The notes beneath the pieces were generated by a model, which saw only the letters and a program-made list of their open reading frames with translations, had not been told where the DNA came from and did no database searches. The position numbers were made by a program, and so were the translations under genes. A DNA stretch of 64,000 bases from Halorubrum sp. 2020YC2 (GTDB lineage: Archaea > Halobacteriota > Halobacteria > Halobacteriales > Haloferacaceae), in assembly GCF_018623055.1 (NCBI RefSeq), contig NZ_CP076019.1:1488001-1552000 (forward strand), written 5' to 3'. Below, in pieces: positions 1-64,000 of the stretch (the first letter of the stretch is position 1; each line of letters starts with the position of its first letter).

Positions 1-501
1 GATAAAAGAGTCTATAGTGTCATATTTTTTGTCAAGTTCATAGTCAATAATAAGTCTCTCAATCTGCCACCAAATCACCATTAGACTAATACTTAGCACT
101 AACACAGGAATCTCTTGCTCAGCTACAACTGACCGATCTGGAGGATTCAAAATCAAATAAGATATTGATAGAAATGAAATAAGTAAGATATTACCAATAT
201 ATGAAAACTTTTTGCGACGTCGATTTATTTTGTTGTTGACTTCTAGTTCTGTCTCAACGCTATCTTCACTAGCACGAGCTAGCTTTTCAACCTCAAATAC
301 AAGCGGATCATCGTTACCAATCTCTTCTTTCAGCAATTCTCTTAGCCTTTCATTCTCCTCTCTCTTTCTCTCAAGATCCTCCTCGATTCGATTAAGGTGA
401 TCTGTCAGTCTGCTGATCTCACCTTCTACAGACTTGTTCTTGCTCTTGAATTCAGATGAAGACTCGTCAGAATTCTCTTCACTTTCTGAGAATTCGTCCA
501 T
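1..501 (-). CDS. Coiled-coil membrane protein, C-terminus beyond window edge
   Basis: An open frame runs from an ATG at 501 off the left edge, so the C-terminus is missing. The first ~30 residues are Ser/Glu-rich. Next comes a charged heptad-like stretch (about residues 25-70, rich in E/R/L/K) that should form a coiled coil. Two hydrophobic segments follow around residues 105-125 and 135-150, separated by a short polar loop, and then a charged tail. This predicts a small inner-membrane protein with a cytoplasmic coiled coil. I do not recognise a family. It is encoded just downstream of a broken winged-helix regulator on the same strand. Confidence 0.6.
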   Translation of the reverse strand, partial: MDEFSESEENSDESSSEFKSKNKSVEGEISRLTDHLNRIEEDLERKREENERLRELLKEEIGNDDPLVFEVEKLARASEDSVETELEVNNKINRRRKKFSYIGNILLISFLSISYLILNPPDRSVVAEQEIPVLVLSISLMVIWWQIERLIIDYELDKKYDTIDSFI

Positions 502-526
502 AAAAGAGACAATCTGCGAACAGTTG

Positions 527-993
527 TTAGTTTGATGGACGAGGAGCCTCTTGGTATTTTTGTATTTCAGAATCTTTCTTTACTTTGGAGTACTGCCGCT
601 TGATTTCTTCCTGATCATCAATAAGAATATCATGCTCTTCAAGAAAAACTCTCCCGGCGGGACTCAATTCATAAAAAGTGTAGGGTAAGTCACGACGGCG
701 ATCGGACATTGGTAGTTTATTCTTCTCAACAACCCCTGCATCAACTAGTTTGCGTAAATGCTCATCTATTGTTGCCTTCTTTTGCTTGGGTTCATATACT
801 CAAATTCACTCATAGAAACGCTCTCCCCAGGGTGGCCAATTATATCTTGGATAAGGTTCGCACGCGTCTTTTGGGTAACAAGACGCATGATTTCTCGCTT
901 AGTTCCTTTTAGATCCTGCATGTAATCTTTAGTCTCTATTTGCCCGTTCTCGTCTTCGTCTTTTCCAAGAATTTGGTGTGACGTGATGACCAT
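527..993 (-). pseudogene. Winged-helix transcriptional regulator, frameshifted
   Basis: Two frames together make one winged-helix protein. The first part (from ATG 993) contains a helical segment with 'TKREIMRLVTQKTRANLIQ' and ends early. The downstream frame continues with 'KATIDEHLRKLVDAGVVEK', a typical recognition helix and wing, and then 'FYELSPAGRVFLEEHDIL', as in many haloarchaeal DNA-binding proteins. The join lies in an A-run near 778-783; adding one A would restore the full ~155-residue protein. Three copies of an 8-base motif sit immediately upstream of its start, which suggests autoregulation. It could be a true pseudogene or a base-calling deletion. Confidence 0.6.
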
Positions 994-1012
994 TATGGGA
1001 ATAGCGCTATGG

Positions 1013-1073
1013 TTTGGTCTATAGTCACTTATTCTTTTGGCCTAGACCAAACTGGTTGTAGCCGATTTGGTCT
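1013..1073. promoter_or_regulatory. Operator-like repeat TTTGGTCT x3
   Basis: The octamer TTTGGTCT occurs at 1013-1020 and 1066-1073, and in inverted form (AGACCAAA) at 1044-1051. All three lie within 80 bases upstream of the regulator starting at 993. Repeated and inverted short motifs in front of a winged-helix gene are the usual form of an autoregulatory operator. This is inference; no footprint is known to me. Confidence 0.4.
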
Positions 1074-1255
1074 GGCCCATGATAAGATATAATACTTCAC
1101 TCATAATTAAAATTTTTAGGTGAAATGTGTGGCCGATGGTGATGGAGGCTCTGAACAAACAGGACAAATAAGTCCTGAACAGTATGAAAAAGAAAAAACA
1201 GAGCGTTCTGAAGACCTTTGACTGACAGCGTTGTATGAGCTGAAATCAGAATGGG

Positions 1256-1609
1256 TTAGAACTCCTCCTGTAATTTGTCCATCTTACATTGGACACAGAG
1301 GTCATCGAAAAAGCAGGAGATATTATCGTACGGGCAGTCGCGGTCCTCGACGTTGACTGATAGGCGACGCTTTTCGTTTTTCCAAATCGACTCCCAGACG
1401 TCGATGTCCATGTCGGCTGGGCTGAAGACCACGTCTTGCTCTCGGTCGATGATTTTCGCGGTGGTGACCTCGTGTTGATGTTCTTTGACGAGCGTTATCG
1501 CCTCCGTGTAGGATGAACACGGGATCACTCGTGTATCGGCATGGTCATCAAGGAGTTTCACTCTGATTCGCCCGCCATACTCCTCGGTGGGCTCTATGTA
1601 ATTTGTCAT
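1256..1609 (-). CDS. Hypothetical haloarchaeal protein with C-terminal Cys cluster
   Basis: A 117-residue acidic protein from ATG 1609; an in-frame GTG at 1633 would add 8 residues. It has alternating hydrophobic/charged sequence expected of a small alpha/beta domain. Near the C-terminus are four cysteines in the pattern C-x6-C-x6-C-x2-C ('CPYDNISCFF' then 'CVQC'), which could bind a metal. No family is recognised. It stands alone, with a 121-base gap to the next plus-strand frame. The amino-acid composition (D/E-rich) supports real coding. Confidence 0.5.
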   Translation of the reverse strand: MTNYIEPTEEYGGRIRVKLLDDHADTRVIPCSSYTEAITLVKEHQHEVTTAKIIDREQDVVFSPADMDIDVWESIWKNEKRRLSVNVEDRDCPYDNISCFFDDLCVQCKMDKLQEEF

Positions 1610-1797
1610 GACACGGGAGTTCTCAAACCCCACGCAAAAGCATTGGTGCCCGGATGTCTGTCTGTTACGGGACTTATGACTAAGAGATTGGGCTAAAACG
1701 GGAAGGTTCAGTCTTGCGACTTTACGACTAAGTGTACTGTTACAGTGGATCGATTTACAATAGTTTAAGTCAATACATGAGGGCTAGCTTCAGCGCA

Positions 1798-2505
1798 ATG
1801 AATCAGCACGATCAGTTTACAGAACAGGGCAAATATACAATGCATCTTCAGGAACACACACCACTCTCTGAGCAGCAAGCAAAGATACTTGCGCTCCGGA
1901 AAATGGGAAACACTACCGAAGAAATAAGCGATCAGCTCGGTGCGCATCCAGAAGTCGTTGAAACAATTTGGAATGACGTGCTTGAACAGTGGAATCTTGC
2001 CCAAAATCTCTGTGGGATAATGGGGCCAGATTCTCGAAGGGATGGGGAAAACCGCAAAAAGAACGTTTTTGACGACTCACCTTGGAGACTCCTGACTTCT
2101 GGTGGAATGAGTTACTCTGATGAAGATCGCAGCCGTGTTGAGCTTGAATTATATGAATGGGGAACCATACCGGGATACAAATTCCTTCTGATCGAACGCG
2201 AAATTTCAGACCCTACCTACGATAGTATGGAGACTACGGAGATTCGAAGTATACATTCTAAAGATGGGCTCCATACATATATTTATCATGATGCGGACAC
2301 GCTTGACGAAGTCTACCTACGTGTCGCGTTGCTACATGAGGCTGGTATTGATCCGAATTCAAAGTACGCGCCACTAACGAGAGACCTAATTGGTCGAGAA
2401 ATTACTGAAACTGAACGGGAAGAGGCTCTGGCGCTGTGGCTGAGCAGAGTTACAAAACACTGGTCAGGTGATATTCACATCGGAACTGAAATAAGTTCTA
2501 GCTAA
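1798..2505 (+). CDS. HTH-domain protein (sigma-70 region 4/LuxR-like helix-turn-helix)
   Basis: About 235 residues from ATG 1798; earlier in-frame starts exist but the upstream sequence does not look coding. Residues ~20-60 ('LSEQQAKILALRKMGNTTEE' then 'ISDQLGAHPEVVETI') form a helix-turn-helix of the sigma-70 region 4 / LuxR type, common in haloarchaeal regulators. The remaining ~170 residues look alpha/beta. They contain 'YIYHDADTLDEVYLRVALLH', which resembles a small sensory or effector domain, but I cannot name it. The gene is monocistronic and its downstream 260 bases carry no gene I can support. Confidence 0.55.
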   Translation: MNQHDQFTEQGKYTMHLQEHTPLSEQQAKILALRKMGNTTEEISDQLGAHPEVVETIWNDVLEQWNLAQNLCGIMGPDSRRDGENRKKNVFDDSPWRLLTSGGMSYSDEDRSRVELELYEWGTIPGYKFLLIEREISDPTYDSMETTEIRSIHSKDGLHTYIYHDADTLDEVYLRVALLHEAGIDPNSKYAPLTRDLIGREITETEREEALALWLSRVTKHWSGDIHIGTEISSS

Positions 2506-2767
2506 AGCCATCCGTTTGACTCTGTTGGAGAGTCTGGCCGTTATCGTATATCCACTCAACGTAGTACTTGTTGTGACTCTCCTCGCTTTACCCTGTTGGG
2601 TAATGATCAAGGTGCCCAGTTTCGCTTTCAGGCATGTGATGTCTGTTAATATCGTCTACAGCAACAACTGGCTACACACGCTTAGTTAGATGGTTCCACA
2701 GTATTAGCGTACGAGAGTTCAACAGATCAGTAGAGTAAGCGTTGCGCCATTGCTAAGCCCAAAGGGG

Positions 2768-3205
2768 TCAGCTTTGTACCTTGATTTGTTCGCCGATGAA
2801 ATAGCTACTCTCTGCTTGGAGCCGAACACGGTATTCTTCGCCCGCGTTTCCGTTTTCAACGTGGATGTGCCGCCCTTTGTATTCAGCAATCGCGTTCCCG
2901 CTTCCGCTGATACGGTCGACAGTGACTGTTACTTCAGTCCCCTCAAGTTCGGACATTGAGGCGGGCTTTGAGCTGTTGGATTTCTTATTCTGTTTCGACT
3001 TCGATTTCGACTCCGACTGCTGGGATGAGCGTTTGTGCTCTTCCTGCGACGTTACTTTCCCGTCAACGATAACATTCGTCCCTTTGCGGGCCCGGTCATG
3101 GAACGTTCCTTCACTGTCACCGACTGTTCCTGGTGCTGAGTCACCGACATCATGTGCTGGGTCTTGGCGGTGACCGTAGCCGTAGCGGTCCTCATTCGAA
3201 GCCAT
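2768..3205 (-). CDS. TRAM-domain protein with Ser/Lys-rich linker
   Basis: A 145-residue protein in three parts. An N-terminal ~45-residue segment carries 'GDSAPGTVGDSEGTFHDRA'. A low-complexity Ser/Lys/Gln linker follows (about residues 55-80). A C-terminal TRAM-type beta-barrel occupies about 85-145 ('EGTEVTVTVDRISGSGNAIA ... GRHIHVENGNAGEEYRVRL'). TRAM domains bind RNA, and stand-alone archaeal TRAM proteins act as RNA chaperones. The basic flexible linker fits RNA binding. The N-terminal motif recurs in the small protein at 3658-3903. Start ATG 3205. Confidence 0.75.
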   Translation of the reverse strand: MASNEDRYGYGHRQDPAHDVGDSAPGTVGDSEGTFHDRARKGTNVIVDGKVTSQEEHKRSSQQSESKSKSKQNKKSNSSKPASMSELEGTEVTVTVDRISGSGNAIAEYKGRHIHVENGNAGEEYRVRLQAESSYFIGEQIKVQS

Positions 3206-3266
3206 ACGCCTAATTATATGTTGTTGAACTTAATGGTATGTGTTACCAATCCGCTGTGGACGGCGG

Positions 3267-3449
3267 CTACAGACTGATGTTCCGGAGTCGCCCCATTTCG
3301 TTGAGATACTCGTGAAGTTGGGCGTATACATCAGCAGAACTCTCGTCAGGAGATTTGTGGTCTGCAACTGTGGAAAGGGTCTCCCAGTTTCCGACGAACA
3401 CAAGTCTACGTCTTGTCCGAGTGAACCCGACTGTCAGCCGGATTCTTCA
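3267..3449 (-). pseudogene. C-terminal remnant of an SF1 (Upf1/Dna2-like) helicase
   Basis: The minus strand reads 'RIRLTVGFTRTRRRLVFVGN', followed by a ~40-residue tail ending at TAG 3267. This is the motif VI region of superfamily 1B helicases, where a family member would read like VAFTRARRRLVIVG. No helicase motifs are found upstream in any frame within the next 200 bases, so only the last ~60 residues remain. It marks an old deletion or rearrangement. The intact SF1 helicase at 12905-15484 is from the same superfamily, but its motif VI sequence differs. Confidence 0.5.
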
Positions 3450-3657
3450 ATGCGTTCTAGCGACTGATCTAGGGAAAATCTGTCCCAGTTGAAAACTGCG
3501 TGTTGCTGTTGGCGTACCCAATGAATGGACGAAGAATGTTGTTCCGCGTGATTTTATTTTCGACTCGATTGACGTTACCGATAACGATGTGTTTAGATTT
3601 CGAGCTTCTTGTATATACAGCGACAAGAATTATATATTGTTAGGTTGATAATGTGGT

Positions 3658-3903
3658 GTGGGTTCTAGAGACAATACTGATGCTAACGGCTGGCAATACC
3701 GCGGAGGAGACGGGCACATCATCGGCGAGTCCATGCCAGGCACGTTCGGTGATTCCGAACGCGTCATCCATGATAAGGATGGTCAGACACCCACGTACGA
3801 CGGTAATGACTTCGAGGTTCCCTCGCATGAGCATCTTCAGGAGGAAACAACCGAAGACAACGGCCTCGGTGTAGACGAACTCGTTCGTCGACTCCGACAG
3901 TAA
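3658..3903 (+). CDS. Small acidic protein sharing a motif with the TRAM protein
   Basis: An 81-residue protein from GTG 3658. Residues ~22-40 read 'IIGESMPGTFGDSERVIHDK', nearly the same arrangement as 'GDSAPGTVGDSEGTFHDRAR' in the TRAM-domain protein 450 bases away. Both are followed by a short G-N/D-rich segment and an E-H pair. This suggests a shared small domain or interaction motif. Function is unknown. A TATA-like stretch (tatattgttag) lies about 25 bases upstream, consistent with a nearly leaderless transcript. Confidence 0.5.
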   Translation: MGSRDNTDANGWQYRGGDGHIIGESMPGTFGDSERVIHDKDGQTPTYDGNDFEVPSHEHLQEETTEDNGLGVDELVRRLRQ

Positions 3904-4149
3904 CCGTCTCCTCGGACTGACCGAGGACCGAGCACTAATTTGTTGCCGGTCCTTGATTCACTTATTTTGCCGTAAAACCGTCTTTGTTAGTTGGTTTGGT
4001 TTTCTCGTCGTCCCGGTAACCATCAGATTGCGTTTCTAAGACTGGTGGAAATGTCGTGCGTTGGAATTGAATCTGTTTCCCCAAGAGAGATCTACGGTCC
4101 CTGTCATGTATTAATTAGCCAAGAGAAAGTACGGCACATTGTAGATGTG

Positions 4150-4400
4150 ACCTCCTCCTCGCCGTAAACGGCGAGGCTTCCCACGGCACTACACCGCTGG
4201 GTTGGGATATTTGCTGGTTCACGGCCTGTCGGCATGACAGGCCGATGGCGGGGCCACACCGCCGTTACTCCTATCCCGGCAGGGGACTCGGAGTTATCTT
4301 GACCGAGACACCACAGCGGTTCGAGAGTGTGTCTCGAACGTTCTGGGCCTCGGAGTCCCGATATTGTGCATTTGAGTGGGCGGTGTGACCGCCTCGGTGT
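4150..4400 (+). ncRNA. Candidate structured RNA or IS200/IS605-type end remnant
   Basis: No frame here looks coding, but five non-conflicting helices are visible. These are 4157-4165/4168-4176 (9 bp, sequence CCTCGCCGT/ACGGCGAGG), 4223-4230/4236-4243 (8 bp, GGCCTGTC/GACAGGCC), 4283-4289/4353-4359 (7 bp, GGGACTC/GAGTCCC), 4320-4326/4332-4338 (7 bp, TTCGAGA/TCTCGAA, nested in the previous) and 4379-4384/4388-4393 (6 bp). The first hairpin resembles the subterminal hairpins of haloarchaeal IS200/IS605 (IS1341-type) elements, so this may be a decayed TnpB-associated RNA region. I infer this; no tnpB frame is present. Confidence 0.4.
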
Positions 4401-4480
4401 ACGTCATGCTACGATACACTATTAGTTAAATATCCGTATTGTTGCTGAACGTAGGTTGTGGAGGCGATGTCGGATTCACG

Positions 4481-4498
4481 CCCGCCGTGAACGGCGGG
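4481..4498. repeat. Perfect hairpin CCCGCCGT/ACGGCGGG
   Basis: An 8-bp perfect stem with a two-base loop (4481-4488 and 4491-4498), similar in form to the hairpin at 4157-4176. Both are followed by a pyrimidine-rich GGCTTCCC/GGATTCTC-type sequence. Such pairs are typical of IS200/IS605-family right ends in haloarchaea. This could be an element scar. Confidence 0.35.
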
Positions 4499-5232
4499 AT
4501 TCTCTCCTCGAAGAAAGATAGCCTGTTCAAGTATTTTTTGACGTGTTCGTCGTCGTATCTGAGACACGGAGCAACGCTAGCCAGATTCATGTTTTCAACT
4601 GGTCGAACGATTTGTATGTTGTGCTGTAGCCCGAGAGATCGTCGTGATCTAAACTGAGTGCGTCGCGGGTCTCGGGAGTGCACTCAGCCGATTCGGTGTT
4701 TCTCTGCGTTTGTGGTCGTCCTTGAGTCGGGGCCCGTCTAGAACAACGTGCTTCCGGCTGGCGGGGTCACCCGCGTGCTCCTACAACGCCTGTTAGAATT
4801 TCTCTTTTGAGGAGCGATCTTATCGGTCGATTTTACGGGTTTAGAAGGGTGTAGCCGGGAGATCGAATCTAGCATGGAAATCGATATCCTCGTCTTCATC
4901 CGATTTGTGCTCTGTATTCAGCAGTCGGCTCTTGTCAGAGTTAAAGGATTTCAACAAATCCCACCCTTTGTATCAAGTTGGATATTACAGGCGTCCGCGT
5001 AAGCTACTGAGCTCATCCTCTCTGCGGAGCGATCCTCGGGTCGTATCTTTCCGGTTGATCAACTTTCTTTCGTCTCTGACGTGCTCGTCGGGGTCATCAA
5101 GCAGTTCCTTGGTGACCCCGACGCTGATCTTCGGTCATACACGTGTATGCGCAGAGCAATATGATCACAGTGTGGTCACCTGTAGTTTCAACACAGAGTC
5201 CCGAGAGTGTGGAGTAGATCCTGACCGCCAGA
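4499..5232. other. No gene recognised (734 bases)
   Basis: Frames across this stretch are short, out of register with halophilic codon use, and lack recognisable domains. The long plus-strand frame that begins near 4905 runs antisense through queC and is a shadow. I see no promoter pair or repeat beyond the hairpin at its left edge. Confidence 0.5.
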
Positions 5233-5922
5233 CTACGAGAACTCCGGCCGCTCAGCGTACGCGATCGGATCGCGTGACCCAGCGTTCCGGAACGCCTCAA
5301 GCCGGAACGCACAGGCATCACACGTCCCGCACGCCGGCTCCTCGTCGCGGTAGCATGACCACGTCATCTCGTACGGCACCCCGAGTTCCAACCCCCGCTC
5401 GGCGATCTCTGTTTTCGACCACTCGACGAACGGCGCTTTCAGCTCAATCTCCGTCTCCGGTTTCGTGCCGACATCGATCACGTTCTGAAAGGCATCGAAA
5501 AAGGCCGGACGACAGTCAGGATACCCAGAGAAATCCTCTGAGTGCGCGCCGATAAACAGCGCCTCCGAATCAGTCGCCTCCGCGTACGACGTCGCCATCG
5601 ACAACAGGTTCGCGTTCCGGAAGGGGACGTACGATGTCGGAATTTCGTCGCTTTCCATATCCGCGTCAGCCACATCCATCTCTTCGTCCGTCAGACTCGA
5701 TGCCCCAATCTGCGAGAGATGCCCCGTCTCGATATGGAGGAAGTCAGCCGCATCAACCTCCTCAGCGAGCGCCTGTGCGCACTCGTACTCTTTGTCTTCC
5801 GTACGCTGCCCATACGACGTGTGGAGGAAGTACGGCTCGTACCCCTGCTCAATCGCCTCGTATACCGCTGTCGCACTATCCATCCCGCCGGACACCAGAA
5901 TGACCGCGCTTTTGTTGCTCAT
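5233..5922 (-). CDS. queC: 7-cyano-7-deazaguanine (preQ0) synthase QueC
   Basis: QueC turns 7-carboxy-7-deazaguanine into preQ0 using ATP and ammonia, in the cytoplasm. The 229-residue protein starts with 'SAVILVSGGMDSATAVYEA', the PP-loop SGGxDS ATP-binding motif at residues ~11-16. Its C-terminal part has the family zinc site 'CYRDEEPACGTCDACAFR' (residues ~190-207). Length is normal for the family. It is the last gene of a minus-strand group queD-queE-queC; the gap to queE is 94 bases. In haloarchaea preQ0 feeds archaeosine in tRNA. Here it could also supply the DNA-modifying TGT-family enzymes encoded nearby. Confidence 0.95.
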   Translation of the reverse strand: MSNKSAVILVSGGMDSATAVYEAIEQGYEPYFLHTSYGQRTEDKEYECAQALAEEVDAADFLHIETGHLSQIGASSLTDEEMDVADADMESDEIPTSYVPFRNANLLSMATSYAEATDSEALFIGAHSEDFSGYPDCRPAFFDAFQNVIDVGTKPETEIELKAPFVEWSKTEIAERGLELGVPYEMTWSCYRDEEPACGTCDACAFRLEAFRNAGSRDPIAYAERPEFS

Positions 5923-6016
5923 GTCTGCTTGGTTGCGTCGAATCGATTATCGCTCTGTTCACCACACCGCACTCGCGGCACCACACGATCTCGACCAGGC
6001 TGTTTCTGGGCGACGC

Positions 6017-6793
6017 TCATGTTCCCGGTGCGTCGTTCCACAGGTCCACGTGCAGTCGCGGCGTGTACCGGTAGCCGTACTCCATCGCTAACTCGGCGAC
6101 CTCGCTTCGCGTCCCATCGAGTTGCTCCCGAGTCATGCCCTCCGGCATCAACAACACGTCATCATCGGCGACGGTCGTCGCCGTCGCTTCTCGCACCCGC
6201 TCAACCAGGTCCGTGATCTCTGGGAGATCCGACTCGTCGGTCACGACGAACTTGAGTTGGGTCTCGTACGCATCGACCATCTGGGAGAGCGCATCCATGT
6301 CGATCCGATTCTGTTCGTGTTTCTCCTCCCACTCGCCCTCCCCCTTCGGGTCACGCTCCGGTGTCGGCGTGCTGCTCGCCAGCTTCGGGCTGATACTCGC
6401 CAGATCGATCGGCGCGTCCCGGTAGATCGTCCCATTCGTCTCAACCGTCGCGTGATACCCCTCTTCGTCGAGCCGTTCGAGGAGTTCGACGGACTCCTCG
6501 TGGATGAGTGGCTCGCCGCCCGTGAGTACGACGTGGCCAGCCTGCTCGTGTGATTGAACCTCCTCCACGATCGAATCGACGTCGCGCCACGCGCCGGTCG
6601 GCTCCCACGACGTATGGTAGGAATCACAGAACCAGCACCGCAGGTTACACCCAGACGTCCGCACAAAGACTGAGGGGACGCCTGCGAGCGTTCCTTCGCC
6701 CTGCAACGAGTAGAACACCTCGTTGATCGGAAGCCCCTCACCAGCCGCGTCAGCGTCCGTTGTGGGCTCCTCGACGTCGCTTGCGACCGGCAT
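6017..6793 (-). CDS. queE: 7-carboxy-7-deazaguanine synthase QueE (radical SAM)
   Basis: QueE is a radical SAM enzyme that contracts 6-carboxytetrahydropterin to 7-carboxy-7-deazaguanine. The protein (258 residues) has the substrate-recognition start 'INEVFYSLQGEGTLAGVPSV' at ~24-43 and 'GCNLRCWFCDSYH', giving the CX3CX2C 4Fe-4S motif at ~53-60. The glycine-rich 'VLTGGEPL' SAM motif follows at ~94. All are typical of the family. Its ATG overlaps the last base of the queD stop, so the two are translationally coupled. Haloarchaeal codon use and full length suggest a functional gene. Confidence 0.95.
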   Translation of the reverse strand: MPVASDVEEPTTDADAAGEGLPINEVFYSLQGEGTLAGVPSVFVRTSGCNLRCWFCDSYHTSWEPTGAWRDVDSIVEEVQSHEQAGHVVLTGGEPLIHEESVELLERLDEEGYHATVETNGTIYRDAPIDLASISPKLASSTPTPERDPKGEGEWEEKHEQNRIDMDALSQMVDAYETQLKFVVTDESDLPEITDLVERVREATATTVADDDVLLMPEGMTREQLDGTRSEVAELAMEYGYRYTPRLHVDLWNDAPGT

Positions 6794-7254
6794 TAGTAGG
6801 TCGCACAGAGCTCGCCGGTTTCGCTCACCGACACGGAGACGTCCGAGACGGTGTCTGGGAACTCATCGAGCATCCGTTGTTCGAGGAGGACGCTCATCAC
6901 CTCTGCCGTTGGTGGGTGATCGAGGACGACGAGGGCGTCACCGTCGCCTGACGCTTCGAAGGCCTCGACGAGTGGATCGCCTTCTTCGACGAGGAATCGA
7001 TGATCCCAGGCGTCGATGACCTCCGTGACGTCGCCTTTGTCGACGACCCAGCCCTCTTCGGTGAGTTCGCCGCTTACCTCGACGGTGATCTCGTAGTTGT
7101 GGCCGTGTGGCCGCGAGCACTTCCCGTCGTGGTGGAGGATTCTGTGGCCCGAGCTAATTCGGATGGGATTGTCTGCTCCGATGTGGAGGGTTCGTTGGCC
7201 TGCTTCCTGAAGCACATCTGCTTCGGATTCGTCTCTTGATATACTCCGAGCCAT
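6793..7254 (-). CDS. queD: 6-carboxytetrahydropterin synthase QueD (PTPS family)
   Basis: QueD converts dihydroneopterin triphosphate to 6-carboxytetrahydropterin, the first dedicated step to preQ0. From ATG 7254 the protein has 153 residues. 'SSGHRILHHDGKCSRPHGHN' carries the zinc-binding histidines (H of SSGHR, HGH) and the catalytic Cys of 'GKC'. 'WVVDKGDVTEVIDAWDHRFL' matches the PTPS core. Upstream in-frame codons to 7416 are not used in my call, because a TATA box sits 20-30 bases before 7254. The gene that makes the pterin precursor (folE/folE2) is not in this window. Confidence 0.93.
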   Translation of the reverse strand: MARSISRDESEADVLQEAGQRTLHIGADNPIRISSGHRILHHDGKCSRPHGHNYEITVEVSGELTEEGWVVDKGDVTEVIDAWDHRFLVEEGDPLVEAFEASGDGDALVVLDHPPTAEVMSVLLEQRMLDEFPDTVSDVSVSVSETGELCATY

Positions 7255-7273
7255 ACTCGAAGAATATTCGGGG

Positions 7274-7284
7274 AATATATAAAG
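7274..7284 (-). promoter_or_regulatory. TATA box of queD-queE-queC operon
   Basis: On the minus strand the sequence reads CTTTATATATTCC, with the box about 25 bases before ATG 7254. This is the archaeal TATA spacing for a leaderless transcript, and it fixes the queD start. Confidence 0.6.
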
Positions 7285-7433
7285 ATTGAGTTTCGTTACT
7301 TCATCGATGGAACAGCAACACCACTCACGATCGTCTCTCCGCCGACTCTCTCGTTGTCTCCCAGTATCCACCCTGGCCGAGCCGCGACACAGCAACGCAC
7401 GCAGTTGTACGATCATAGCCGTGGTGACAGTTG

Positions 7434-8093
7434 ATGCAGACTGAAGATACTCGCGCGATTTTCACTGCCGTGTTCGCCGGTTCAATCGTCCTCGCAAACG
7501 TCCTCGCAGCGAAACTCACGTGGATTGAGCTTCCCGGGCTCGGCGGCGTCGCGGTCCCCGCCGGTTTCGTTGCGTTCGGCGTGGCGTACCTTGCTTCAGA
7601 CTTGCTCGTTGAGTACCACGGGAAAGAGTACGCGGCGACCGTGGTCAACGGAACCGTCGTTACGCTTGTCATCGCGTATGCGCTCGTGTTCCTCGCCATT
7701 TGGATGCCGTCTGCCCCGTTCTACGGCGGCCAGGAAGCGTTTGTGTCGACGCTTGGCGGCTCCGCATCGATTATCCTCGCCTCCGTCGTCGCGCTCGCGT
7801 TCGCCCAGCACCTCGACGTCCGACTCTTCGCCAATCTGAAGAGTCGCACTGCTGGTCGGCATCGCTGGCTCCGGAACTGCGGCTCCACGGCAATTAGTCA
7901 GGGTGTGGACACGGTCGTGTTCATCACACTCGGGTTCGCCATCTTTCCGGCACTCGGCCTTGGCGGGGACCCGACGTGGGGTTGGGCGCTCGTGTCGATT
8001 GTTGCTGGGCAGTACATCGTCAAGTTGCTTGTCGCGCTGATTGATACGCTGCCGTTCTACGCCGTTACGGAGTTCGTGGAGCGGCCGACCTGA
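7434..8093 (+). CDS. Queuosine/deazaguanine precursor transporter, YhhQ/VUT family
   Basis: A ~219-residue integral membrane protein with six hydrophobic segments, spaced evenly from 'AIFTAVFAGSIVLANVLAAK' to 'AGQYIVKLLVALIDTLPFYA'. Family features seen are the early 'LAAKLTWIELPG', the 'GVAYLASDLLVEYHGKEYAA' stretch (usually D-xx-xE-xYG) and 'GSTAISQGVDTVVFITLGF' (the S/Q-x-x-D segment). YhhQ/VUT proteins take up preQ0/preQ1 or queuosine precursors. It is divergent from queD and its promoter region is shared, which supports a role in deazaguanine supply. ATG 7434 is preferred over the TTG one codon earlier. Confidence 0.85.
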   Translation: MQTEDTRAIFTAVFAGSIVLANVLAAKLTWIELPGLGGVAVPAGFVAFGVAYLASDLLVEYHGKEYAATVVNGTVVTLVIAYALVFLAIWMPSAPFYGGQEAFVSTLGGSASIILASVVALAFAQHLDVRLFANLKSRTAGRHRWLRNCGSTAISQGVDTVVFITLGFAIFPALGLGGDPTWGWALVSIVAGQYIVKLLVALIDTLPFYAVTEFVERPT

Positions 8094-8340
8094 GATACGA
8101 TATATACTGAATGAAGACCAATCTCTGATGCTGAATGGAAGCATAATATCGAGCTCGGCCTTCGAGACGCGCGTTCGACGTGGTATAATAGACAAATGAA
8201 CTCAAAACTACAGGCTGCTCAATAGCAGATTGGTATTATCGAGATCAATTCATTTCTACTTTCGCAGACGGAATCCGATCTTCAGATATTCTAGTCGGGA
8301 AAAGATATAAGTCACAGCTGAGCTTATCGCAGCTCGTTAC

Positions 8341-9375
8341 ATGTTATACAGGCGACGAACACTATCAACACCACACGGAAAATTAGAGACACCAGTTCTC
8401 TTTCCAGTCCGCAACATCGGGAAGCGATCAAGCGATAATACCCCAGAGTACACGGATGAGATCCCTGACCTCTCGACTGCGATGCTTAACGCTCGGTCGA
8501 TACGTCAGCGGGAACCACAGTGGGATAGAATACAGGATGGTCAAACCCTGCGGAGTGAGATGGGGGTACCCAAATCAACCATTATTTTCGCCGATAGTGG
8601 TGGATTTGATTTCCGCTCTGAAGAACTAGACACCACCCCAGAGAAATCGCTCGAAACACAGCAGGCAATCGAAGCAGATATCCTCGGGACAGTCGACGTT
8701 CCACTCTCGCGCGAGAATAGAGAACGAGAGAACGACCGGCGGGCAGAAGAGAATATACAGCGGGCACTTGCCGCGAGTGATTCGCATGACGGCGATGGCT
8801 TACTTTTTGCCAGCGTCCACGGGTACGACCCTGAGACAATACGGAACGGGATTCGATATCTTGAGAAGAACGGTGAATTCAACGGATACGCGCTCGGAAG
8901 TCTCGTTCCTATCAGGACCGACTATGAGAAAGTCACAAAACTGATACTAGCTGCAAGGCGAGCAACTGACAAGCATCTCCATGCGTACGGATTGGGCGGC
9001 CTCGTCTACCAACCATTACTGCTCTACTGCGGAGTGGACAGTTTCGACTCAAGTGCATTTATCCGGAGTGCTGGCAACCGGAACTACCTGATCCCTGGGT
9101 TCGGTGGTGAGGAACTCCGACATATCGAGGATCTTGAATACCTTCCTTGTGCTTGTCCGGTCTGTAAAGACCGTACCCTCGACGACGTCCGCGAGGACCG
9201 TGATTCTCTCGTCAAGCACAATTTATGGGCACTCACACTCGAACTTCGTCGCTTCCGGTACATGGTGGAAGCAGGCGAGGATGTTGAATCATACCTCGAT
9301 CTTCGCTTCCGTGGCAACGAAGTTACCGCCCGGGCTTACAAACTAGCGAAACAGCAAGTCAGGGGGCTCGCATGA
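8341..9375 (+). CDS. Small tRNA-guanine-transglycosylase-family protein (no PUA domain), possible DNA/RNA base exchanger
   Basis: A 344-residue TGT-barrel protein. 'IIFADSGGFDF' (Asp85) matches the TGT DSGGFQ substrate/catalytic loop. 'LFASVHGYDPETIRNGIRYL' and 'NGYALGSLVP' match the barrel core. 'YCGVDSFDSS' (~229-238) matches the region with the nucleophilic Asp. 'CACPVC' (Cys270, Cys272, Cys275) plus His293 form the TGT zinc site. Archaeal tRNA enzymes (ArcTGT) are much longer and carry PUA-type domains, which are absent here. It also differs from the 738-residue DpdA encoded at 18.5-20.7 kb. It leads a tight operon (4-base overlap with the next gene) that ends with an ATPase and a nuclease, so a role in nucleic-acid modification linked to defence is inferred. 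A TATA-like box, AAAGATATAAG, lies at 8301-8311. Confidence 0.8.
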   Translation: MLYRRRTLSTPHGKLETPVLFPVRNIGKRSSDNTPEYTDEIPDLSTAMLNARSIRQREPQWDRIQDGQTLRSEMGVPKSTIIFADSGGFDFRSEELDTTPEKSLETQQAIEADILGTVDVPLSRENRERENDRRAEENIQRALAASDSHDGDGLLFASVHGYDPETIRNGIRYLEKNGEFNGYALGSLVPIRTDYEKVTKLILAARRATDKHLHAYGLGGLVYQPLLLYCGVDSFDSSAFIRSAGNRNYLIPGFGGEELRHIEDLEYLPCACPVCKDRTLDDVREDRDSLVKHNLWALTLELRRFRYMVEAGEDVESYLDLRFRGNEVTARAYKLAKQQVRGLA

Positions 9376-10259
9376 GTGACGAACGCCCCACCGTTCGACC
9401 GGTTAATCTCGGTCGACTTGTAGAACTAACGCACTTGTGTCGAAGCGGTGCGCAGTCGACGGATGAGGTGGTTGATGTACTCAACGTGAGTAAACGGCGT
9501 GCCCGAGAGACCATCCTCGAATCGACGCGAATCAGTCTCACTGAAGAGATATCAGACAGCGAAACCTACGCGACAACTGCCGTCGGTGAGCGCTTTGTCG
9601 AAGCCGTTGAAGCGAGTGATTGGGAGAAAGTCAGTTCGATTCTACAGACCCACAGTCCACATTACGGCGCGTTTCTCAGCCTGTTCGAAGACGGCAACAC
9701 CATCGAACCGAATGCGGCGCTGGAACTACTTGAGGACCAAGCCGAGTTTACCCCCTACCAATATAATGAGACATCGTTAGATGTCATCGGGGCTTGGGCG
9801 CAACGCCTCGGCGCGATCCAGAGAAACGCGTTCGATGGTACGTTCTATGCTGTCGAAGAAAGCGATGTGCCACCCAACTTTCCGTACGTGTTGCTGTCCG
9901 TTGCTGACAGCCTAGAGGAAAGCGCTGGCGTGAATCTGAAGAAACGGTATCTCTCGATCCCCGAACTTCGTGAGCATACCTGTGAGCGTCTCAGTTGCGA
10001 CCGTGCTGCGTTCGATGAAGCCCTACGGACGCTCGCACAACAAAATATCGGCCGGATAGAACTCTCCGGAGCACCGATCGATACTGGTGCGAAGGAGGCG
10101 CGATACGGACTCAAAACGATCGAACTGGCCGATAGTGACGGCGACCTCGTCACTACCGATCAGTCTTCAGAGCAGGTGATGCGTGGTGTCGAACAACTTG
10201 GTAAGCAATACTACTACCTCGCGGTGTACGACCGTGACCTCCAATTCAACAACAAATGA
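9372..10259 (+). CDS. HTH-like protein of the small-TGT operon
   Basis: A 295-residue protein whose ATG overlaps the end of the TGT-like gene (ATGA) and whose stop overlaps the ATPase start, so the three are translationally coupled. Residues ~15-55 ('LTHLCRSGAQSTDEVVDVLN', 'VSKRRARETILEST') look like a winged helix or similar DNA-binding fold. The rest is mostly helical, with a later segment 'YLSIPELREHTCERLSCDRA' that could be a second wHTH. I do not recognise the family. By position it could be the DNA-recognition or specificity partner of the TGT-like enzyme or the ATPase. Confidence 0.65.
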   Translation: MSDERPTVRPVNLGRLVELTHLCRSGAQSTDEVVDVLNVSKRRARETILESTRISLTEEISDSETYATTAVGERFVEAVEASDWEKVSSILQTHSPHYGAFLSLFEDGNTIEPNAALELLEDQAEFTPYQYNETSLDVIGAWAQRLGAIQRNAFDGTFYAVEESDVPPNFPYVLLSVADSLEESAGVNLKKRYLSIPELREHTCERLSCDRAAFDEALRTLAQQNIGRIELSGAPIDTGAKEARYGLKTIELADSDGDLVTTDQSSEQVMRGVEQLGKQYYYLAVYDRDLQFNNK

Positions 10260-11413
10260 CGACTGACAATTTCGAGATTACAGACGAACAGCGCGACTAC
10301 TCATCCCTCGGTCTCGACGAAAACCCGTTCCCCTATAGCCCAGTACCCTCGGACAATCCCGAGGTTTACTGTGGTCAGGATCACGTGGCGAACGCGGTGA
10401 GCGATACCGTGTCATCGGTGCTCAGCACCGGGAAATCGAAGCACCTCGTGATAACCGGAAAGTACGGAAACGGGAAATCTCACACGCTCAAATACGCACG
10501 CTCGCTCGTCCGTGACCGCGAAGATGTCCTCGTTGGATACGTCGCTCAGCCCGGAGAAGGGTTCCTCGACGTCTATCACGAGTTCATGTACGATCTCGGC
10601 TTCGATCGTGTACAGGAACTTGCGTACGAATTCCTTGCTCACGTCGCCCGGAAGCATACCGAGACGAATCCGATGGGGGCACCCTCGATGAAATCGCTGA
10701 TCGACGAGGGAGAGATTCTGCTCTCAGAACTCGTCCCGAAGGCTGTCCAACTGCTGAGTGACGTCACAAAATTCGCTGACTTTGCTCGTGCGATTGTACA
10801 CATGGTCTATGAGGACACGAACCTCTACGCGTGGCAGTGGCTCACCGCGGAGGGAATTCGGTACGAGCAGCGCAAGGAGATGGAGATTCACAGCGCCCTT
10901 GACGACGACACGATGGGTGTGCGTGCGTTTACTGCGCTCAAGAACATGCTCCTCGAGCTCGGATACACCGGCGTGTTCGTCTTCGTGGATGAATTCGAAA
11001 GCGTGGCGCGCCTCTCTCCGAAGAACGAACAGGCGACGCTCAACAGTCTACGCCATTTGATGGATCAGAACAGTTCCGGACTCAGCATGATGTTCGGATG
11101 TGCTCCGGAGGTCTGGCAGGACATCATGAGCGAATACCACGCCTTCTCCGAACGAATCGGTCGAGAGGTCTCCCTCCGACCGATGACAGAGGACCACCTG
11201 AAAGACCTCGTCGATTCTTATCTTGACCTTGCCGCCGGTGAGGCAGTTTCAGTGTCCGATATCTTCGAGGAAGACAGTCTCCAACTGATTTTACAGAGTT
11301 CACAAGGGAACGTACGACAGGCGCTTTCGATCTGTAGCTACACGGTCGATGGTGCCGCGGAACGGGGAAGGACGAATATAGACACGGAAATCATTCAGGA
11401 AGTCGTCTCATAG
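10256..11413 (+). CDS. AAA+/Orc-Cdc6-like P-loop ATPase of the small-TGT operon
   Basis: A 385-residue ATPase. The N-terminus has 'SLGLDENPFPYSPVP' and then Walker A 'GKYGNGKS' (residues 68-75). Walker B 'VFVFVDEFES' lies near residue 243 and an arginine-rich sensor region 'QGNVRQALSICSYTV' near 360. The layout resembles Orc1/Cdc6, TniB and the small ATPases of BREX-type defence loci, but I cannot assign one of these. It is coupled to the gene before it (4-base overlap) and lies 61 bases before a predicted nuclease, so it probably couples ATP use to target search or nuclease control. Confidence 0.8.
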   Translation: MTTDNFEITDEQRDYSSLGLDENPFPYSPVPSDNPEVYCGQDHVANAVSDTVSSVLSTGKSKHLVITGKYGNGKSHTLKYARSLVRDREDVLVGYVAQPGEGFLDVYHEFMYDLGFDRVQELAYEFLAHVARKHTETNPMGAPSMKSLIDEGEILLSELVPKAVQLLSDVTKFADFARAIVHMVYEDTNLYAWQWLTAEGIRYEQRKEMEIHSALDDDTMGVRAFTALKNMLLELGYTGVFVFVDEFESVARLSPKNEQATLNSLRHLMDQNSSGLSMMFGCAPEVWQDIMSEYHAFSERIGREVSLRPMTEDHLKDLVDSYLDLAAGEAVSVSDIFEEDSLQLILQSSQGNVRQALSICSYTVDGAAERGRTNIDTEIIQEVVS

Positions 11414-11474
11414 AATATCCTGCCTCCACTAGGGTTCTCTTGATCCCAATCATTATTCTCTGTCGAGATCGTCG

Positions 11475-12710
11475 GTGAACCAGATGATTGAACCGCTCGT
11501 GCTGGCGGCGGCGAAGGATTTTCTCGTCACCGATGGCACAGAGCACGGATACGCAATCGTTGATGCGCAGTTTCTTGTGAATCAGTGGGGAGAGACCGAT
11601 ATTCCCGATGAAACCATCGAGAGACTCTCACCCATTAACGCGCTGAACCTTTCTGCAGGACGGCCAGATGCTCTCGTTGCTGTACCGAATCCGGATGCGT
11701 TTGAAACGAGTACGGAACAGGTCATCTCACCACTACTGTGCGCTATCGAAGCTAAGGGTCACTCTGGTGATTCCGTTAACGTTGCTGAGGCGATTACACA
11801 GGCACACGCACATCTTGACGAGGTTAATCTCGGCTTCGCAGCTGTCCCGAGACAGAGTGTAAAACCAATCCACCGTCGTTTAGCCGGAGAACTCGACATC
11901 GGACTCCTATTGGTTGATGATGCTGGGAGCGTTGAAGTCGCCAAGAAACCGAGAGCGGTCGGTGCATCAACGACACCGTCCACTGAGACGATCCGATTTC
12001 ATGCTCGAATCGGAGGCGATGTCTCGTCGAAGTTGAAAAAGAACCATCCAAAAAATGCAGTCGGGTATGCGCTTGCAGTCGCTGCCGACGGCGACACTGA
12101 AACACTATGTGAAGAGCACGTCATCGGAACTATATCACATGCACGGCTAGATGCAGAGGCGCTGGGTTTGGTCGCAACTAGGAGTTCTCAACCGGCACTA
12201 ACCCCCAAAGGAACTGAATCAGTCCGGACACTCTCATATTGTTATGATGGCGTACTGCCTGCGCTGGAGAAGATTGGCGAGTATTACGGTTCTCAGAAGC
12301 GGCTGATCGACGATGACCCAGCGATGGGGATCGTAGCACGAGACGCGATTCTACAGTATCCACCGACGCAGGAATTGCTCGACGTTTTAGACAACATCGC
12401 TGAAGAGGGCTCCGAGAAATTCCGCGTCGATCAAGTCGCAAAACGTCTTGCCAGACGCCGCCCGGAGTTCGCTATTGACTTGTTTCTCAGTACGGATCCG
12501 AAGACACGGCGAGCAGCTCTACAGGATCAAGAGATACGGTTAGACGTATTTGATCGAGAAGAAAACTACCACACAAATACGCTGTTCCAGTACAAGGCCG
12601 TGCTCTTCCATACTGGTCTTCTCACGTCACGGGGATTGGATACCCTCGCAGATTTGGACTTCTCTGAGGAGAAGGAATCTCAACTGTGGATTCCCGAAGA
12701 TAGTATCTGA
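11475..12710 (+). CDS. Predicted PD-(D/E)XK nuclease, last gene of the small-TGT operon
   Basis: A 411-residue protein (GTG 11475; ATG 11484 possible). 'GRPDALVAVPN' (Asp65) followed ~27 residues later by 'LLCAIEAKGHS' (Glu92-Ala-Lys94) forms the PD...ExK core of restriction-like nucleases. The following 'VNVAEAITQAHAHLDEVNLG' is the expected helix. The C-terminal 250 residues contain a helical segment ('EKFRVDQVAKRLARRRPEFA') that may bind DNA. Being in one operon with a base-exchange enzyme and an ATPase, it is the likely effector. The assignment rests on motifs only. Confidence 0.65.
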   Translation: MNQMIEPLVLAAAKDFLVTDGTEHGYAIVDAQFLVNQWGETDIPDETIERLSPINALNLSAGRPDALVAVPNPDAFETSTEQVISPLLCAIEAKGHSGDSVNVAEAITQAHAHLDEVNLGFAAVPRQSVKPIHRRLAGELDIGLLLVDDAGSVEVAKKPRAVGASTTPSTETIRFHARIGGDVSSKLKKNHPKNAVGYALAVAADGDTETLCEEHVIGTISHARLDAEALGLVATRSSQPALTPKGTESVRTLSYCYDGVLPALEKIGEYYGSQKRLIDDDPAMGIVARDAILQYPPTQELLDVLDNIAEEGSEKFRVDQVAKRLARRRPEFAIDLFLSTDPKTRRAALQDQEIRLDVFDREENYHTNTLFQYKAVLFHTGLLTSRGLDTLADLDFSEEKESQLWIPEDSI

Positions 12711-12904
12711 ACCAAACGAACAAAACTCATCTATCAGGGCGTACAAAATGTGTCCGTGCGAACGCAGCCGAAATACCAGGGGGTGTCGGTTGTGGAGTGA
12801 CAAAGTGGAGGAGTCCTAGACGGTCGACATGTAGTTCATTTCGACGTGATGTGGAGTGGAATTGTATACTCGGCGTAAAATGACCGTGCTACTGAACAGC
12901 TCTG

Positions 12905-15484
12905 TTAGCTTCCGTCAGGAAGATCGACGTGATAGACCTCTAGTGTCGTGTTCTCTTCCAATTCAGTATCAATGTCATGGGCCTCTCCACGTGCGGCCGG
13001 TGAGACTGAATCATCGAGTGCCCCGGTAAACTCATAGAGACGTTTCCAAGCCAGTTGGTCCTCATATCGATCTGCGTTCGGGTGCGAGGTCTGGAACACT
13101 GACTCAGATGCGACGATAATCAGTTTTCGCTTCATCCGGCTCGCCGCGACGTTGAACCGGTACGGGCTGAGCAGGAACTCGCTCAGTTGATTCACATATC
13201 CCGGGTCACTCGCCACCATCGACATCAGGATTAGGTCTCGCTCTCCTCCTTGAAATTTTTCGACAGTCTGTGCTTGAATGACATCATCGAGCCGTCCTTG
13301 GAGTTTATCCCGCTGTGTGGTAAAGGGTATCACGACGCCCGCGGATATCTCGCCACGGCTGAGATCCTCGTCAGCAGGGGCGATAATGTCGAACTCATCA
13401 AGTACCGTTTCGGTGATCGCACCTTCGATATCACTCGATCGCTCATCACGTTCACCCGAGTGAACTACGACCGATACCCATTCATCCGGATTGGTGAGCT
13501 CTTGGATCAGTTCGTTCTCGCTGTCGGCGGACGGAATCGGATCCCTGTTCTCGAGACCGCCGAGTTCGATACCGTCTTTCTCGTAAAATAGCTCCGTGAG
13601 GAGGTTTGCGACAGGTTGTGGAAGTCGGAAAGATTCCTCAAGCGGATAGATCGGGATCGCTGCCTCTTCTTGCTCGTCCGGACCGAGGTCATCGTCAAGT
13701 TCTGGAGATGGACGCTCGATATACTCCATATCGTTAATGTCACCTTTTAGGAATCTGATGAAGTCAAGAGCTGATAGGAATGGAACCGTGTCCTCGATCG
13801 TTTCGCGCGTCTCGGACTCCCAATCATGTGTCCGGATCGGCTGCATCTGCCGATGGTCTCCGGCGAGCATCAACTGTCCGTCGTCACGCGAGAAAGCTCC
13901 AACGAGGAACACCAGAGGGAGGTCCATCATACTTGCCTCGTCGACAACTGTGAGGTCGAATAGATCGCTATCCCCCTCTTCGAGTAACTCCCAGACGCTC
14001 GGGTCGTGATCTTGGTCTTCTTGGCGGTCGAGATCCTCGAGATCGAGTAAGAGCGGAGCAATCTTATCGACAGCACCTCGGATCGACGTCGGCGGGCCAA
14101 ACAGTAAGAACTGCATGGGGTCATCATCGTCCGCTTCGAGGACAAATTCCTTATACAGATGGCGAAGGCGCTCCTCACCCTCGTCGTGATGATATGCGAT
14201 ATGCTCCACTAACTGGTCATCATCGCGCTCGTCATACGGATCGGCTTGGTCTGGCAGTGAACTTGGTCGAACGCGGACCAATTTCATGCGGTCGAAGCAT
14301 TCATCATCACGACAATCAGCGGCGACTGTTCGGATATTCTCGAACAGTTCGTCGACAGCATCATGCGAAAGCGCCGAGACGGCCGCCGTGAACGACTCGT
14401 CGCTCTGCTCAAATGCGTATGCCCGGCCCAAGACAGCCGGTGAAGTTGTATAACTCGTTTTACCAGTACCCGGTGGCCCCTGGACGATGACGAGTTGTCG
14501 GCGAGTCTCTCGAATGAATCGCAGTTGCGGCTCATTCGGCTCCTCGTCGATCGAGTCTGCCTCAACAAATTTCGATTCGATAAAGCTCTCCGGTTCCCCC
14601 TCGATCAAGTCACTGTCACAGAAGTCCGTTTCCAAGTCGGTTCGCTCGCCGAGGAGAAGGTCGTTCAGCCAGTGGAGAACGTGATTGGAATCGCTTCTCT
14701 GTAAAGCTCTTCCGCAGTGATAGCTGACGATGTCGTCGTGAGCCGGGTCGAGAATGAACGAGGCGTCCTCATCAATTACGATCTGAGTCTGATTCTCTTC
14801 GTTCCTGAATACTCGTTCCGTATCCGGGTTAACACTCGACCGAGGGAGGTAGTGGTGGTGGCTATACAGGAAATCGTATCTACTATTTGGCCAGTGATCC
14901 CAGTCGTTCCACGGAGCAGCAACGGTAATTGACCCATCATCGCCGATAGCTGTGACATGGACAAGGGGCATCCGCTTGATATCGCTAGCACGATCAACAC
15001 CTATCTCTACAGGTGGATCTTGGTCATCATCTACTGGTGTCATCACGACCCAGTCTCCCTCTGAGACGCTGCTCTCAGTGTATTCAGCGTCGTCTCCGGG
15101 CATCCAGAGTTCGCCTTCAATCGCATTCGTTTCGTCATCCGCGTCCGGTTCGCTTGTACAGCGGAAGAGTATCGATTGTCCCTCGTGAGCACGATATGGA
15201 ATAGACTGCCTCCAACTCCGTCGGAGTTGCCGGTCTTTCGCACCAAATTCGAGGTCCATATACTCCTTGGCGGTTAGTGCTAGCTCAACACCGGTGAATT
15301 CGAGATCAAGCAGTCGGTTAATCGGAAGAGGACGCTTCGGAGTTCCCGAATTCTTTGACCACTCAGAGATCGACGCCTCGATGTGCTCTACTCCTTCAGC
15401 CATCTTCTCAGCCAAAGCGAGAAGGTGCCGACGGTTTATTCGCGGTCCGTCGCCGTCACCGGTGTGACGGAATCGCCGGATCAT
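12905..15484 (-). CDS. SF1B Upf1/Dna2-like DNA helicase
   Basis: An 859-residue helicase. Motif I 'VQGPPGTGKTSYTT' lies near residue 336, motif II 'TVVDEASMMDLPLVFLVGAF' near 514, and motif III 'LMLAGDHRQMQPI' follows. Motif V/VI is 'VEKFQGGERDLILMSMV' and 'LSPYRFNVAASRMKRKLIIV' near 780. This is the Upf1/Dna2 arrangement. The N-terminal ~300 residues contain beta-rich segments as in Dna2-like proteins. It lies 47 bases downstream of a RecB-like Fe-S nuclease on the same strand, so the pair resembles a split Dna2 or AddAB-type nuclease-helicase. It ends the Dpd-like operon, and a role in degrading unmodified DNA is inferred. Confidence 0.85.
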   Translation of the reverse strand: MIRRFRHTGDGDGPRINRRHLLALAEKMAEGVEHIEASISEWSKNSGTPKRPLPINRLLDLEFTGVELALTAKEYMDLEFGAKDRQLRRSWRQSIPYRAHEGQSILFRCTSEPDADDETNAIEGELWMPGDDAEYTESSVSEGDWVVMTPVDDDQDPPVEIGVDRASDIKRMPLVHVTAIGDDGSITVAAPWNDWDHWPNSRYDFLYSHHHYLPRSSVNPDTERVFRNEENQTQIVIDEDASFILDPAHDDIVSYHCGRALQRSDSNHVLHWLNDLLLGERTDLETDFCDSDLIEGEPESFIESKFVEADSIDEEPNEPQLRFIRETRRQLVIVQGPPGTGKTSYTTSPAVLGRAYAFEQSDESFTAAVSALSHDAVDELFENIRTVAADCRDDECFDRMKLVRVRPSSLPDQADPYDERDDDQLVEHIAYHHDEGEERLRHLYKEFVLEADDDDPMQFLLFGPPTSIRGAVDKIAPLLLDLEDLDRQEDQDHDPSVWELLEEGDSDLFDLTVVDEASMMDLPLVFLVGAFSRDDGQLMLAGDHRQMQPIRTHDWESETRETIEDTVPFLSALDFIRFLKGDINDMEYIERPSPELDDDLGPDEQEEAAIPIYPLEESFRLPQPVANLLTELFYEKDGIELGGLENRDPIPSADSENELIQELTNPDEWVSVVVHSGERDERSSDIEGAITETVLDEFDIIAPADEDLSRGEISAGVVIPFTTQRDKLQGRLDDVIQAQTVEKFQGGERDLILMSMVASDPGYVNQLSEFLLSPYRFNVAASRMKRKLIIVASESVFQTSHPNADRYEDQLAWKRLYEFTGALDDSVSPAARGEAHDIDTELEENTTLEVYHVDLPDGS

Positions 15485-15531
15485 CTGCTGTAGTGTCTCC
15501 GGTGTTTCGTCATCCTCGAACGCTTCCGGGT

Positions 15532-17694
15532 CTATCCAGTCCGCGTCGAGGACATCAAATGTCCCCAGAGATACTCGAGCGGAATCGTATCGGTGTGTCG
15601 GTGAGCGAAGGGGAACTGGTTGGAGTAGTTCTCCCCTTCGTTGACCAACTCGAGTCCGCTCTTTAGATCGAAGTGTACTCTCTTCCCAAGAGATATTCCT
15701 ACTGCGCTTTCGAACAGGTGCTCTCCGAAGAAGTTGTTCAGTGGAAGCGCAGTCTCCCCTTCCACTTCATGCCACCATGAGAAGTCTCTACTGTCGCTCT
15801 CGTCAGTTCGATAATTCGGTGGCCCACGCTCGGATTCTGGGTCCGGCCTCTTGAACTGTTCTACTGTTTGAACAAGTCCGAAGCCGAGGAACCGCAACAG
15901 ATGACGGGAAACGAACTCCTCTTGAAGGACGGAAACCATCTCTTGATCGATGTCCTGTTCGCCAATCTCGGATCGCAATCCGAGAAGAGTCCGTAAGGCC
16001 TCAAACTCCACACTGTGATCAGAGTGTCGTTTCGCAGCACGCGTTAACGACTGTCGCTGGGCGGGGCTGTAGAGATAGAGGTGAACAAATCCTGGAAACT
16101 CAAATTCAGTATCGTCGTCATCCAATTCGACACCTTCGGGTGCAACCTCCTGGATCGCATCAATCAATCCGCTACTGTCTTCTCCTCCACTGAGAAACCT
16201 CCTCAAGAGTTCGCGTTCTGTCTCATCTTTATCCTCGGTTGTGGCGTGTTCAGAGTCTCCGTGAGCGGCTCCGGGGAGGTCCTCAGTGATCGCTGAAACA
16301 TACCGAGCGGTCTTATTTCCTGAGTTGTGATTAGTGACGTACGCTCCTAAGAGCGAAAGCCGTTCCCGGATTGTGTCTTCTTGAATATATAAATAGACCC
16401 GAATGAGCGAACGGTTCGGATATGAGATAAGAAAATCAGGAAGTGGTGACTCCTCAGGCTCACCAGCTGGGAGATTATATCCGCTATCCGGAATCATGTT
16501 CGCATCAGACGGGCGATTTCGCCCTCCCTCAGTCGAGAAGATGTCCGCCGCAATCGAGTAACGTTCTAAATCTTTAAGCCCGACCTTGTCGCGTACACGG
16601 ACAAACAGATTTTCGTTCCGAATTTGGACCTGTTCGGAAGCCCGCTTAGTCGGATAAATAAAACTGTGTTTCTTGGAGCCATCCTCGAACTTCCCATACT
16701 CGACTAACTCCCCGAGATCGCCGAGTGTCTCGATACCAGCGTCATAGAGGTCCTCCTGTGTCCCCTCTGGAAAGCCGAGTAATTCAAGACCGTCCTCTTC
16801 GACGGCGCGCGTATAACATACATCGTGGAAGTCACACCCTGCACACCGTCTGGACATTCGGTTCGTCATCTCCCAAGCATCGACTTTTTCGACTTCTTCA
16901 GCGCCTCCACTATCTGTCGACTTGAAGAGGATCTGATCGAGACGACCGCCATCCCGAAGGAGCATTTCTATGTCAGTCTCCGTCGGTCCGAGTTCGAACG
17001 AATCCAGATCACTGTATCCACGCTCAGTAACGGCATTCGACCGGGTAACGATTCGCCCCTCAAATGAAACCGCTTCTGAGATATCGTCGTCCCGAGCAAC
17101 GGCCTGTCGCAGGAGCGTACTATAACAGGCGGCCTGAATGAGGTGGTGAGTCTTCCGCTCTTCGGAGGACTTGACCTCAAGGATATCAACGACGGTTTTA
17201 CTTGAAGAACCGCTAGAATCCGACCTGATGACGATAATATCTGACTTTCCAGCGAGTTTCCATGTACCGACTGTCCCAGAGAGGTGAGCCTGCGAGCAGA
17301 CGATTGTATAACCGTCTGGGTTACGCTCAGCCTCCTTGACGAGTTCGAGAACATCTTCTACCCCAGTCTCCCAAGGTGTATCTGATTCAGACAGTTCCAC
17401 CCACGTCTTGTCGAACTCGACAGATTCCGGTTCCTCTTCCGCTACGCCGATCGATTTATGTACTTGTCGCCGCGCTAACAATGCGGCTAACTGCTCCTCT
17501 TCAAACCGAGTCCCGGTTTCAGCGTACAGAGGGCTGAGTAGTGATTCGTCGAATCGCCCGTCTTCCTCGAACAAGTTTTCAGTCAGATACTCCCAGGCGA
17601 GATATTGGTCACACCGCTCTAATTTCACAAATGATCCAAGCTTTGTCGGACTTACCGGACCAATATCCGCTCTGAGGTCTGAAATGGGGCCCAT
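15532..17694 (-). CDS. RecB-like (Cas4/TM0106-type) Fe-S nuclease
   Basis: A 720-residue protein. The N-terminus 'PTKLGSFVKLERCDQYLAWE' has an early Cys (29). The nuclease core reads 'IIVIRSDSSG' and 'VVDILEVKSSEERKTHHLIQ' (D...ExK, about 155-175), with 'AACYSTLLRQ' as the QxxxY-type helix. 'CAGCDFHDVCYTRA' (near 281-290) provides three cysteines. Together with Cys29 they give the four ligands of the 4Fe-4S cluster seen in AddB, Cas4 and Dna2 nucleases. A helix-hairpin-helix-like segment follows ('FPEGTQEDLYDAGIETLGDL'). It probably acts with the helicase immediately downstream. There is a 127-base gap to the DUF6884-like gene, so it may have its own promoter. Confidence 0.85.
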   Translation of the reverse strand: MGPISDLRADIGPVSPTKLGSFVKLERCDQYLAWEYLTENLFEEDGRFDESLLSPLYAETGTRFEEEQLAALLARRQVHKSIGVAEEEPESVEFDKTWVELSESDTPWETGVEDVLELVKEAERNPDGYTIVCSQAHLSGTVGTWKLAGKSDIIVIRSDSSGSSSKTVVDILEVKSSEERKTHHLIQAACYSTLLRQAVARDDDISEAVSFEGRIVTRSNAVTERGYSDLDSFELGPTETDIEMLLRDGGRLDQILFKSTDSGGAEEVEKVDAWEMTNRMSRRCAGCDFHDVCYTRAVEEDGLELLGFPEGTQEDLYDAGIETLGDLGELVEYGKFEDGSKKHSFIYPTKRASEQVQIRNENLFVRVRDKVGLKDLERYSIAADIFSTEGGRNRPSDANMIPDSGYNLPAGEPEESPLPDFLISYPNRSLIRVYLYIQEDTIRERLSLLGAYVTNHNSGNKTARYVSAITEDLPGAAHGDSEHATTEDKDETERELLRRFLSGGEDSSGLIDAIQEVAPEGVELDDDDTEFEFPGFVHLYLYSPAQRQSLTRAAKRHSDHSVEFEALRTLLGLRSEIGEQDIDQEMVSVLQEEFVSRHLLRFLGFGLVQTVEQFKRPDPESERGPPNYRTDESDSRDFSWWHEVEGETALPLNNFFGEHLFESAVGISLGKRVHFDLKSGLELVNEGENYSNQFPFAHRHTDTIPLEYLWGHLMSSTRTG

Positions 17695-17821
17695 AGTTTC
17701 ATCCAGAACCGTTTTGTGTTAAATCATAGTGGTTGGCGATTTGCCACTCCCATTTAATTTAAATATTTTACATTTATTCGCTTTACGCAAGGAATCCAAA
17801 CGTACAGAGATTCTACACCGA

Positions 17822-18532
17822 TCAAGAAAAGTTGTCAATCCCAGATTGAGAATTCGCTGAGGAATCAGTTAGACAGTACTCAGCCGCTTCATTAGGAGTG
17901 ACCGAGTCTTTTGAGCCACAGAGAGCAGCGGAGAAATTCTTGAGGTAAGTCCCTTTCAGACCTACTACTGTTGAGCCAAACTTTTTGCCTTCCTCGGTTC
18001 GTGCAGGTACAGAAATAGCCTGTTCGTATCTCTCTTCCATTCCTTCCTGATTAAACAGGACGACAGTCGTTTCTACCGGCGTGGAACTGAGAAGCCCGTT
18101 AAGATCGATCGTATCGTAATACTTCGCCCCGAGAGCGAGAAAGACGACATCAAAGCCCCCAGTATCAATCAGTTCTCTCAACCGCTGAGTAAGCTGAAAC
18201 CGTTCCTCCCGTTCCGCAATCTCCGCTTGGGACATCGAATTAAACGTGGCTTCGTACGGAGGCAGACGCTGGTCCTCGTTGACGAGTCCGAAGCCCGCAC
18301 TGACGAAGAATCGCTCCACACTGTGACCTTTTGTCGTAAGCGCATGGATTGCCTCCGTGATTCGGCGTTGCTGCTTACCGTCGTACAGGTCCTTCGCTCG
18401 AATCCCCTCGATACCTAAACTCTGTAGGAGGCTCTCCGCATCCTCGTTTTGTGTCTCTTCCTGATCTACAATAGGATGATCTGCTGGGTGAGACTTTGTC
18501 CCAGAGCACTGATCGATAATCAGGATCCGCAT
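17822..18532 (-). CDS. YaaA/DUF6884-like protein next to dpdA (possible DpdC role)
   Basis: A 236-residue protein. It begins 'MRILIIDQCSGTKSHPADHP' (the CSxxK-type start of YaaA/DUF6884 proteins), with 'GIRAKDLYDGKQQRRITEAI' and 'VSAGFGLVNEDQRLPPYEAT' as the conserved 'SAGFGL...PPYE' core. In bacterial Dpd islands a protein recalled to be of the YaaA/DUF328 type (DpdC) follows insertion of preQ0 and hydrates its nitrile to the amide in DNA. Here the gene abuts dpdA with no gap, which supports that role. The identity with DpdC is inference from fold and position, so no symbol is given. Confidence 0.65.
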   Translation of the reverse strand: MRILIIDQCSGTKSHPADHPIVDQEETQNEDAESLLQSLGIEGIRAKDLYDGKQQRRITEAIHALTTKGHSVERFFVSAGFGLVNEDQRLPPYEATFNSMSQAEIAEREERFQLTQRLRELIDTGGFDVVFLALGAKYYDTIDLNGLLSSTPVETTVVLFNQEGMEERYEQAISVPARTEEGKKFGSTVVGLKGTYLKNFSAALCGSKDSVTPNEAAEYCLTDSSANSQSGIDNFS

Positions 18533-20749
18533 TCAGAACTCCTCCAATTGGATCTGTACGTCTCTGCTCGGAGTAAAGTCAGATTCGTATCCCAGCCTCT
18601 GTAGGATCCGGTCCCGGACTCCTTGCGCCTTGTCCACGAACTCGACAGAATCGATATCAAACCGTGTCTCCCCTTCGGGATCGTAATAGAGGACTGTGTC
18701 GTAACGACCGGCCTTTCGTTCAAGTTCTTCTGAGATCCCGATAGGATCGAGAGAGATGCTTGTGGGTCCTGGTTCCGACCACTCATGAACACCATTTGCG
18801 TCAAGAACACCAATTTCCGCGACTGGGACATCATGTACTGCCTCCCAGAGATCTTCGTACCTGTCTGATAGATACTCTTCTACAGTATCTCGACCAAATA
18901 GAGAGCTATCGGCAGGCACAACAACCAGCATCTTCGGCAGATCGTGTTTGAATTTCTGATAGAACCGGTACGTGTTATGGAACCCACGGCGGCGATTTCG
19001 GTTGTTCCCCCGAAATATCGCAACCTCAATACCCAAATCCTCGCAGATCGGGCAATCACACCGATCCCATGGACGGGAACGAAGCGTCTCCCGGTACCCT
19101 TCAAGGAGATCTTCGTCATCGATCAGTTCTGATGTCGCGTAGCTCTCTAACACCGTCCAGATCTGTTTGAACGTCGCTACCTCGCCGGATTTCTCTTCGA
19201 GCGCTTCTACGCGATCGGCAGTTCGTGGGAACTCATCAACGACCTCACGAGCGATACTAATGATGTCTAGGTACTCGTCAAAGTCAGTCGGGTCGTCGGC
19301 GTCATCCGCACGCAGCAACTTTACGAGGCTCTTCCGGACATCATCACTGAAACTCGCCTGTAGTTCGTACCCATGATCGAAATCATCACGGAACTCGGAA
19401 GTGACCTCTCGGAGTAGTCTCGCATCGTATCTTTCATCGTGTCGGTGTTCCTCTAGGTAGTCAACGAGTGTATCAAGCACAAGGTCCGCTTCCGCGTACC
19501 AGCCACGTATCCGACTCGAAATAGAGTCTTCGTCGTCGAAAGCGCGTAACGCATGTAACACCTCTTGACCGAGCATCGACTTTTTGACGGCTATCTCAAG
19601 CGCGTCACCGGGTTTCGCGTACCGAACGCGGATGGCATCGAAACGCTCGTCAGGGTTTAAGTGATAATTGTTTCCGCCTGTCCACGCCGCTCGGAGCATA
19701 CTCGCACTGTCTATCGAAGACATCTGTGCCCGACCGATCGTCTCGAAGCCATCCGTCTTTGCGAATCCGAATACGTGGGTATCGATCCGAGTCTCGTGTT
19801 CTGACTCGAACTCTGTTATTCGGTGCCCTACCTCTGTGACAATTTCCTCTACCTGCTTGAGTTGACTCCCAGCAACACCACCGATGCCGACGTACTGATA
19901 CCCCATCTTCAAGACCTCATCGAGTGCCTCTCCGTATGTAGTCGGATTCCACCCCTGGAACGCAGCCATAAGGCGGAACGACCAGTCTCCGTTTTGGTAC
20001 AGATCTCCCATCTTCCGGGCGTTTTCCAGCGTCATCTCATATCGCTTCCACTTATCATCTTCGCGGTAGACTGCTCGATGATCCTCGTCCATCCGCTGAA
20101 GAATCTCGAGAGTGCTGCCCTCGAAGTCCTCTACAGTGAAGGGGTCAACAGCGTGGAGGTTACAAATCGAAGGTTCACGCTGGGAGACTATGTCGGGCCA
20201 TTCACTCGGCCACTCCTCGATCATAACATCGACTTTGTCTGTGAGTTGTGGTGGAAGATCACTCTCACCGAACTCGGAACGAAAAGCACGCTTGTCTAGG
20301 TAAAGACGCCCCTTCTCTTTACCCGACCCAAGGACGAGATGGTCGATAGTAACCCCGACATCGACATCCATTTTCTCGTAGAAATCCAGCATATTTGCGT
20401 TGCCGTAGGGCGGGAATGGGAGAGATTTGTAACCCCACGCACCGCAGTCACTAATCGTCGGCAGCCAGTTTGGAATGTTGAGTTGAGGATCATTGTAAAC
20501 TCCGTACTCTGTAATACGATCGAACTTTGTCTGGCTGCCTTCAGCCTGTTCACGTGAAACGAGTACACCATCGATTGGAGTCGATTCGTAATCAAAAATA
20601 TCCCAGATGAAGTGCCGTTCCCGCTTTGTCTTGTTCAACGCTGAGTGTTCGTCATGTATATAATCGTAATGGGCGTCGACCGCATCCTCCCATTCGGGAA
20701 CGTAGAACCTCATAGAGAGTTCACTAGCGTTGAGTTTGGCTAAACACAT
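18533..20749 (-). CDS. dpdA: DNA 7-deazaguanine transglycosylase DpdA
   Basis: DpdA exchanges guanine in DNA for preQ0. The 738-residue protein has a TGT-like barrel in its N-terminal half. 'TISDCGAWGYKSLPFPP' (near residue 97-113) corresponds to the TGT DSGGF loop. 'VDVGVTIDHLVLGSG' (near 130-144) and 'GYQYVGIGGVAGSQ' follow. The hallmark 'CDCPICEDLGIEVAIFRGNN' then 'RNRRRGFHNTY' (from ~563) gives the CxCxxC...H zinc site with the RGNNRNRRRGFHN signature that separates DpdA from tRNA enzymes. It is longer than bacterial DpdA, with an inserted helical region (about 370-550) and a C-terminal extension. Neighbours on the same strand are dpdK upstream and the DUF6884-like gene immediately downstream. 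Confidence 0.9.
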   Translation of the reverse strand: MCLAKLNASELSMRFYVPEWEDAVDAHYDYIHDEHSALNKTKRERHFIWDIFDYESTPIDGVLVSREQAEGSQTKFDRITEYGVYNDPQLNIPNWLPTISDCGAWGYKSLPFPPYGNANMLDFYEKMDVDVGVTIDHLVLGSGKEKGRLYLDKRAFRSEFGESDLPPQLTDKVDVMIEEWPSEWPDIVSQREPSICNLHAVDPFTVEDFEGSTLEILQRMDEDHRAVYREDDKWKRYEMTLENARKMGDLYQNGDWSFRLMAAFQGWNPTTYGEALDEVLKMGYQYVGIGGVAGSQLKQVEEIVTEVGHRITEFESEHETRIDTHVFGFAKTDGFETIGRAQMSSIDSASMLRAAWTGGNNYHLNPDERFDAIRVRYAKPGDALEIAVKKSMLGQEVLHALRAFDDEDSISSRIRGWYAEADLVLDTLVDYLEEHRHDERYDARLLREVTSEFRDDFDHGYELQASFSDDVRKSLVKLLRADDADDPTDFDEYLDIISIAREVVDEFPRTADRVEALEEKSGEVATFKQIWTVLESYATSELIDDEDLLEGYRETLRSRPWDRCDCPICEDLGIEVAIFRGNNRNRRRGFHNTYRFYQKFKHDLPKMLVVVPADSSLFGRDTVEEYLSDRYEDLWEAVHDVPVAEIGVLDANGVHEWSEPGPTSISLDPIGISEELERKAGRYDTVLYYDPEGETRFDIDSVEFVDKAQGVRDRILQRLGYESDFTPSRDVQIQLEEF

Positions 20750-20890
20750 TTAGATGTATCTCATCTACCCAGTCCACCATTAGTCGGATTTTCTGATACG
20801 GTATGTTGAAAGTGTGAACTGAATTCAGATGGGCAATATGACCCTTCCTCAATACTTGGTTGGCGGGGGTATCTGATTAGTGTCGTGTAA

Positions 20891-22852
20891 CTATGGTCGG
20901 TACACCTTGGGATAGAACTCGAAGTTCGTCTTCCCGGTATACACCGATTCATCAATTGAATCTGGTTCAGCTAAGTCCCAAATGAGGTCAAAGTAGTCCG
21001 CCGCAGTCTGAATTATCTCAGGATGTCTGGTGTGTAAACCGGCTTCCGGATTGTAGTAGAAGCTATTTTCCATAAGATTAGCACTCCCAACAAGCGCTGC
21101 GCCATTCTCTGGTGTACCAGCGATGAACACCTTTCCATGAATTCCCGTCTCAGATACGGATGAATCGCCCTCACTGTCAGGTTCACTCCGTTTGTGCTTT
21201 CGTAACTGTGTGTGATCTTTGTACTTCTTGTAGCGAGTATATGTCCGTAATTCAAGATTGCCGTGAGTATCCCCAATTCGAGTAAGAAATTCTTGTTTGA
21301 GGTTATTCCATCCACTGGGATCTGGGAGCCGAAATAGAAGTTGAATCTTGATCCCATTTTTAAGTAGTCGATGGAAGAGCGCAGTATATTCCTTAACAAT
21401 GAAATTGAGCCAAGGGGTCATGACTCTTAATCGAGGAGAAACAGATTCATCTTCGAGTGGCCGCGAACAGACTTCTCGCACCGCGTCTACAAATGTAACC
21501 GCATCATGGGGTTGATTCGTTCGCCACTCTTTGATCCGGTCAATTTCTTCCGAGAGGTGCGGACTTTCGCCGATATACTCTTCAATTTCGTAATTATCGG
21601 CGTGGTGAACGGGATCGAACATCGAGAAGACGAACTCAGTGGGCGCGGTGGTGATGTCGTCCAGTCGATCCATTGTTGATGCCAGAAGATCCGCACGTTG
21701 ATCTCTCCATAAATCGTTGAGTCGGCCACCCAGTTGGCGAGCGGCCGTGGAAATAGAGTTTGCGTGGTCCTGTTCATCCTCAACATAGCTTTCGTAAGCG
21801 GCTAGTGCATCAGAGGCTGTTGGTCCAGAATACGGCGTCTCAAATACAAGGAGATCTTCATCCAGCGACACCTGAAAACCTTTATCGCGCAAGTCTCGAT
21901 GGAGTCGGAATTTATCTGTAGTTGTCTCGTTATTAAGCAGCCAATCTACCGCGACAGGGAGTCCGTGGCGGCTTGCTACGGCACAGACCGCAGCTGACCG
22001 GTCGGAGAGGGGCCAACCAGGTGTATCATTTGGTGGCTCCGCCTGGCGGAGGCCTGTGGTTCTCTGAAGTCTTTCAACACGATCAGTCCACTTCCGTTCA
22101 GTCTTCATAAGTACCGCCTCCGCCTCGTCGGCGAACAGTTCGTTAATGAAAGCTTCAACCCGACCGTCACCGGCATACACCGGGAGACTTCCCTGTACAT
22201 TAGTCGGGCCACGATCCGGAACGTCAACATCGAACGCCTTCAGAAGAGGAGGAATGATGGTTTCGATATCCGTCACCCCGTGAGCCTCGCAGATCCGGGC
22301 GAGAATTGCCCAACAGGCTTCAGACTTGGTCAGGCTCCGACTTCCGTGTAGTGTTCGGACAACTTCCCGTGGGATCTCATAGCCATCCTTCGCTGCACGG
22401 AGCGCTCCGAGAGACCGGAGTAAATTAACTGCTTTCTCATCAGCGATCGACTGTACATCCCGCCGTGCCAACACCACTACACCCGTGTTTTTTGTTTCAT
22501 CATCGTACTCCTGAGCGGTCCGCAAAATCCGCATCTCCCCACCTTGGGCCTCGTAGGCTGCCCCGAGGACAAACTGCTGGGCAGTCTCCGGTGTCGCGTG
22601 CTGAGCTAGCAGCCGTATTTGAGATCCAAACCACTCGTCGATAATCGATTCGAGGGCGTCCGTGTACGTTTCCCAATCGACGGCGTGGTTAGTCACGTAC
22701 ACCGTGAGGTCGTAATAATGGCGTAGCGCTTCCCAAGCCGCGTCCGTATCGGTTATCGCCGCATTATTATAAAGCAGGATGCTCTCAGGAGAGACACCCC
22801 AGTAACGGCCAGCAGTGTGCTCCTCAAGAGAATCTGGGAGGTTAGTAGGCAT
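20891..22852 (-). CDS. dpdK: DpdK-like phospholipase D-fold protein with long N-terminal extension
   Basis: A 653-residue protein. The C-terminal third has a PLD active-site motif, 'HGKVFIAGTPENGAALVGSA' and 'NLMENSF' (near 571-597): H-x-K followed by G-S-x-N. Preceding it is the beta-strand pattern 'RVMTPWLNFIVKEYTALFHR', typical of PLD-fold nucleases. Only one HxK copy is visible, as in DpdK and in DrmC of DISARM, which would act as a dimer. The first ~430 residues are helical, have no motif I know, and are absent from the short bacterial DpdK as I recall it. It lies between dpdJ (67-base gap) and dpdA (141-base gap). Predicted role: nuclease of the restriction arm. Confidence 0.75.
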   Translation of the reverse strand: MPTNLPDSLEEHTAGRYWGVSPESILLYNNAAITDTDAAWEALRHYYDLTVYVTNHAVDWETYTDALESIIDEWFGSQIRLLAQHATPETAQQFVLGAAYEAQGGEMRILRTAQEYDDETKNTGVVVLARRDVQSIADEKAVNLLRSLGALRAAKDGYEIPREVVRTLHGSRSLTKSEACWAILARICEAHGVTDIETIIPPLLKAFDVDVPDRGPTNVQGSLPVYAGDGRVEAFINELFADEAEAVLMKTERKWTDRVERLQRTTGLRQAEPPNDTPGWPLSDRSAAVCAVASRHGLPVAVDWLLNNETTTDKFRLHRDLRDKGFQVSLDEDLLVFETPYSGPTASDALAAYESYVEDEQDHANSISTAARQLGGRLNDLWRDQRADLLASTMDRLDDITTAPTEFVFSMFDPVHHADNYEIEEYIGESPHLSEEIDRIKEWRTNQPHDAVTFVDAVREVCSRPLEDESVSPRLRVMTPWLNFIVKEYTALFHRLLKNGIKIQLLFRLPDPSGWNNLKQEFLTRIGDTHGNLELRTYTRYKKYKDHTQLRKHKRSEPDSEGDSSVSETGIHGKVFIAGTPENGAALVGSANLMENSFYYNPEAGLHTRHPEIIQTAADYFDLIWDLAEPDSIDESVYTGKTNFEFYPKVYRP

Positions 22853-22919
22853 ATGTGAGTGAAAGCGGAGAGATTCACTTGAAACCGAGGATCAGTTCGA
22901 CCGCGGTAGTGCGAACGAG

Positions 22920-25900
22920 TCAGTCGTCGGCGACGAGTTGGATGTCTTCAGGCGCAGCCGACAGGTCGTCGATGACAGCTAGCATGTCCTGCTTATTGAA
23001 CGTACGTTCGTCGTTCCGTTCATCACAGCCATACTGGTAGATACACTCGGGACAGCCAGCGGCGCAGGAACACTGGCTAATGTTCTCTTTCATCACTTCA
23101 AGAGCGTCATCAAGCTCGGGAAGCGTAGATTCCGAGCGGTCGAATAGTAGCTTCGTCACGCCGTTGCCACCGATAGTCCCCTCGAAAATGAACGCCTCGT
23201 TGTCGCCATCGCTGTACGATTCGTTGAGCTGCCGAATTTCGATCCCGCCGATGCGTTGGAGTGCCAAGCGGAAACCATGGACCAGCGTGTGTAGTGTGTC
23301 GGGAGAGACCCGTGGACTGACCGATTTTACGCGGATACCCTTGGTCTGGAACGTCCGCCCGACCATTACATCCTGTTGAGCGGACTGGTCATGTTGCGGA
23401 TCCCGGAGGCAGACCTGGTCCTTGTCGTTCTGCTGAACGACTACGCTATTACAGTGACTCTCCCGACAGAGTGTGAGCGGCTGGTCCCCCGGATCCTGAG
23501 TCCCACCGCTATAGGAAGTGGTGAATGAGTCAACGGTCTCGATAATTTCTAGGCTGCCATGCTCTAGAGTCACCAACGTATCTCCCGCTGCGGTTTTTAG
23601 TTCTAGGCGCTGCTGGGGGGCGAATTCCTCGACGACCGTCTCAATGTTAGCGTACGTGCTCTGAGGACTCGTGTGGTAGTCCGCCAGTGGATAAATCTCG
23701 TTCGCACGGGCGGGCTCAAACTGGCGGGCTTTGTCCGAGAGTTCGACTCGCTTGAGCGAGATCGGTTCGATTGTCCGGATGTCGTCCGTCTCGCCACACT
23801 CAGGACAGCCGCCCTGGCCTTCGTAGACACCTTCGAAACCGCAGTTCGCACAGATCAATTGCTTGTCTCCCAATCGCTTCTTTAGCTCTCGGGTTCCCTC
23901 GGTGTCTTCATGAACTCTGGTAGCAACGTACCCGCGCTTGCTCTTCAGACTGTACGCGTAGGGGTGCATCTCGCGTAACGCCATTGCTTCACCACGATCC
24001 CAGTTCGAATCCTCTGTCGCGCGTGTCTCACCACTCTGGGAGTCATATTCGTGCCGCGTGACGGAGACGCTGTTGCCAAACGCCCGCATCTGGGGAACAA
24101 ACGCGGACTGAGCGGAGCGCTGATGGACATCAGCGAGGTTAGCATCTTTATAATCTTTAAGTAAATCTTCGAGCGTCCGGAGCTGAGACCGAATACGGTC
24201 AAGGTCCCGCTCGGCATCCTGCGAATCATCTTCATCGCTATCGTCTTCCCAGCCCCAATCGTCGCTGCTATCCTCAACAATTTCTCGGGCCTTGGATTTC
24301 TCTTCTTCGAGCCGTCCAATTTCGTCCTCGATTCCGACCTTGTAATCGCGGGCGAAGGTTACCAACCGCTCATCGAACTGCTCGATCGCTTCGTCGATTA
24401 ACTCTCTGAACTCTGCTCGGGCGACACTGAGTTCTTCAGTACTCTCGCAGTTGGAGCAGCTCCCTCCGACGTTCGAATCGTACATGTGCCCGCACTGCCG
24501 ACAGTAGGCGTAATCCAGAAGATCTTCGAGCCATACACGGACTCCTTCATCTTGTGTGGCGATGGCTCCGAGGACGGCCATACACTTTCCGTCACTCACC
24601 TCCTGGATGTTTCGGTAGTAGATACTCGTGAAAATCTCAAATTCGTCGGGTGCCTGATCGCGGGGAGAATCCTTCTTATATCGGTTCCACTCGCTCGGGT
24701 CAGGTGCCTTGATTTTTGTCCCCTCAATCTGATCCAATTTCTCCCAAGGAACGGCGTAGTAAGCGGCAATATAGTCCATAATTGCCCACGTGAGCGCGGA
24801 CTTGAGGACGTGCTCATTGTGCGGGTTCAGTGGGATCGGTTTCTCCTCGGACTCGATGAGTTCGTCTGGACGTTTATGATAGTAGAAATCGATGGGGTTG
24901 CGCTTGCTGATCGTCGTCACCAACGACTTGCCGCTGGAGCGGCCCGCCCGGCCGATTCGCTGTAGGTACGCGTTCGTGTTCGGAGGGGTACCTAACAAGA
25001 GCAGACTGTTCAGATCGCCGATGTCGATACCGATCTCCATCGCTGGCCCCGTTGAGAGGAAATTCGGCGTGGCGTTACGCTTGAACTCATGCTCGATGCG
25101 ACGCCGCTCATCTGCTGGTAAGTCCCCTTTGTATACCTGACTGAGCAGCATCCGGGTATCAGTGCCGGTTGCCCAGTAGGCCGTCCGCGTGAAATGCGGC
25201 GAAGAGAGGTCAGCACGATCTTCGTAGGAGTCTGTAAAGTCAATAGATTGACTGTAATCTTTCTCAGACGTAACCTCAGCCCTTAGATCACTGATGAACT
25301 CATCGACTTCGTGTAGATAACGGATTGGTTGATCATCATCCACATACCGAACTTCGACCGTCTCCGGAGTAAACGAAACGCGATCACTCTGGTCCTCGAT
25401 CCTGATGATCCCCCGCTCCTCCAGTTCGCTAATCGTCTCTGTTGGGCTGTCAATCCCCTCGTTGTCACGGAGAGATTCGATGAGTTGTTCCTGATCTCGG
25501 CGGTTCCCATCGAGGAGTTCTTGACAGACGGCTTGTTCTGCTGGCGTCTCCGGGCGATCGACAAGCCCGACGTTCAGGAGACCGTCGCTAACGAGTCGGC
25601 CGTATTCGCGGCCAAAGTCTCCATTGAACAGACGATAACTTCCGCCGATAAGCTGACCGGTGATCGTGTGACGCCACTCGATATACCCGATGATATCGTT
25701 GATTATGTCTTCCTTGTTATCGAACTCGTCCCAGTAGTCGCGTGCCCGCTGAGTCGTCTCGTTAATGACTTCTTCTAGTGTCGCCCGTCGCTCATCAGCC
25801 ATGTACGACAGCAGCACCTGCTGGATGAATAGCAACCGCTCGGGTTCGTCGAAGTCGTTGGCAAGCCGTTCCATATCCCGGTAGGAATCGGCAAAAGACA

Positions 25901-28529
25901 TGAGTTTGGCCTGTCGTTGAGTCGCTGATTTCGCGTCGGCCAGTTCCCGGAGCATAAACTGGCTCATCGTCACGCCCGTGTTGATGGGTGACCGCATCAG
26001 CGTATCGTAATTCCGGTACCGGTGATAACAGGGAACGGCGTGTTTTCCCTTCGATGGGGTGCTCAATCGCACGTTTCCGCTTGAATCAAGGTACGCGACC
26101 CGGAGATTGAATGATTTTTGAACCCGATCAACGGCGTCGTCGTCATGGATTGCACACCCAGTTCCAGGGAGGTAGTACACGTCCGACCTGTCGGCGTTAC
26201 ACTCGGTACAGTAGTCGGCTTCTTGCGTGTCGAAATATCCTGCGAGGACAAACGTACTAGTACCGCAGTCACACCCGCCTTCTGGTAGTGCGGATCCGTG
26301 GTTTGCGCCGTGATCGCTATTCGCACAGATCCAAGGGAGGGTAAGTTTCGGCACCAAGTGGCTGTCACAGTCTCCACAGGTGAGACCCTCCTGAGTTTCT
26401 CCGTGCCGTGAACAGTCGGGATTGGAACACTCAGAAGAGAGATCATCATCCAGTTTCAGCTCTCCACCGCAGTGGTGGCAGTTGCTACCTGACCGGTCGA
26501 CGGTGGCACCGCAATCGGGATTCTTACAGACGACGCCCTCCCCAGTCCTAGTCAGTTGACCACCACACTGTTGGCAGGCCCCAAGCGCCTCAGATGGACG
26601 GGCCTCTCGACCACAGTCCATACATTCGTACTCCGGCGTCCAGTAGACACGAGTTAGTGTTCCGTGATTCTCGTGAGCGCACTCCGGCTCATCGGCGTAA
26701 AGATACTCACCTTCCGTTTCTTGAGTAACCGGACGGACGTCACCGCAATCCGGACAATACCACCCCTCGTACGCCTGTTCGCCACACTTGTTACAGAGCC
26801 GAATCTTGGTGACAAACCGAGTGTGCTCACCTTGTGACTCACCACAGTCACATGACTGCGGTTTTGCGTAGATGCGATGACAGTGAAGACACTTGTAGTA
26901 GCCGTCGACAGGCCAATTGAACACGTGAATTCGCACCTCAAATCCGGCGAGCTCGAACAGATTCAGTGCGTTCTGTGCGACTCGTTGGGCGGTTTCTCTA
27001 TCCGTCACGGAGTCGTAGGTGGTCTGAACATACTCGACGAAGTCCTCAAATCTCGGCGCGTCAGGTAGTTCGTACGCATCGTCGCTTGGCTTCTGGAGCG
27101 CTTGATGGAGATGAACGAGACAGCCAAGCGATCCCTCTTTAGCGGCCTTCTCAAGAACTGTACCAGGTCCGCGGCCGTATTGTGGATCGACGTCCAGACT
27201 TTTCAGCCACCCGTGTGTCTGGGGATCTTCACCGTCTCGCCAGCGACTGAGATCATTCTCTACTGTTTGACTGTCAAGTCCCGCAGTCCTGAGGAACTCT
27301 GGAAGTTCTCCGGGCGGTGTCCGATCAGTGCCACTATTCTCTTCATCGAAATCAACCTGTTCTTCGATAACTCTATACGGGTCACCCCGACGGATACCGA
27401 GGAGTCGTTGGAATAACTCCTCCTTCTGTCCGACCGTTGCGCTCGCAGCAATGATCCGGAGGGGATTGTCGACGCCACGTGCCTCTCGGAGTTTCCGGAG
27501 GCGTTTGACCAGCATCGATGTATGGGCACCAAACAGACTATTGTAGGTGTGGACCTCGTCAAATACCAGAAACTTCGGCTGGTCGACGAAGAGCCGGTGA
27601 GCCTGCCTGTCATTGATATTGAACAGCCGGTAGTTGATCGCGTCAGGGTTCGTCAGTAGGATGTCCGGCTGTTCGTCCTCGATACGGTCACGGGTAAGGT
27701 GGACGAATCGAAGAAATTCTCCCCCGTATCCTCCACGCGTTTTGAGGTAGTACTCCTGTCCGTCCTTTTTGACGTGTAGGTTCGGTGCTTCGTTTTCTCT
27801 GATCGCGTCACTCTCCGCGAGCCCGTCAGCGATACGCTCAGGAAGCTCGAAGTATTCGAAAGAGTCTTCCAGATATTTGTGCGTACTCTTGCCATCCTGT
27901 CGGCGGCCGCGTCTCGGTGTATCACCGTCGTAGACGCCGATAGTGATATACTCATCCTCGGCGAGGCTTGACTTCCGGTTGACGAACCAAAGATACTCTA
28001 TGAACCGCTTGAGTTGGTCTTGGGCGAGGGCTTTCGTCGGATATGTAAGCAGGGCCTTGATGCTGTCGGGAGATACGTCGTCGATGCGGTTACGTTTCGC
28101 CCGGAGGATGTACTGGAGGAGAGGAATGAACCACGCTTCGGTCTTGCCGCGTCCCGTTCCGGCGGCGATAAGGGCGTGGTTGTCGTTTGCGAGCCACTCG
28201 ATGGCTTCCTCTTGGTGGACCTGGAGGTTCTCGAAACCTTCGGCCTCGAAAGCATCGATGAGCGGTTTCTCCAGACCGTTCGGCGCGAATTCACCCTCAA
28301 CCTGCTCTGCGAAATCTTCCCACGACGTGTCGCTCCAAGCCGCCGACGCAACACCTTGGAGATATGGGCCTTTCGAGCGAATGAAAGCCTGTTCGACGCT
28401 CTCATCGTCGTCGTGAGAAAAGTTCTCCAGTAGACCTTGATAGCCACGCTGATTGTTTCCAATTAGGTAGTTTGCGTAATTCTTCTGGGCGTGGGTTCCA
28501 AGCTCGATCGGATTGAACTCGTCAGACAT
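22920..28529 (-). CDS. dpdJ: DpdJ-like giant DEAD/DEAH-box helicase with zinc ribbons and DUF1998-type C-terminus
   Basis: A 1869-residue SF2 helicase. 'LQVHQEEAIEWL' is followed by motif I 'AGTGRGKTEAW' (residues ~123-133). Motif II 'VFDEVHTYNS' lies near 325, motif III 'ASATVG' follows, and motif VI 'QRIGRAGRSSG' lies near 1193. Residues ~543-790 hold many CxxC/CxxH pairs, at least six zinc ribbons, inserted between the helicase lobes. Another CxxC pair lies near 1355. The C-terminus 'CSCAAGCPECIYQYGCDERN' (~1818) is the DUF1998-type cysteine cluster. DrmA/DrmB of DISARM have related parts. It shares its boundary base with the gene before it, so they are translationally coupled. Predicted ATP-driven DNA translocase of the restriction arm. 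Confidence 0.85.
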   Translation of the reverse strand: MSDEFNPIELGTHAQKNYANYLIGNNQRGYQGLLENFSHDDDESVEQAFIRSKGPYLQGVASAAWSDTSWEDFAEQVEGEFAPNGLEKPLIDAFEAEGFENLQVHQEEAIEWLANDNHALIAAGTGRGKTEAWFIPLLQYILRAKRNRIDDVSPDSIKALLTYPTKALAQDQLKRFIEYLWFVNRKSSLAEDEYITIGVYDGDTPRRGRRQDGKSTHKYLEDSFEYFELPERIADGLAESDAIRENEAPNLHVKKDGQEYYLKTRGGYGGEFLRFVHLTRDRIEDEQPDILLTNPDAINYRLFNINDRQAHRLFVDQPKFLVFDEVHTYNSLFGAHTSMLVKRLRKLREARGVDNPLRIIAASATVGQKEELFQRLLGIRRGDPYRVIEEQVDFDEENSGTDRTPPGELPEFLRTAGLDSQTVENDLSRWRDGEDPQTHGWLKSLDVDPQYGRGPGTVLEKAAKEGSLGCLVHLHQALQKPSDDAYELPDAPRFEDFVEYVQTTYDSVTDRETAQRVAQNALNLFELAGFEVRIHVFNWPVDGYYKCLHCHRIYAKPQSCDCGESQGEHTRFVTKIRLCNKCGEQAYEGWYCPDCGDVRPVTQETEGEYLYADEPECAHENHGTLTRVYWTPEYECMDCGREARPSEALGACQQCGGQLTRTGEGVVCKNPDCGATVDRSGSNCHHCGGELKLDDDLSSECSNPDCSRHGETQEGLTCGDCDSHLVPKLTLPWICANSDHGANHGSALPEGGCDCGTSTFVLAGYFDTQEADYCTECNADRSDVYYLPGTGCAIHDDDAVDRVQKSFNLRVAYLDSSGNVRLSTPSKGKHAVPCYHRYRNYDTLMRSPINTGVTMSQFMLRELADAKSATQRQAKLMSFADSYRDMERLANDFDEPERLLFIQQVLLSYMADERRATLEEVINETTQRARDYWDEFDNKEDIINDIIGYIEWRHTITGQLIGGSYRLFNGDFGREYGRLVSDGLLNVGLVDRPETPAEQAVCQELLDGNRRDQEQLIESLRDNEGIDSPTETISELEERGIIRIEDQSDRVSFTPETVEVRYVDDDQPIRYLHEVDEFISDLRAEVTSEKDYSQSIDFTDSYEDRADLSSPHFTRTAYWATGTDTRMLLSQVYKGDLPADERRRIEHEFKRNATPNFLSTGPAMEIGIDIGDLNSLLLLGTPPNTNAYLQRIGRAGRSSGKSLVTTISKRNPIDFYYHKRPDELIESEEKPIPLNPHNEHVLKSALTWAIMDYIAAYYAVPWEKLDQIEGTKIKAPDPSEWNRYKKDSPRDQAPDEFEIFTSIYYRNIQEVSDGKCMAVLGAIATQDEGVRVWLEDLLDYAYCRQCGHMYDSNVGGSCSNCESTEELSVARAEFRELIDEAIEQFDERLVTFARDYKVGIEDEIGRLEEEKSKAREIVEDSSDDWGWEDDSDEDDSQDAERDLDRIRSQLRTLEDLLKDYKDANLADVHQRSAQSAFVPQMRAFGNSVSVTRHEYDSQSGETRATEDSNWDRGEAMALREMHPYAYSLKSKRGYVATRVHEDTEGTRELKKRLGDKQLICANCGFEGVYEGQGGCPECGETDDIRTIEPISLKRVELSDKARQFEPARANEIYPLADYHTSPQSTYANIETVVEEFAPQQRLELKTAAGDTLVTLEHGSLEIIETVDSFTTSYSGGTQDPGDQPLTLCRESHCNSVVVQQNDKDQVCLRDPQHDQSAQQDVMVGRTFQTKGIRVKSVSPRVSPDTLHTLVHGFRLALQRIGGIEIRQLNESYSDGDNEAFIFEGTIGGNGVTKLLFDRSESTLPELDDALEVMKENISQCSCAAGCPECIYQYGCDERNDERTFNKQDMLAVIDDLSAAPEDIQLVADD

Positions 28530-29299
28530 TATGTGTCCTCCTTGAATTGAATCGTGAGTAATTGGCTGAATTGTGGGAGATTTTTCAGATCGTTGAGGAC
28601 GTCCTCGTCGATCTCTCCGAGTGTGACCTGCGTATTGTTCAGAAGCTTCTTGAGCTCGGACATCGCATCATCCCCGATATCGTACTCGTCCTGCACTACA
28701 TCAAAGCTAATCTCGATGTCATCGTACTGTTCGGCCAACTCATTATATCGGGCTGCGGGCACCTGATGTAGAGTTCCGCCTCTGTGATCCCGTAAGAACT
28801 GCTGGAATTCCTCGATAAGCTGTTCATCCTCTTCGGACCCGACGTCAGGGATTCGCAACACCGTCCGTTTTGTCGCCAACTCGTCGAGGAGTTCGTCAGA
28901 CCGCGTTTCGATCTTGTGTTGAATATCGGCTTGTTGGTTGTCAATCTCGGCGCTGTAGTCTTCGAAGTCGGCTTCTAGATCCCGAATCTCTTGGTCGTCC
29001 TCGAAGCCGTCGAAGTCTGTCTCGGTGACGGTCCGGAGCGTTGTTGTCATCTTTCTTTTGAGTTGATCGGTAGCGTTAGCATCGTACGCCACTCCCATCG
29101 CGTCCGCTAGCGACCGCCACTTGCGAAATGTCTCATATTCACTCTGAACATCTTCGATCTTTGACCGGAGGCTTTGGAACGCGTTGTTCTTGCGTTCAGC
29201 CTCTTTTCGCCGCTCGTTAGTTTTCTCGGCTTTCTCCGCGAGGTCGCTTGCTTCCCCGCGGTGCTCTTCGATTTTCGAAATTTGGTTAAGCACCGTCAT
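28529..29299 (-). CDS. Coiled-coil protein in the dpdI position
   Basis: A 256-residue, highly charged protein. The first ~70 residues ('KIEEHRGEASDLAEKAEKTN' onward) and ~95-130 ('DLEADFEDYSAEIDNQQADI') have strong heptad character. The C-terminal ~100 residues are mixed. No catalytic motif is seen. It overlaps the ATPase gene before it by 4 bases (ATGA) and meets dpdJ at one base, so it is made together with both. In Dpd islands the gene between dpdH and dpdJ is dpdI. I assign only the position, since I cannot confirm the family from sequence. Confidence 0.65.
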   Translation of the reverse strand: MTVLNQISKIEEHRGEASDLAEKAEKTNERRKEAERKNNAFQSLRSKIEDVQSEYETFRKWRSLADAMGVAYDANATDQLKRKMTTTLRTVTETDFDGFEDDQEIRDLEADFEDYSAEIDNQQADIQHKIETRSDELLDELATKRTVLRIPDVGSEEDEQLIEEFQQFLRDHRGGTLHQVPAARYNELAEQYDDIEISFDVVQDEYDIGDDAMSELKKLLNNTQVTLGEIDEDVLNDLKNLPQFSQLLTIQFKEDT

Positions 29300-32200
29300 T
29301 GGGACACCTCCAGATCGTCGAGAAAGTCAGACGCTACCTGCTGACAATTTACGAACGGCTGAGTATCGATATTTATTTCAATCTCCTGTTGAAGTTCGGT
29401 GATGCGTGCTAAAAGTTCACCGTCGAGTTCTTTCAGATCGTCGCGGAACGATTTTAGAAGTTTGAATTGGTCTCTGAATGAACCGTATTTTAGCTGAGCG
29501 ACATCATAGTACACACTGAGAAAGTCCCACATTGAGTATGACTCTTCGAGCCGTTCGGTGATATCATCTATTCGTTCGAGTGCCTTGTCGTACTCTTCAC
29601 GTTCATCCTCATCCAACTCTTTGAGGGTCTTTACTGACTCTGGTGGATACCTGCTTGGTAGACTATCGTACGCATTCTCCACAGTCAAGAGGTCGATATC
29701 ACTCGGTGAGTCGGCAGATTCGTAGAAACGCTTGAGCTCAGTGAAGTTTCCCATGAGGCCATTGAGCGTTTCCTCATACTCATTTTCTCTAGCATACTCG
29801 TGAAGCGAGCGACCGGTCGATCGGAATCCGAAATGCGATGGCTGTGTGAGGAATTCCTTTAGATCAATTGTCTCTTTTCGGGTCGGACCGATTTTGAATC
29901 CAAGTATGCCGGCAGACATTCCCTTGACTGCACTACAGAGTTCGTTGGGTGATGTCGCCTTCACGTGTGATTCGAGGCGTTCGTAATCGACCATGTTCGC
30001 CCGCAGGTGGAATCGGGCATGGAAGAGCCCCAGTAGTGACTCACCATACGTATCGAATCCACTCATGTCGACGTCTAGGTCACTAGGTTTTGCAGTGACT
30101 GCGAACCGATTCATATCAACAGGCTCGGCAAGGGCCTCTGCCGAGAATTCCGCACCGTTGCCTGTAAAGATATTCAGGAGATACTTTCCGAAGAGTGCTA
30201 TCTGATCGATATCGGCTCCGAATTCCTCTTTGATGTCTCTCTCAAGATTCGTCCGGAATTCGGAGACAGCCCCCTCAGCCCATGTGCGAAGACTTTGTGC
30301 GTCTACTGCTCCGTTCTGGACGTGCTCTTCGACCGTGGTTTCGTCGTATATACCGATCCGAAGCAGGTCCTTCAGGAGCGATTCAGGTAGCTCTGGACCG
30401 ATGACGACCTTCCGGTAGGAGGGACTATCCCCATTGTCGATGTGAATCGGGACTTTGCGACTTCCTTTGGTCCAGCGTAAGACGGCGGCGTCACTGGACC
30501 GGCACTCCGGCCTAACCAAGCTCTCCGGTTGGTCGTAAAAGAACCGAATTGCCTGCTCAGCGCCATCCTCAATATGTGAGGTTTTATTGAACGTGGCACC
30601 TTCACCTCGCCAGTCAAGCAAGTCTTGTAGGCGGTTTTCGAACAGTTCTCGTTTGCCCCCAATGGGTTTCTGGTGAGACGAATCAGATGTACAGACCCAG
30701 AACTCCTCGCGTTGCTCCATTGGGGAACCACAGTCGTCGCAAGTCGTGTCACAGTTACGGCAAACGAGCGCACCGCTCTCGGTCTCCTCTAGAGGGGCGC
30801 TACATTCTGGACAAAATTCCGTGTCTGAAGTCGTAAGGGGAATGGTGCCATCGCTCCCGACGCCGAATGTTTCTGGAATACGAGGGTCCACGCGCTGTAC
30901 CCCGGCTTCGGAATCTTCCACCCCGTACCATTTCAGGACGTTCCGATCGAGGCCTTGGTGGTCGGCGGTGATCATACACCGGACTTTCCCTAGCGTGTCC
31001 AGGAGTTCCGCGTGCTGAAATGGCGGCTTATCGTTGTCGAGGAGCCCCTCTAGAACGAACTTCAGGTAGACGCGGGGTGTCTGCTTTCGCTGCTCATCTT
31101 CTTGGAGATTCTCATAGATCCGCGTGAGGAATCGTTCGTTAAACGGGTATAGGTCCTCACCAAAGACATCGTCAATCTCTTTTTCCGAGATGCTGGGCAT
31201 AGGTGAGAACTCACAGTTTGAATCTTCCTTAATCGCCACGAGATACGTCCGTGCAAGATCAACGTGGACGTTCTCTTGTTCGAGGAACAGGGTCTTCGAA
31301 CCGTCATCGGTTTGCTCGGTCAGCGTAACCCGGGCAGAGATACGGTCGTTGATAGTATCTTGGGAGGCAACATCGGCGCGCCGCCCTTCCACCAACTTCT
31401 GCTCCATGCCAGTGGTCACGCCAATGACGACGTCCCAGTTAGACGCCCCCAGATCAGAGAAGAACGAGAGAATTTCGTGTTGGAAGATCGTGAAGCCGGT
31501 GAGATCTTCGATGATGAGAACGGGCCTCTCTTCGCGCTCCTGGAATCTTTCGTTAATTTGGCGGAGTGTCTCTTTAATGTCCCCGACGTACAGCATATCC
31601 TTGATAGCGTCTTTGGCCTGTCGGGTAATGATGTCAAACAGTTCTTCCTCCGGAGAGGCTCTCTGGTTACCATACTCGTTTCTAGCCCCCGGATACTGGT
31701 CGAACAATTCGGATAGTTTCTCCTCGGAGATCGGCTCGAACTCCAACTCAGACTCCGGGTCGTCAAAGGAGTCAACGTACTCTTCGAGGTTCTCACGAAT
31801 CGTCTCGCGGAACTCGTCATCCTTGACGAGTTGGACGACAGGATCGCCCTTTTCGAAGGCGACCGTGATTGTGCCGATCGTCTTCTCGAATACACCGCTT
31901 GGCGGAAGGTTGGCCAACTGCTTCGCTTCATCCAGATTTGCGTCGTCAAGGTAGTCAGCGAGCCGGCCGAGAACCTCCCGTGGTTCACGAACCTGCCGTG
32001 GAATGTGGATTGGAACGTGTGTGAAATCTCCGCCGCTTACCTCAGATCGGTCTTGAAGTTCGTACTGTAGCCATTGGCACAGCTCCGACTTCCCGCTCCC
32101 AGACTCACCCACCACAAAGAACATTCGGTTGTCAGCTTTGAGATCCGACGATACAACCCCATCACGGAAGGTTTCTTCGTCGATGTATTCGTCATCAAAA

Positions 32201-32361
32201 CCGGGAACGCTGTTGTTTCGGGTGACCTTGATCCGACGAATTGGGACGTGAGTTTTCTCGAAGTGTTCACGGGACTTCTGTTGAGACTCCTGTGTGAGAT
32301 ACGTCTGTACGGCATCATGTGTCCAGTTTTTGGGATAACGAATGCTGCTCGTCTCACTCAT
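29296..32361 (-). CDS. dpdH: DpdH-like P-loop ATPase
   Basis: A 1021-residue ATPase. Walker A 'VVGESGSGKSELCQW' lies at ~83-97 and Walker B 'RPVLIIEDLTGF' at ~279-290. The sensor-like 'SNWDVVIGVTTGMEQ' follows at ~310, in the arrangement of STAND/AAA-type ATPases. A zinc-ribbon pair ('CPECSAPL', 'CRNCDTTCDDCG', about 512-545) follows. The C-terminal 450 residues are helical, with a coiled-coil-like stretch near 900-960. Length and position (after dpdG, before the dpdI-position gene) match DpdH. It overlaps both neighbours. Likely role: nucleotide-controlled assembly or DNA remodelling in the restriction complex. Confidence 0.75.
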   Translation of the reverse strand: MSETSSIRYPKNWTHDAVQTYLTQESQQKSREHFEKTHVPIRRIKVTRNNSVPGFDDEYIDEETFRDGVVSSDLKADNRMFFVVGESGSGKSELCQWLQYELQDRSEVSGGDFTHVPIHIPRQVREPREVLGRLADYLDDANLDEAKQLANLPPSGVFEKTIGTITVAFEKGDPVVQLVKDDEFRETIRENLEEYVDSFDDPESELEFEPISEEKLSELFDQYPGARNEYGNQRASPEEELFDIITRQAKDAIKDMLYVGDIKETLRQINERFQEREERPVLIIEDLTGFTIFQHEILSFFSDLGASNWDVVIGVTTGMEQKLVEGRRADVASQDTINDRISARVTLTEQTDDGSKTLFLEQENVHVDLARTYLVAIKEDSNCEFSPMPSISEKEIDDVFGEDLYPFNERFLTRIYENLQEDEQRKQTPRVYLKFVLEGLLDNDKPPFQHAELLDTLGKVRCMITADHQGLDRNVLKWYGVEDSEAGVQRVDPRIPETFGVGSDGTIPLTTSDTEFCPECSAPLEETESGALVCRNCDTTCDDCGSPMEQREEFWVCTSDSSHQKPIGGKRELFENRLQDLLDWRGEGATFNKTSHIEDGAEQAIRFFYDQPESLVRPECRSSDAAVLRWTKGSRKVPIHIDNGDSPSYRKVVIGPELPESLLKDLLRIGIYDETTVEEHVQNGAVDAQSLRTWAEGAVSEFRTNLERDIKEEFGADIDQIALFGKYLLNIFTGNGAEFSAEALAEPVDMNRFAVTAKPSDLDVDMSGFDTYGESLLGLFHARFHLRANMVDYERLESHVKATSPNELCSAVKGMSAGILGFKIGPTRKETIDLKEFLTQPSHFGFRSTGRSLHEYARENEYEETLNGLMGNFTELKRFYESADSPSDIDLLTVENAYDSLPSRYPPESVKTLKELDEDEREEYDKALERIDDITERLEESYSMWDFLSVYYDVAQLKYGSFRDQFKLLKSFRDDLKELDGELLARITELQQEIEINIDTQPFVNCQQVASDFLDDLEVSQ

Positions 32362-33118
32362 TACTCATTACCTCGATCGCGCTGTAACCAGTGCCGTCGA
32401 TATCAACACTCTGTCCGATATCACTGACTGTCCGAAGTTGGACGTCATTCGATTCTTTGAGCGATAACAGCGTCCGTTCGAAATACGGTGCTATCTCCAT
32501 CCCGTCGCCGATAACTGGAAGATAGTCCTCATCGATATCTGTCAAAACAGTGGCCAGCGGCGCTGTCCTGTTTTCAGTCACGTCGACTAACACCCGTAGT
32601 GTAAGGCTCCGGTTAGGGCCGAACATCGTCGTCATCTCGTCGCCATACACCTCCTTGGTGACCCCGATTTCCTCCATCACCCGGGCCCAGTACCGGAGTT
32701 TTTGTTCGTTCCAGTTAGCGGACGGGACGCGATCACTCATTTCGTCGATGAGTTCCCCACTCCTGTCAGCCAGCACAGCAGACTGCTCTGCGAGACATTC
32801 CAAGACATCATTGTAGGCACTCTCTTCGCCATCCGCGGTTCGGATACCGTGTAGTAAACTGAGGTGGGCGTCGTCAAACTCGACGGCGGTCTCCGTCAGT
32901 TCGTACCCTGTGTCGGAGTGCTGTATTTGATTGCTTTCAGCGAGGAATTCAATGGCGTCTTGAATTGGCTTTCGCTGATCTGACGTTTGTGGATCAGATA
33001 CATCTCCCGGGAAATACAACTCAACCACTTCGTCTTTTGTAATAGGGGCTTCGTCGGAGATTGTCTTTCTGATTGCAAACAGGTCTCCTCCCGTAACATT
33101 TCGCGTGAGAATTGGCAT
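32354..33118 (-). CDS. dpdG: DpdG-like winged-helix protein, first gene of the dpd operon
   Basis: A 254-residue protein. The N-terminal ~100 residues read as one or two winged helices ('TRNVTGGDLFAIRKTISDEA', 'QDAIEFLAESNQIQHSDTGY'). A helical middle and an alpha/beta C-terminus follow. It overlaps dpdH by 8 bases. Length, HTH character and its place at the head of G-H-I-J-K fit DpdG, but the identification is mostly by synteny. Its upstream region (33119-33260) is AT-rich and should hold the operon promoter. DpdG might be the DNA-reading or regulatory subunit. Confidence 0.6.
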   Translation of the reverse strand: MPILTRNVTGGDLFAIRKTISDEAPITKDEVVELYFPGDVSDPQTSDQRKPIQDAIEFLAESNQIQHSDTGYELTETAVEFDDAHLSLLHGIRTADGEESAYNDVLECLAEQSAVLADRSGELIDEMSDRVPSANWNEQKLRYWARVMEEIGVTKEVYGDEMTTMFGPNRSLTLRVLVDVTENRTAPLATVLTDIDEDYLPVIGDGMEIAPYFERTLLSLKESNDVQLRTVSDIGQSVDIDGTGYSAIEVMSNE

Positions 33119-33263
33119 GGTCAGGTGCGATTGGCTAATGTGGTGGTTGCGTACACTATGGCATCACGCTTGATATCATTAACAAGAGTCGATTGTTAAG
33201 AATCATTCGCTCGTTGTCGTTTACCGGAGAATTACGTTACCACGTGGAGTTATGATAAATTGG

Positions 33264-34147
33264 TTACGCTGAGCGATCCCCCGTTTCTCTGAATGTCCGG
33301 ACTGCTTCCCGATCGTAATCAAACTCTTGGAGGGCGTTGCGAATGTTTGCCTCAACTTTGGTGATGTCGGATTCGATCCACGGACGTACTACCGCGTTGA
33401 TGTGCTCAATGCTGTCCCGTGAAACTTCTGTTGCCAAAAACTCGAACAGGTCCCACGTCCGAACTCCCGGTTCCAGTACGTCGAACTCAAAAAGATCTCC
33501 AATGCGTTGGGGTTGCCTGCTCATCACTTCATGATAATCATCAGCAGCGTGGTGGAGCCAGATGTTGAGCGTCTTCGCAAATGGAATGCTTGGACTATCG
33601 AATTGACTGCGAATATACTGCTTCGCAATCTTTTCGTAGGAGAGAACTTCTGCGTGGTCGAGTTCCTCGCGGAGGGGTTTGTATGTGGTAGTGTCACTAA
33701 GAGAGAATGACGCACGATCTGTAACAAGAAAGAGTTCCTCGATTCTTCCATCCAAATACGCTCGTAATAGTTTGTGTGTAGTTCGGGCAGAACTGTATTC
33801 GTCAGTCTCTTGGTTAGTTATCTGGCATATGTGTTGGAAAGTAAGATCATCAGCCGTCTTTTTTGATCAATAAGCGTATAGTTGAACGGAAAATCAGGAA
33901 GCGCGCAGTATTCAAACAAAGAGTCATCTTCATTTTCTTTTTCCTGGAGCACCTCGTCAAATGTCTCGTTCGACATCTTCCTGAGCCATCCTGGAGGGAA
34001 CGTGTATTGTGCGATGCCTTCCTGAAAGAGATACGGCAGCGATCGGAGGTATCCCATCTGATTGCCGGCCGCATTTTCGCTCGTGAGGGGGTCCTTTAGA
34101 ATGATAACGGAATCCGTTCGGACACCTGTGACCTGCTCAACCGCCAT
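33264..34147 (-). pseudogene. Winged-helix protein of unknown function, broken at an A-run
   Basis: Two frames join into one ~295-residue protein. The N-terminal part (ATG 34147) ends after 'FPFNYTLIDQK'. The next frame continues 'KTADDLTFQHICQITNQETD' and 'SSARTTHKLLRAYLDGRIEE', a clear winged-helix segment, and then runs to 33264. The join is at the six-A run near 33860-33866; a seventh A would restore the frame. This could be a pseudogene, a sequencing deletion or, less likely, programmed slippage at the A-run. It lies directly upstream of dpdG on the same strand and could have been part of that operon. Family unknown. Confidence 0.6.
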
Positions 34148-34164
34148 AGTAGGCCCTTGATTGC

Positions 34165-34187
34165 CAATAAAAAGAACCCCCGGGTTC
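34165..34187 (-). terminator. Hairpin plus T-run terminator
   Basis: On the minus strand AGAACCC-GG-GGGTTCT is followed by TTTTT. This is a 7-bp perfect stem with a T-tract, 22 bases after the stop of the methyltransferase remnant. It would end that transcript and separate it from the gene starting at 34147. Confidence 0.55.
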
Positions 34188-34208
34188 TCAGTGGGCCTAT
34201 CCTGCGAT

Positions 34209-34980
34209 TTAATCGTAGGAAGAAACGCTCTTCTTTGGCAGGTTGGCCTCTGCCCGCCGCTGTTTAAACATTTCTAGAGCTTCTGGTTCATTATCAATAC
34301 AGGTATATCGAACATTATCGCCAAATAGTTCCTCTGCACCGATCGCGGCGGGAGCAGTCCCAGCGCACGGAACAATTAGGTGCTCTCCCTCGTTCATGAG
34401 TCCGTCTATCCAATTCCGGTAAGGCTCAATCGGTTTTACGCTGCCCCAATCGCCGTCGAAGGAGGCTTGCGGGGTAATCTGTCGAGCGGATACGGACGTT
34501 TTCCGATCCGTCTCACCCTTGTGGGCAAACACAACTGGATAGCCACCGTTTGAAAGATACATCCCAGGGGTACTACAGTCTGGATCTCCCGATTTGGAAA
34601 CAAACGTAACGCCGCCAATCCGACGGTATCCTCCGCCCTTGTAGCTGGCGGCGACATCTCCCCAGTTCTCACGAATGTAATCGATGAGGCGTGGGAGTAG
34701 CCATCGTCAGCGTCCGCAATCAGCCACCCACCATCAACTAAGGCGTCTTCACAGAGGTCGATAATGTCTGTAGTGGTGATACCGTCGTGCTCACTGTTAT
34801 TACTAGGTACGAAGCCGTGGTCTCGTATTCAACACCATACCAATCGCCCCGCTGTGGGCGCGCCCACGCGTCATCGAGATAGATAACGTGGGCATCCTCC
34901 TCGATGGCTGGTAGGACCTCTCCGACGTCGCCGACGACGTATTGCTGTCCGTTACGGACTTCATGTACAGTCTGTTCCAT
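34209..34980 (-). pseudogene. DNA amino-methyltransferase (beta class) with two frameshifts
   Basis: Three successive frames make one methyltransferase of ~255 residues. From ATG 34980, 'GQQYVVGDVGEVLPAIEEDA' leads to 'VIYLDDAWARPQRGDWYG', the target-base motif IV with LDDAW in place of the usual DPPY/W. After a shift near 34820 it reads 'DIIDLCEDALVDGGWLIAD'. After another near 34695 it reads 'LIDYIRENWGDVAASYKGGG'. The end has 'EGEHLIVPCAGTAPAAIGAE' and 'VRYTCIDNEPEALEMFKQRR', motif I and the helix after it, which bind AdoMet. Each break is repaired by adding one base. The order motif IV before motif I fits N4/N6 beta-class enzymes. It may be a relic methylase beside the 7-deazaguanine system. 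Confidence 0.7.
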
Positions 34981-35084
34981 ATCTAGTCTGGTTATGAACA
35001 GACGAGGTGGGGACACATCTATACGTTGCGCTCTATCCACCGGCGACCCTCAGACATATTACCAGTCCGAAAATACATAGACCC

Positions 35085-35741
35085 ATGTACGATCCAGAGG
35101 CAATAGACTCACCGCATCTCTCGGGGGCTCAGCCAACATGGGGAGACCTACCGTACGCGTGTGAAATCCTGAAAGCACACTGGGAAGCGGCCGATGAATC
35201 CTCAGAAGAGGTGTCCGAGCAGTTAGCTTCGGAAGGTCATCGGAACAAAGTGAACCAGTTGATGACACTGTTGGGGCCCGAAAAACTGCGCTTGATAACT
35301 GAGCGAGGAACTCTTAGTCCACAGGGGATGTGGTTAGCACGAGACTACGAGCAGGCGAATCAACAAGGGCTAGATGGGGAACCCGGATTAGGTGCAAAAG
35401 GAACTCTATCACAAACTGAGCAATCCGTGTTCGGCCAGTTGTTGTTTGAGCGGAACTGGGTTCCGATGCTCGCAACAGTGAACCTACTGGCAACGACGAC
35501 AGTTGCGGATACCGAGACTGATGCCCGGGCACAGGGCTTCCGTGACCGGATCGATCATCTCGAAGGTTACCAGAACGTCGAAAGTATTAATTCCTGGAAA
35601 AAGAAGGCCCAGACTCATCTTTCGTGGGCGCTTCATCTTGATCTCGCATACGAAAACAGCCGTGGCGAGCTCGAACCCACTGGATTTGGACATCAAGTCC
35701 ACGAGCGTGTCCGGCCAGACTACCACCCAGATTGGCCGTAG
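35085..35741 (+). CDS. Hypothetical protein, divergent from the methyltransferase remnant
   Basis: A 218-residue protein from ATG 35085. An upstream in-frame start at 35007 is possible, but that segment looks non-coding. The N-terminal half reads as helical with an HTH-like stretch ('EEVSEQLASEGHRNKVNQLM', then 'ERGTLSPQGMWLARDYEQAN'). The C-terminal half includes 'TNVL-like' hydrophobic helices ('FERNWVPMLATVNLLATTTV') and ends 'LTGFGHQVHERV'-like with 'ELEPTGFGHQVHERVRPDYH'. No catalytic motif and no family are recognised. A TATA-like 'AAATACATAG' lies just upstream, suggesting leaderless expression. Confidence 0.55.
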   Translation: MYDPEAIDSPHLSGAQPTWGDLPYACEILKAHWEAADESSEEVSEQLASEGHRNKVNQLMTLLGPEKLRLITERGTLSPQGMWLARDYEQANQQGLDGEPGLGAKGTLSQTEQSVFGQLLFERNWVPMLATVNLLATTTVADTETDARAQGFRDRIDHLEGYQNVESINSWKKKAQTHLSWALHLDLAYENSRGELEPTGFGHQVHERVRPDYHPDWP

Positions 35742-35914
35742 TGATTCAAAGAACCTATATTACTGCTCAGACCCGTCCATCTGAATTATCGATCGCTAGT
35801 ACATAGAACCGATTTTTAGCCAAACATGAGTAGGATTCAGACGTATTGTAAATGACAGAATTTTGATATAAGTTCCCTCCTTCACGGAGAAAAAGAGTAA
35901 ATTTGAAAGATGGC

Positions 35915-36169
35915 TCAATTCGTTCTAGGATCTTTAGTGAGTTGCCAGAGTGCTGTTGGTTCATGAACATATTCAACAAACTCCGCAGCGTGGAGACGAT
36001 CCAGCCTTTTTGTTACAGTCGGTCGGGATAGGCCTGTGAAATCTACAAGCGCGCCCGTTGTGAGATTACCTTTAGATACAAATTCATCAATCACTTTCTC
36101 GGTATTCTCGTCAATTCTCAGGGGCATGTTTACGTCATATCTTTCTTGATACCTCTTATCTCTCACCAT
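35915..36169 (-). CDS. Small winged-helix regulator
   Basis: An 84-residue protein that is almost entirely a winged helix: 'RIDENTEKVIDEFVSKGNLT', 'TGALVDFTGLSRPTVTKRLD', 'RLHAAEFVEYVHEPTALWQL'. This is a haloarchaeal MarR/ArsR-like DNA-binding unit with no sensor domain. Start ATG 36169. It is divergent from the HRAMP-like operon whose promoter lies ~40 bases away at 36210, so it could regulate that operon. That link is inference from position. Confidence 0.75.
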   Translation of the reverse strand: MVRDKRYQERYDVNMPLRIDENTEKVIDEFVSKGNLTTGALVDFTGLSRPTVTKRLDRLHAAEFVEYVHEPTALWQLTKDPRTN

Positions 36170-36209
36170 ACAATTCCGTTAATACGCATAGCCTTTACCA
36201 TTCGTTAAG

Positions 36210-36216
36210 TATAAAT
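36210..36216 (+). promoter_or_regulatory. TATA box of the HRAMP-like operon
   Basis: AAGTATAAATG places a TATAAA core at 36210-36215. The expected start of transcription is about 27 bases from the box centre, near 36239. This is about 85 bases before the first ATG at 36326, so the mRNA would carry an unusually long leader for a haloarchaeal gene. Confidence 0.5.
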
Positions 36217-36246
36217 GACTAGGAGCGTTAGAAGAGGTTGAACACT

Positions 36247-36325
36247 CGGTCCCACGGGGCAGTCGGTTAGAAAGCCCGCGTGTTGGCGCACGCGGACCGG
36301 GTTCCCACCTAGAAAGTAAGAACCC
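36247..36325 (+). ncRNA. Structured leader RNA (three-way junction plus hairpin) ahead of the HRAMP-like operon
   Basis: The leader pairs without conflict. An outer stem 36247-36252/36294-36299 (CGGTCC/GGACCG) closes two adjacent helices: 36257-36260/36274-36277 (GGGC/GCCC) and 36278-36282/36289-36293 (GCGTG/CACGC). An optional further hairpin, 36299-36304/36320-36325 (GGGTTC/GAACCC), ends at the base before the ATG and could hide the translation start. Neither strand has a coding frame here. It could be a cis-regulatory element or a stable small RNA used by the RAMP proteins. The structure is seen by eye, and its function is inference. Confidence 0.45.
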
Positions 36326-36919
36326 ATGACAAAGAAGGATTTCAGCGGTCAAGAGAACGTCGATCAGTTAATTGAAGCAATAAACCAAGTGGAATTTCAT
36401 GCGCTCGGGGAAGGGCCGGCAGCATGTCAAATCTGCGACCGCAAACTCCGGGAAGGCGACGACCTAACGGCCTATGCCTTCCGGGCGGCTGGCAACCCCA
36501 TTTTTGAAATCGGATACGTGATGTGCGGGGACGACGAGCACGCGCACCCGACAGAGTTCATGCGCGGCGTGTACGAACTCGTCGTGACAGGCCGAATTGG
36601 CCTGTGTACTGACGTGTCGACCCAGTCATCCTGGCTGGTACTCCTCGCGCCGGAACCGATTGTGGCGAGCCGACCCAGATCAAGCGACGCCTACACGATC
36701 GGTGAGGAGACGACACGCGAGACTGACCCGCTCCACACACACCAGGCCACCGAGGCGGACCCGACATCACCGTTCGAAGGCATCGATGAGCGCGGGTCAA
36801 CGCAACTCGAAGGGGCCACTGAGCACACGGCTGATTACTCCCAGAGAGACGGGACACACCAGGCCGAACACAACGAGCAGGTCCACCAACACGCGACCAA
36901 CCAAGGGGGTGAGGAGTAA
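36326..36919 (+). CDS. Zinc-finger protein, first gene of the HRAMP-like operon (DUF8112-type)
   Basis: A 197-residue protein. 'GPAACQICDRKLREGDDLTA' and 'IGYVMCGDDEHAHPTEFMRG' supply CxxC and C-x4-H-type ligands for a zinc-ribbon-like domain in the first 100 residues. The second half is a low-complexity, Thr/Glu/His-rich tail. This two-part form is common in a haloarchaeal family found next to RAMP genes. It overlaps the Cas7-like gene by one base. The described HRAMP loci contain an uncharacterised conserved protein, and this or the 37.8-38.7 kb gene could be it. Confidence 0.65.
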   Translation: MTKKDFSGQENVDQLIEAINQVEFHALGEGPAACQICDRKLREGDDLTAYAFRAAGNPIFEIGYVMCGDDEHAHPTEFMRGVYELVVTGRIGLCTDVSTQSSWLVLLAPEPIVASRPRSSDAYTIGEETTRETDPLHTHQATEADPTSPFEGIDERGSTQLEGATEHTADYSQRDGTHQAEHNEQVHQHATNQGGEE

Positions 36920-37835
36920 TGCCCCCGGAATTCGAGACATCGCACCTCGACCACGAGATGTCACTCCCAGACGACATCGAGAACCTCACACTCCCGGACC
37001 TGTATGTGGGGCTCGAAATCCCACTGCTCGCACCGGGCGATGGGATCGTGACGGACCGCCACCATGCCTCAGCAGACCGGTACGAGGCCGACGACCCGCA
37101 GAACCAAATCGGCGGGATGGTGTCGCCGTTCCCACTCTCGGGGTGGTTACGCCACGGCTGTGAACGCGTGATACAGATCGCCGGCGGCACGGCGTGCCAT
37201 CCGGGCGCAGCGAACGGGGACTACATGCTCGAGGACGTGTACGAGCGCGACCTCGACGCCGGCTACCACGAGAAAGGCTCGTGCGTCGATGGGGACGCCG
37301 GCTGCGTCCTCTACGACTTGTTCGGCGGATTCAACGATCGTGCGGGACGGCTGGTGCGCCGGCCGCTCCGGTTCTCGCCAATTCGCCGGCAAGTCGACGT
37401 CCTACAGGGCGAAGCAGAAGCGCACTACCGGCAACTGAACACCCAGGTACGCTCACGTAACAGCGAGGACGACGGGCAACCGCTTCGGATGGCGTCCCGA
37501 GACGTCGTCGGCAACCTGGTGGGGACGTGGAAACTCTCGCTGCGAGAGTTGAAACCGGAGTACGTCGGGTTACTCGTCGAGGCGGTCGATTACCTTGACG
37601 CCCACAGCGAGGAGTTCGAACTACAGTTGGGCGGCGCACGGAACTTCGGGCGGGCATGGTCGAGGCGCGCGTCATCAACCCCCTCTACACGGACGCTGAG
37701 ATCAAGCGGGTGTACAATCGCGCACAGGACGCGACGTCGGGGATGGCGTGGAAGGATGACCTGTGGCGAGAGTCGGTGCGCCAGCAGTTCGTGGTGCCAC
37801 TCCAAGAGCGCGTGAACAGCATGGAGGAGCTGTGA
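36919..37835 (+). pseudogene. Cas7-like RAMP protein of an HRAMP locus, frameshifted near the 3' end
   Basis: 'GGMVSPFPLSGWLRHGCERV' near residue 75 and the glycine-rich loop 'ELQLGGARNFG' near 240 are RAMP (Cas7/Csf2-like) features. After 'GGARNFGR' the frame slips. The true continuation is 'MVEARVINPLYTDAEIKRVY', then 'SVRQQFVVPLQERVNSMEEL' to TGA 37833-37835. One G is missing in the G-rich run near 37647-37653. Class 1 effector Cas7 proteins form the backbone on guide RNA. Makarova and co-workers (2019) described haloarchaeal HRAMP loci with diverged Cas7 and Cas5, nucleases and no array, which this order matches. Confidence 0.7.
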
Positions 37836-38663
37836 TGGCCCAAGCGAGTAACACCGCGAGCGTGGACCTGCGGGTGGCGTACCGTCACGACGTCCACAAA
37901 CTGCGCGGTCGCCAACATGGATCGGGCCGTGACGAGCTGTTCGACGTACCGGTCAATGAATCAGTCCCGCTGGGAGCGGATCGAGATGCGGCGTTGCTGA
38001 GCCGACCGGATGGCGAACCCGAGCAGACGGTGGCGAATCATGCGTCGCCGGCGCGGCTGTCGCTGCTGACGGGCTCGGTGCTCGAAGACGGGGCGGTCCC
38101 GATGGTAGAGAGCGCGATTGTACCGTGATCGATGGCTCGCCAGAGGAGCTCCACGCGGCGTGGTTGACGAGCGAGACTGCGGCGCTGGTGAACGAGTCGG
38201 TGTATCTCCCGTACTCGTCGCTCAAGTACCACGTGTTGCTGGTGGCCGCGTTGCTCGACGCCTATCGGGCGGGCCACGCATTCGACGACCTGTTCCTGGT
38301 TGCTGAGCCGACGTCGGAATCACCACCGCGGAACGCGGATCGAAAAGCGAGACAGCAGCAGCGCTCGACGCGGACTGCGTGGTGCCACACCGAACGGTGT
38401 TGTGGACGGAGGCGATGACGATGCGGCTGTCAGCGTCACCAGACGGGCCGGCGGCGTGGCCTGGTCCGGAACCGGCTGAATCGTTTGCTGATGTATGGAA
38501 CCGAGTGTCTGGGTCGCCCTTGGGCCGTGAGGCGCAGTGGTGGCGTCACGTGGATGCGCAGTTGCGACGAATGAGGTCGTGGTCGACGGCGCTACAGTAC
38601 ATCGAGGATGCTGTCGCGGAGGATACGCGCGACACCGTGGGGTGGACGCGTGACCCATCATGA
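37835..38663 (+). pseudogene. Conserved HRAMP-locus protein of unknown function, two frameshifts
   Basis: Three frames join into one ~275-residue product: 'SVDLRVAYRHDVHKLRGRQH' (from ATG 37835), then 'GSPEELHAAWLTSETAALVN' and 'YLPYSSLKYHVLLVAALLDA'. After 'LFLVAEPTS' another shift leads to 'GITTAERGSKSETAAALDAD' and 'CVVPHRTVLWTEAMTM', and on to 'WTRDPS' at 38663. Adding one base near 38124 and one near 38318 makes it continuous. Alternatively, small coupled genes could exist (GTGA at 38125, ATGA at 38415), but the intermediate frame's last 30 residues look non-coding. Function is unknown. It sits between the Cas7-like and Cas5-like genes. Confidence 0.5.
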
Positions 38664-38695
38664 TCGTGACTGGCGGACCGCCGCCCCCACCCATG

Positions 38696-39100
38696 CGATA
38701 TGGTCGGGCAGTGAGCCCGTGGGTCGGACTGCCTGTCCGCCGGCGTCGCTAGTGGGTGGGTGTCGACGACTGCCGGCCTGCCCGGGAGCGCACGCATCAT
38801 CAACGACCGAGCCCGCCACGGCTGGGACGCCAGCCACGACAGATCATCCGATATGGTCGTGCGGTGAGTCCACAGAGCGGACTGGCGGTCTGCCGGCGTC
38901 GCCAGTGAGTGGGCGTCGACGTCTGCTGGCCCGCCCGGGAGCGCCCGCGACACTGTCGGCTCGACGAACGTCGACGACGGCTGGGGGCACAGACCACCTC
39001 ACACTCTGGCGAGCCAAGCGAACCCACACCCCAGCGTCCCAGCGGAATGGTCGGGCCGTGAATCCGCGGGACGGGCTGCGAGCCAGCGTGCCGGACCGGT
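38696..39100. repeat. GC-rich imperfect direct repeats inside the HRAMP locus
   Basis: A ~100-base unit starting at 38696 (GATATGGTCGGGCAGTGAGC...) recurs at 38849 (GATATGGTCGTGCGGTGAGT...) with about 80% identity by eye. Only its first ~45 bases recur at 39043. Start-to-start distances are ~153 and ~194 bases. Open frames on both strands merely reflect the GC content and the repeat. The block fills the gap between the unknown HRAMP protein and the Cas5-like gene. It could be a relic of a duplicated gene end or a source of small RNAs. Confidence 0.5.
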
Positions 39101-39280
39101 GCGTGCGTGCCGATGGGGGGCGACACCGCTGAGCTCTCCAATCAACCGTGGGTGCCAGATCTGTGCGGGGCGATCCACCACAGTCAACGGTCACGCAGGA
39201 CGTGAACGTGTTACAACTACTGCTCATCACGAGTGGTGTGAACGTGTTACAGCTCCTGTTCAAATCGAAGGGTGTGTGGC

Positions 39281-40225
39281 GTGACGATGATCCAACAGCT
39301 GGTGTTCGAACTCGAAACCCCGTATGCGGGGCGGCCGTACCACGTGTCGGGCAACGCACTATATCAAGCGATCGCGGCGGACGTTGATGACCGGACGCGA
39401 CGCGAACTACAGGTGAGCCATGCGATGTTCGCGCCGTCAGAGTACGGCTCCTACCCAGAGTCACACTCACAGAAAGGGTATGCCGGCAAACTCGGGAGCT
39501 CGCTTCCACCGGTTGAGTCGTACGAGGATTTGTTTCTGTTTCGAGATGCGGCCCAGCGGTGGCTGCAGACGTCTCGGCCGCGCGATGCGCAGAACACGAT
39601 GGATCGCCAGTCGCATGGCGGGCGGCTCACAGTCGCGCCGGAATCGTTCTTCGGCGTCCCCGAACACCAGCGGAATTCGAAGCGCCGAGTGAAATGGTAC
39701 ATCCACGCGTATGTCCATAGCGAGCGCGAGGGCGTGCTGCCGCTTGATGAGAGCGTGCTTGATGGGATTCAGCTGGGCGGTGCTCGGAACTACGGGTTTG
39801 GGGAGGTGTCGCTCGCGGACTCACAGGTTATCGATCTCGACGCGGTGTCGTTCGATGGGTTGCGAGGCTACGATCAGTACACGATCGAACTGGTGACGCC
39901 CTATGTCCTCCAAAGTGAGAAACCAGACGCGGACACTCAGTCAGTGCCCTATTGGTGGGACAGGTCGGTCGCTGGCGTGCCGGGCGATGCGCCGACGCGA
40001 GACCGCCGGTTACGTCGCCGCGAGGAACGACTCGTTGGGGAGTCTGTATACGAACTGGCAACAGTCGACCACGGACAACTCGTCGGCTACGCCGGAAGCG
40101 ACCCAATACAGACGGCGAAGAATGGCATACTGCGGCTCGGAACACACGCGCGGTTCGGCTTCGGTGAACTGCGAGTGCGACCGGCTTGTCACGATCGTGT
40201 GCCAGAGCGGGGTGAGGTGGCATAG
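39281..40225 (+). CDS. Cas5-like RAMP protein of an HRAMP locus
   Basis: A ~314-residue protein (GTG 39281; ATG 39287 is also possible) with two RAMP glycine-rich loops. These are 'GIQLGGARNYGFGEVSLA' near residue 165 and 'GILRLGTHARFGFGELRVRP' near the C-terminus (~285-305). Together with the early 'LVFELETPYAGRPYHVSGN', this two-loop form fits a diverged Cas5/Cas6-like RAMP, and it is intact. In class 1 effectors Cas5 caps the 5' end of the guide RNA. It overlaps the exonuclease gene by one base (ATAGTG junction) and follows the repeat block. Confidence 0.7.
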   Translation: MTMIQQLVFELETPYAGRPYHVSGNALYQAIAADVDDRTRRELQVSHAMFAPSEYGSYPESHSQKGYAGKLGSSLPPVESYEDLFLFRDAAQRWLQTSRPRDAQNTMDRQSHGGRLTVAPESFFGVPEHQRNSKRRVKWYIHAYVHSEREGVLPLDESVLDGIQLGGARNYGFGEVSLADSQVIDLDAVSFDGLRGYDQYTIELVTPYVLQSEKPDADTQSVPYWWDRSVAGVPGDAPTRDRRLRRREERLVGESVYELATVDHGQLVGYAGSDPIQTAKNGILRLGTHARFGFGELRVRPACHDRVPERGEVA

Positions 40226-40882
40226 TGCTCGATCAGGTGGCCTTTGATATCGAGACGACCGGCTTCGACGTCGACGATGAGGTAACTGTCGTCGGGTTTG
40301 CGATGCCGATGGGCGTGCGTGTGTTCGTCCAAACTGCCGGGCGGACAGCCGGTGACGTCGAGACCAGCGTGAAAGCGCGGCTGTCGGAGACACTCGTGAA
40401 CGTCTCGACACACACCGATGAGGCCGCGCTGCTGGCGGCTGTGGCGACGTTCGTCAGAGATCGGATACACGACGCCGACACTACTCATCGCATTCAACGG
40501 CGAGGTGTGGAGCGGTGGCTTCGATCTGCCGTTCCTGCGGAGTCGGTATGCGGCCCGTGAGATGGCGTGGCCGTTCGATGTGGCGTACGCGGACGTGTTG
40601 CCGGTGATTTCGGATCGGTTCAACACGACTGTTGACGGCGAGGAACAGCGGGGGTTGGCGGCTGTGTACGAGCTGCTCGGCGACGGGACTTACAGCGGAA
40701 TCGATCCGTTCGCGGACAGTGCGGCGGCGGTGACCGCCTTCGAGGAGGGGCGATTCGACGAACTCGTCTGCCATAACGTGGCGGATATCCTGCGGACGCA
40801 GGCTCTTGGCGCAATTACAGAGCGGTACTGCTCGAAAGCGGAGTTCAACGTGAAATCGCTCACGCCGACACGGGACGCGTGA
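40225..40882 (+). pseudogene. DnaQ-like 3'-5' exonuclease of the HRAMP locus, frameshifted
   Basis: The first frame has 'VAFDIETTGFDVDDEVTVVG', the Exo I DxE motif. The second has 'LLIAFNGEVWSGGFDLPFLR' (Exo II, N...FD) and 'RFDELVCHNVADILRTQALG' (Exo III-like, H...D). The frames change near 40470-40480. Unlike most breaks in this window, this one needs one base removed or two added. The whole would be a ~220-residue RNase H-fold exonuclease. Nucleases are part of HRAMP loci and are proposed to do the cleavage that Cas10/Cas3 do elsewhere. Confidence 0.7.
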
Positions 40883-40954
40883 GTCTGGCTCGGTGAGCGG
40901 TTGCGGCGCGTTCCCCAACAGCGGGGCTGCTGATTGAAGCGATACACCAGGAGG

Positions 40955-42122
40955 ATGAGCGATGCTGGCGGTCACAGTGCGTGCGAAGCCGGACACAGAA
41001 CGAGATACATGAGAGATTCAGAAGACGAGGACACGGCTGACGGAACAGACGACGAACCAATAGCGGACGAGGAGCCGGCTGACACAGCGGCGGCCGATGC
41101 CGAGACGCCATCGGACCAGTTAGAGACGACGTCGATGGGCTCGGGCGCGGAGCGGAACGAGACGGTTGATCAGGCGACGCAGAAGAAGGTGTTAGAACGC
41201 GACCGGTATCGCTGCCAGATGTGTAATGTGAAAGCGCCAGCCGCTGGCGGCCTGGCCGACCTCGAGGTCCACCACGCAGATCGGGATCCGGATGATGTCG
41301 GCGAACACGACCTAGCGAATCTCCTCACGGTGTGCCGGAGTTGCCACTCGTGCATCACATGAGATCGACGCCCAGCGATATACCCATCCGGCTGACGGAA
41401 GCCGATGACAAGGAATTGCAGTCCCACGAGTACGAGATTTTGCGGATCCTCTATGACAACGGCCCACTCCGCACAAAGGAGATTGCGGAGGAATTAACAG
41501 TTGAGATGACCCGCACGGCTGTTCGAGAGCGATTGTGGCATTTGGGCGGGCTCGATAATGAAGTGGCTGAGCGGGCAGAGCCGCTCGTGACGAAAGATAT
41601 CGCTACCCAAGAGTGGGGACTCCTCGATGATATCGTGACGAGCGCCCGTGGCCACATCCCAGACGATCCCAAACTGCTCGTCCAACGGACAGAAGACGAG
41701 CTCGTACGGCGAGCGCTCGATCGGGGGTGTGATCGCCAGACAGTGATGGAGGTCTTCGATGTCTCGCGGCGCGGCACATTCTACAAGGAGACGCGCTCGA
41801 AAATGTATGACTTCCCGCTCGACGCGTTCAGCAGGGGCGGTCGGCCGCGGGTTTCGAAGGAAGGGTCGGATAAAGAGGACTCGTCGACGGCAGCGAGAGG
41901 ACCGGACGAAGCAGACGCGATACGGAACGCGGCGGCGCGGGCGAGCGAGGTGACTGCCGATGAGGATGACGAGTCTGCGGCGAGATCGTGTCAGATTCGA
42001 GTGAGTCAGTGGGTGACGGGCGTCAAGAAGAGACAGGTGGGGAGGCAGATGCGGATAGCGTTCAACAGCTGTTAGAGGAGGCGCTTGAGGCGTTGCGGGA
42101 CGACGACGACGTCGAGGAGTAG
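40955..42122 (+). pseudogene. HNH endonuclease with HTH domain, two frameshifts
   Basis: 'LERDRYRCQMCNVKAPAAGG', 'DLEVHHADRDPDDVGEHDLA' and 'NLLTVCRSCHSC' form an HNH nuclease with a CxxC...CxxC zinc frame. After a lost base near 41352 the protein continues as 'SHEYEILRILYDNGPLRTKE', a winged-helix segment. Near 41987 another lost base hides the acidic tail 'DSVQQLLEEALEALRDDDDV' that ends at TAG 42122. The start is uncertain: ATG 40955 directly follows GGAGG, while ATG 41009 is also good. HNH-HTH proteins of this kind are common in haloarchaea. Its place at the operon end suggests an HRAMP-associated nuclease. Confidence 0.65.
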
Positions 42123-42123
42123 C

Positions 42124-42143
42124 CCGCTTTCAAGCGGATTTTT
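42124..42143 (+). terminator. Hairpin plus T-run terminator after the HRAMP operon
   Basis: CCGCTT-TC-AAGCGG (42124-42129/42132-42137) is followed by ATTTTT. It lies two bases after the stop of the HNH gene, so it closes the operon. Confidence 0.65.
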
Positions 42144-43337
42144 GTGGTGTAGTCGTTGTGATGCGGGGGGCTTGTGTGGCGTGTTTGGGTGACGAGACCG
42201 ACAATTGCGAAATTTGACTGATGAAAGACTTGTTCTAGTACCCGTGAGAGATACAGGGCGCGTTTCTCGCATAGAATCATCATCAGATTCGATGGGCTCG
42301 GATCGCTCAGTACAGAGTGATTATTCACCGTGAGAAGATCAGAGATATTTACATCAGAGGCCGCTTCCAAACAATCATCCGACTGCCGAACATCTATGTT
42401 AGAACGAATGGTAGAGCCTCTTCTTCTCGGTCATATCGTGATTTTCGGGCTGCGATTGTCTGTGTAGCGGCAATTCCACAAGCACGAAAGATCCAGCATC
42501 GGGACCCGAGAGGGGTTTATTGTCTTTCTCGCTTCGGTCGCTCTGTGGTCCGGGGGGTACGTCGGCTACCTTCTCGCACCGACGCGTTCGGGAAAGCTTG
42601 CTATTTCGTCCCACGCCGATTATTCAGCTTTACGTCCGTACTATGCTGCTTAATCGAGCATTTTCCCTGTATTCGATCTTCTTCGAATTACCGGTGTTTC
42701 AAGAGTTGTACGGAGTGATGAGTGCAACTTCTGTAGCCAAAATGAGTACACATTCCTATCAATGTAGTAATATAATAGAATTTACCAAGTTGGGTGTACA
42801 AGGAACGACCATATGGATATCAGAATTGTCTGGGGAGCAGGAGAATCCCAGACTGAACTCGGTGCTTTGATGTAGCGTTAAAAATGCAAATTTACACAAC
42901 TACAATCTAACAAAGCTGTCTTCAATAGTCCCTGCCGGAGCAAACGTTGATGTTTGTGTGAATTGGCGCCGAGGATCTGGAATGTGGGACATATAATACC
43001 AGTCGTGATGGCGAGAAGGTCGGGTACCACATCAGGTGAACCGATCTCTGCAGGACTTGGTTGGATGACAGCCGAAGAAGGTGGTATTTTTGTTGAGCAC
43101 ACCGATCGTGACGAGGAAGACTGCCGCAAACAACCCATAGAAAATTAGAAGATGTGAAAAATAATCGGGACTGGAACTGGAATACAACTCAGAAAACGAA
43201 AATAACTAGCACAAAAGAACGGATTGTGCTGTAGTTGTTACTAGCGCTGTATTTAATCCACAGTCAATAACACAAAATGACATCGAACAATAGGACCCAA
43301 CGGGACCAAGTTTCCAGCCGGGCCAGTGATTCCATTA
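42144..43337. other. Gene-poor decayed stretch (~1.2 kb)
   Basis: No complete gene can be supported. The frame around 42514-42640 (plus) reads 'GFIVFLASVALWSGGYVGYL', a membrane helix fragment. A minus-strand frame near 43090-43140 reads 'YGLFAAVFLVTIGVLN', another one. Both lack starts or continuations. AT content rises from about 42.6 kb. Confidence 0.45.
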
Positions 43338-44125
43338 GTGTATCAATACAACCTTCTTTCCGATCAACTCCGGCTAGAGACTCTTCACTCAGCTATTGAT
43401 TCTGTAGTCGGTCGAGGGATGTTGTTGCTGATATCGGCGCTGGAACGGGAATATTATCTCATATGGCTTCAAAGAAGCTTCTGAAGTTTACTATATTGAG
43501 TTAGGTGAGGAAATACATGATTTCGCTAAAAGAACCTTGGGTGACACGGAAAATATCCATTTTCTGAACACGGATGTCCGTGAAGCAACGATCGTAGAGG
43601 AAGTTGATGTTATTATTTGTGAGATGTTGGACACCGGTTAATTACTGAGCTACAGATCCCAGTAATGAACCACGCTATCGACAAATTACTTCGTGATAGT
43701 GGTCGAACGATTCCGTTTGAAACTACTACCACGGTTCAGTTAGTCGAATCCGATTACCACTTTCATGGGAAAGAATTTCGACTTCCACATTTCGAAGCAT
43801 ATGGGAGTCGGGAAAGTATTTCAAGATCTAGGGAGGTTGAGTATCATAATGTACGATATAATTCAACGAGCGATGAGCAGATTGACCTTACCATAGAAGT
43901 GCCGGCAACTCAGCATGGGGTTGTCAATAGTATAAAAATAATACATATACTAGGTTTTGTAGGAACCAAGATTTTATACAACCTACAGACTGGCTTAATC
44001 CTCCACTTGTATTGCCGATAGAGGAGGACATATTGGTTGATAATGGGGACCGGTTACAGGTTTCACTTGAATATCTCTGTGGTGGTGGATTTGAGGAGTT
44101 GGAGTATGCGGTGTCAAGGCAGTAA
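43338..44125 (+). pseudogene. PRMT-like SAM-dependent methyltransferase, multiply frameshifted
   Basis: Joined frames give 'LRLETLHSAIDSVVGRG', 'VADIGAGTGILSHMASKK' (motif I), 'SEVYYIELGEEIHDFAKRTL', 'NIHFLNTDVREATIVEEVDV', 'IICEMLDTGLI' (the PRMT double-E-type loop) and a C-terminal beta-barrel 'WLNPPLVLPIEEDILVDNGD', 'LQVSLEYLCGGGFEELEYAV'. Breaks near 43428, 43487, 43637 and about 43965 are each repaired by one added base. Starts near GTG 43338. PRMT-type enzymes methylate arginine in proteins, and a haloarchaeal copy is unusual but known among AT-rich accessory genes. No active product can be made as sequenced. Confidence 0.65.
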
Positions 44126-44283
44126 GATAGAGAATTATTCTTGTACATCGTCAAGAGACGTTATTTCCATGATCTCGGGTGGTCGTGTTACCATTCCTAT
44201 CGACAGGCACCCTGTAAACCAATTGAAAATACTTGTCAGTATCTTCCTCTATTTGCTGGAGTTTGTTAGATGAAGTAAGTAAT

Positions 44284-45090
44284 TCAAAACCACCGTAGTT
44301 CCTGGCCCAAAAACCCGGCGATATTTATTACGTCATATTCGCTATCGTAGGGCTTGGAATATATGTTATGATTCCCCAATCTGTCTTTATTTTGGTTTCT
44401 TAGGAACACTATCAGAGTATTTTTTGTTTCATATGTATCATCTACACCAACAACCATATCTTTGATTCCCTTTTCATCAAGTTCATCTTGACTGATGGAT
44501 CGGCCTTGATTCTCATCTAGCATCCGCATAATCTCTTCCTGCTTGTGAAATTTGATTGGCAGGTCCAAGCTACGTAGCACTTCTCGTGAGATATCATTCG
44601 CTATCGGCCCGGAAACACACACTAGACTATTATCTTTGTACGTGTCCACAATCGCTGATCATTAATTTCCATGTACTCAAGATCTCCAAAGTTGCTATTG
44701 AGCTCAGTAATTAACGTTATTATTGATTTTACATCATGAGTGATCTTCCCGGAGCTTCAGGCAACTTTTCTCGGTCAGGATAAACTATTATTAACTCTCC
44801 TCCTGCCATCATAAGGGGACCAAATTCCCAGAATACAAGTTTACCCAACAAATCAATATTGTAATTGATAAACAAACCCGGTTTTCGGACAATTTTGTAC
44901 AACGATACGACTTCGCGTGAAATTGAAATCAAACTTGCAGTAACTGTGACTAGGGTTATTAGGACCCCTGATCTAAAAGAGATGTCACCAGTAAGAGGAT
45001 TCTCTGAACTCACTACAAATGAAATAGCTATCAGCGACAGTCCACATATGAATCCTATCGAATAGAGAAGGAGAAGCCGTCTATTTCATA
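44284..45090 (-). pseudogene. Membrane protein with cytoplasmic C-terminal domain, frameshifted
   Basis: Three frames make one protein. It begins with membrane helices 'LLLLYSIGFICGLSLIAISF' and 'SGVLITLVTVTASLIS', with 'LVFWEFGPLMMAGGELIIVY' following. After a shift near 44735 comes 'THDVKSIITLITELNSNFGD'. A further shift near 44645 joins the soluble part 'YKDNSLVCVSGPIANDISRE' and 'DLPIKFHKQEEIMRMLDENQ', ending 'GFLGQELRWF' at 44284. The soluble domain is alpha/beta, with a 'VCVSGPIAND' strand-loop that recalls nucleotide-binding effector domains, but I cannot name it. Such membrane-plus-effector forms often occur in defence islands. Confidence 0.5.
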
Positions 45091-45148
45091 CTAAAAAGTT
45101 AATTCATAGTGTTTTCGACGTCAGAACGCTCAGATAGGGGGAAACGGA

Positions 45149-45758
45149 CTACACCTTCGATGTTATTATCGGGTACCATGTATCTTGCCATTCTAGTTTT
45201 CTCGGATCGTCAAGATCCCCAGCATCAGGATGTTTATCCACGTCATCGTACTGGGACAGGCGACGTCGAATTAGTGTTCGGGCTTCTTGCCCCTTGTCGT
45301 CAAGTCCAGTCAAGCTTTCAAAATTAGTCCATGGCTGGAACGTAATTTCTAATCCATGAGCCGTGTGACGGCTTTTCCGAGCTTCATAGAATGGGGCACG
45401 AGCAACAATGAATACGGGCTGTCCTGCGAAGCAATACTGCCACTTTGGATGATATGGGTCCGTTGGGACTGATGCAGGCCAAGGCTCTGGATCAGATTTC
45501 TGCAGGAAATCAAGAATATCCCAGAATTCTCTTTATATTGTGTCGCATGTGTATCCTCGCCCTGAGGTCTGAACATCACGATAAGCGCAGGATATTCCCC
45601 GAAGTCACGGTGGTTCTTCAAGAATCCCTCAAGTGCCTCCGAAAGGTCGTTTAAATCATCTTCATCAGTCGTTCTACCGGGAATGCGTATCGAAAATACC
45701 CCTTTTGTTGTGCCTCTGTGGCAAAGTAGCAAGGGTAAGGCTCTTCTTGGTTAGTCAT
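45149..45758 (-). pseudogene. YqcI/YcgG-family protein, frameshifted
   Basis: The start 'MTNQEEPYPCYFATEAQQKG' (45758) leads to 'YFRYAFPVE'. A second frame gives 'LNDLSEALEGFLKNHRDFGE' and 'YPALIVMFRPQGEDTHATQY'. A third gives 'EFWDILDFLQKSDPEPWP', 'KWQYCFAGQPVFIVARAPFY', 'EARKSRHTAHGLEITFQPWT' and 'LIRRRLSQYDDVDKHPDAGD'. This matches the YqcI/YcgG family closely. Frame changes lie near 45655-45690 and 45525. A 30-residue frame (45762-45855) sits just upstream and may be an unrelated small gene. Family function is poorly known. Confidence 0.65.
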
Positions 45759-45999
45759 GGTATCACGAAACGTTTGATACCGTTGCTCTTTCCAACTTGC
45801 GAGCCTCACCACGCTCAATCAATTCTTCTAATTCCTTCTTGCTATAGTACGGCATTATTTTTCGTTGACAGCTTCGGGTATAAGTATCTAATGGCTATTT
45901 AAAAATGAATTTTACTACGTACTTCAGCTGTACCTTGATATGTGGATGGTCTTGAATTACATGCTGATCTCTGGAGTACCGCTGTTGGACATTAGACAG

Positions 46000-46018
46000 T
46001 GGTACGTGTTTACCCCGA
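46000..46018. repeat. Left terminal inverted repeat of the IS66 element
   Basis: TGGTACGTGTTTACCCCGA, matching the reverse complement of 47585-47603 at 18 of 19 positions. Confidence 0.7.
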
Positions 46019-47442
46019 GGTCTCGACAGCCGGCACAGCGTGAGCCCGTGAGATAACTTCATTATTGCTGACGACTCGACGAAATTCTTCGTATGGATTG
46101 CGTCCCTGCTGGCGCCACGTCGCCAGCAGGGACAAGACCGTCTCGTGAACGAACATTCCTCGGTCATTACGGAGCGTTCCGATGATTTTCCGGAGAACCA
46201 CTGGCTCACGAAGTGCGTTCTCTGCGGCATTGTTTGTCGGAGAGACCGCTGGCTCACCGATGAAGGTGAGCCAGTGGTCGAGACCTCCTTCGATCTTCCC
46301 CAGCAGTGTTGCCACTGGTCCGTCGGGTACTGACCGGTCAATCAGCGATTCAAGCTCTCTTCGCGCCACACGCTGGAGCTCTGCTCTCACGAGGACTTGG
46401 GTCGCTCTCCAGCCGAGCCTGGAGAGCGACGTATACCTGTCTGAGAGCCTGGTAGATCGGTTCACCTTCTGGCTGCTTTCGGCGACGTCCTCAGCCTCTC
46501 GAAGAATGTGCGCCCAGCACCGCTGGAGGTTGCTGCTGAAAGCTGGGTACGCCGTCCACCCGTCACAGACGACTGTTCCCGCGAAGTCCTCGCCGAGGAC
46601 TTCTGCGGGAACATCACTTCCGCGACTCTCCCTGACCGCGTACAACGTGTGTTGAACGGTCTGAAACGTCCAAATCCACGCTTGTTCACCGTCGCGCTTG
46701 ATGCCTGTCTCGTCGATGTGAACCACGTCAGCATCCTGAATCTCTTGACGGATCTGCTCGTACTCACAGCGACCGGCGCGCGCAGCGCGCTCGGTCGCGT
46801 GCCACGCGGATGCACCCGAGAGTTCGAGTCCGTGTAGTTGCTCGAAGCGATCAGCGATCTTCCGGTAAGGAAGGCGGTGATCGTACCGTGACAGAGCTGA
46901 TTGAGCGATGACGTTCACCCCGAACTGCCCCTCATCGGGGCAGTCGGGGTGAGCCGCAACTGTCTCTGTTCCACAGGAATCGCACTGGTAGTAGTGGCGG
47001 TTGTACCGGGTGATTTCTGGGGGCTGGGGATCAGGGATCTCCTCGACGAGTCGGGGGCTGACGCCCACCGACTCGTCGAAGCAGTCGCCACACTCAGGAC
47101 AACAGTCACAGGTGACTTCGATTTCTTCGTCAGGATCGGCCGTAGAACGCCACTCCGGATCGTGACCATCCTTCCGACCGGGAGTGCCCAGTCAGTTCGG
47201 ACATCGTCGTCTTCGTCATCTTGCGAGGTCGGGGACCCATCGGTCCCCGACCGTCGCTTGCTGGGTGGAGTGTGCGGATTCTCGTATTTGCGAAGACGTG
47301 TTTCGAGCTCTTCGATCCGCTCGTCTTTCTCTTGTAACTTCTCTCGGAGCTGTGCGTTGTCTTGTTCAAGCTCTTCGACTCGTTGCTCAAGTTGTAAAAA
47401 CCGGGAGAGCAACTCCTCTTTGGTGAGATCATCTCCGTTCAC
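46010..47442 (-). pseudogene. IS66-family transposase, frameshifted
   Basis: The N-terminus is a coiled coil ('QLEQRVEELEQDNAQLREKL'). The join then reads 'TPGRKDGHDPEWRSTADPDE' and the zinc motif 'CDCCPECGDCF', and continues 'HYYQCDSCGTETV'. The DDE core is present: 'VVHIDETGIKRDGEQAWIWT', 'TVVCDGWTAYPAF' and 'SPTNNAAENALREPVVLRKI' (D, D, E). One base is missing near 47188, so the frame is split and no full protein is made as sequenced. The end is TGA at 46010. The GTG at 47442 fits the start of the coiled coil. Confidence 0.8.
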
Positions 47443-47584
47443 AGATCCCACCTTCCAGTACAGACAGCAGAGGTAACGGGAGGGCTCCACGACGGAGCCC
47501 ATCCCTGAGAATCATCACGAACCTCTGCTGCCAGTTCATACAGGCTAAGTTGTGCGCCTTCTATGAGATAGCAGCGAAATCAGT

Positions 47585-47603
47585 TCGGGCTAAACACGTA
47601 CCA
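47585..47603. repeat. Right terminal inverted repeat of the IS66 element
   Basis: TCGGGCTAAACACGTACCA, reverse-complement partner of 46000-46018 with one mismatch. Confidence 0.7.
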
Positions 47604-47853
47604 ATGAGAGAACAGTATAATAATCTGTGGGACAGTATGTTGGCCACCAGACGCGAAATGCGTGAGGGCTATCATCAACTGTATTAACCAATAATCTCTC
47701 GGCACATTTCGGATCTGTAGGTTAATGAGATCCCCGAGATTCGGCTCTGTCAAATCCGATAATTCAAGTACGAAATGATCTGAAACAGCCGGTCGCTGAG
47801 GGGTACTTACTCTTCACCCAACATCTAATACAATAAACATACAATTCTCGCAC

Positions 47854-48222
47854 ATGCCCGTCGATTTCGAAGCACACGAACCCGGAAACCCACGTGTTGA
47901 CCTGTCAGAGGGGACCAACGCGAGGCGATTGCTGGAGTTCCTGTTGACGACACCGACCGTGGGATACACGCCAGCGGAATTGGCAGAGGAAACAGGGGTC
48001 TCGCGTGGGAGTGTTGGACCGACAATGAACCGGCTCGAAACTGCGGGCCTCGTTCGTCACAAGGAACCGTATTGGGCAGCCGCGGAAGACGACCGGATCG
48101 CAGCAGCGACGGCTGCCTTCATTGGGGTCGAGACAGCATCTTCTACATACAGTGATGATTGGTACGCTCAGAATAGCGGGTGGGCTGAGGAGTTACCCGA
48201 CCTAAGCGACGAGGAGACGTAG
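47854..48222 (+). CDS. MarR-like HTH protein, orphan antitoxin-type regulator
   Basis: A 122-residue protein: 'NARRLLEFLLTTPTVGYTPA', 'ELAEETGVSRGSVGPTMNRL', 'ETAGLVRHKEPYWAAAEDDR'. This is a winged helix with an acidic tail ending 'GWAEELPDLSDEET'. In haloarchaea this protein type is usually followed directly by a PemK/MazF-like toxin gene. Here only a short ATG frame of 8 codons follows (48226), so the partner seems lost. Start ATG 47854, with a TATA-like 'AATAAACATAC' 25 bases before it. Confidence 0.7.
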   Translation: MPVDFEAHEPGNPRVDLSEGTNARRLLEFLLTTPTVGYTPAELAEETGVSRGSVGPTMNRLETAGLVRHKEPYWAAAEDDRIAAATAAFIGVETASSTYSDDWYAQNSGWAEELPDLSDEET

Positions 48223-48270
48223 CGAATGGTGTTTTCGCAAGGCGCTAATTAGTGGGTCAAGGGTGGATTC

Positions 48271-49652
48271 TCAGACGTGTCGCGCAATGTCAGCCAAGTC
48301 AAACAGTCGGACGTCATCGCGTTCGGACACAGCTTCCTGAACGGACTGTGTCACACCATTTCGGGTGAATAAGGCGTACTCAGTGTCCTGCTCATCGCCG
48401 TCCGGCGTCCAGCGTATCTCGGCGGCATGGTCTTCAAGCGAGGCGAGAGCTCCGTAGTCAAGCGGTGCGTTCGTGAACTTACATTCCCCCACGACCATCG
48501 TCCCGTCCGTGGTGAATCCGACGACGTCAACCTCGTGTTCCTTGTACCACCATCGCCCGAGATCCAGGAACGTTTCGTCGGGGTAGAGGCCAGGGAGTGC
48601 GTCTTGACAAAGCCGCTCGAATTCGTGACTCACAAAATCCGGAAGTTCCGGCTTAATGACCGCGTCGTAGGCATTCTCTCCGAGTCGTTCGTATCGATCT
48701 TCCTTGCCGTAAACGAAACGGAACCAGAACCGGAACAGGGGATCGAGGATTCGATAGCGCCCCGGCGTGACTTCGCCTTCTCTTCAGTGATCGGGACCTC
48801 CCGCTCGATGAGCCGCAGACGCTCTAACTTCTGTGTGTACGTCGATATCTGCTTTCCATCGATTCCTATCGCTTGAGCGATCTCGTTCGACGTCGTCTTT
48901 CCAGCAGCGATGGCGGTGAGGATCGCAAAGTATCGGTTCGGGTCCGTGAGTTCGGTGCGGAGCACGTACTCAGGTTCGTTATGGAGATATCCCTTCTGGG
49001 AGAGCACTTCCTCGGTGAGAACTGTTCCGAGGTTCTGTCCGAGATCGACGCCATCGAGATAGTACGGAACGCCACCGAAGATCCCCCACGTGAAAATCCG
49101 TTCTTCGGGTGAATACTCGTCCGGAACGAACTCCTGTGCGGCAGCGAAATCGAGGGGTCGAAGGTCGAATCGTTCCGTAAATCGTCCGTACAGTGGACTG
49201 TTTCCGAGAAGCGTCGCTTCTTCCATCATACTGATCGATGACCCGACCAGAATGAGCGTCCCCGAGGTGTTCTGGAGCCGCTGGTCCCACAGTCGCTGAA
49301 TGACCGAGGGAAGGCTCTCGTCGGCGTCGATGAGATAGGGGAACTCGTCGAGAACCACGATTGCGTCCTGATCCCCCAGATATCCGAGCAGCGGTTCCCA
49401 GTTCTGTTTGATCTGTGTAATCTCCGGGAACGATTCGGAGGCGACATCGACGAACTCGTCAAGCTGTATTTGGGAGGTGGTCTCCGTGGCCTGATAGACG
49501 ACTGCGTCGTCACGGTCGGAAAGCGAGCGCTGGACGAGGTGTGTCTTCCCGAGGCGTCGTCGACCGAAAACCACGACCATCTCGGCGTCGTCGGATTCGT
49601 AGCATCCGCGTAGCCGAGAGAGTTCATCGTCCCGATTCACGAAGTGGTCCAT
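48271..49652 (-). pseudogene. Archaeal AAA ATPase with DUF234-type nuclease-like domain, frameshifted
   Basis: The N-terminal frame (ATG 49652) has 'VVVFGRRRLGKTHLVQRSLS' (Walker A), 'AIVVLDEFPYLIDADESLPS' (Walker B), 'LILVGSSISMMEEATL' and a winged helix 'TTSNEIAQAIGIDGKQISTY'. After 'EKAKSRRG' the proper continuation is in the next frame: 'RYRILDPLFRFWFRFVYGKE'. It then runs to 'KEHEVDVVGFTTDGTMVVGE', 'CKF' (D...ExK-like), ending at 48271. One G is missing in the G-run near 48761-48764. Together ~460 residues, the normal size of the DUF234 archaeal ATPase family. The frame may be broken by decay or by a sequencing deletion. Confidence 0.75.
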
Positions 49653-50042
49653 ACATCCTCTCCGTCTGGACGGAGAATAATACTTCCGAATAGCCTATCT
49701 CAAAATAGGCTAATTTCAGATTGTCTATTACTCATGCCTACAGACCTTCTCGATCTAGAAAGAGCGCTCTGATCAATCGACATCTCCTCTGTACTGAGCG
49801 ATCCTCGGGTCAGTCAACGAGGTATGTGAACTGTTCTATGACACCCTCGGGAATTTGGCAATTTTAGTGGGTCCGATATCCGATAATCCGGGCTGTCGAG
49901 CGCCACACATCGAGAGTGTCTTTTTGCTGCCGACTGCGCACGAATCTCGACACTCAGCATATACGGCTGCGAGCCTAACTAGTGGTAGATGCGGTGGGAT
50001 CCACGACCCGCGCTCCGGCGACTCTCGAGGCTGGTGACTCCA
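49653..50042. other. Intergenic, no gene recognised (390 bases)
   Basis: Only short overlapping frames are present, without coding character. An imperfect palindrome 'TAGCCTATCTCAAAATAGGCTAA' (49691-49713) with arms AGCCTAT/ATAGGCT is near the ATPase start and could be an operator. Confidence 0.4.
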
Positions 50043-50666
50043 ATGACGCTCACACAAACACAGATACGCGAGTACGACCGCCGTGCGATGGATAGTGCGG
50101 AGACTGCCACGATGACGTTCGGTATCGGCTGTTTCTGGGGGCCAGATGCCCAGTTCGGTGCGATGGACGGTGTCGTTCGCACCCGGGTCGGCTACGCCGG
50201 TGGAACAAAGCTCGACCCGACGTATCACGCGTTAGCCGACCACACTGAAGTGGTCCAAGTTGAGTTCGATCCCGACACGGTAGCGTATCAAGACCTTCTG
50301 AATCGGGTGTTCAAATCGCACAACCCACAGCACCAGACCAGAAAAACACAGTATCAGAACATCGTGTTCGCTGAGACGGAAGACCAACGAGCAGTCCTCG
50401 ATGAGTTTCTCGCTACGCGAGGACTCACTGTCGAGGGGATCGGAACACGCATTGAACAGCTCTCACGCTTCTACCCCGCTGAGGACTACCATCAGAAGTA
50501 CAAACTCCGGTCCGTCTCCTCGCTCATGGACGCGTTTGAGGCAGCGGGATACGGCGACGATGAGCTGCGTGAGTCGCCAATCGCTGCCAAGCTGAATGGG
50601 TACGCCGCCGGGCACGATGTTGGCATTGACGAGGAACTTCCGACACCCGAGCGCGGGACTGTATAG
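50043..50666 (+). CDS. msrA: Peptide methionine sulfoxide reductase MsrA
   Basis: MsrA reduces methionine-S-sulfoxide in proteins with thioredoxin-type electrons, in the cytoplasm. The 207-residue protein has the active-site motif 'FGIGCFWGPDAQFGAMDGVV' with catalytic Cys30 (GCFW). 'TRVGYAGGTKLDPTYHALAD' and 'HTEVVQVEFDPDTVAYQDLL' complete the core, and 'FYPAEDYHQKYKLR' is the family C-terminal signature. ATG 50043 is chosen, because upstream in-frame codons lack family similarity. No resolving-Cys pair is visible near the C-terminus. It is monocistronic, a common stress gene in haloarchaea, and appears intact. Confidence 0.93.
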   Translation: MTLTQTQIREYDRRAMDSAETATMTFGIGCFWGPDAQFGAMDGVVRTRVGYAGGTKLDPTYHALADHTEVVQVEFDPDTVAYQDLLNRVFKSHNPQHQTRKTQYQNIVFAETEDQRAVLDEFLATRGLTVEGIGTRIEQLSRFYPAEDYHQKYKLRSVSSLMDAFEAAGYGDDELRESPIAAKLNGYAAGHDVGIDEELPTPERGTV

Positions 50667-50886
50667 ACACCACTGATTTGGTGACGACGGATAGCGCCGT
50701 CGACAGAGGCCAGTCAAGTAGACAACGCGGGAATTCCGGCAGCAACGACTACGCGGGCGCTGCGTAATCGAGACGCGCTCGCACCGGCGGTACCATGTTC
50801 CCGAAGGGGAGCAGCGATCGTTGTGAGAAGCCATACGGTGTTGATGGATCCGTAGGCTTTCACCTGTCACGCAGTAACGGACTAGT

Positions 50887-52029
50887 GTGTCCAACGACCA
50901 GCCCCATCAGCCTGTTTCCGGACTCGATGTACTCATCTCCGGCGGATCGATGGGAGGACTCTTTACCGGTATTGCGCTTGAGCGGTCAGGTCATCAGCCG
51001 ACGATCTATGAGCGGTCAGCAGGGGCGCTGAAAAGCCGCGGCGGCGGGATAGTCGCCCAACAGAACATCCGTCAGTTTCTCAGTGACCACGACATCGTGG
51101 ACCCGGATGATATCACGACCCGGTCTCACGAGCGCCGGTTTCTCACGGAAAGCGGGGACGTCGAACGCACCGTGTCCGAGACGATAGTGTTCACGTCGTG
51201 GGACGCGCTCTACCGACAACTCCGTGACGCCTTCCCCGACGAGCAGTACCGAACTGGGACAACGGTCACACGCGTGACGCCCGAGACGGCCACGGCCACG
51301 ACCGATGACGGGACAGAACGGTCGGCGGACGTGGTTGTCGCCGCCGAGGGTGGTCAGTCGGCGACACGCGCACAACTACATCCCGACGTGGAACCGGAGT
51401 TCGCGTCCTACGTCGCATGGCGTGGCGTCGTCGACGAAGCGACCATCCCGGCTGCGTGTGTCGAGGCGTTCGACGAGACGTTCACGTTCTACCAGGGGGC
51501 CGATCAGCTCATTCTCGCGTACTTCATTCCGGGGCCGGACGGCGAGACTGAGCCGGGCTCGCGTCGTCTCAACTGGGTGTGGTACGACACGCTCGACGGC
51601 CGGGACCGGGATGTGATATTCACGGACACGAGCGATACTGAACAACGGTTCTCCGTTCCACCGGGGCGGTTACGCGACCCGGTTCGTCACCAACAGCGCG
51701 AGCGCGCAGCGACGCTCCCACCCGTGTTCGAGACACTCGTCAGCGAGACACCGGATCTCTTCGTACAGGCGATTTACGACCTGACGGTGCCGGCGATGGT
51801 CTCGGACCGGGTGTGTCTCCTCGGTGACGGCGCGTTCGTTGCCCGCCCACATACGGCAGCTGGGACTGCGAAGGCGGCAGGGGATGCGACCGCGCTCGCC
51901 GACGCCCTTTCGAGTCACGAATCGGTCGACGACGCGCTCGCAGAATGGGATCAAACACGCACCGAGTACGGCACCACGCTCGTTGCCCGTGGGAAGCAGA
52001 TGGGTAACGTGCGGCTGAATCTGAACTGA
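50887..52029 (+). CDS. FAD-dependent monooxygenase (PHBH/UbiH-like)
   Basis: A 380-residue flavoprotein from GTG 50887. The dinucleotide-binding start is 'VLISGGSMGGLFTGIALERS' (a GGSxGG variant of GxGxxG). The middle segment includes 'DGTERSADVVVAAEGGQSAT' (the DG motif). 'RVCLLGDGAFVARPHTAAGT' and 'AKAAGDATALADAL' form the GD motif that binds the FAD ribityl and phosphate groups. The family hydroxylates aromatic or related substrates using NAD(P)H, but the substrate here is unknown. The nearest relatives appear to be the 2,6-dihydroxypyridine-hydroxylase-like subgroup. It is intact and alone. Confidence 0.85.
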   Translation: MSNDQPHQPVSGLDVLISGGSMGGLFTGIALERSGHQPTIYERSAGALKSRGGGIVAQQNIRQFLSDHDIVDPDDITTRSHERRFLTESGDVERTVSETIVFTSWDALYRQLRDAFPDEQYRTGTTVTRVTPETATATTDDGTERSADVVVAAEGGQSATRAQLHPDVEPEFASYVAWRGVVDEATIPAACVEAFDETFTFYQGADQLILAYFIPGPDGETEPGSRRLNWVWYDTLDGRDRDVIFTDTSDTEQRFSVPPGRLRDPVRHQQRERAATLPPVFETLVSETPDLFVQAIYDLTVPAMVSDRVCLLGDGAFVARPHTAAGTAKAAGDATALADALSSHESVDDALAEWDQTRTEYGTTLVARGKQMGNVRLNLN

Positions 52030-52217
52030 CCGAGGCTCTGGGTGACTGCCTGAACGAGCGTCGCGTGTCACAGACGTGCGGATTGTGGCCGTCCCAGCGA
52101 TGAGTCTGTGGCAGGTTACCCGACGAACTCGTCATGCGACCAGCGGTGAGCGTTCACAAAGAGTCCGTGCGTGGTCCGTCTGACCTCTTCGGTAGTGATG
52201 CCCGGTAGTTGAGACGG

Positions 52218-52667
52218 TTACGTTTCCCAGAAAGCCCGCTGTCGCGTCTCAATCTCGGTGAGTGCTGTCGAGAGGACGTCGCGCCAATCGTCGGGGTGGT
52301 CGACGTCGTCGCCGGGCGTCGGTGCGTCGGGGCCCGGATGGACGTGGTCTCGCGTATTGTGATCCGAGGGGTGACGGTCCCATCGGTGATTGAACGCTCT
52401 ATCCTGGTGAGCTTCGTGGTAGTGGATCGTGAAGTCGCCGTTCTCGTACCACGCAATCTCGATATGGGCTCGTTCGACGCGACCGGGATAGAACCGCGAG
52501 TCGTACGTACAGACCAGGCGGTCCGGTGCGAACTCGGGGCGCTCCTCAATCCGAACGAAACGCTCGTCGGTAGCGAGCCGATCTCTGATGACATCGAGAC
52601 GGTCGAAGTCGATTGGTGCGCCACTACCCGGCCTGCCCGACTTGTCAGCGTCTCCCCCGTCGCTCAT
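52218..52667 (-). CDS. Conserved haloarchaeal protein paired with an HTH gene
   Basis: A 149-residue protein. 'RLDVIRDRLATDERFVRIEE', 'PEFAPDRLVCTYDSRFYPGR', 'HIEIAWYENGDFTIHYHEAH'. It is an alpha/beta protein with His- and Asp-rich C-terminus ('HYHEAHQDRAFNHRWDRHPS'). It overlaps the HTH gene before it by 4 bases (ATGA), forming a two-gene cassette. Such pairs (DUF7718 with DUF7342-type partners, as I recall the names) are repeated in haloarchaeal genomes. A toxin-antitoxin-like relationship is possible but unproven. No catalytic site is evident. Confidence 0.65.
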   Translation of the reverse strand: MSDGGDADKSGRPGSGAPIDFDRLDVIRDRLATDERFVRIEERPEFAPDRLVCTYDSRFYPGRVERAHIEIAWYENGDFTIHYHEAHQDRAFNHRWDRHPSDHNTRDHVHPGPDAPTPGDDVDHPDDWRDVLSTALTEIETRQRAFWET

Positions 52668-53239
52668 ACCGCCGTTCGCTCGTTGGCGTCACCGGCCGAA
52701 CCGGACGTGAGCGCACGTTCGAGGAGATCGACTCGTCGACGAGCGGTCTTCCACGCAGACACGTCTTCCCACACATCCTCGATTGACCGGCCAGTCGCGG
52801 ACGCGTGCTTGGTGATCGACACCGCTTCGGGGGACTCGGCGTCGAACTGCTCGCTGAATGACTTGGATCGTTCGGATTCCGCTTGGAGGAACCCGAGCAG
52901 GTCGTCGTCGGAGTACTCGTCTCGGAGCCGCTGTACGCGACGCCAGTTCAGGTACGCTTGATTCCGCTGGTACGTCGCCGGCGTCTCAGTGACTCGCGTC
53001 ACGATGCCGAGCTCCTCGAACCACTCCAAGTACTCACGTGCCGCGTCTACGCCCCGTCCGGCGAGCTCGGCCACGTCGCTTGCGGTCGCCGGCTTGCTCA
53101 ACCCGAGCACGGCGTCAAAGAAGTCGTCACGCGTGCGCTTACCGCGAACGACGTCTTCGGGATCGGTCAGCGATTTGAAGTCCGGCGGCTCTCCGTCGCT
53201 TTCGGGCTCAGCTTTCCGATCCGGACGTGGCTCCTCCAT
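52664..53239 (-). CDS. HTH-domain protein, first gene of a two-gene cassette
   Basis: A 191-residue protein. 'TRDDFFDAVLGLSKPATASD', 'VAELAGRGVDAAREYLEWFE', 'ELGIVTRVTETPATYQRNQA' is a clear winged helix in residues ~35-95. A long helical C-terminus follows, with 'ERSKSFSEQFDAESPEAVSI' and an arginine-rich end. It is a probable DNA-binding repressor of its own operon. ATG 53239; the next gene starts within its stop. Confidence 0.75.
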   Translation of the reverse strand: MEEPRPDRKAEPESDGEPPDFKSLTDPEDVVRGKRTRDDFFDAVLGLSKPATASDVAELAGRGVDAAREYLEWFEELGIVTRVTETPATYQRNQAYLNWRRVQRLRDEYSDDDLLGFLQAESERSKSFSEQFDAESPEAVSITKHASATGRSIEDVWEDVSAWKTARRRVDLLERALTSGSAGDANERTAV

Positions 53240-53624
53240 ACGCCCTCAGTTCGCGCTAGCACGGAATAAATCTTTTCTAGCAGTATTATCCCGTCCACAT
53301 TGAGACAGCGGACCTCAAAGTCCCGGACATACTGTCGTCGGGACGAGAGTGCGATGTCGTCTTGTATAGGAACGGGCACTCATCGGTTTTGACAACGGCA
53401 TTCTGCTCATCAAGTTTTTCGAGGGATACCTCCCGATCACACCAGTCGTGTGGGAGAGATGAGCTCCGAACAGTCACTGTCTTGACTGTGACTAGGAGAG
53501 CTAACTCGACCAGCTGTTGACTTCATAGTTTGAGTGGCGACACACGGGGCTGGTCGTGATCGGTTACTGATCGTGAGGCGCGTCCCGTAACATCAATAGT
53601 CGGTGTGATGAGAGTCATGTAGAC
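53240..53624. other. Intergenic, no gene recognised (385 bases)
   Basis: Divergent promoter space between the HTH cassette and the helicase. Short frames here have poor halophile codon use. I see no clear repeat or terminator. Confidence 0.4.
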
Positions 53625-55709
53625 GTGAGTGATTCGCCAGATCGTGTGACGAAAGGGCAGGCGCAGAAATTGCTTGAGCGATCTATCGGGCCCGATGCGG
53701 AGTTCCGGCCTGACCAGTGGGAAGCGATCGATGCGCTCGTGAATGAACGAGAGCGATTACTGCTCGTTCAGCGGACCGGGTGGGGGAAGAGCTCGGTGTA
53801 TTTTATTGCGACAAAACTGTTGCGAGCACAGGGAGCTGGGCCGACGCTCATCATCAGTCCGTTGTTGGCGTTGATGCGGAATCAAATCGAGGACGCGGAA
53901 CAGCAACTCGGGCTTGACGCGTGGACGATCAACTCGAACAACACCGATGAGTGGGACGACGCGAAACAGCGGGTTCTCGACGGGGACTGTGACGTACTTC
54001 TCATCTCACCAGAGCGGCTCGCTAAGCCGGAATTCCGTGAGAATATTCTTGCGGAGATGGAAGACGAAATCGGACTGCTCGTCATCGACGAGGCTCACTG
54101 TATCTCTGACTGGGGTCACGATTTCCGGCCGGATTACCGTCGGATCAAACGCATCCTACAGGACCTACCGAGTCATATCCCGGTTGCAGCGACGACTGCG
54201 ACGGCGAACGACCGGGTCATTGACGACGTGACGACTCAGGTCCCGGACTTGCGCGTGATTCGTGGTGATCTCATGCGGGACTCGCTACGCATTCAAACGG
54301 TAGAGATGGACTCACGAGCGAGGCGACTCGCGTGGCTCGCGGAGAATCTCGGCGAGTTACCAGGGTCCGGAATCGTGTACTGCTTGACGACTGACGAAGT
54401 CGAGATGGTGGCGAAGTGGTTGACTCAGCGAGGATTCTCTGCGAAGCATTATCACGGAGGAATGGACGGGGACGTTCGGAGCGAACGTGAAGACCAGTTG
54501 TTGGCGAACGAGGTCGACGCGCTCGTTGCGACGAACGCGCTCGGGATGGGGTTCAATAAACCAGACCTCGGGTGGGTCGTCCACTTTCAGCGCCCGCCAA
54601 ACCTCATCAGGTATTACCAGGAGATCGGTCGCGCAGGACGCGGGTTAGACGAGGCGTACGCCGTCCTGCTCTCCGGAGAGGAAGACGACAGGATTGCCGA
54701 GTACTTCATCGAAGAAGCGTTCCCTGCTCCGGAGGATTTCGAAACCGTCCTGGCGACGATCGAAGAGAGCGACGCACCGCTGTACAAGTATGAGGTGTTG
54801 AAACGCGCGAACGTGTCGTGGAAAGCGGCGTCGAAGTGCCTGAATATCCTACGTGTCGAGAACGCGTTGCTCCGCGTTGAGGACGGGTTCGAGCGGACGT
54901 CGAAAGACTGGCAGTACGATCGCGACCGGTTCGAATCGATCACGGAACAGCGGTGGCGGGAACTCGCGCAGATCCAAGAGTTCGTCAAGACGGAGTCCTG
55001 CTTGGCGGCGTTTATCGACGACGTGCTCGACGGGACGATGACGACGTCGTGTGGGCAGTGTGCGAACTGTACCGGTCCGTTCCTCCCGTCTTCGGTCCGA
55101 GACGAAGCGCTCGTCGACGAAGCTGTCGAGCATTACCGGGACGCGTCGTGGCAGGTGATATCTGCACGGTACTACATGCCGGAGCCGGACGGTGGGCGTT
55201 CGAAGATCGCAGACACACGAAAAACGGAAGACGGGCGGACACTCACCGTGTACGGAGACCCGGGGCTCGGTGAGCTCGTCCGCGAACAGCGGAGTAATGG
55301 TGAGGCATACAGCCAGGAAGTAGTCGACGCCGCCGTTGAACACATCCAAGCCGTGTGGGAACCGACACCCGCGCCGGCGTGGGTGACAGCTGTCCCGTCA
55401 CGAAACGACGATGAGCACGTGACAGATCTCGCACAGCGAATCGCAGCGGGACTCGGAGTTCCCTACGAACCCGCGTTGCGAAAGGTCAAATCGACCGACT
55501 CGCAACACGAGTTAGCAAATTCGTATCAGAAACGGTGGAACGTCGAGGACGCGTTCGAGGTGACGGCCGGTGTTCGGTCAGACCCGGTTTTGCTCGTTGA
55601 CGAGACAGTCAACTCCCGGTGGACGCTTACCGAGGCCGGATTAACGCTGCGAGACGGCGGCAGTGGGATCGTGTATCCGTTCGCGCTCGCAGAACGAGGT
55701 AAGTGGTGA
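53625..55709 (+). CDS. RecQ-like DEAH-box DNA helicase
   Basis: A 694-residue 3'-5' helicase of the RecQ type, from GTG 53625. Motif 0 'FRPDQWEAIDALV' (~27-39), motif I 'VQRTGWGKSSVYF' (~48-60), motif II with the aromatic loop 'VIDEAHCISDWGHDFRPDYR' (~155-174), motif III 'AATTATAND', motif IV 'GSGIVYCLTTDEV', motif VI 'YYQEIGRAGRGLDEA'. The cysteine cluster 'ESCLAAFIDDVLDG', 'SCGQCANC' (about 455-480) resembles the RecQ zinc-binding domain. The C-terminal ~200 residues are divergent and lack a clear HRDC. Haloarchaeal versions with this tail are common. A RecQ-like helicase (DpdF) is also part of bacterial Dpd islands, but this gene lies 20 kb from dpdG, so I do not assign it. Confidence 0.85.
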   Translation: MSDSPDRVTKGQAQKLLERSIGPDAEFRPDQWEAIDALVNERERLLLVQRTGWGKSSVYFIATKLLRAQGAGPTLIISPLLALMRNQIEDAEQQLGLDAWTINSNNTDEWDDAKQRVLDGDCDVLLISPERLAKPEFRENILAEMEDEIGLLVIDEAHCISDWGHDFRPDYRRIKRILQDLPSHIPVAATTATANDRVIDDVTTQVPDLRVIRGDLMRDSLRIQTVEMDSRARRLAWLAENLGELPGSGIVYCLTTDEVEMVAKWLTQRGFSAKHYHGGMDGDVRSEREDQLLANEVDALVATNALGMGFNKPDLGWVVHFQRPPNLIRYYQEIGRAGRGLDEAYAVLLSGEEDDRIAEYFIEEAFPAPEDFETVLATIEESDAPLYKYEVLKRANVSWKAASKCLNILRVENALLRVEDGFERTSKDWQYDRDRFESITEQRWRELAQIQEFVKTESCLAAFIDDVLDGTMTTSCGQCANCTGPFLPSSVRDEALVDEAVEHYRDASWQVISARYYMPEPDGGRSKIADTRKTEDGRTLTVYGDPGLGELVREQRSNGEAYSQEVVDAAVEHIQAVWEPTPAPAWVTAVPSRNDDEHVTDLAQRIAAGLGVPYEPALRKVKSTDSQHELANSYQKRWNVEDAFEVTAGVRSDPVLLVDETVNSRWTLTEAGLTLRDGGSGIVYPFALAERGKW

Positions 55710-55865
55710 CCGATGAAGGAGTCTCGGGTCAGTATCCATGTCTCACACAGGACCAGTCATGCGAGACGTACCATTCAATTTCACTCGGGAACCCCCTCCC
55801 CCCTCCACGTTGATTGATACTGTACCACGACGTAGGTTTTTCAAATTGCTCTCCGTTGCCGACGT

Positions 55866-56774
55866 ATGGATTCGGATCGAGCACGCGGTGTCCTCCTCGG
55901 GTTAGCGTGCGGCGATGCGCTAGGCCGACCGGTCGAGTTCAAATCCGCGTCGGCGATCAGTACGGAACACGGACGACTCGACGAGATGGTCGGCGAGGGG
56001 ACGTGGAATCAGCCCGCCGGGATGATCACGGACGACACCGAGCAGGCGCTGTGTATCGTACGGAGCCTCGCCGAGCAACACGAGTTCGATCCGGCAGACA
56101 TTGCCGAGCGGTTCGTCGCGTGGTATGACAGTAACCCGTTCGACATCGGGCGGATGACGATGAAGTCGCTCAGCCGACTCAAACACGGTGACGAGTGGGA
56201 CGAAGCAGGCCAGCACGTCTGGGAGAGCAGTCCGGAGGGTCAGAACGCGGGCAACGGGAGTGTGATGCGATGCGCGCCGCTCGCCATCCCGTACGCGGAC
56301 GACTGGGAGCGACTCGGCAAGGTGAGCCGCCAGTCCTCGCAGATCACCCACGCCGATCCGCGGTGTACGTACGGCTGCGCGGTGCTGAATCTCACGGTGG
56401 CTGGCCTCCTCGACAACGCGGACACGCCCTTACAGGACGCACTCGACGACGTCGGTTCGGACGCGCCTAGCGAGCTCGTGACGGCGCTTCAACCGCTCGC
56501 TCGTGGCGATTCACCAGACACGTTGGAGACGTCGGGATACGTCGTCCACTCACTACAGACAGCACTCCACGATGGGCTATTTGCTGAGAGTGCCGAGGAG
56601 GCGATTGTGACTGCGGTCAATCGCGGTGGAGATACCGACACGATCGGCGCGATTGCGGGTGCGGTCGCAGGTGCGCGGTTCGGGGAATCACAGCTTCCGG
56701 AGCGGTGGCTGAGTGCCATCGATGAGGTGGGCGAACTCGAATCCCTGGCAAGTCAGCTCACGACCCTGTCGTGA
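55866..56774 (+). CDS. ADP-ribosylglycohydrolase family protein
   Basis: A 302-residue protein of the DraG/ARH fold, which removes ADP-ribose from proteins or nucleic acids using two Mg ions. Signature segments: 'LLGLACGDALGRPVEF' (~11-26), 'GMITDDTEQALCIVRSLAE' (TDDT metal site, ~55-73), 'SPEGQNAGNGSVMRCAPLAI' (G-x-G-S-x-M-R, ~120-140), 'SQITHADPRC' and 'AVNRGGDTDTIGAIAGAVAG' (GGDTDT, ~255-274). All are intact. ATG 55866. It is alone between a RecQ-like helicase and a broken hydrolase. In defence islands such enzymes may reverse toxin ADP-ribosylation, though a housekeeping role is equally possible. Confidence 0.92.
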   Translation: MDSDRARGVLLGLACGDALGRPVEFKSASAISTEHGRLDEMVGEGTWNQPAGMITDDTEQALCIVRSLAEQHEFDPADIAERFVAWYDSNPFDIGRMTMKSLSRLKHGDEWDEAGQHVWESSPEGQNAGNGSVMRCAPLAIPYADDWERLGKVSRQSSQITHADPRCTYGCAVLNLTVAGLLDNADTPLQDALDDVGSDAPSELVTALQPLARGDSPDTLETSGYVVHSLQTALHDGLFAESAEEAIVTAVNRGGDTDTIGAIAGAVAGARFGESQLPERWLSAIDEVGELESLASQLTTLS

Positions 56775-56861
56775 ACTACCCGACCCGCTCACCGCTGACG
56801 CCGATCGCTCCTTGAGCGGAAGCCTTCCTGCTTCTAGGGCTTTACAGAAAAGTTGAATCAG

Positions 56862-58764
56862 TCATCCCATCCGAACCCACAGCAGGTTCCAATACTGTAG
56901 GAGCCAGTACAAGACGGTCGCCGCGACGACAACGGCCGAGTAGTGGACCCGCGTGGCGATTGACCAATCTCCTCGGACCCACGCACGAACTGCGTAGGCG
57001 ACTGCCCCAGTGGTCGCAATAACTCCGAGCGTCGGCACGACGAACACGACCTCGAACCACGCAGGCGGGCGGTCGAACAGTGTCGGCCTGCCCATCGACG
57101 CCACGGCAACGGAAACGGCGAAGAACGTAAGGACGAACAGCAGGAGCCCGGCGACGCCCGCGCCAGCGACCCACCGAGCACGAGTGGCAGATGGCGGTGG
57201 CGAATCCCCACCGCGATATCGACGCCATCCCCGGGCGACCGGCCAGCCCACGAGACCGGTGAGTCCCAGTACTGTCACAGCCGCCGCGACTCGCCCTTGT
57301 ACCGAGAGCCGCTCGTGGTAGCCGATCTGTTCGTACGCGCTGAGTCCGTCCAACAGGTGGGTCACCTCACCGTCCGTCTCGCGGAACACCAGTGTCGAGT
57401 CCTCCTCGATGTGCTCGAAGACGAGCGGCTCGACTTCGACCCATTCGTCCCTGCCGTCTCCTTGCTCCGTTATCAGCCGACCGTCGTCGGCGACGCGGAC
57501 GTCGATCGGTCGGCCCGTAACGAGTCCGAAGACGAGTTTCTCGGAACTGACCGTGTCGGTCGCGTTCACCGACCGGTATCGACCGGCGAGTTCGCCAGCA
57601 CGTTCGGGTGTCCCGTCAGGAGACCGCCGTTGTCCGCTTGAATCAACGGGTGCGTACCGTTCGAGGAGCGCGTCTGCGACTTCTTGCTTCGCAGCGGATG
57701 CTTCGCTGCCGTGGGCGACCACGAACAGGCCGACGTCCTCCTCTGGGAGCAGGGCGAACTCAGTGGCGAACTGCGGGACGCCGCCACCGTGACGGATGAT
57801 CCGCGTATCACCACGGGTTCTCTCAAAGAGACCGAACGCCATGCCGTCGATCCGTTCGTGCGGTGTGAACCACTGCTGGTGCATCGTGTCGACCGCGCTC
57901 TCCGAAAGGATCCGTTCGCCGTCGACGACACCGTCGTTGAGATGTGCTTGTAACAGCCGTGCCATATCTGCGGCGGTCGTGTGGAGGCCGGAGGCTGGTG
58001 ACACGTCGGAGTAGAAACTCACGACATCGTCAACCGCCGTTCCATCGGCAGGTACGAGTCCGGAGGGAGCCGCTTGGAATGTGCTGTGTGACATCCCGAG
58101 CGGCGCGAACACGTTCTCCGTGACGAACGAGTCGAATTGCTGCCCGGAGACGTCCGCGATCAGCTGTCCGGTTAGTGCGGCGGCGTAGTTGGTGTATTGG
58201 GCGAGTTCACCCGGCGGACGGACACGCGCCGGGACGTCTGTCGAGACTGACTCGGCCAGTGGACGGACGTGCTGAGGATCGCTCACCGAATCGCCTCGCC
58301 CTCGAACTTCGAATCCTGGTGTGGGTGGCAAGGTGTTCGAGTGTGATCGGTTCGTCGTACGTTTCCGGGAGGTCGACGGCCTCGAGGTAGTCGTCCACCG
58401 GGGCGTCTGGTGCGATCTGCCCACGGTCGACGACTTGCATCGCGGCCGTCCACGTGAGCACCTTCGAGACGGAGCCGATGCGAAAGAGCGTCTCGTCCGC
58501 TCGAACCGGGACGTCTTCGCTCAGAAAGGCGTGGCCGTAGCCGCTCGTGTGGACCTCGTCACCGTCGACAACGGCGACTGTCAGTCCGCCCGCATCGTGT
58601 TCTGCCAACGCGCGGGTGGCCGCATCGTCGATAAGCGTATCCACGTTGGTCGGTTGTGTCGGTTCGGTCGAACCGCTCGCAAGACCACTGGCCGCGACGG
58701 CGGTGCCAGCACCGACGGCAGCGGACTGCGACAGGAAACGGCGTCGTGAGAGTGTGGAGGGCAT
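56862..58764 (-). pseudogene. Tat-exported serine beta-lactamase-like hydrolase with membrane tail, frameshifted
   Basis: From ATG 58764 the protein starts 'STLSRRRFLSQSAAVGAGTA', a twin-arginine signal. It continues with 'FRIGSVSKVLTWTAAMQVVD' (SxxK) and 'ITLEHLATHT'. There the frame breaks near 58325. The other frame continues 'PGFEVRGRGD', 'LAQYTNYAAALTGQLIADVS' (YxN), and 'RIIRHGGGVPQFATEFALLP' (HxG). Four membrane helices end it ('VAGAGVAGLLLFVLTFFAVS' and others). Together ~630 residues of the class C beta-lactamase/DD-peptidase fold with a membrane tail, which is common in haloarchaea. The break needs one base removed or two added. Confidence 0.7.
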
Positions 58765-59007
58765 CGGTGGCGGTGTGTTTGAGAGAGAGTTCACGCCGTG
58801 GAGGGCGGGGCGACTCATCCGGTTGAGCTTGTGTCGGAGTTGTGAGCGGTGAAGGGAAACAGCCGGTATCTCGGGCCAACACGGCGACAATGCCGTACGC
58901 GCCCAGGTGGTACACACGGCTGGCTCACCCTCGCTTCTTTGTCTCGGGTGCGATGGTGTCAAACTGACTTATTTATTCTATATGAAGTTACCCTACGAAG
59001 TCGGGTC

Positions 59008-59866
59008 TCACATCGACTCAACGAACGCGAGCATTCCGAGCGCGGCCACTAACCCCACTGCCGAAACAAAGAGGTCGAGCACCCACCGAAGCAGCCAGTC
59101 GCGTGCTCGGCCTCCTTCGGGGCGAATCCCGAACCGAACTGAGAGGTGGCGAACGATCACGACCCAGGGGACGAGTATGAACCCGAACAGAAACGGCCAC
59201 ACGTCGATGTCGAGTCGAACCTGCACGATGTAAATCGGGAGCACGCCGATCAGTATCGGCGTCGCCGCGATCCGAGCTACGGCACGGAGCGGCCGACGCT
59301 GTAGTGCCGGAGGGTCGCCAGCAACCAATTCGGGAACCGACACGCCACACGATCGAAAGCTGGCAGCGATTTCGCCGAGCTGGCGTGGTATGAGAGCCCT
59401 TCTGGCTTCGTGACAGTAAGCGACCGATAGTGGAGTCGAGCAGCAACGATCGGCCCGAGCGGGATCAACTGTAGAGCGTCTACCTCCGTGAGGTCGACCG
59501 TCCGTTCGTCAGTACCGGTCGCCGCCGCGAACTGTTCGGTCTCGGGGTCGTCGAACTTGGGCTCGATCACAACGGTGCGAGTCTCGGGAATGAGCCGGTA
59601 GTGGTTCATTTTGAACCCCGCGCTCGAAAACCACACCATCAACCACAGACACGCACAGACGACCACGTACCCAATAGCTGCCCGAGAACCGAAAGCAGTT
59701 ATCGACCCAAGGACCGCGAGCGGTAGCACGACAAAAAGCCGACCCAGATCGCAGGATGCATCGTGACGATGAACGCCGCCATCCGATGCGGAAGCTGACG
59801 AATGCCGTCGAGGGTCGTCTCCCAACGATGGCCGGGTTCTGCTTGTGCGGTGTCCGTGGAGGGCAT
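59008..59866 (-). pseudogene. Small integral membrane protein, frameshifted
   Basis: The start 'MPSTDTAQAEPGHRWETTLD' (ATG 59866) changes frame near 59740. It goes on with 'LFVVLPLAVLGSITAFGSRA' and 'AIGYVVVCACLWLMVWFSSA', then a soluble beta-rich part 'YRLIPETRTVVIEPKFDDPE' and 'TVDLTEVDALQLIPLGPIVA' like a PH-type domain. A second shift near 59340 leads to 'PELVAGDPPALQRRPLRAVA' and helices 'AATPILIGVLPIYIVQVRLD', 'VWPFLFGFILVPWVVIVRHL' and 'WVLDLFVSAVGLVAALGMLA'. Bacterial PH-domain membrane proteins have the same form. The function is unknown. Confidence 0.55.
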
Positions 59867-59950
59867 ACCGAATCACTCACGAGACGTCGATTAAATTCCT
59901 CGGTGAGCCTGGCAAGCAGTTTTACATAATTACGTTGAGTCTGTCGGCTT

Positions 59951-61026
59951 GTGAGCAGCGACGTTGAGCCGAGTGACTGGGCCGTCTTGATCCGTGGTTT
60001 GAGGCGTACCTCGGCTCCGGAAGCGGTGCGGGGACGCAGCGGTCTGATCGGGAGAGAGTGCTCCGGGAACCGGAACAGGAGTGGGAAGCGATTGATTCAG
60101 TGGCCCAAGCCGGATTGAACTCAAACTCCACGCTGTTCTGTAGTCCACCACTACAAGTCACGAACCAAGACCAATTGACCGAGTGGTGGACCGAACTCGA
60201 TACGTGGTGGAATGCCTTCAGTAAAGCGGGCCACCAGAATGCAATTGAGATCGCTGATTTACTTGAACAATCCAACGCGTCGTGGGCAACATCCGCGGCT
60301 CCCTTTGAGACGGACCCGTTGGCTGCCGACATAACAGGGACGCGAGCGCTTCGGGGGCCAGTACGACCGAGCGGTGAACTAGACTGGTCGCAGTGGCTCG
60401 CGCAGTTACTTGAACCATCTGCGGCGCTCGTCAGAGAATTGTTTGACGTTCCAAGTGACGACCCACCGAACGAAGTACTCCGTGAGGCTCGACTCCCGAA
60501 AGAAGACAGTGGGGGACGCCGGGCGGATATTCTGGTTCGGCATCCCGACTACGGGGTCTCAATCGAAGTGAAACTCGGTGATGAGAACTATCGGAAAACG
60601 CCGGAGACGGCGCGGCTCATCGAACGGCACTACGATGACGTGCGGTGGGATCACATCCTCCTGTTACCAAAGCGGCAGCGTGGTCGTCTCAACGCAGTTG
60701 TGTCGCCAAGTATCGATGAGCACGCGGACGGGACGCGTGAGATCGTGTGGGACGAATCGGGACCAATTACCGTCCTGTACTGGCAGGACGTCGCTACAGC
60801 GGTTCGAGCGGTACTACAGCGAGGCGACATAGTTGATGATCACTGGGCAGCCAACGCGTATCTCTTCTGTGCGACGGTTGAACAGCACCTCGCGCGCTTC
60901 CATCCGCAGCCTGTGATCGACCGGATGGTGGACCCATCAGGTGTCGTTGAGACGGTGCGACCGATCGTTGTCTCGGACACACTCGACGAACAATTAACAT
61001 ATCTACGGTCGAGACTCGACCTATGA
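59951..61026 (+). CDS. Predicted PD-(D/E)XK nuclease of a two-gene cassette
   Basis: 'GGRRADILVRHPDYGVSIEV', 'KLGDENYRKTPETARLIERH' gives Asp...Glu-Val-Lys with a following helix, the PD-(D/E)XK core. 'WDHILLLPKRQRGR' is the next strand. A continuous frame from GTG 60058 gives 322 residues. An earlier start, GTG 59951 ('SSDVEPSDWA'), would join it with one added base near 59985, giving 'LDPWFEAYLGSGSG', so the 5' end may be frameshifted. The C-terminal part ends 'SDTLDEQLTYLRSRLDL'. It overlaps the next gene by 4 bases (ATGA). Likely an endonuclease or restriction-type protein; no methylase is nearby. Confidence 0.65.
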
Positions 61027-61571
61027 CCGGCGAGTTTCTGACCGAGGGGTTGCGTTCGGATCGCTACCTCAAGGCACTCCAACTGATTTCGCAGTTCGAA
61101 GACGAAATCGAGGCACGCCTCCGCGTGTTCGACCAGGAGATGGTTGATGAACAGCCCGAGCTCTTCGACCCGGAGACAGACATGAGCGTGAAGACCAATC
61201 GAAACTCCGGGTCGGCACTTGCGATCCATCGCATTAATCACGAGATGGAGGGGCCGAAGGCACCAGCGAAGCGCAAGCAGCGACTGAACGTACACCTGTA
61301 TTGGATGTCTCCGACGGACTACGATCGGACCGATGTCGACGGTGCGTTGCGAGCGTTCGGCTACAAAATCAAAGGTGCTGACGAAGCTGTTGACCAAGCG
61401 GTTGTTGACCGGACGCGTGAGGGTGACTGGTCGCTTTCAACTGCCGGTAATCCGTTCGACTCGAACACGGTTTTCTACAAGCATGTCGGATCAGTCGACG
61501 AACTCGAGGCGGCGCAGGCGGAATTCGTTGACCACTTCGCTACATTTGGTGGACGGTACAGCGAGAACTGA
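61023..61571 (+). CDS. Partner protein of the PD-(D/E)XK cassette
   Basis: A 182-residue protein whose ATG overlaps the nuclease stop, so the two are co-translated. 'SDRYLKALQLISQFEDEIEA', 'RLRVFDQEMVDEQPELFDPE' is helical. 'KAPAKRKQRLNVHLYWMSPT', 'DVDGALRAFGYKIKGADEAV' is beta-rich. 'GDWSLSTAGNPFDSNTVFYK' looks like a small domain near the end. No family recognised. It could be a regulator or inhibitor of the nuclease. Coding character is good throughout. Confidence 0.65.
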   Translation: MTGEFLTEGLRSDRYLKALQLISQFEDEIEARLRVFDQEMVDEQPELFDPETDMSVKTNRNSGSALAIHRINHEMEGPKAPAKRKQRLNVHLYWMSPTDYDRTDVDGALRAFGYKIKGADEAVDQAVVDRTREGDWSLSTAGNPFDSNTVFYKHVGSVDELEAAQAEFVDHFATFGGRYSEN

Positions 61572-61678
61572 AGTTGGGGCCGTGTACCGTCGATGAGGTC
61601 TACGGGCGACGCAACCCCGATCGGGGCAATCAGTCACAAACATATTTTATGTGAACTGGTCAATTGCGATAGTAGTCG

Positions 61679-62758
61679 ATGCCCCTCCAATATGACGGTG
61701 GAGATCGAATCCGAAACCCGGACCGTACTGATTACCGGGTCGGGAACCGATTCAAAACGGTTCTCGAGACGCTCCCAGATTCGACGGTCCCGGAAGCGCT
61801 AGTGATAGTCGGAATTCTGACTCGTGAGGTAACCCCCATCGATACCGACCCGTCAGCGCATCGGGAAACAGCGGCGACGATTACAGACCCACCGTCTGCT
61901 GAGGTCCCCGTTGAGACGGTTCAGCGGACTCTTTGGTTGCTCAGCGAGGTTCGGGGATCACTCTCTACGGAGCGCAAACAGGCAATCGGCAGGATACTCT
62001 CCGCTTCAGGATTGAACACGCCAGGAGGGTCTGAACCCGAGAGGGACCGAACGTGCGAGACGGACGAGAGTGTCGACTCGAACGCCGATAATTCGAACTC
62101 GACTGCGGGGGACGTGCACGAAGGTGGAGGCGGGCAAAACAATCTTGAGAGGGACTACGAGTGTGAGTTTTGTGCAGAGCCATTTGCTAGGGAACGTGAG
62201 TTGATGTCTCATCTAACGTCGTGTGCCGAGCGCCCTGATGGTGCTCGCTTCGGGTGCGATCACTGTGACCGCACATACCACTCTCAGCACGCAGTCGACC
62301 GCCATGTCGAACGCACTCATGAGCCGGAGCCAGAGGAACAGACAGTACATCGCTGTGCTGACTGTGGAGATAAGTTCGATGCGCCGATGGATCTCCTCAG
62401 GCACAAGGCGAGTCACACGGAACACTCGAACGATACCGCTGACACGGACGATTCCTCGGCCCCAACTGGCGGACAACAGCTAAACGACGGATTCGTGGCT
62501 CGGGACGATGTCGGTATTGTTGACTACTCTAATCCGGAGGATGGCTATGGGTTCATTTCGACAAGTGAGGTGACTGATGATGTCTTCTTCCACATGAGCA
62601 ACGTTGCAGGTCGATTCCCCACAGAGGATGACCTACTACAGTATGATATCCGGGAGACCGATCGTGGGTACGAAGCGGTCGATATCGAGCACAAAGAACG
62701 GGCAGAGTCGTCAACCGACCCATTCGCCAGTACACGTACGCGCTGGGGAGGGAATTGA
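61679..62758 (+). CDS. C2H2 zinc-finger protein with C-terminal cold-shock-like domain
   Basis: A 359-residue protein. Residues 1-110 are an unknown alpha/beta domain ('DYRVGNRFKTVLETLPDSTV'). Three zinc fingers follow: 162-182 ('CEFCAEPFARERELMSHLTS' then C), 193-214 ('CDHCDRTYHSQHAVDRHVER' then TH) and 226-246 ('CADCGDKFDAPMDLLRHKAS' then H). The C-terminus (about 279-345) reads 'GIVDYSNPEDGYGFISTSEV', 'DDVFFHMSNVAG', the two RNP-like motifs of a cold-shock domain. The combination suggests a nucleic-acid binding regulator. Start ATG 61679. It is alone and intact. Confidence 0.75.
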   Translation: MPLQYDGGDRIRNPDRTDYRVGNRFKTVLETLPDSTVPEALVIVGILTREVTPIDTDPSAHRETAATITDPPSAEVPVETVQRTLWLLSEVRGSLSTERKQAIGRILSASGLNTPGGSEPERDRTCETDESVDSNADNSNSTAGDVHEGGGGQNNLERDYECEFCAEPFARERELMSHLTSCAERPDGARFGCDHCDRTYHSQHAVDRHVERTHEPEPEEQTVHRCADCGDKFDAPMDLLRHKASHTEHSNDTADTDDSSAPTGGQQLNDGFVARDDVGIVDYSNPEDGYGFISTSEVTDDVFFHMSNVAGRFPTEDDLLQYDIRETDRGYEAVDIEHKERAESSTDPFASTRTRWGGN

Positions 62759-62830
62759 TTTCAGAGGCTCTGTTGAAATACTATTATTCAGACATAAATT
62801 GAGATGAAACATCCGGCCCCTGAAGGGTGC

Positions 62831-63001
62831 TTATTTTTCGCGGCGTTCCCGACACATTCCACAAAAATCGTCGACCTCATCTACCGATGAAATCTCAATT
62901 GTCTCCTCAAACGAATCCTCCTCTGTAAACGTCTGTGCCCACCCGCAGTGATCTGGTTCAGTGAAGTGCCACATCTTGTCTTCCTTACGTGAAACTCTCA
63001 T
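62831..63001 (-). CDS. Small zinc-binding protein (56 residues)
   Basis: A short frame from ATG 63001: 'MWHFTEPDHCGWAQTFTEED' and 'DEVDDFCGMCRERREK'. The ligand pattern H...H-C...C-x2-C could hold one zinc ion. Its acidic composition and good codon use support coding despite its length. Haloarchaea encode many such small zinc-finger proteins, several with roles in stress or biofilm formation; this one is not recognised. Confidence 0.6.
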   Translation of the reverse strand: MRVSRKEDKMWHFTEPDHCGWAQTFTEEDSFEETIEISSVDEVDDFCGMCRERREK

Positions 63002-63122
63002 ACGGTTTCATTACCAGCATTGCTGATAAGGATGTACCCTGTATTGACCGCAATCGGGGCAAAATAGATCACCTACTGAGGAACAGGGCCAATAATTCCT
63101 AACAGATTCTAACGAGTGTGGT

Positions 63123-63350
63123 TCACTCGTCGGGGTTCGCATCATCCAAGAGCAAGAAGCCCCTTTCAACGCGGATTACGACTTCATCTGTTTCTTCCGG
63201 ATCGATACCTTGCTGCTCAAGTTCCTCCGCGGTCAGGAATACCGGAACTCCAATCGCACCGTCTTTGTCGGTTCGATTAATCTTCGCTTTTCGCAGTTGC
63301 TCAAAGACGCTTTTTGAATCATCTATTTCCTGATCGATATGGCGGGTCAT
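63123..63350 (-). CDS. Small hypothetical protein, antitoxin-like size
   Basis: A 75-residue protein: 'QEIDDSKSVFEQLRKAKINR', 'DGAIGVPVFLTAEELEQQGI', 'EETDEVVIRVERGFLLLDDA'. The middle and end resemble the swapped-hairpin AbrB-like fold (beta-strands around 'GVPVFLTAEEL' and 'DEVVIRV'). This would fit a haloarchaeal regulator or antitoxin, but no toxin gene is adjacent. ATG 63350. Confidence 0.6.
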   Translation of the reverse strand: MTRHIDQEIDDSKSVFEQLRKAKINRTDKDGAIGVPVFLTAEELEQQGIDPEETDEVVIRVERGFLLLDDANPDE

Positions 63351-63591
63351 GGAACTCCACTCGTGGCAGAGATAGTGTCTGGTTTCGATCCCTTGCGGAC
63401 TCTCGGTATCCTAATTTTAGCACAGTATTTCGGGCTAATTTGTGTTCACTTTTAAAACCTAGTAGCAGACACCCCCCGAAATTGAATCATCTCAACGCTC
63501 TGCTGTGGCAAGCGATGTGTGCTTAGTTAAATATCTTTGTCGACAAGAACTATATTTGTTGCTGGTGAACCTTTTCTTGAGAAATAGTTCG

Positions 63592-64000
63592 ATGACAAAA
63601 CATGTAGCGACCTACCCCACCGACGAACAGTTAGAGCGGTGGAAGTGTGAGGCCGCGGAGATGGATATGTCGTTCTCAGAGTGGATTCAAGCAATGGTCG
63701 AAGCAGGGATGAAAAAATTCAGCCCATCAGTTGAGCGAGACGAGGACATCAACGACCTTCGAAAACAACGGAACAATCTCCGCAAAGAGCTAGAAGCCAG
63801 GAGATCACGCGTCCAAGAGTTGGAAACCGCACTCTACCAAGGTGAGCGTGAAGCAATTGCCGAGTACATCGAGAACAACCCAGGGGCCGAGTACGGCGAA
63901 ATCATCCAGCATATGATGAACTCAACTCCCGAACGGGTGAGTCGTCAATTGGATGTCCTTGATGGAGAGCGGGTACGGCGAGATGAGGAGATGTTCTATC
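63592..64000 (+). CDS. Ribbon-helix-helix/winged-helix protein, C-terminus beyond window edge
   Basis: From ATG 63592 the frame is open to the window end (136 residues). The N-terminus 'ATYPTDEQLERWKCEAAEMD', 'MSFSEWIQAMVEAGMKKF' looks like a ribbon-helix-helix domain. A coiled coil follows ('INDLRKQRNNLRKELEARRS'). Then comes 'AIAEYIENNPGAEYGEIIQH', 'NSTPERVSRQLDVLDGERVR', a winged helix. Proteins of this plan often lie next to integrases in haloarchaeal mobile elements, which may lie just beyond the window. A TATA-like 'AACTATATTTG' lies about 40 bases upstream. Confidence 0.75.
   Translation, partial: MTKHVATYPTDEQLERWKCEAAEMDMSFSEWIQAMVEAGMKKFSPSVERDEDINDLRKQRNNLRKELEARRSRVQELETALYQGEREAIAEYIENNPGAEYGEIIQHMMNSTPERVSRQLDVLDGERVRRDEEMFY

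What the first reader, a model, noticed from the sequence alone, without database searches (positions are those of the whole stretch)
17822..33118. Archaeal Dpd island (7-deazaguanine DNA modification and restriction) with G-H-I-J-K-A-(C-like) order
Seen: one minus-strand series with overlaps or short gaps. It runs winged-helix protein, 1021-residue ATPase, coiled-coil protein, 1869-residue DEAH helicase with zinc ribbons and DUF1998-like end, PLD protein, DpdA with the RGNNRNRRRGFHN signature, and YaaA/DUF6884-like protein. Known: bacterial dpdA-K islands insert preQ0/ADG in DNA and restrict unmodified DNA. Canonical DpdB, DpdD, DpdE and DpdF are not recognisable here, so the archaeal system is a reduced or re-assembled form.
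Basis: partly seen in the sequence, partly recalled or inferred. Interest (0 to 1): 0.8.

Follow-up and report, generated by a model that had tools for sequence, protein, structure and literature searches.

The report
Two-TGT archaeal DNA deazaguanine restriction island
A salt-loving archaeon carries a gene island that probably swaps guanines in its own DNA for a queuosine-type base and attacks DNA without the mark; islands of this class were named BRIGADE in 2025, and here we find that its DNA-marking half always comes with a second guanine-exchange enzyme, which never occurs together with the usual helper protein DpdB.

Summary
The reading is confirmed: a minus-strand operon in a haloarchaeal chromosome encodes DpdA (270 bits, cutoff 200), a DUF6884/YaaA-type DpdC relative, and DpdG- and DpdH-related proteins. 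It is not a canonical Dpd island. The "DpdJ" is a Druantia/ARMADA-type YprA helicase (DruE 156 bits, DpdJ 116; DpdJ cutoff 800 missed). I has no detectable DpdI homology, K is only weakly DpdK-like, and DpdB is absent from the genome. The class was named BRIGADE in a 2025 preprint (PMC12458937). This copy has one YprA helicase instead of the usual two.

At 5.2-12.7 kb lie queC/E/D and a second TGT (344 aa, both catalytic Asp kept) with a 295-aa partner and a BrxD-like ATPase. The second TGT occurs in exactly the 19 of 170 related genomes that have DpdA. In 50 DpdA genomes of other phyla a second TGT occurs in 26 and DpdB in 6, never together. Best explanation: a 7-deazaguanine DNA restriction-modification system in which a second TGT plus ATPase takes DpdB's place. 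The gene upstream of G is frameshifted, so activity in this strain is uncertain. No chemistry was testable.

The parts
5233..5922 (-). queC, preQ0 synthase
   Evidence: Pfam QueC 246 bits; only full-length queC in this genome
6017..6793 (-). queE, 7-carboxy-7-deazaguanine synthase (radical SAM)
   Evidence: Pfam Radical_SAM 64 bits; next to queD/queC and travels with dpdA in relatives
6793..7416 (-). queD, 6-carboxytetrahydropterin synthase
   Evidence: Pfam PTPS 74 bits
8341..9375 (+). second TGT (T2, 344 aa), catalytic domain only, no PUA or other tRNA-binding part
   Evidence: Pfam TGT 99 bits; PDB ArcTGT 1iq8 E=3e-20 with catalytic Asp and Zn ligands aligned; orthologue in exactly the 19 DpdA genomes
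9372..10259 (+). 295-aa protein of unknown fold, always follows the second TGT in haloarchaea
   Evidence: found beside T2 in 22 haloarchaeal loci; no family match
10256..11413 (+). BrxC/BrxD-like AAA ATPase
   Evidence: Pfam BrxC_BrxD 60 bits, cut-off 22; conserved after the 295-aa gene
11475..12710 (+). 411-aa protein with a PD...ExK...Q signature, possible nuclease; facultative member
   Evidence: homologues beside dpdA in cyanobacterial Dpd loci; invariant P64 D65 E92 K94 Q109; fold search uninformative
12905..15484 (-). SF1 (Upf1/Dna2-type) helicase; fused to the next protein in relatives; facultative
   Evidence: Pfam AAA_11/AAA_12, PADLOC MkoA 106 bits, fusion of 1476-1539 aa in other islands
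15532..17694 (-). PD-(D/E)xK (Cas4/RecB-like) nuclease; facultative
   Evidence: Pfam PDDEXK_1 24.7 bits; all 9 strong homologues in 170 genomes lie in genomes with this or the sister island, P=5e-7
17822..18532 (-). DpdC relative (DUF6884, YaaA-like), likely converts preQ0 in DNA
   Evidence: Pfam DUF6884 33 bits, PADLOC DpdC, profile match to bacterial DpdC-position proteins, fused to DpdA in relatives, AF2 model nearest PDB YaaA 5caj
18533..20749 (-). DpdA, DNA-guanine transglycosylase (likely start 20713)
   Evidence: NCBIfam DpdA 270 bits > 200; 7ui4 E=1e-42; catalytic Asp and C-x-C-x2-C...H Zn ligands invariant
20891..22852 (-). PLD-family nuclease with a 450-aa N-terminal extension (DpdK position)
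   Evidence: Pfam PLDc_2 32.5 bits; hhalign with DpdK 82%, E=1e-5 over 453-629
22920..28529 (-). YprA-family helicase with zinc modules, BRIGADE/Druantia type (DpdJ position)
   Evidence: PADLOC DruE 156 bits against DpdJ 116; NCBIfam DpdJ 106 < 800; own clade with two relatives
28529..29299 (-). coiled-coil protein in the DpdI position, orthologous across haloarchaeal islands
   Evidence: 18 haloarchaeal loci; no match to bacterial DpdI
29296..32361 (-). DpdH-related ATPase with zinc finger
   Evidence: NCBIfam DpdH 56 bits; hhalign 100% E=7e-47; strong homologue in 15 genomes, all DpdA+
32354..33118 (-). DpdG-related winged-helix protein
   Evidence: hhalign with DpdG 98.4% E=6e-15
33264..34150 (-). 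conserved first gene of the restriction operon, frameshifted in this genome
   Evidence: 290-aa orthologues align across two frames with a break near 33870

Best explanation
This is a haloarchaeal restriction-modification island of the Dpd-related BRIGADE class, in a single-helicase form. QueD, QueE and QueC supply preQ0. DpdA, working with a second TGT, a 295-aa protein and a BrxD-like ATPase, exchanges guanine for preQ0 at chosen places in host DNA, and the YaaA-like DpdC relative then acts on the nitrile (dADG or a related product). The G-H-I-YprA-PLD proteins recognise DNA without the mark and degrade it, with an optional Cas4-like nuclease/SF1 helicase as a further effector. In DpdB-less systems the second TGT with its ATPase does the job that DpdB does elsewhere, either by forming a mixed TGT dimer with DpdA or by giving it ATP-driven access to DNA. 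Shown: gene content, catalytic residues, fusions, co-occurrence, exclusion of DpdB. Inferred: the DNA product, the target sites, restriction of unmarked DNA, physical partnership of the two TGTs.
For: DpdA is above the curated cut-off and keeps every catalytic residue. The DUF6884/DpdC part is fused to the C-terminus of DpdA in most haloarchaea and to its N-terminus in cyanobacteria and Bacillota, and its model is nearest E. coli YaaA. Orthologues of the second TGT occur in exactly the 19 of 170 family genomes with DpdA, P=1e-25 with genomes taken as independent, even where the two genes lie on different contigs or 20 kb apart. Both TGTs keep both catalytic Asp. H and the full-length YprA occur in the same 15 genomes, all DpdA+. 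In 50 DpdA genomes of other phyla: second TGT in 26, DpdB above cut-off in 6, both in 0 (P=0.008). 0 of 26 haloarchaea have DpdB. A DndB-like DGQHR-type protein sits in 14 cyanobacterial DpdA loci that lack the second TGT. queC/E/D lie beside dpdA or T2 in most islands. Against same-genus G110 in synteny, the modification genes are 84-98% identical but G-H-I-J-K only 27-54%, the pattern of a swapped restriction cassette.
Against: No chemistry was tested; no paper read here reports deazaguanine in chromosomal DNA of a haloarchaeon. The gene upstream of G is frameshifted, so this copy may be damaged. The second TGT is not one clade across phyla: haloarchaeal, cyanobacterial/other and Bacillota/Chloroflexota forms branch apart, so 'the same partner' may mean repeated recruitment with different roles. 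Exclusion of DpdB rests on related genomes and partly on contig fragments. I has no DpdI homology, and K's N-terminal 450 aa is unexplained.
Confidence: 0.66

Rival explanations
1. The second TGT is a separate enzyme of the island, writing a second mark (another base or another site, in DNA or RNA) on its own, and is not the functional replacement of DpdB.
For: It keeps all catalytic residues and, in haloarchaea, the zinc site. It sits in its own operon on the opposite strand with its own ATPase. Its nearest solved relative is tRNA ArcTGT.
Against: Perfect presence/absence match with DpdA; no PUA or other tRNA-binding part (344 aa against 582 aa for 1iq8); outside the tRNA-TGT clade in the tree; mutual exclusion with DpdB.
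Confidence: 0.25
2. The restriction half attacks modified foreign DNA (type IV-like, for example haloviruses with dPreQ1 or dG+ DNA), and the island's own modification serves something else.
For: A halovirus with dPreQ1 DNA is known (HVTV-1, PMC6884629). Restriction modules are exchanged between islands with different TGTs.
Against: G, H and the PLD protein are homologues or counterparts of the bacterial genes associated with restriction of unmodified DNA; H/YprA in this form never occur without a TGT module in the 170 genomes.
Confidence: 0.1
3. In this particular genome the restriction half is decaying and only the modification half works.
For: Frameshift in the conserved first gene. Four DpdA+ relatives (G066, G102, G115, G127) live without H and full-length YprA.
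Against: G, H, I, YprA, K and DpdA are all full length and open; a single frameshift can be a sequencing error.
Confidence: 0.25
4. It is simply a canonical bacterial-type Dpd island.
For: Order G-H-I-J-K and homologues of A, C, G and H.
Against: No DpdB, no recognisable DpdD or DpdE, helicase closer to DruE than DpdJ, extra obligate TGT/ATPase module.
Confidence: 0.04

Closest known systems
BRIGADE (Bell et al. 2025 preprint, PMC12458937)
   Same: Halophilic archaea; 7-deazaguanine gene cluster; ARMADA/Druantia-type YprA helicase; PLD and PD-(D/E)xK nucleases; components shared with Dpd.
   Different: One YprA helicase here, not the usual two. Its clade (window, G110, G164) lies outside both tandem copies of the two-helicase islands. 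The held main text of the preprint never mentions TGTs; its supplement could not be read.
Bacterial Dpd (dpdA-K; Salmonella Montevideo type)
   Same: DpdA (PDB 7ui4, E=1e-42), DpdC-, DpdG- and DpdH-related proteins, PLD protein, gene order G-H-I-J-K.
   Different: No DpdB, DpdD or DpdE; YprA helicase of another branch; DpdI unrelated by sequence; second TGT and BrxD-like ATPase added.
DpdB-less Dpd clusters of Bacillota and cyanobacteria (e.g. Paenibacillus sp. 37 pART37, Nostoc sp. NIES-3756)
   Same: DpdA with fused DUF6884 domain, second TGT, no DpdB; Paenibacillus also has G, H, J and K.
   Different: Second TGT of another lineage; no 295-aa protein or BrxD-like ATPase beside it; DUF6884 at the N-terminus of DpdA.
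BREX-Related Capture (BRC) systems (PMC12839542)
   Same: TGT combined with BREX-type ATPases; its authors propose an NTPase in place of DpdB.
   Different: BRC has PglZ, DUF6079, DUF4007 and HerA; none was seen in the window's island.
TgtA/ArcS tRNA archaeosine pathway
   Same: TGT plus a YaaA-like domain acting on preQ0; second TGT is TgtA-like (141 bits).
   Different: Below the TgtA cut-off (350), no PUA domain, outside the tRNA-TGT clade.

Membership tests
Dpd | DpdA DNA transglycosylase | tested here: met
   NCBIfam NF041059 269.7 bits > 200; catalytic and Zn residues invariant
Dpd | DpdB (DGQHR protein) for preQ0 insertion | tested here: not met
   NF041060: no match in this genome or 25 other haloarchaea; positive control Enterobacter 477 bits
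Dpd | DpdC (YaaA-like) | tested here: met
   PADLOC DpdC 33 bits; hhalign 100% to proteins in the DpdC position; YaaA top fold hit
Dpd | DpdJ helicase | tested here: not met
   NF041067 106 bits against cut-off 800; DruE scores higher
Dpd | DpdH and DpdG | tested here: inconclusive
   Homologous by profile-profile, but H is below the DpdH equivalog cut-off (56 < 450) and G has no direct NCBIfam match
Dpd | DpdK PLD protein | tested here: inconclusive
   hhalign 82% E=1e-5, PLD domain only
Dpd | DpdI, DpdD, DpdE, DpdF | tested here: not met
   I: no match to bacterial DpdI; D, E: no window hit. The only DpdF-like hit is a RecQ-type helicase at 53625, outside the island
Dpd | 7-deazaguanine in DNA and restriction of unmodified DNA | not testable with these tools
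   needs LC-MS and transformation assays
BRIGADE | Halophilic archaeon | tested here: met
   closest named matches to DpdA are all Halobacteria plasmids
BRIGADE | ARMADA/Druantia-type YprA helicase | tested here: met
   DruE profile match continuous over 102-618, 156 bits; DpdJ match stops at 397
BRIGADE | Usually two YprA helicases | tested here: not met
   one in the window; tandem pairs in Natronococcus, G026, G090, G114, G135, G159, G165
BRIGADE | 7-deazaguanine cluster and PLD or PD-(D/E)xK nuclease | tested here: met
   queC/E/D, DpdA, T2, PLD and PDDEXK_1
TgtA (tRNA archaeosine TGT), for the second TGT | TgtA equivalog score and tRNA-binding domains | tested here: not met
   140.7 bits against 350; only 344 aa; separate from the tRNA clade
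TGT superfamily, for the second TGT | Two catalytic Asp | tested here: met
   D85 and D236 invariant in 22 sequences; TIGR00449 68.9 > 47.6

The most novel reading that the evidence does not exclude
DNA deazaguanylation without DpdB is carried out by a pair of different TGT enzymes, DpdA and a second TGT, acting as one machine (possibly a mixed dimer, as with QTRT1/QTRT2 in tRNA). The second TGT has been recruited more than once as the alternative to DGQHR-type DpdB/DndB proteins, and in haloarchaea it comes with a BrxD-like ATPase. A sister island kind (BRIGADE Type I-like) dispenses with DpdA altogether and uses a TgtA-like and an ArcS-like TGT.
Probability: 0.4. Interest if true: 0.75.

Novelty: new variant of a known kind. 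Interest (0 to 1): 0.55.

Why it matters
The role of DpdB is unclear, and DpdB is said to be dispensable in some Dpd clusters (PMC12839542 citing Yuan 2018 and Gedara 2023). The exclusion pattern here gives a concrete answer to test: in clusters without DpdB a second TGT stands in. BRIGADE islands are named but, by their authors' own words, not characterised in detail; this analysis supplies a parts list, defines the modification module, and points to named strains with complete compact clusters (Natronococcus sp. CG52, Haloferax alexandrinus BNX82, Haloarcula sinaiiensis) for LC-MS and gene deletion. It would also place 7-deazaguanine DNA marking in chromosomes and plasmids of Halobacteria, where a virus with such DNA (HVTV-1) is already known.

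Tried and rejected
Rejected: canonical Dpd (DpdB, DpdJ and DpdI tests fail); second TGT as the housekeeping TgtA (this genome has a separate 519-aa tRNA-TGT-type gene at 844 kb); second TGT as one clade across phyla (tree needs three origins or deep splits). DpdA and the sister T413 islands never co-occur in 170 genomes, but this is not significant (P=0.10).
Full report
OBSERVATION. The 738-aa protein is DpdA: 269.7 bits against the NCBIfam cut-off of 200, E = 1e-42 to the solved S. Montevideo enzyme 7ui4, and in a 12-sequence alignment from Proteobacteria, Bacillota, cyanobacteria and Halobacteria both catalytic aspartates and the Cys3His zinc ligands are invariant. Orthologues start 12 codons later. 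The window lies at 1.488-1.552 Mb of a 3.06-Mb single-contig haloarchaeal chromosome.

WHAT THE OTHER GENES ARE. Direct family searches gave only weak hits for H and J and none for G, I and K. Profiles from haloarchaeal loci against profiles of annotated bacterial Dpd proteins settled most of this: G matches DpdG (98.4%, E=6e-15), H matches DpdH (100%, E=7e-47), and the 236-aa protein matches proteins in the DpdC position (100%, E=3e-59). K's last 180 residues match DpdK weakly (82%, E=1e-5), and I matches nothing. The 1869-aa helicase aligns with DpdJ as a YprA-family relative but scores higher with Druantia DruE (156.5 against 116 bits). Its DruE match runs on through residue 618, while the DpdJ match ends at 397, after the first RecA domain. 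A genuine DpdJ scores 1731 bits with the NCBIfam model; this one scores 106. The AF2 model of the 236-aa protein (pLDDT 86) has E. coli YaaA as its best PDB match (E=9e-4, modest TM 0.47).

Six kilobases downstream lie queC, queE and queD, and on the plus strand a 344-aa TGT, a 295-aa protein, a BrxC/D-like AAA ATPase and a 411-aa protein. The TGT is below the TgtA cut-off (141 against 350 bits), lacks the tRNA-binding part of ArcTGT, and keeps both catalytic Asp and the zinc ligands. In 170 genomes of the family DpdA occurs in 19, and high-scoring orthologues of this second TGT (over 500 bits; the next best, tRNA-type, score about 108) occur in exactly the same 19 (P=1e-25 treating genomes as independent). 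The partner genes follow it in all sampled loci, and in named plasmids the order DpdA-(DUF6884)-TGT-295 aa-BrxD is contiguous (Natronococcus, Haloferax). The DUF6884 domain is fused to the C-terminus of DpdA in most haloarchaea (967 aa) and to the N-terminus in cyanobacteria and Bacillota, strong evidence for joint action. H and the full-length YprA occur in the same 15 genomes, all DpdA+; K in 10, all DpdA+.

THE SECOND TGT AND DpdB. In bacterial records the picture splits. Clusters of Agrobacterium, Caulobacter, Skermanella, Sinorhizobium and Enterobacter carry DpdB and no second TGT; Paenibacillus, Nostoc and Picosynechococcus carry a second TGT and no DpdB. A scan of 84,980 species genomes gave 80 diverse DpdA loci. 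In 50 of these genomes searched whole, I count a second TGT in 26 (separate ORF, over 140 bits with the second-TGT profile), DpdB above cut-off in 6, and both in none (hypergeometric P=0.008, with relatedness ignored). Fourteen cyanobacterial loci without a second TGT carry a DndB-like protein instead. None of 26 haloarchaea has DpdB. Caveat: the second TGTs do not form one clade. Haloarchaeal, cyanobacterial/other and Bacillota/Chloroflexota forms branch apart, all outside the tRNA TGTs. Repeated recruitment, or very old divergence, is therefore likely, and functional equivalence is an inference.

KNOWN SYSTEM. Bell et al. 2025 (PMC12458937) describe BRIGADE: Dpd/ARMADA hybrids found only in halophilic archaea, with a 7-deazaguanine cluster, PLD or PD-(D/E)xK nucleases and usually two YprA helicases. 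The window fits except for the number of helicases: it has one. In a tree of these helicases the window groups with G110 and G164 in a clade outside both tandem copies of the two-helicase islands. The tandem copies are only 36-37% identical to each other, so I do not assign a BRIGADE type firmly.

MECHANISM. From established knowledge of the families, QueD/E/C make preQ0, DpdA-type enzymes exchange it for guanine in DNA, and DpdC-type proteins hydrolyse the nitrile. I infer that here the second TGT with its ATPase supplies what DpdB supplies elsewhere, and that G-H-I-YprA-PLD destroy unmarked DNA. Cassette behaviour supports a modification/restriction split: against same-genus G110, in synteny, que genes, second TGT, 295-aa protein, ATPase, DUF6884 and DpdA are 84-98% identical, while G, H, I, YprA and K are 27-54% identical, between flanks of 77-95%. 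The nuclease/SF1-helicase pair downstream is an optional add-on: all nine strong homologues sit in genomes with this or the sister island, and the two proteins are fused in others.

LIMITS. The first gene of the restriction operon is frameshifted near 33870, so restriction may be lost in this strain. Co-occurrence statistics ignore phylogeny. Nothing about the DNA product was testable. I could not read the original Dpd papers, so the claim that the DpdB/second-TGT exclusion is unreported covers only the open papers searched.

Noticed in passing
L074/L075 (G123), L076 (G065), L078/L221 (G080), L222/L223 (G162), L224/L225 (G073): A sister haloarchaeal island without DpdA: DpdG/H homologues, one DruE-like and one DpdJ-like YprA helicase (BRIGADE Type I pattern), PLD protein, nuclease-helicase fusion, plus a 413-aa TgtA-like TGT with a small DUF6884 protein and a 673-aa TGT-DUF5591 (ArcS-like) protein. 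The 413-aa TGT is in 18 of 170 genomes, none of them a DpdA genome.
   Followed up: partly
Genome coordinates 1461095-1487714 (left of the window), against queC at window 5233-5922: Seven truncated copies (80-328 bp, 79-91% identical) of the 3' end of queC, all starting at or within 4 bp of the queC end, in both orientations; looks like repeated insertion at the queC 3' end. No integrase was looked for beyond six large ORFs.
   Followed up: partly
window 33264-34150: Conserved gene upstream of G (280-340 aa in relatives, no family match) is frameshifted in this genome.
   Followed up: yes
window 11475-12710; L120:4444-5601, L109:13037-14218, L095:6335-7486, L124:20889-22037: The 411-aa protein has distant homologues in cyanobacterial and other Dpd loci and an invariant PD...ExK...Q pattern, so it may be a nuclease shared by Dpd systems of two domains of life.
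   Followed up: partly
L091, L095, L098, L099, L101, L103, L105, L106, L107, L109, L110, L111, L114, L136: Cyanobacterial DpdA loci carry a DndB-like protein (over 500 bits to the Allocoleopsis one, not matched by the DpdB model) where others have DpdB or a second TGT.
   Followed up: partly
L032:15954-19361 (G127) and homologues in G115, G066; L039:11745-16591 (G164): DpdA islands without G-H-I-YprA carry a different candidate effector set: a 1136-aa AAA/coiled-coil protein, a DpdJ-like 929-aa helicase and a 690-710-aa MZB-domain protein.
   Followed up: partly
L142, L143, L144: Asgard archaeal contigs (Thorarchaeota L142, Lokiarchaeota L144) and an unnamed archaeal MAG (L143) carry a short DpdA with a divergently oriented DpdC-like gene next to it.
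   Followed up: no
G195 (L128), G199 (L133), G205 (L140): Three genomes with DpdB carry two DpdA genes: a long DUF6884-fused one and a separate one beside DpdB, so the long form may always have a second TGT-fold partner.
   Followed up: no
G066:C20:30431-30631 and neighbouring BrxD fragment: A decayed second-TGT/BrxD-like copy beside dpdA, while an intact copy 96% identical to the window's lies elsewhere on the same contig: apparent replacement of the partner module.
   Followed up: no
Genome coordinates 1476902-1484555: Metallophosphatase, Rad50/SMC-like, NurA and HerA-like genes in a row just left of the window, among the queC fragments.
   Followed up: no
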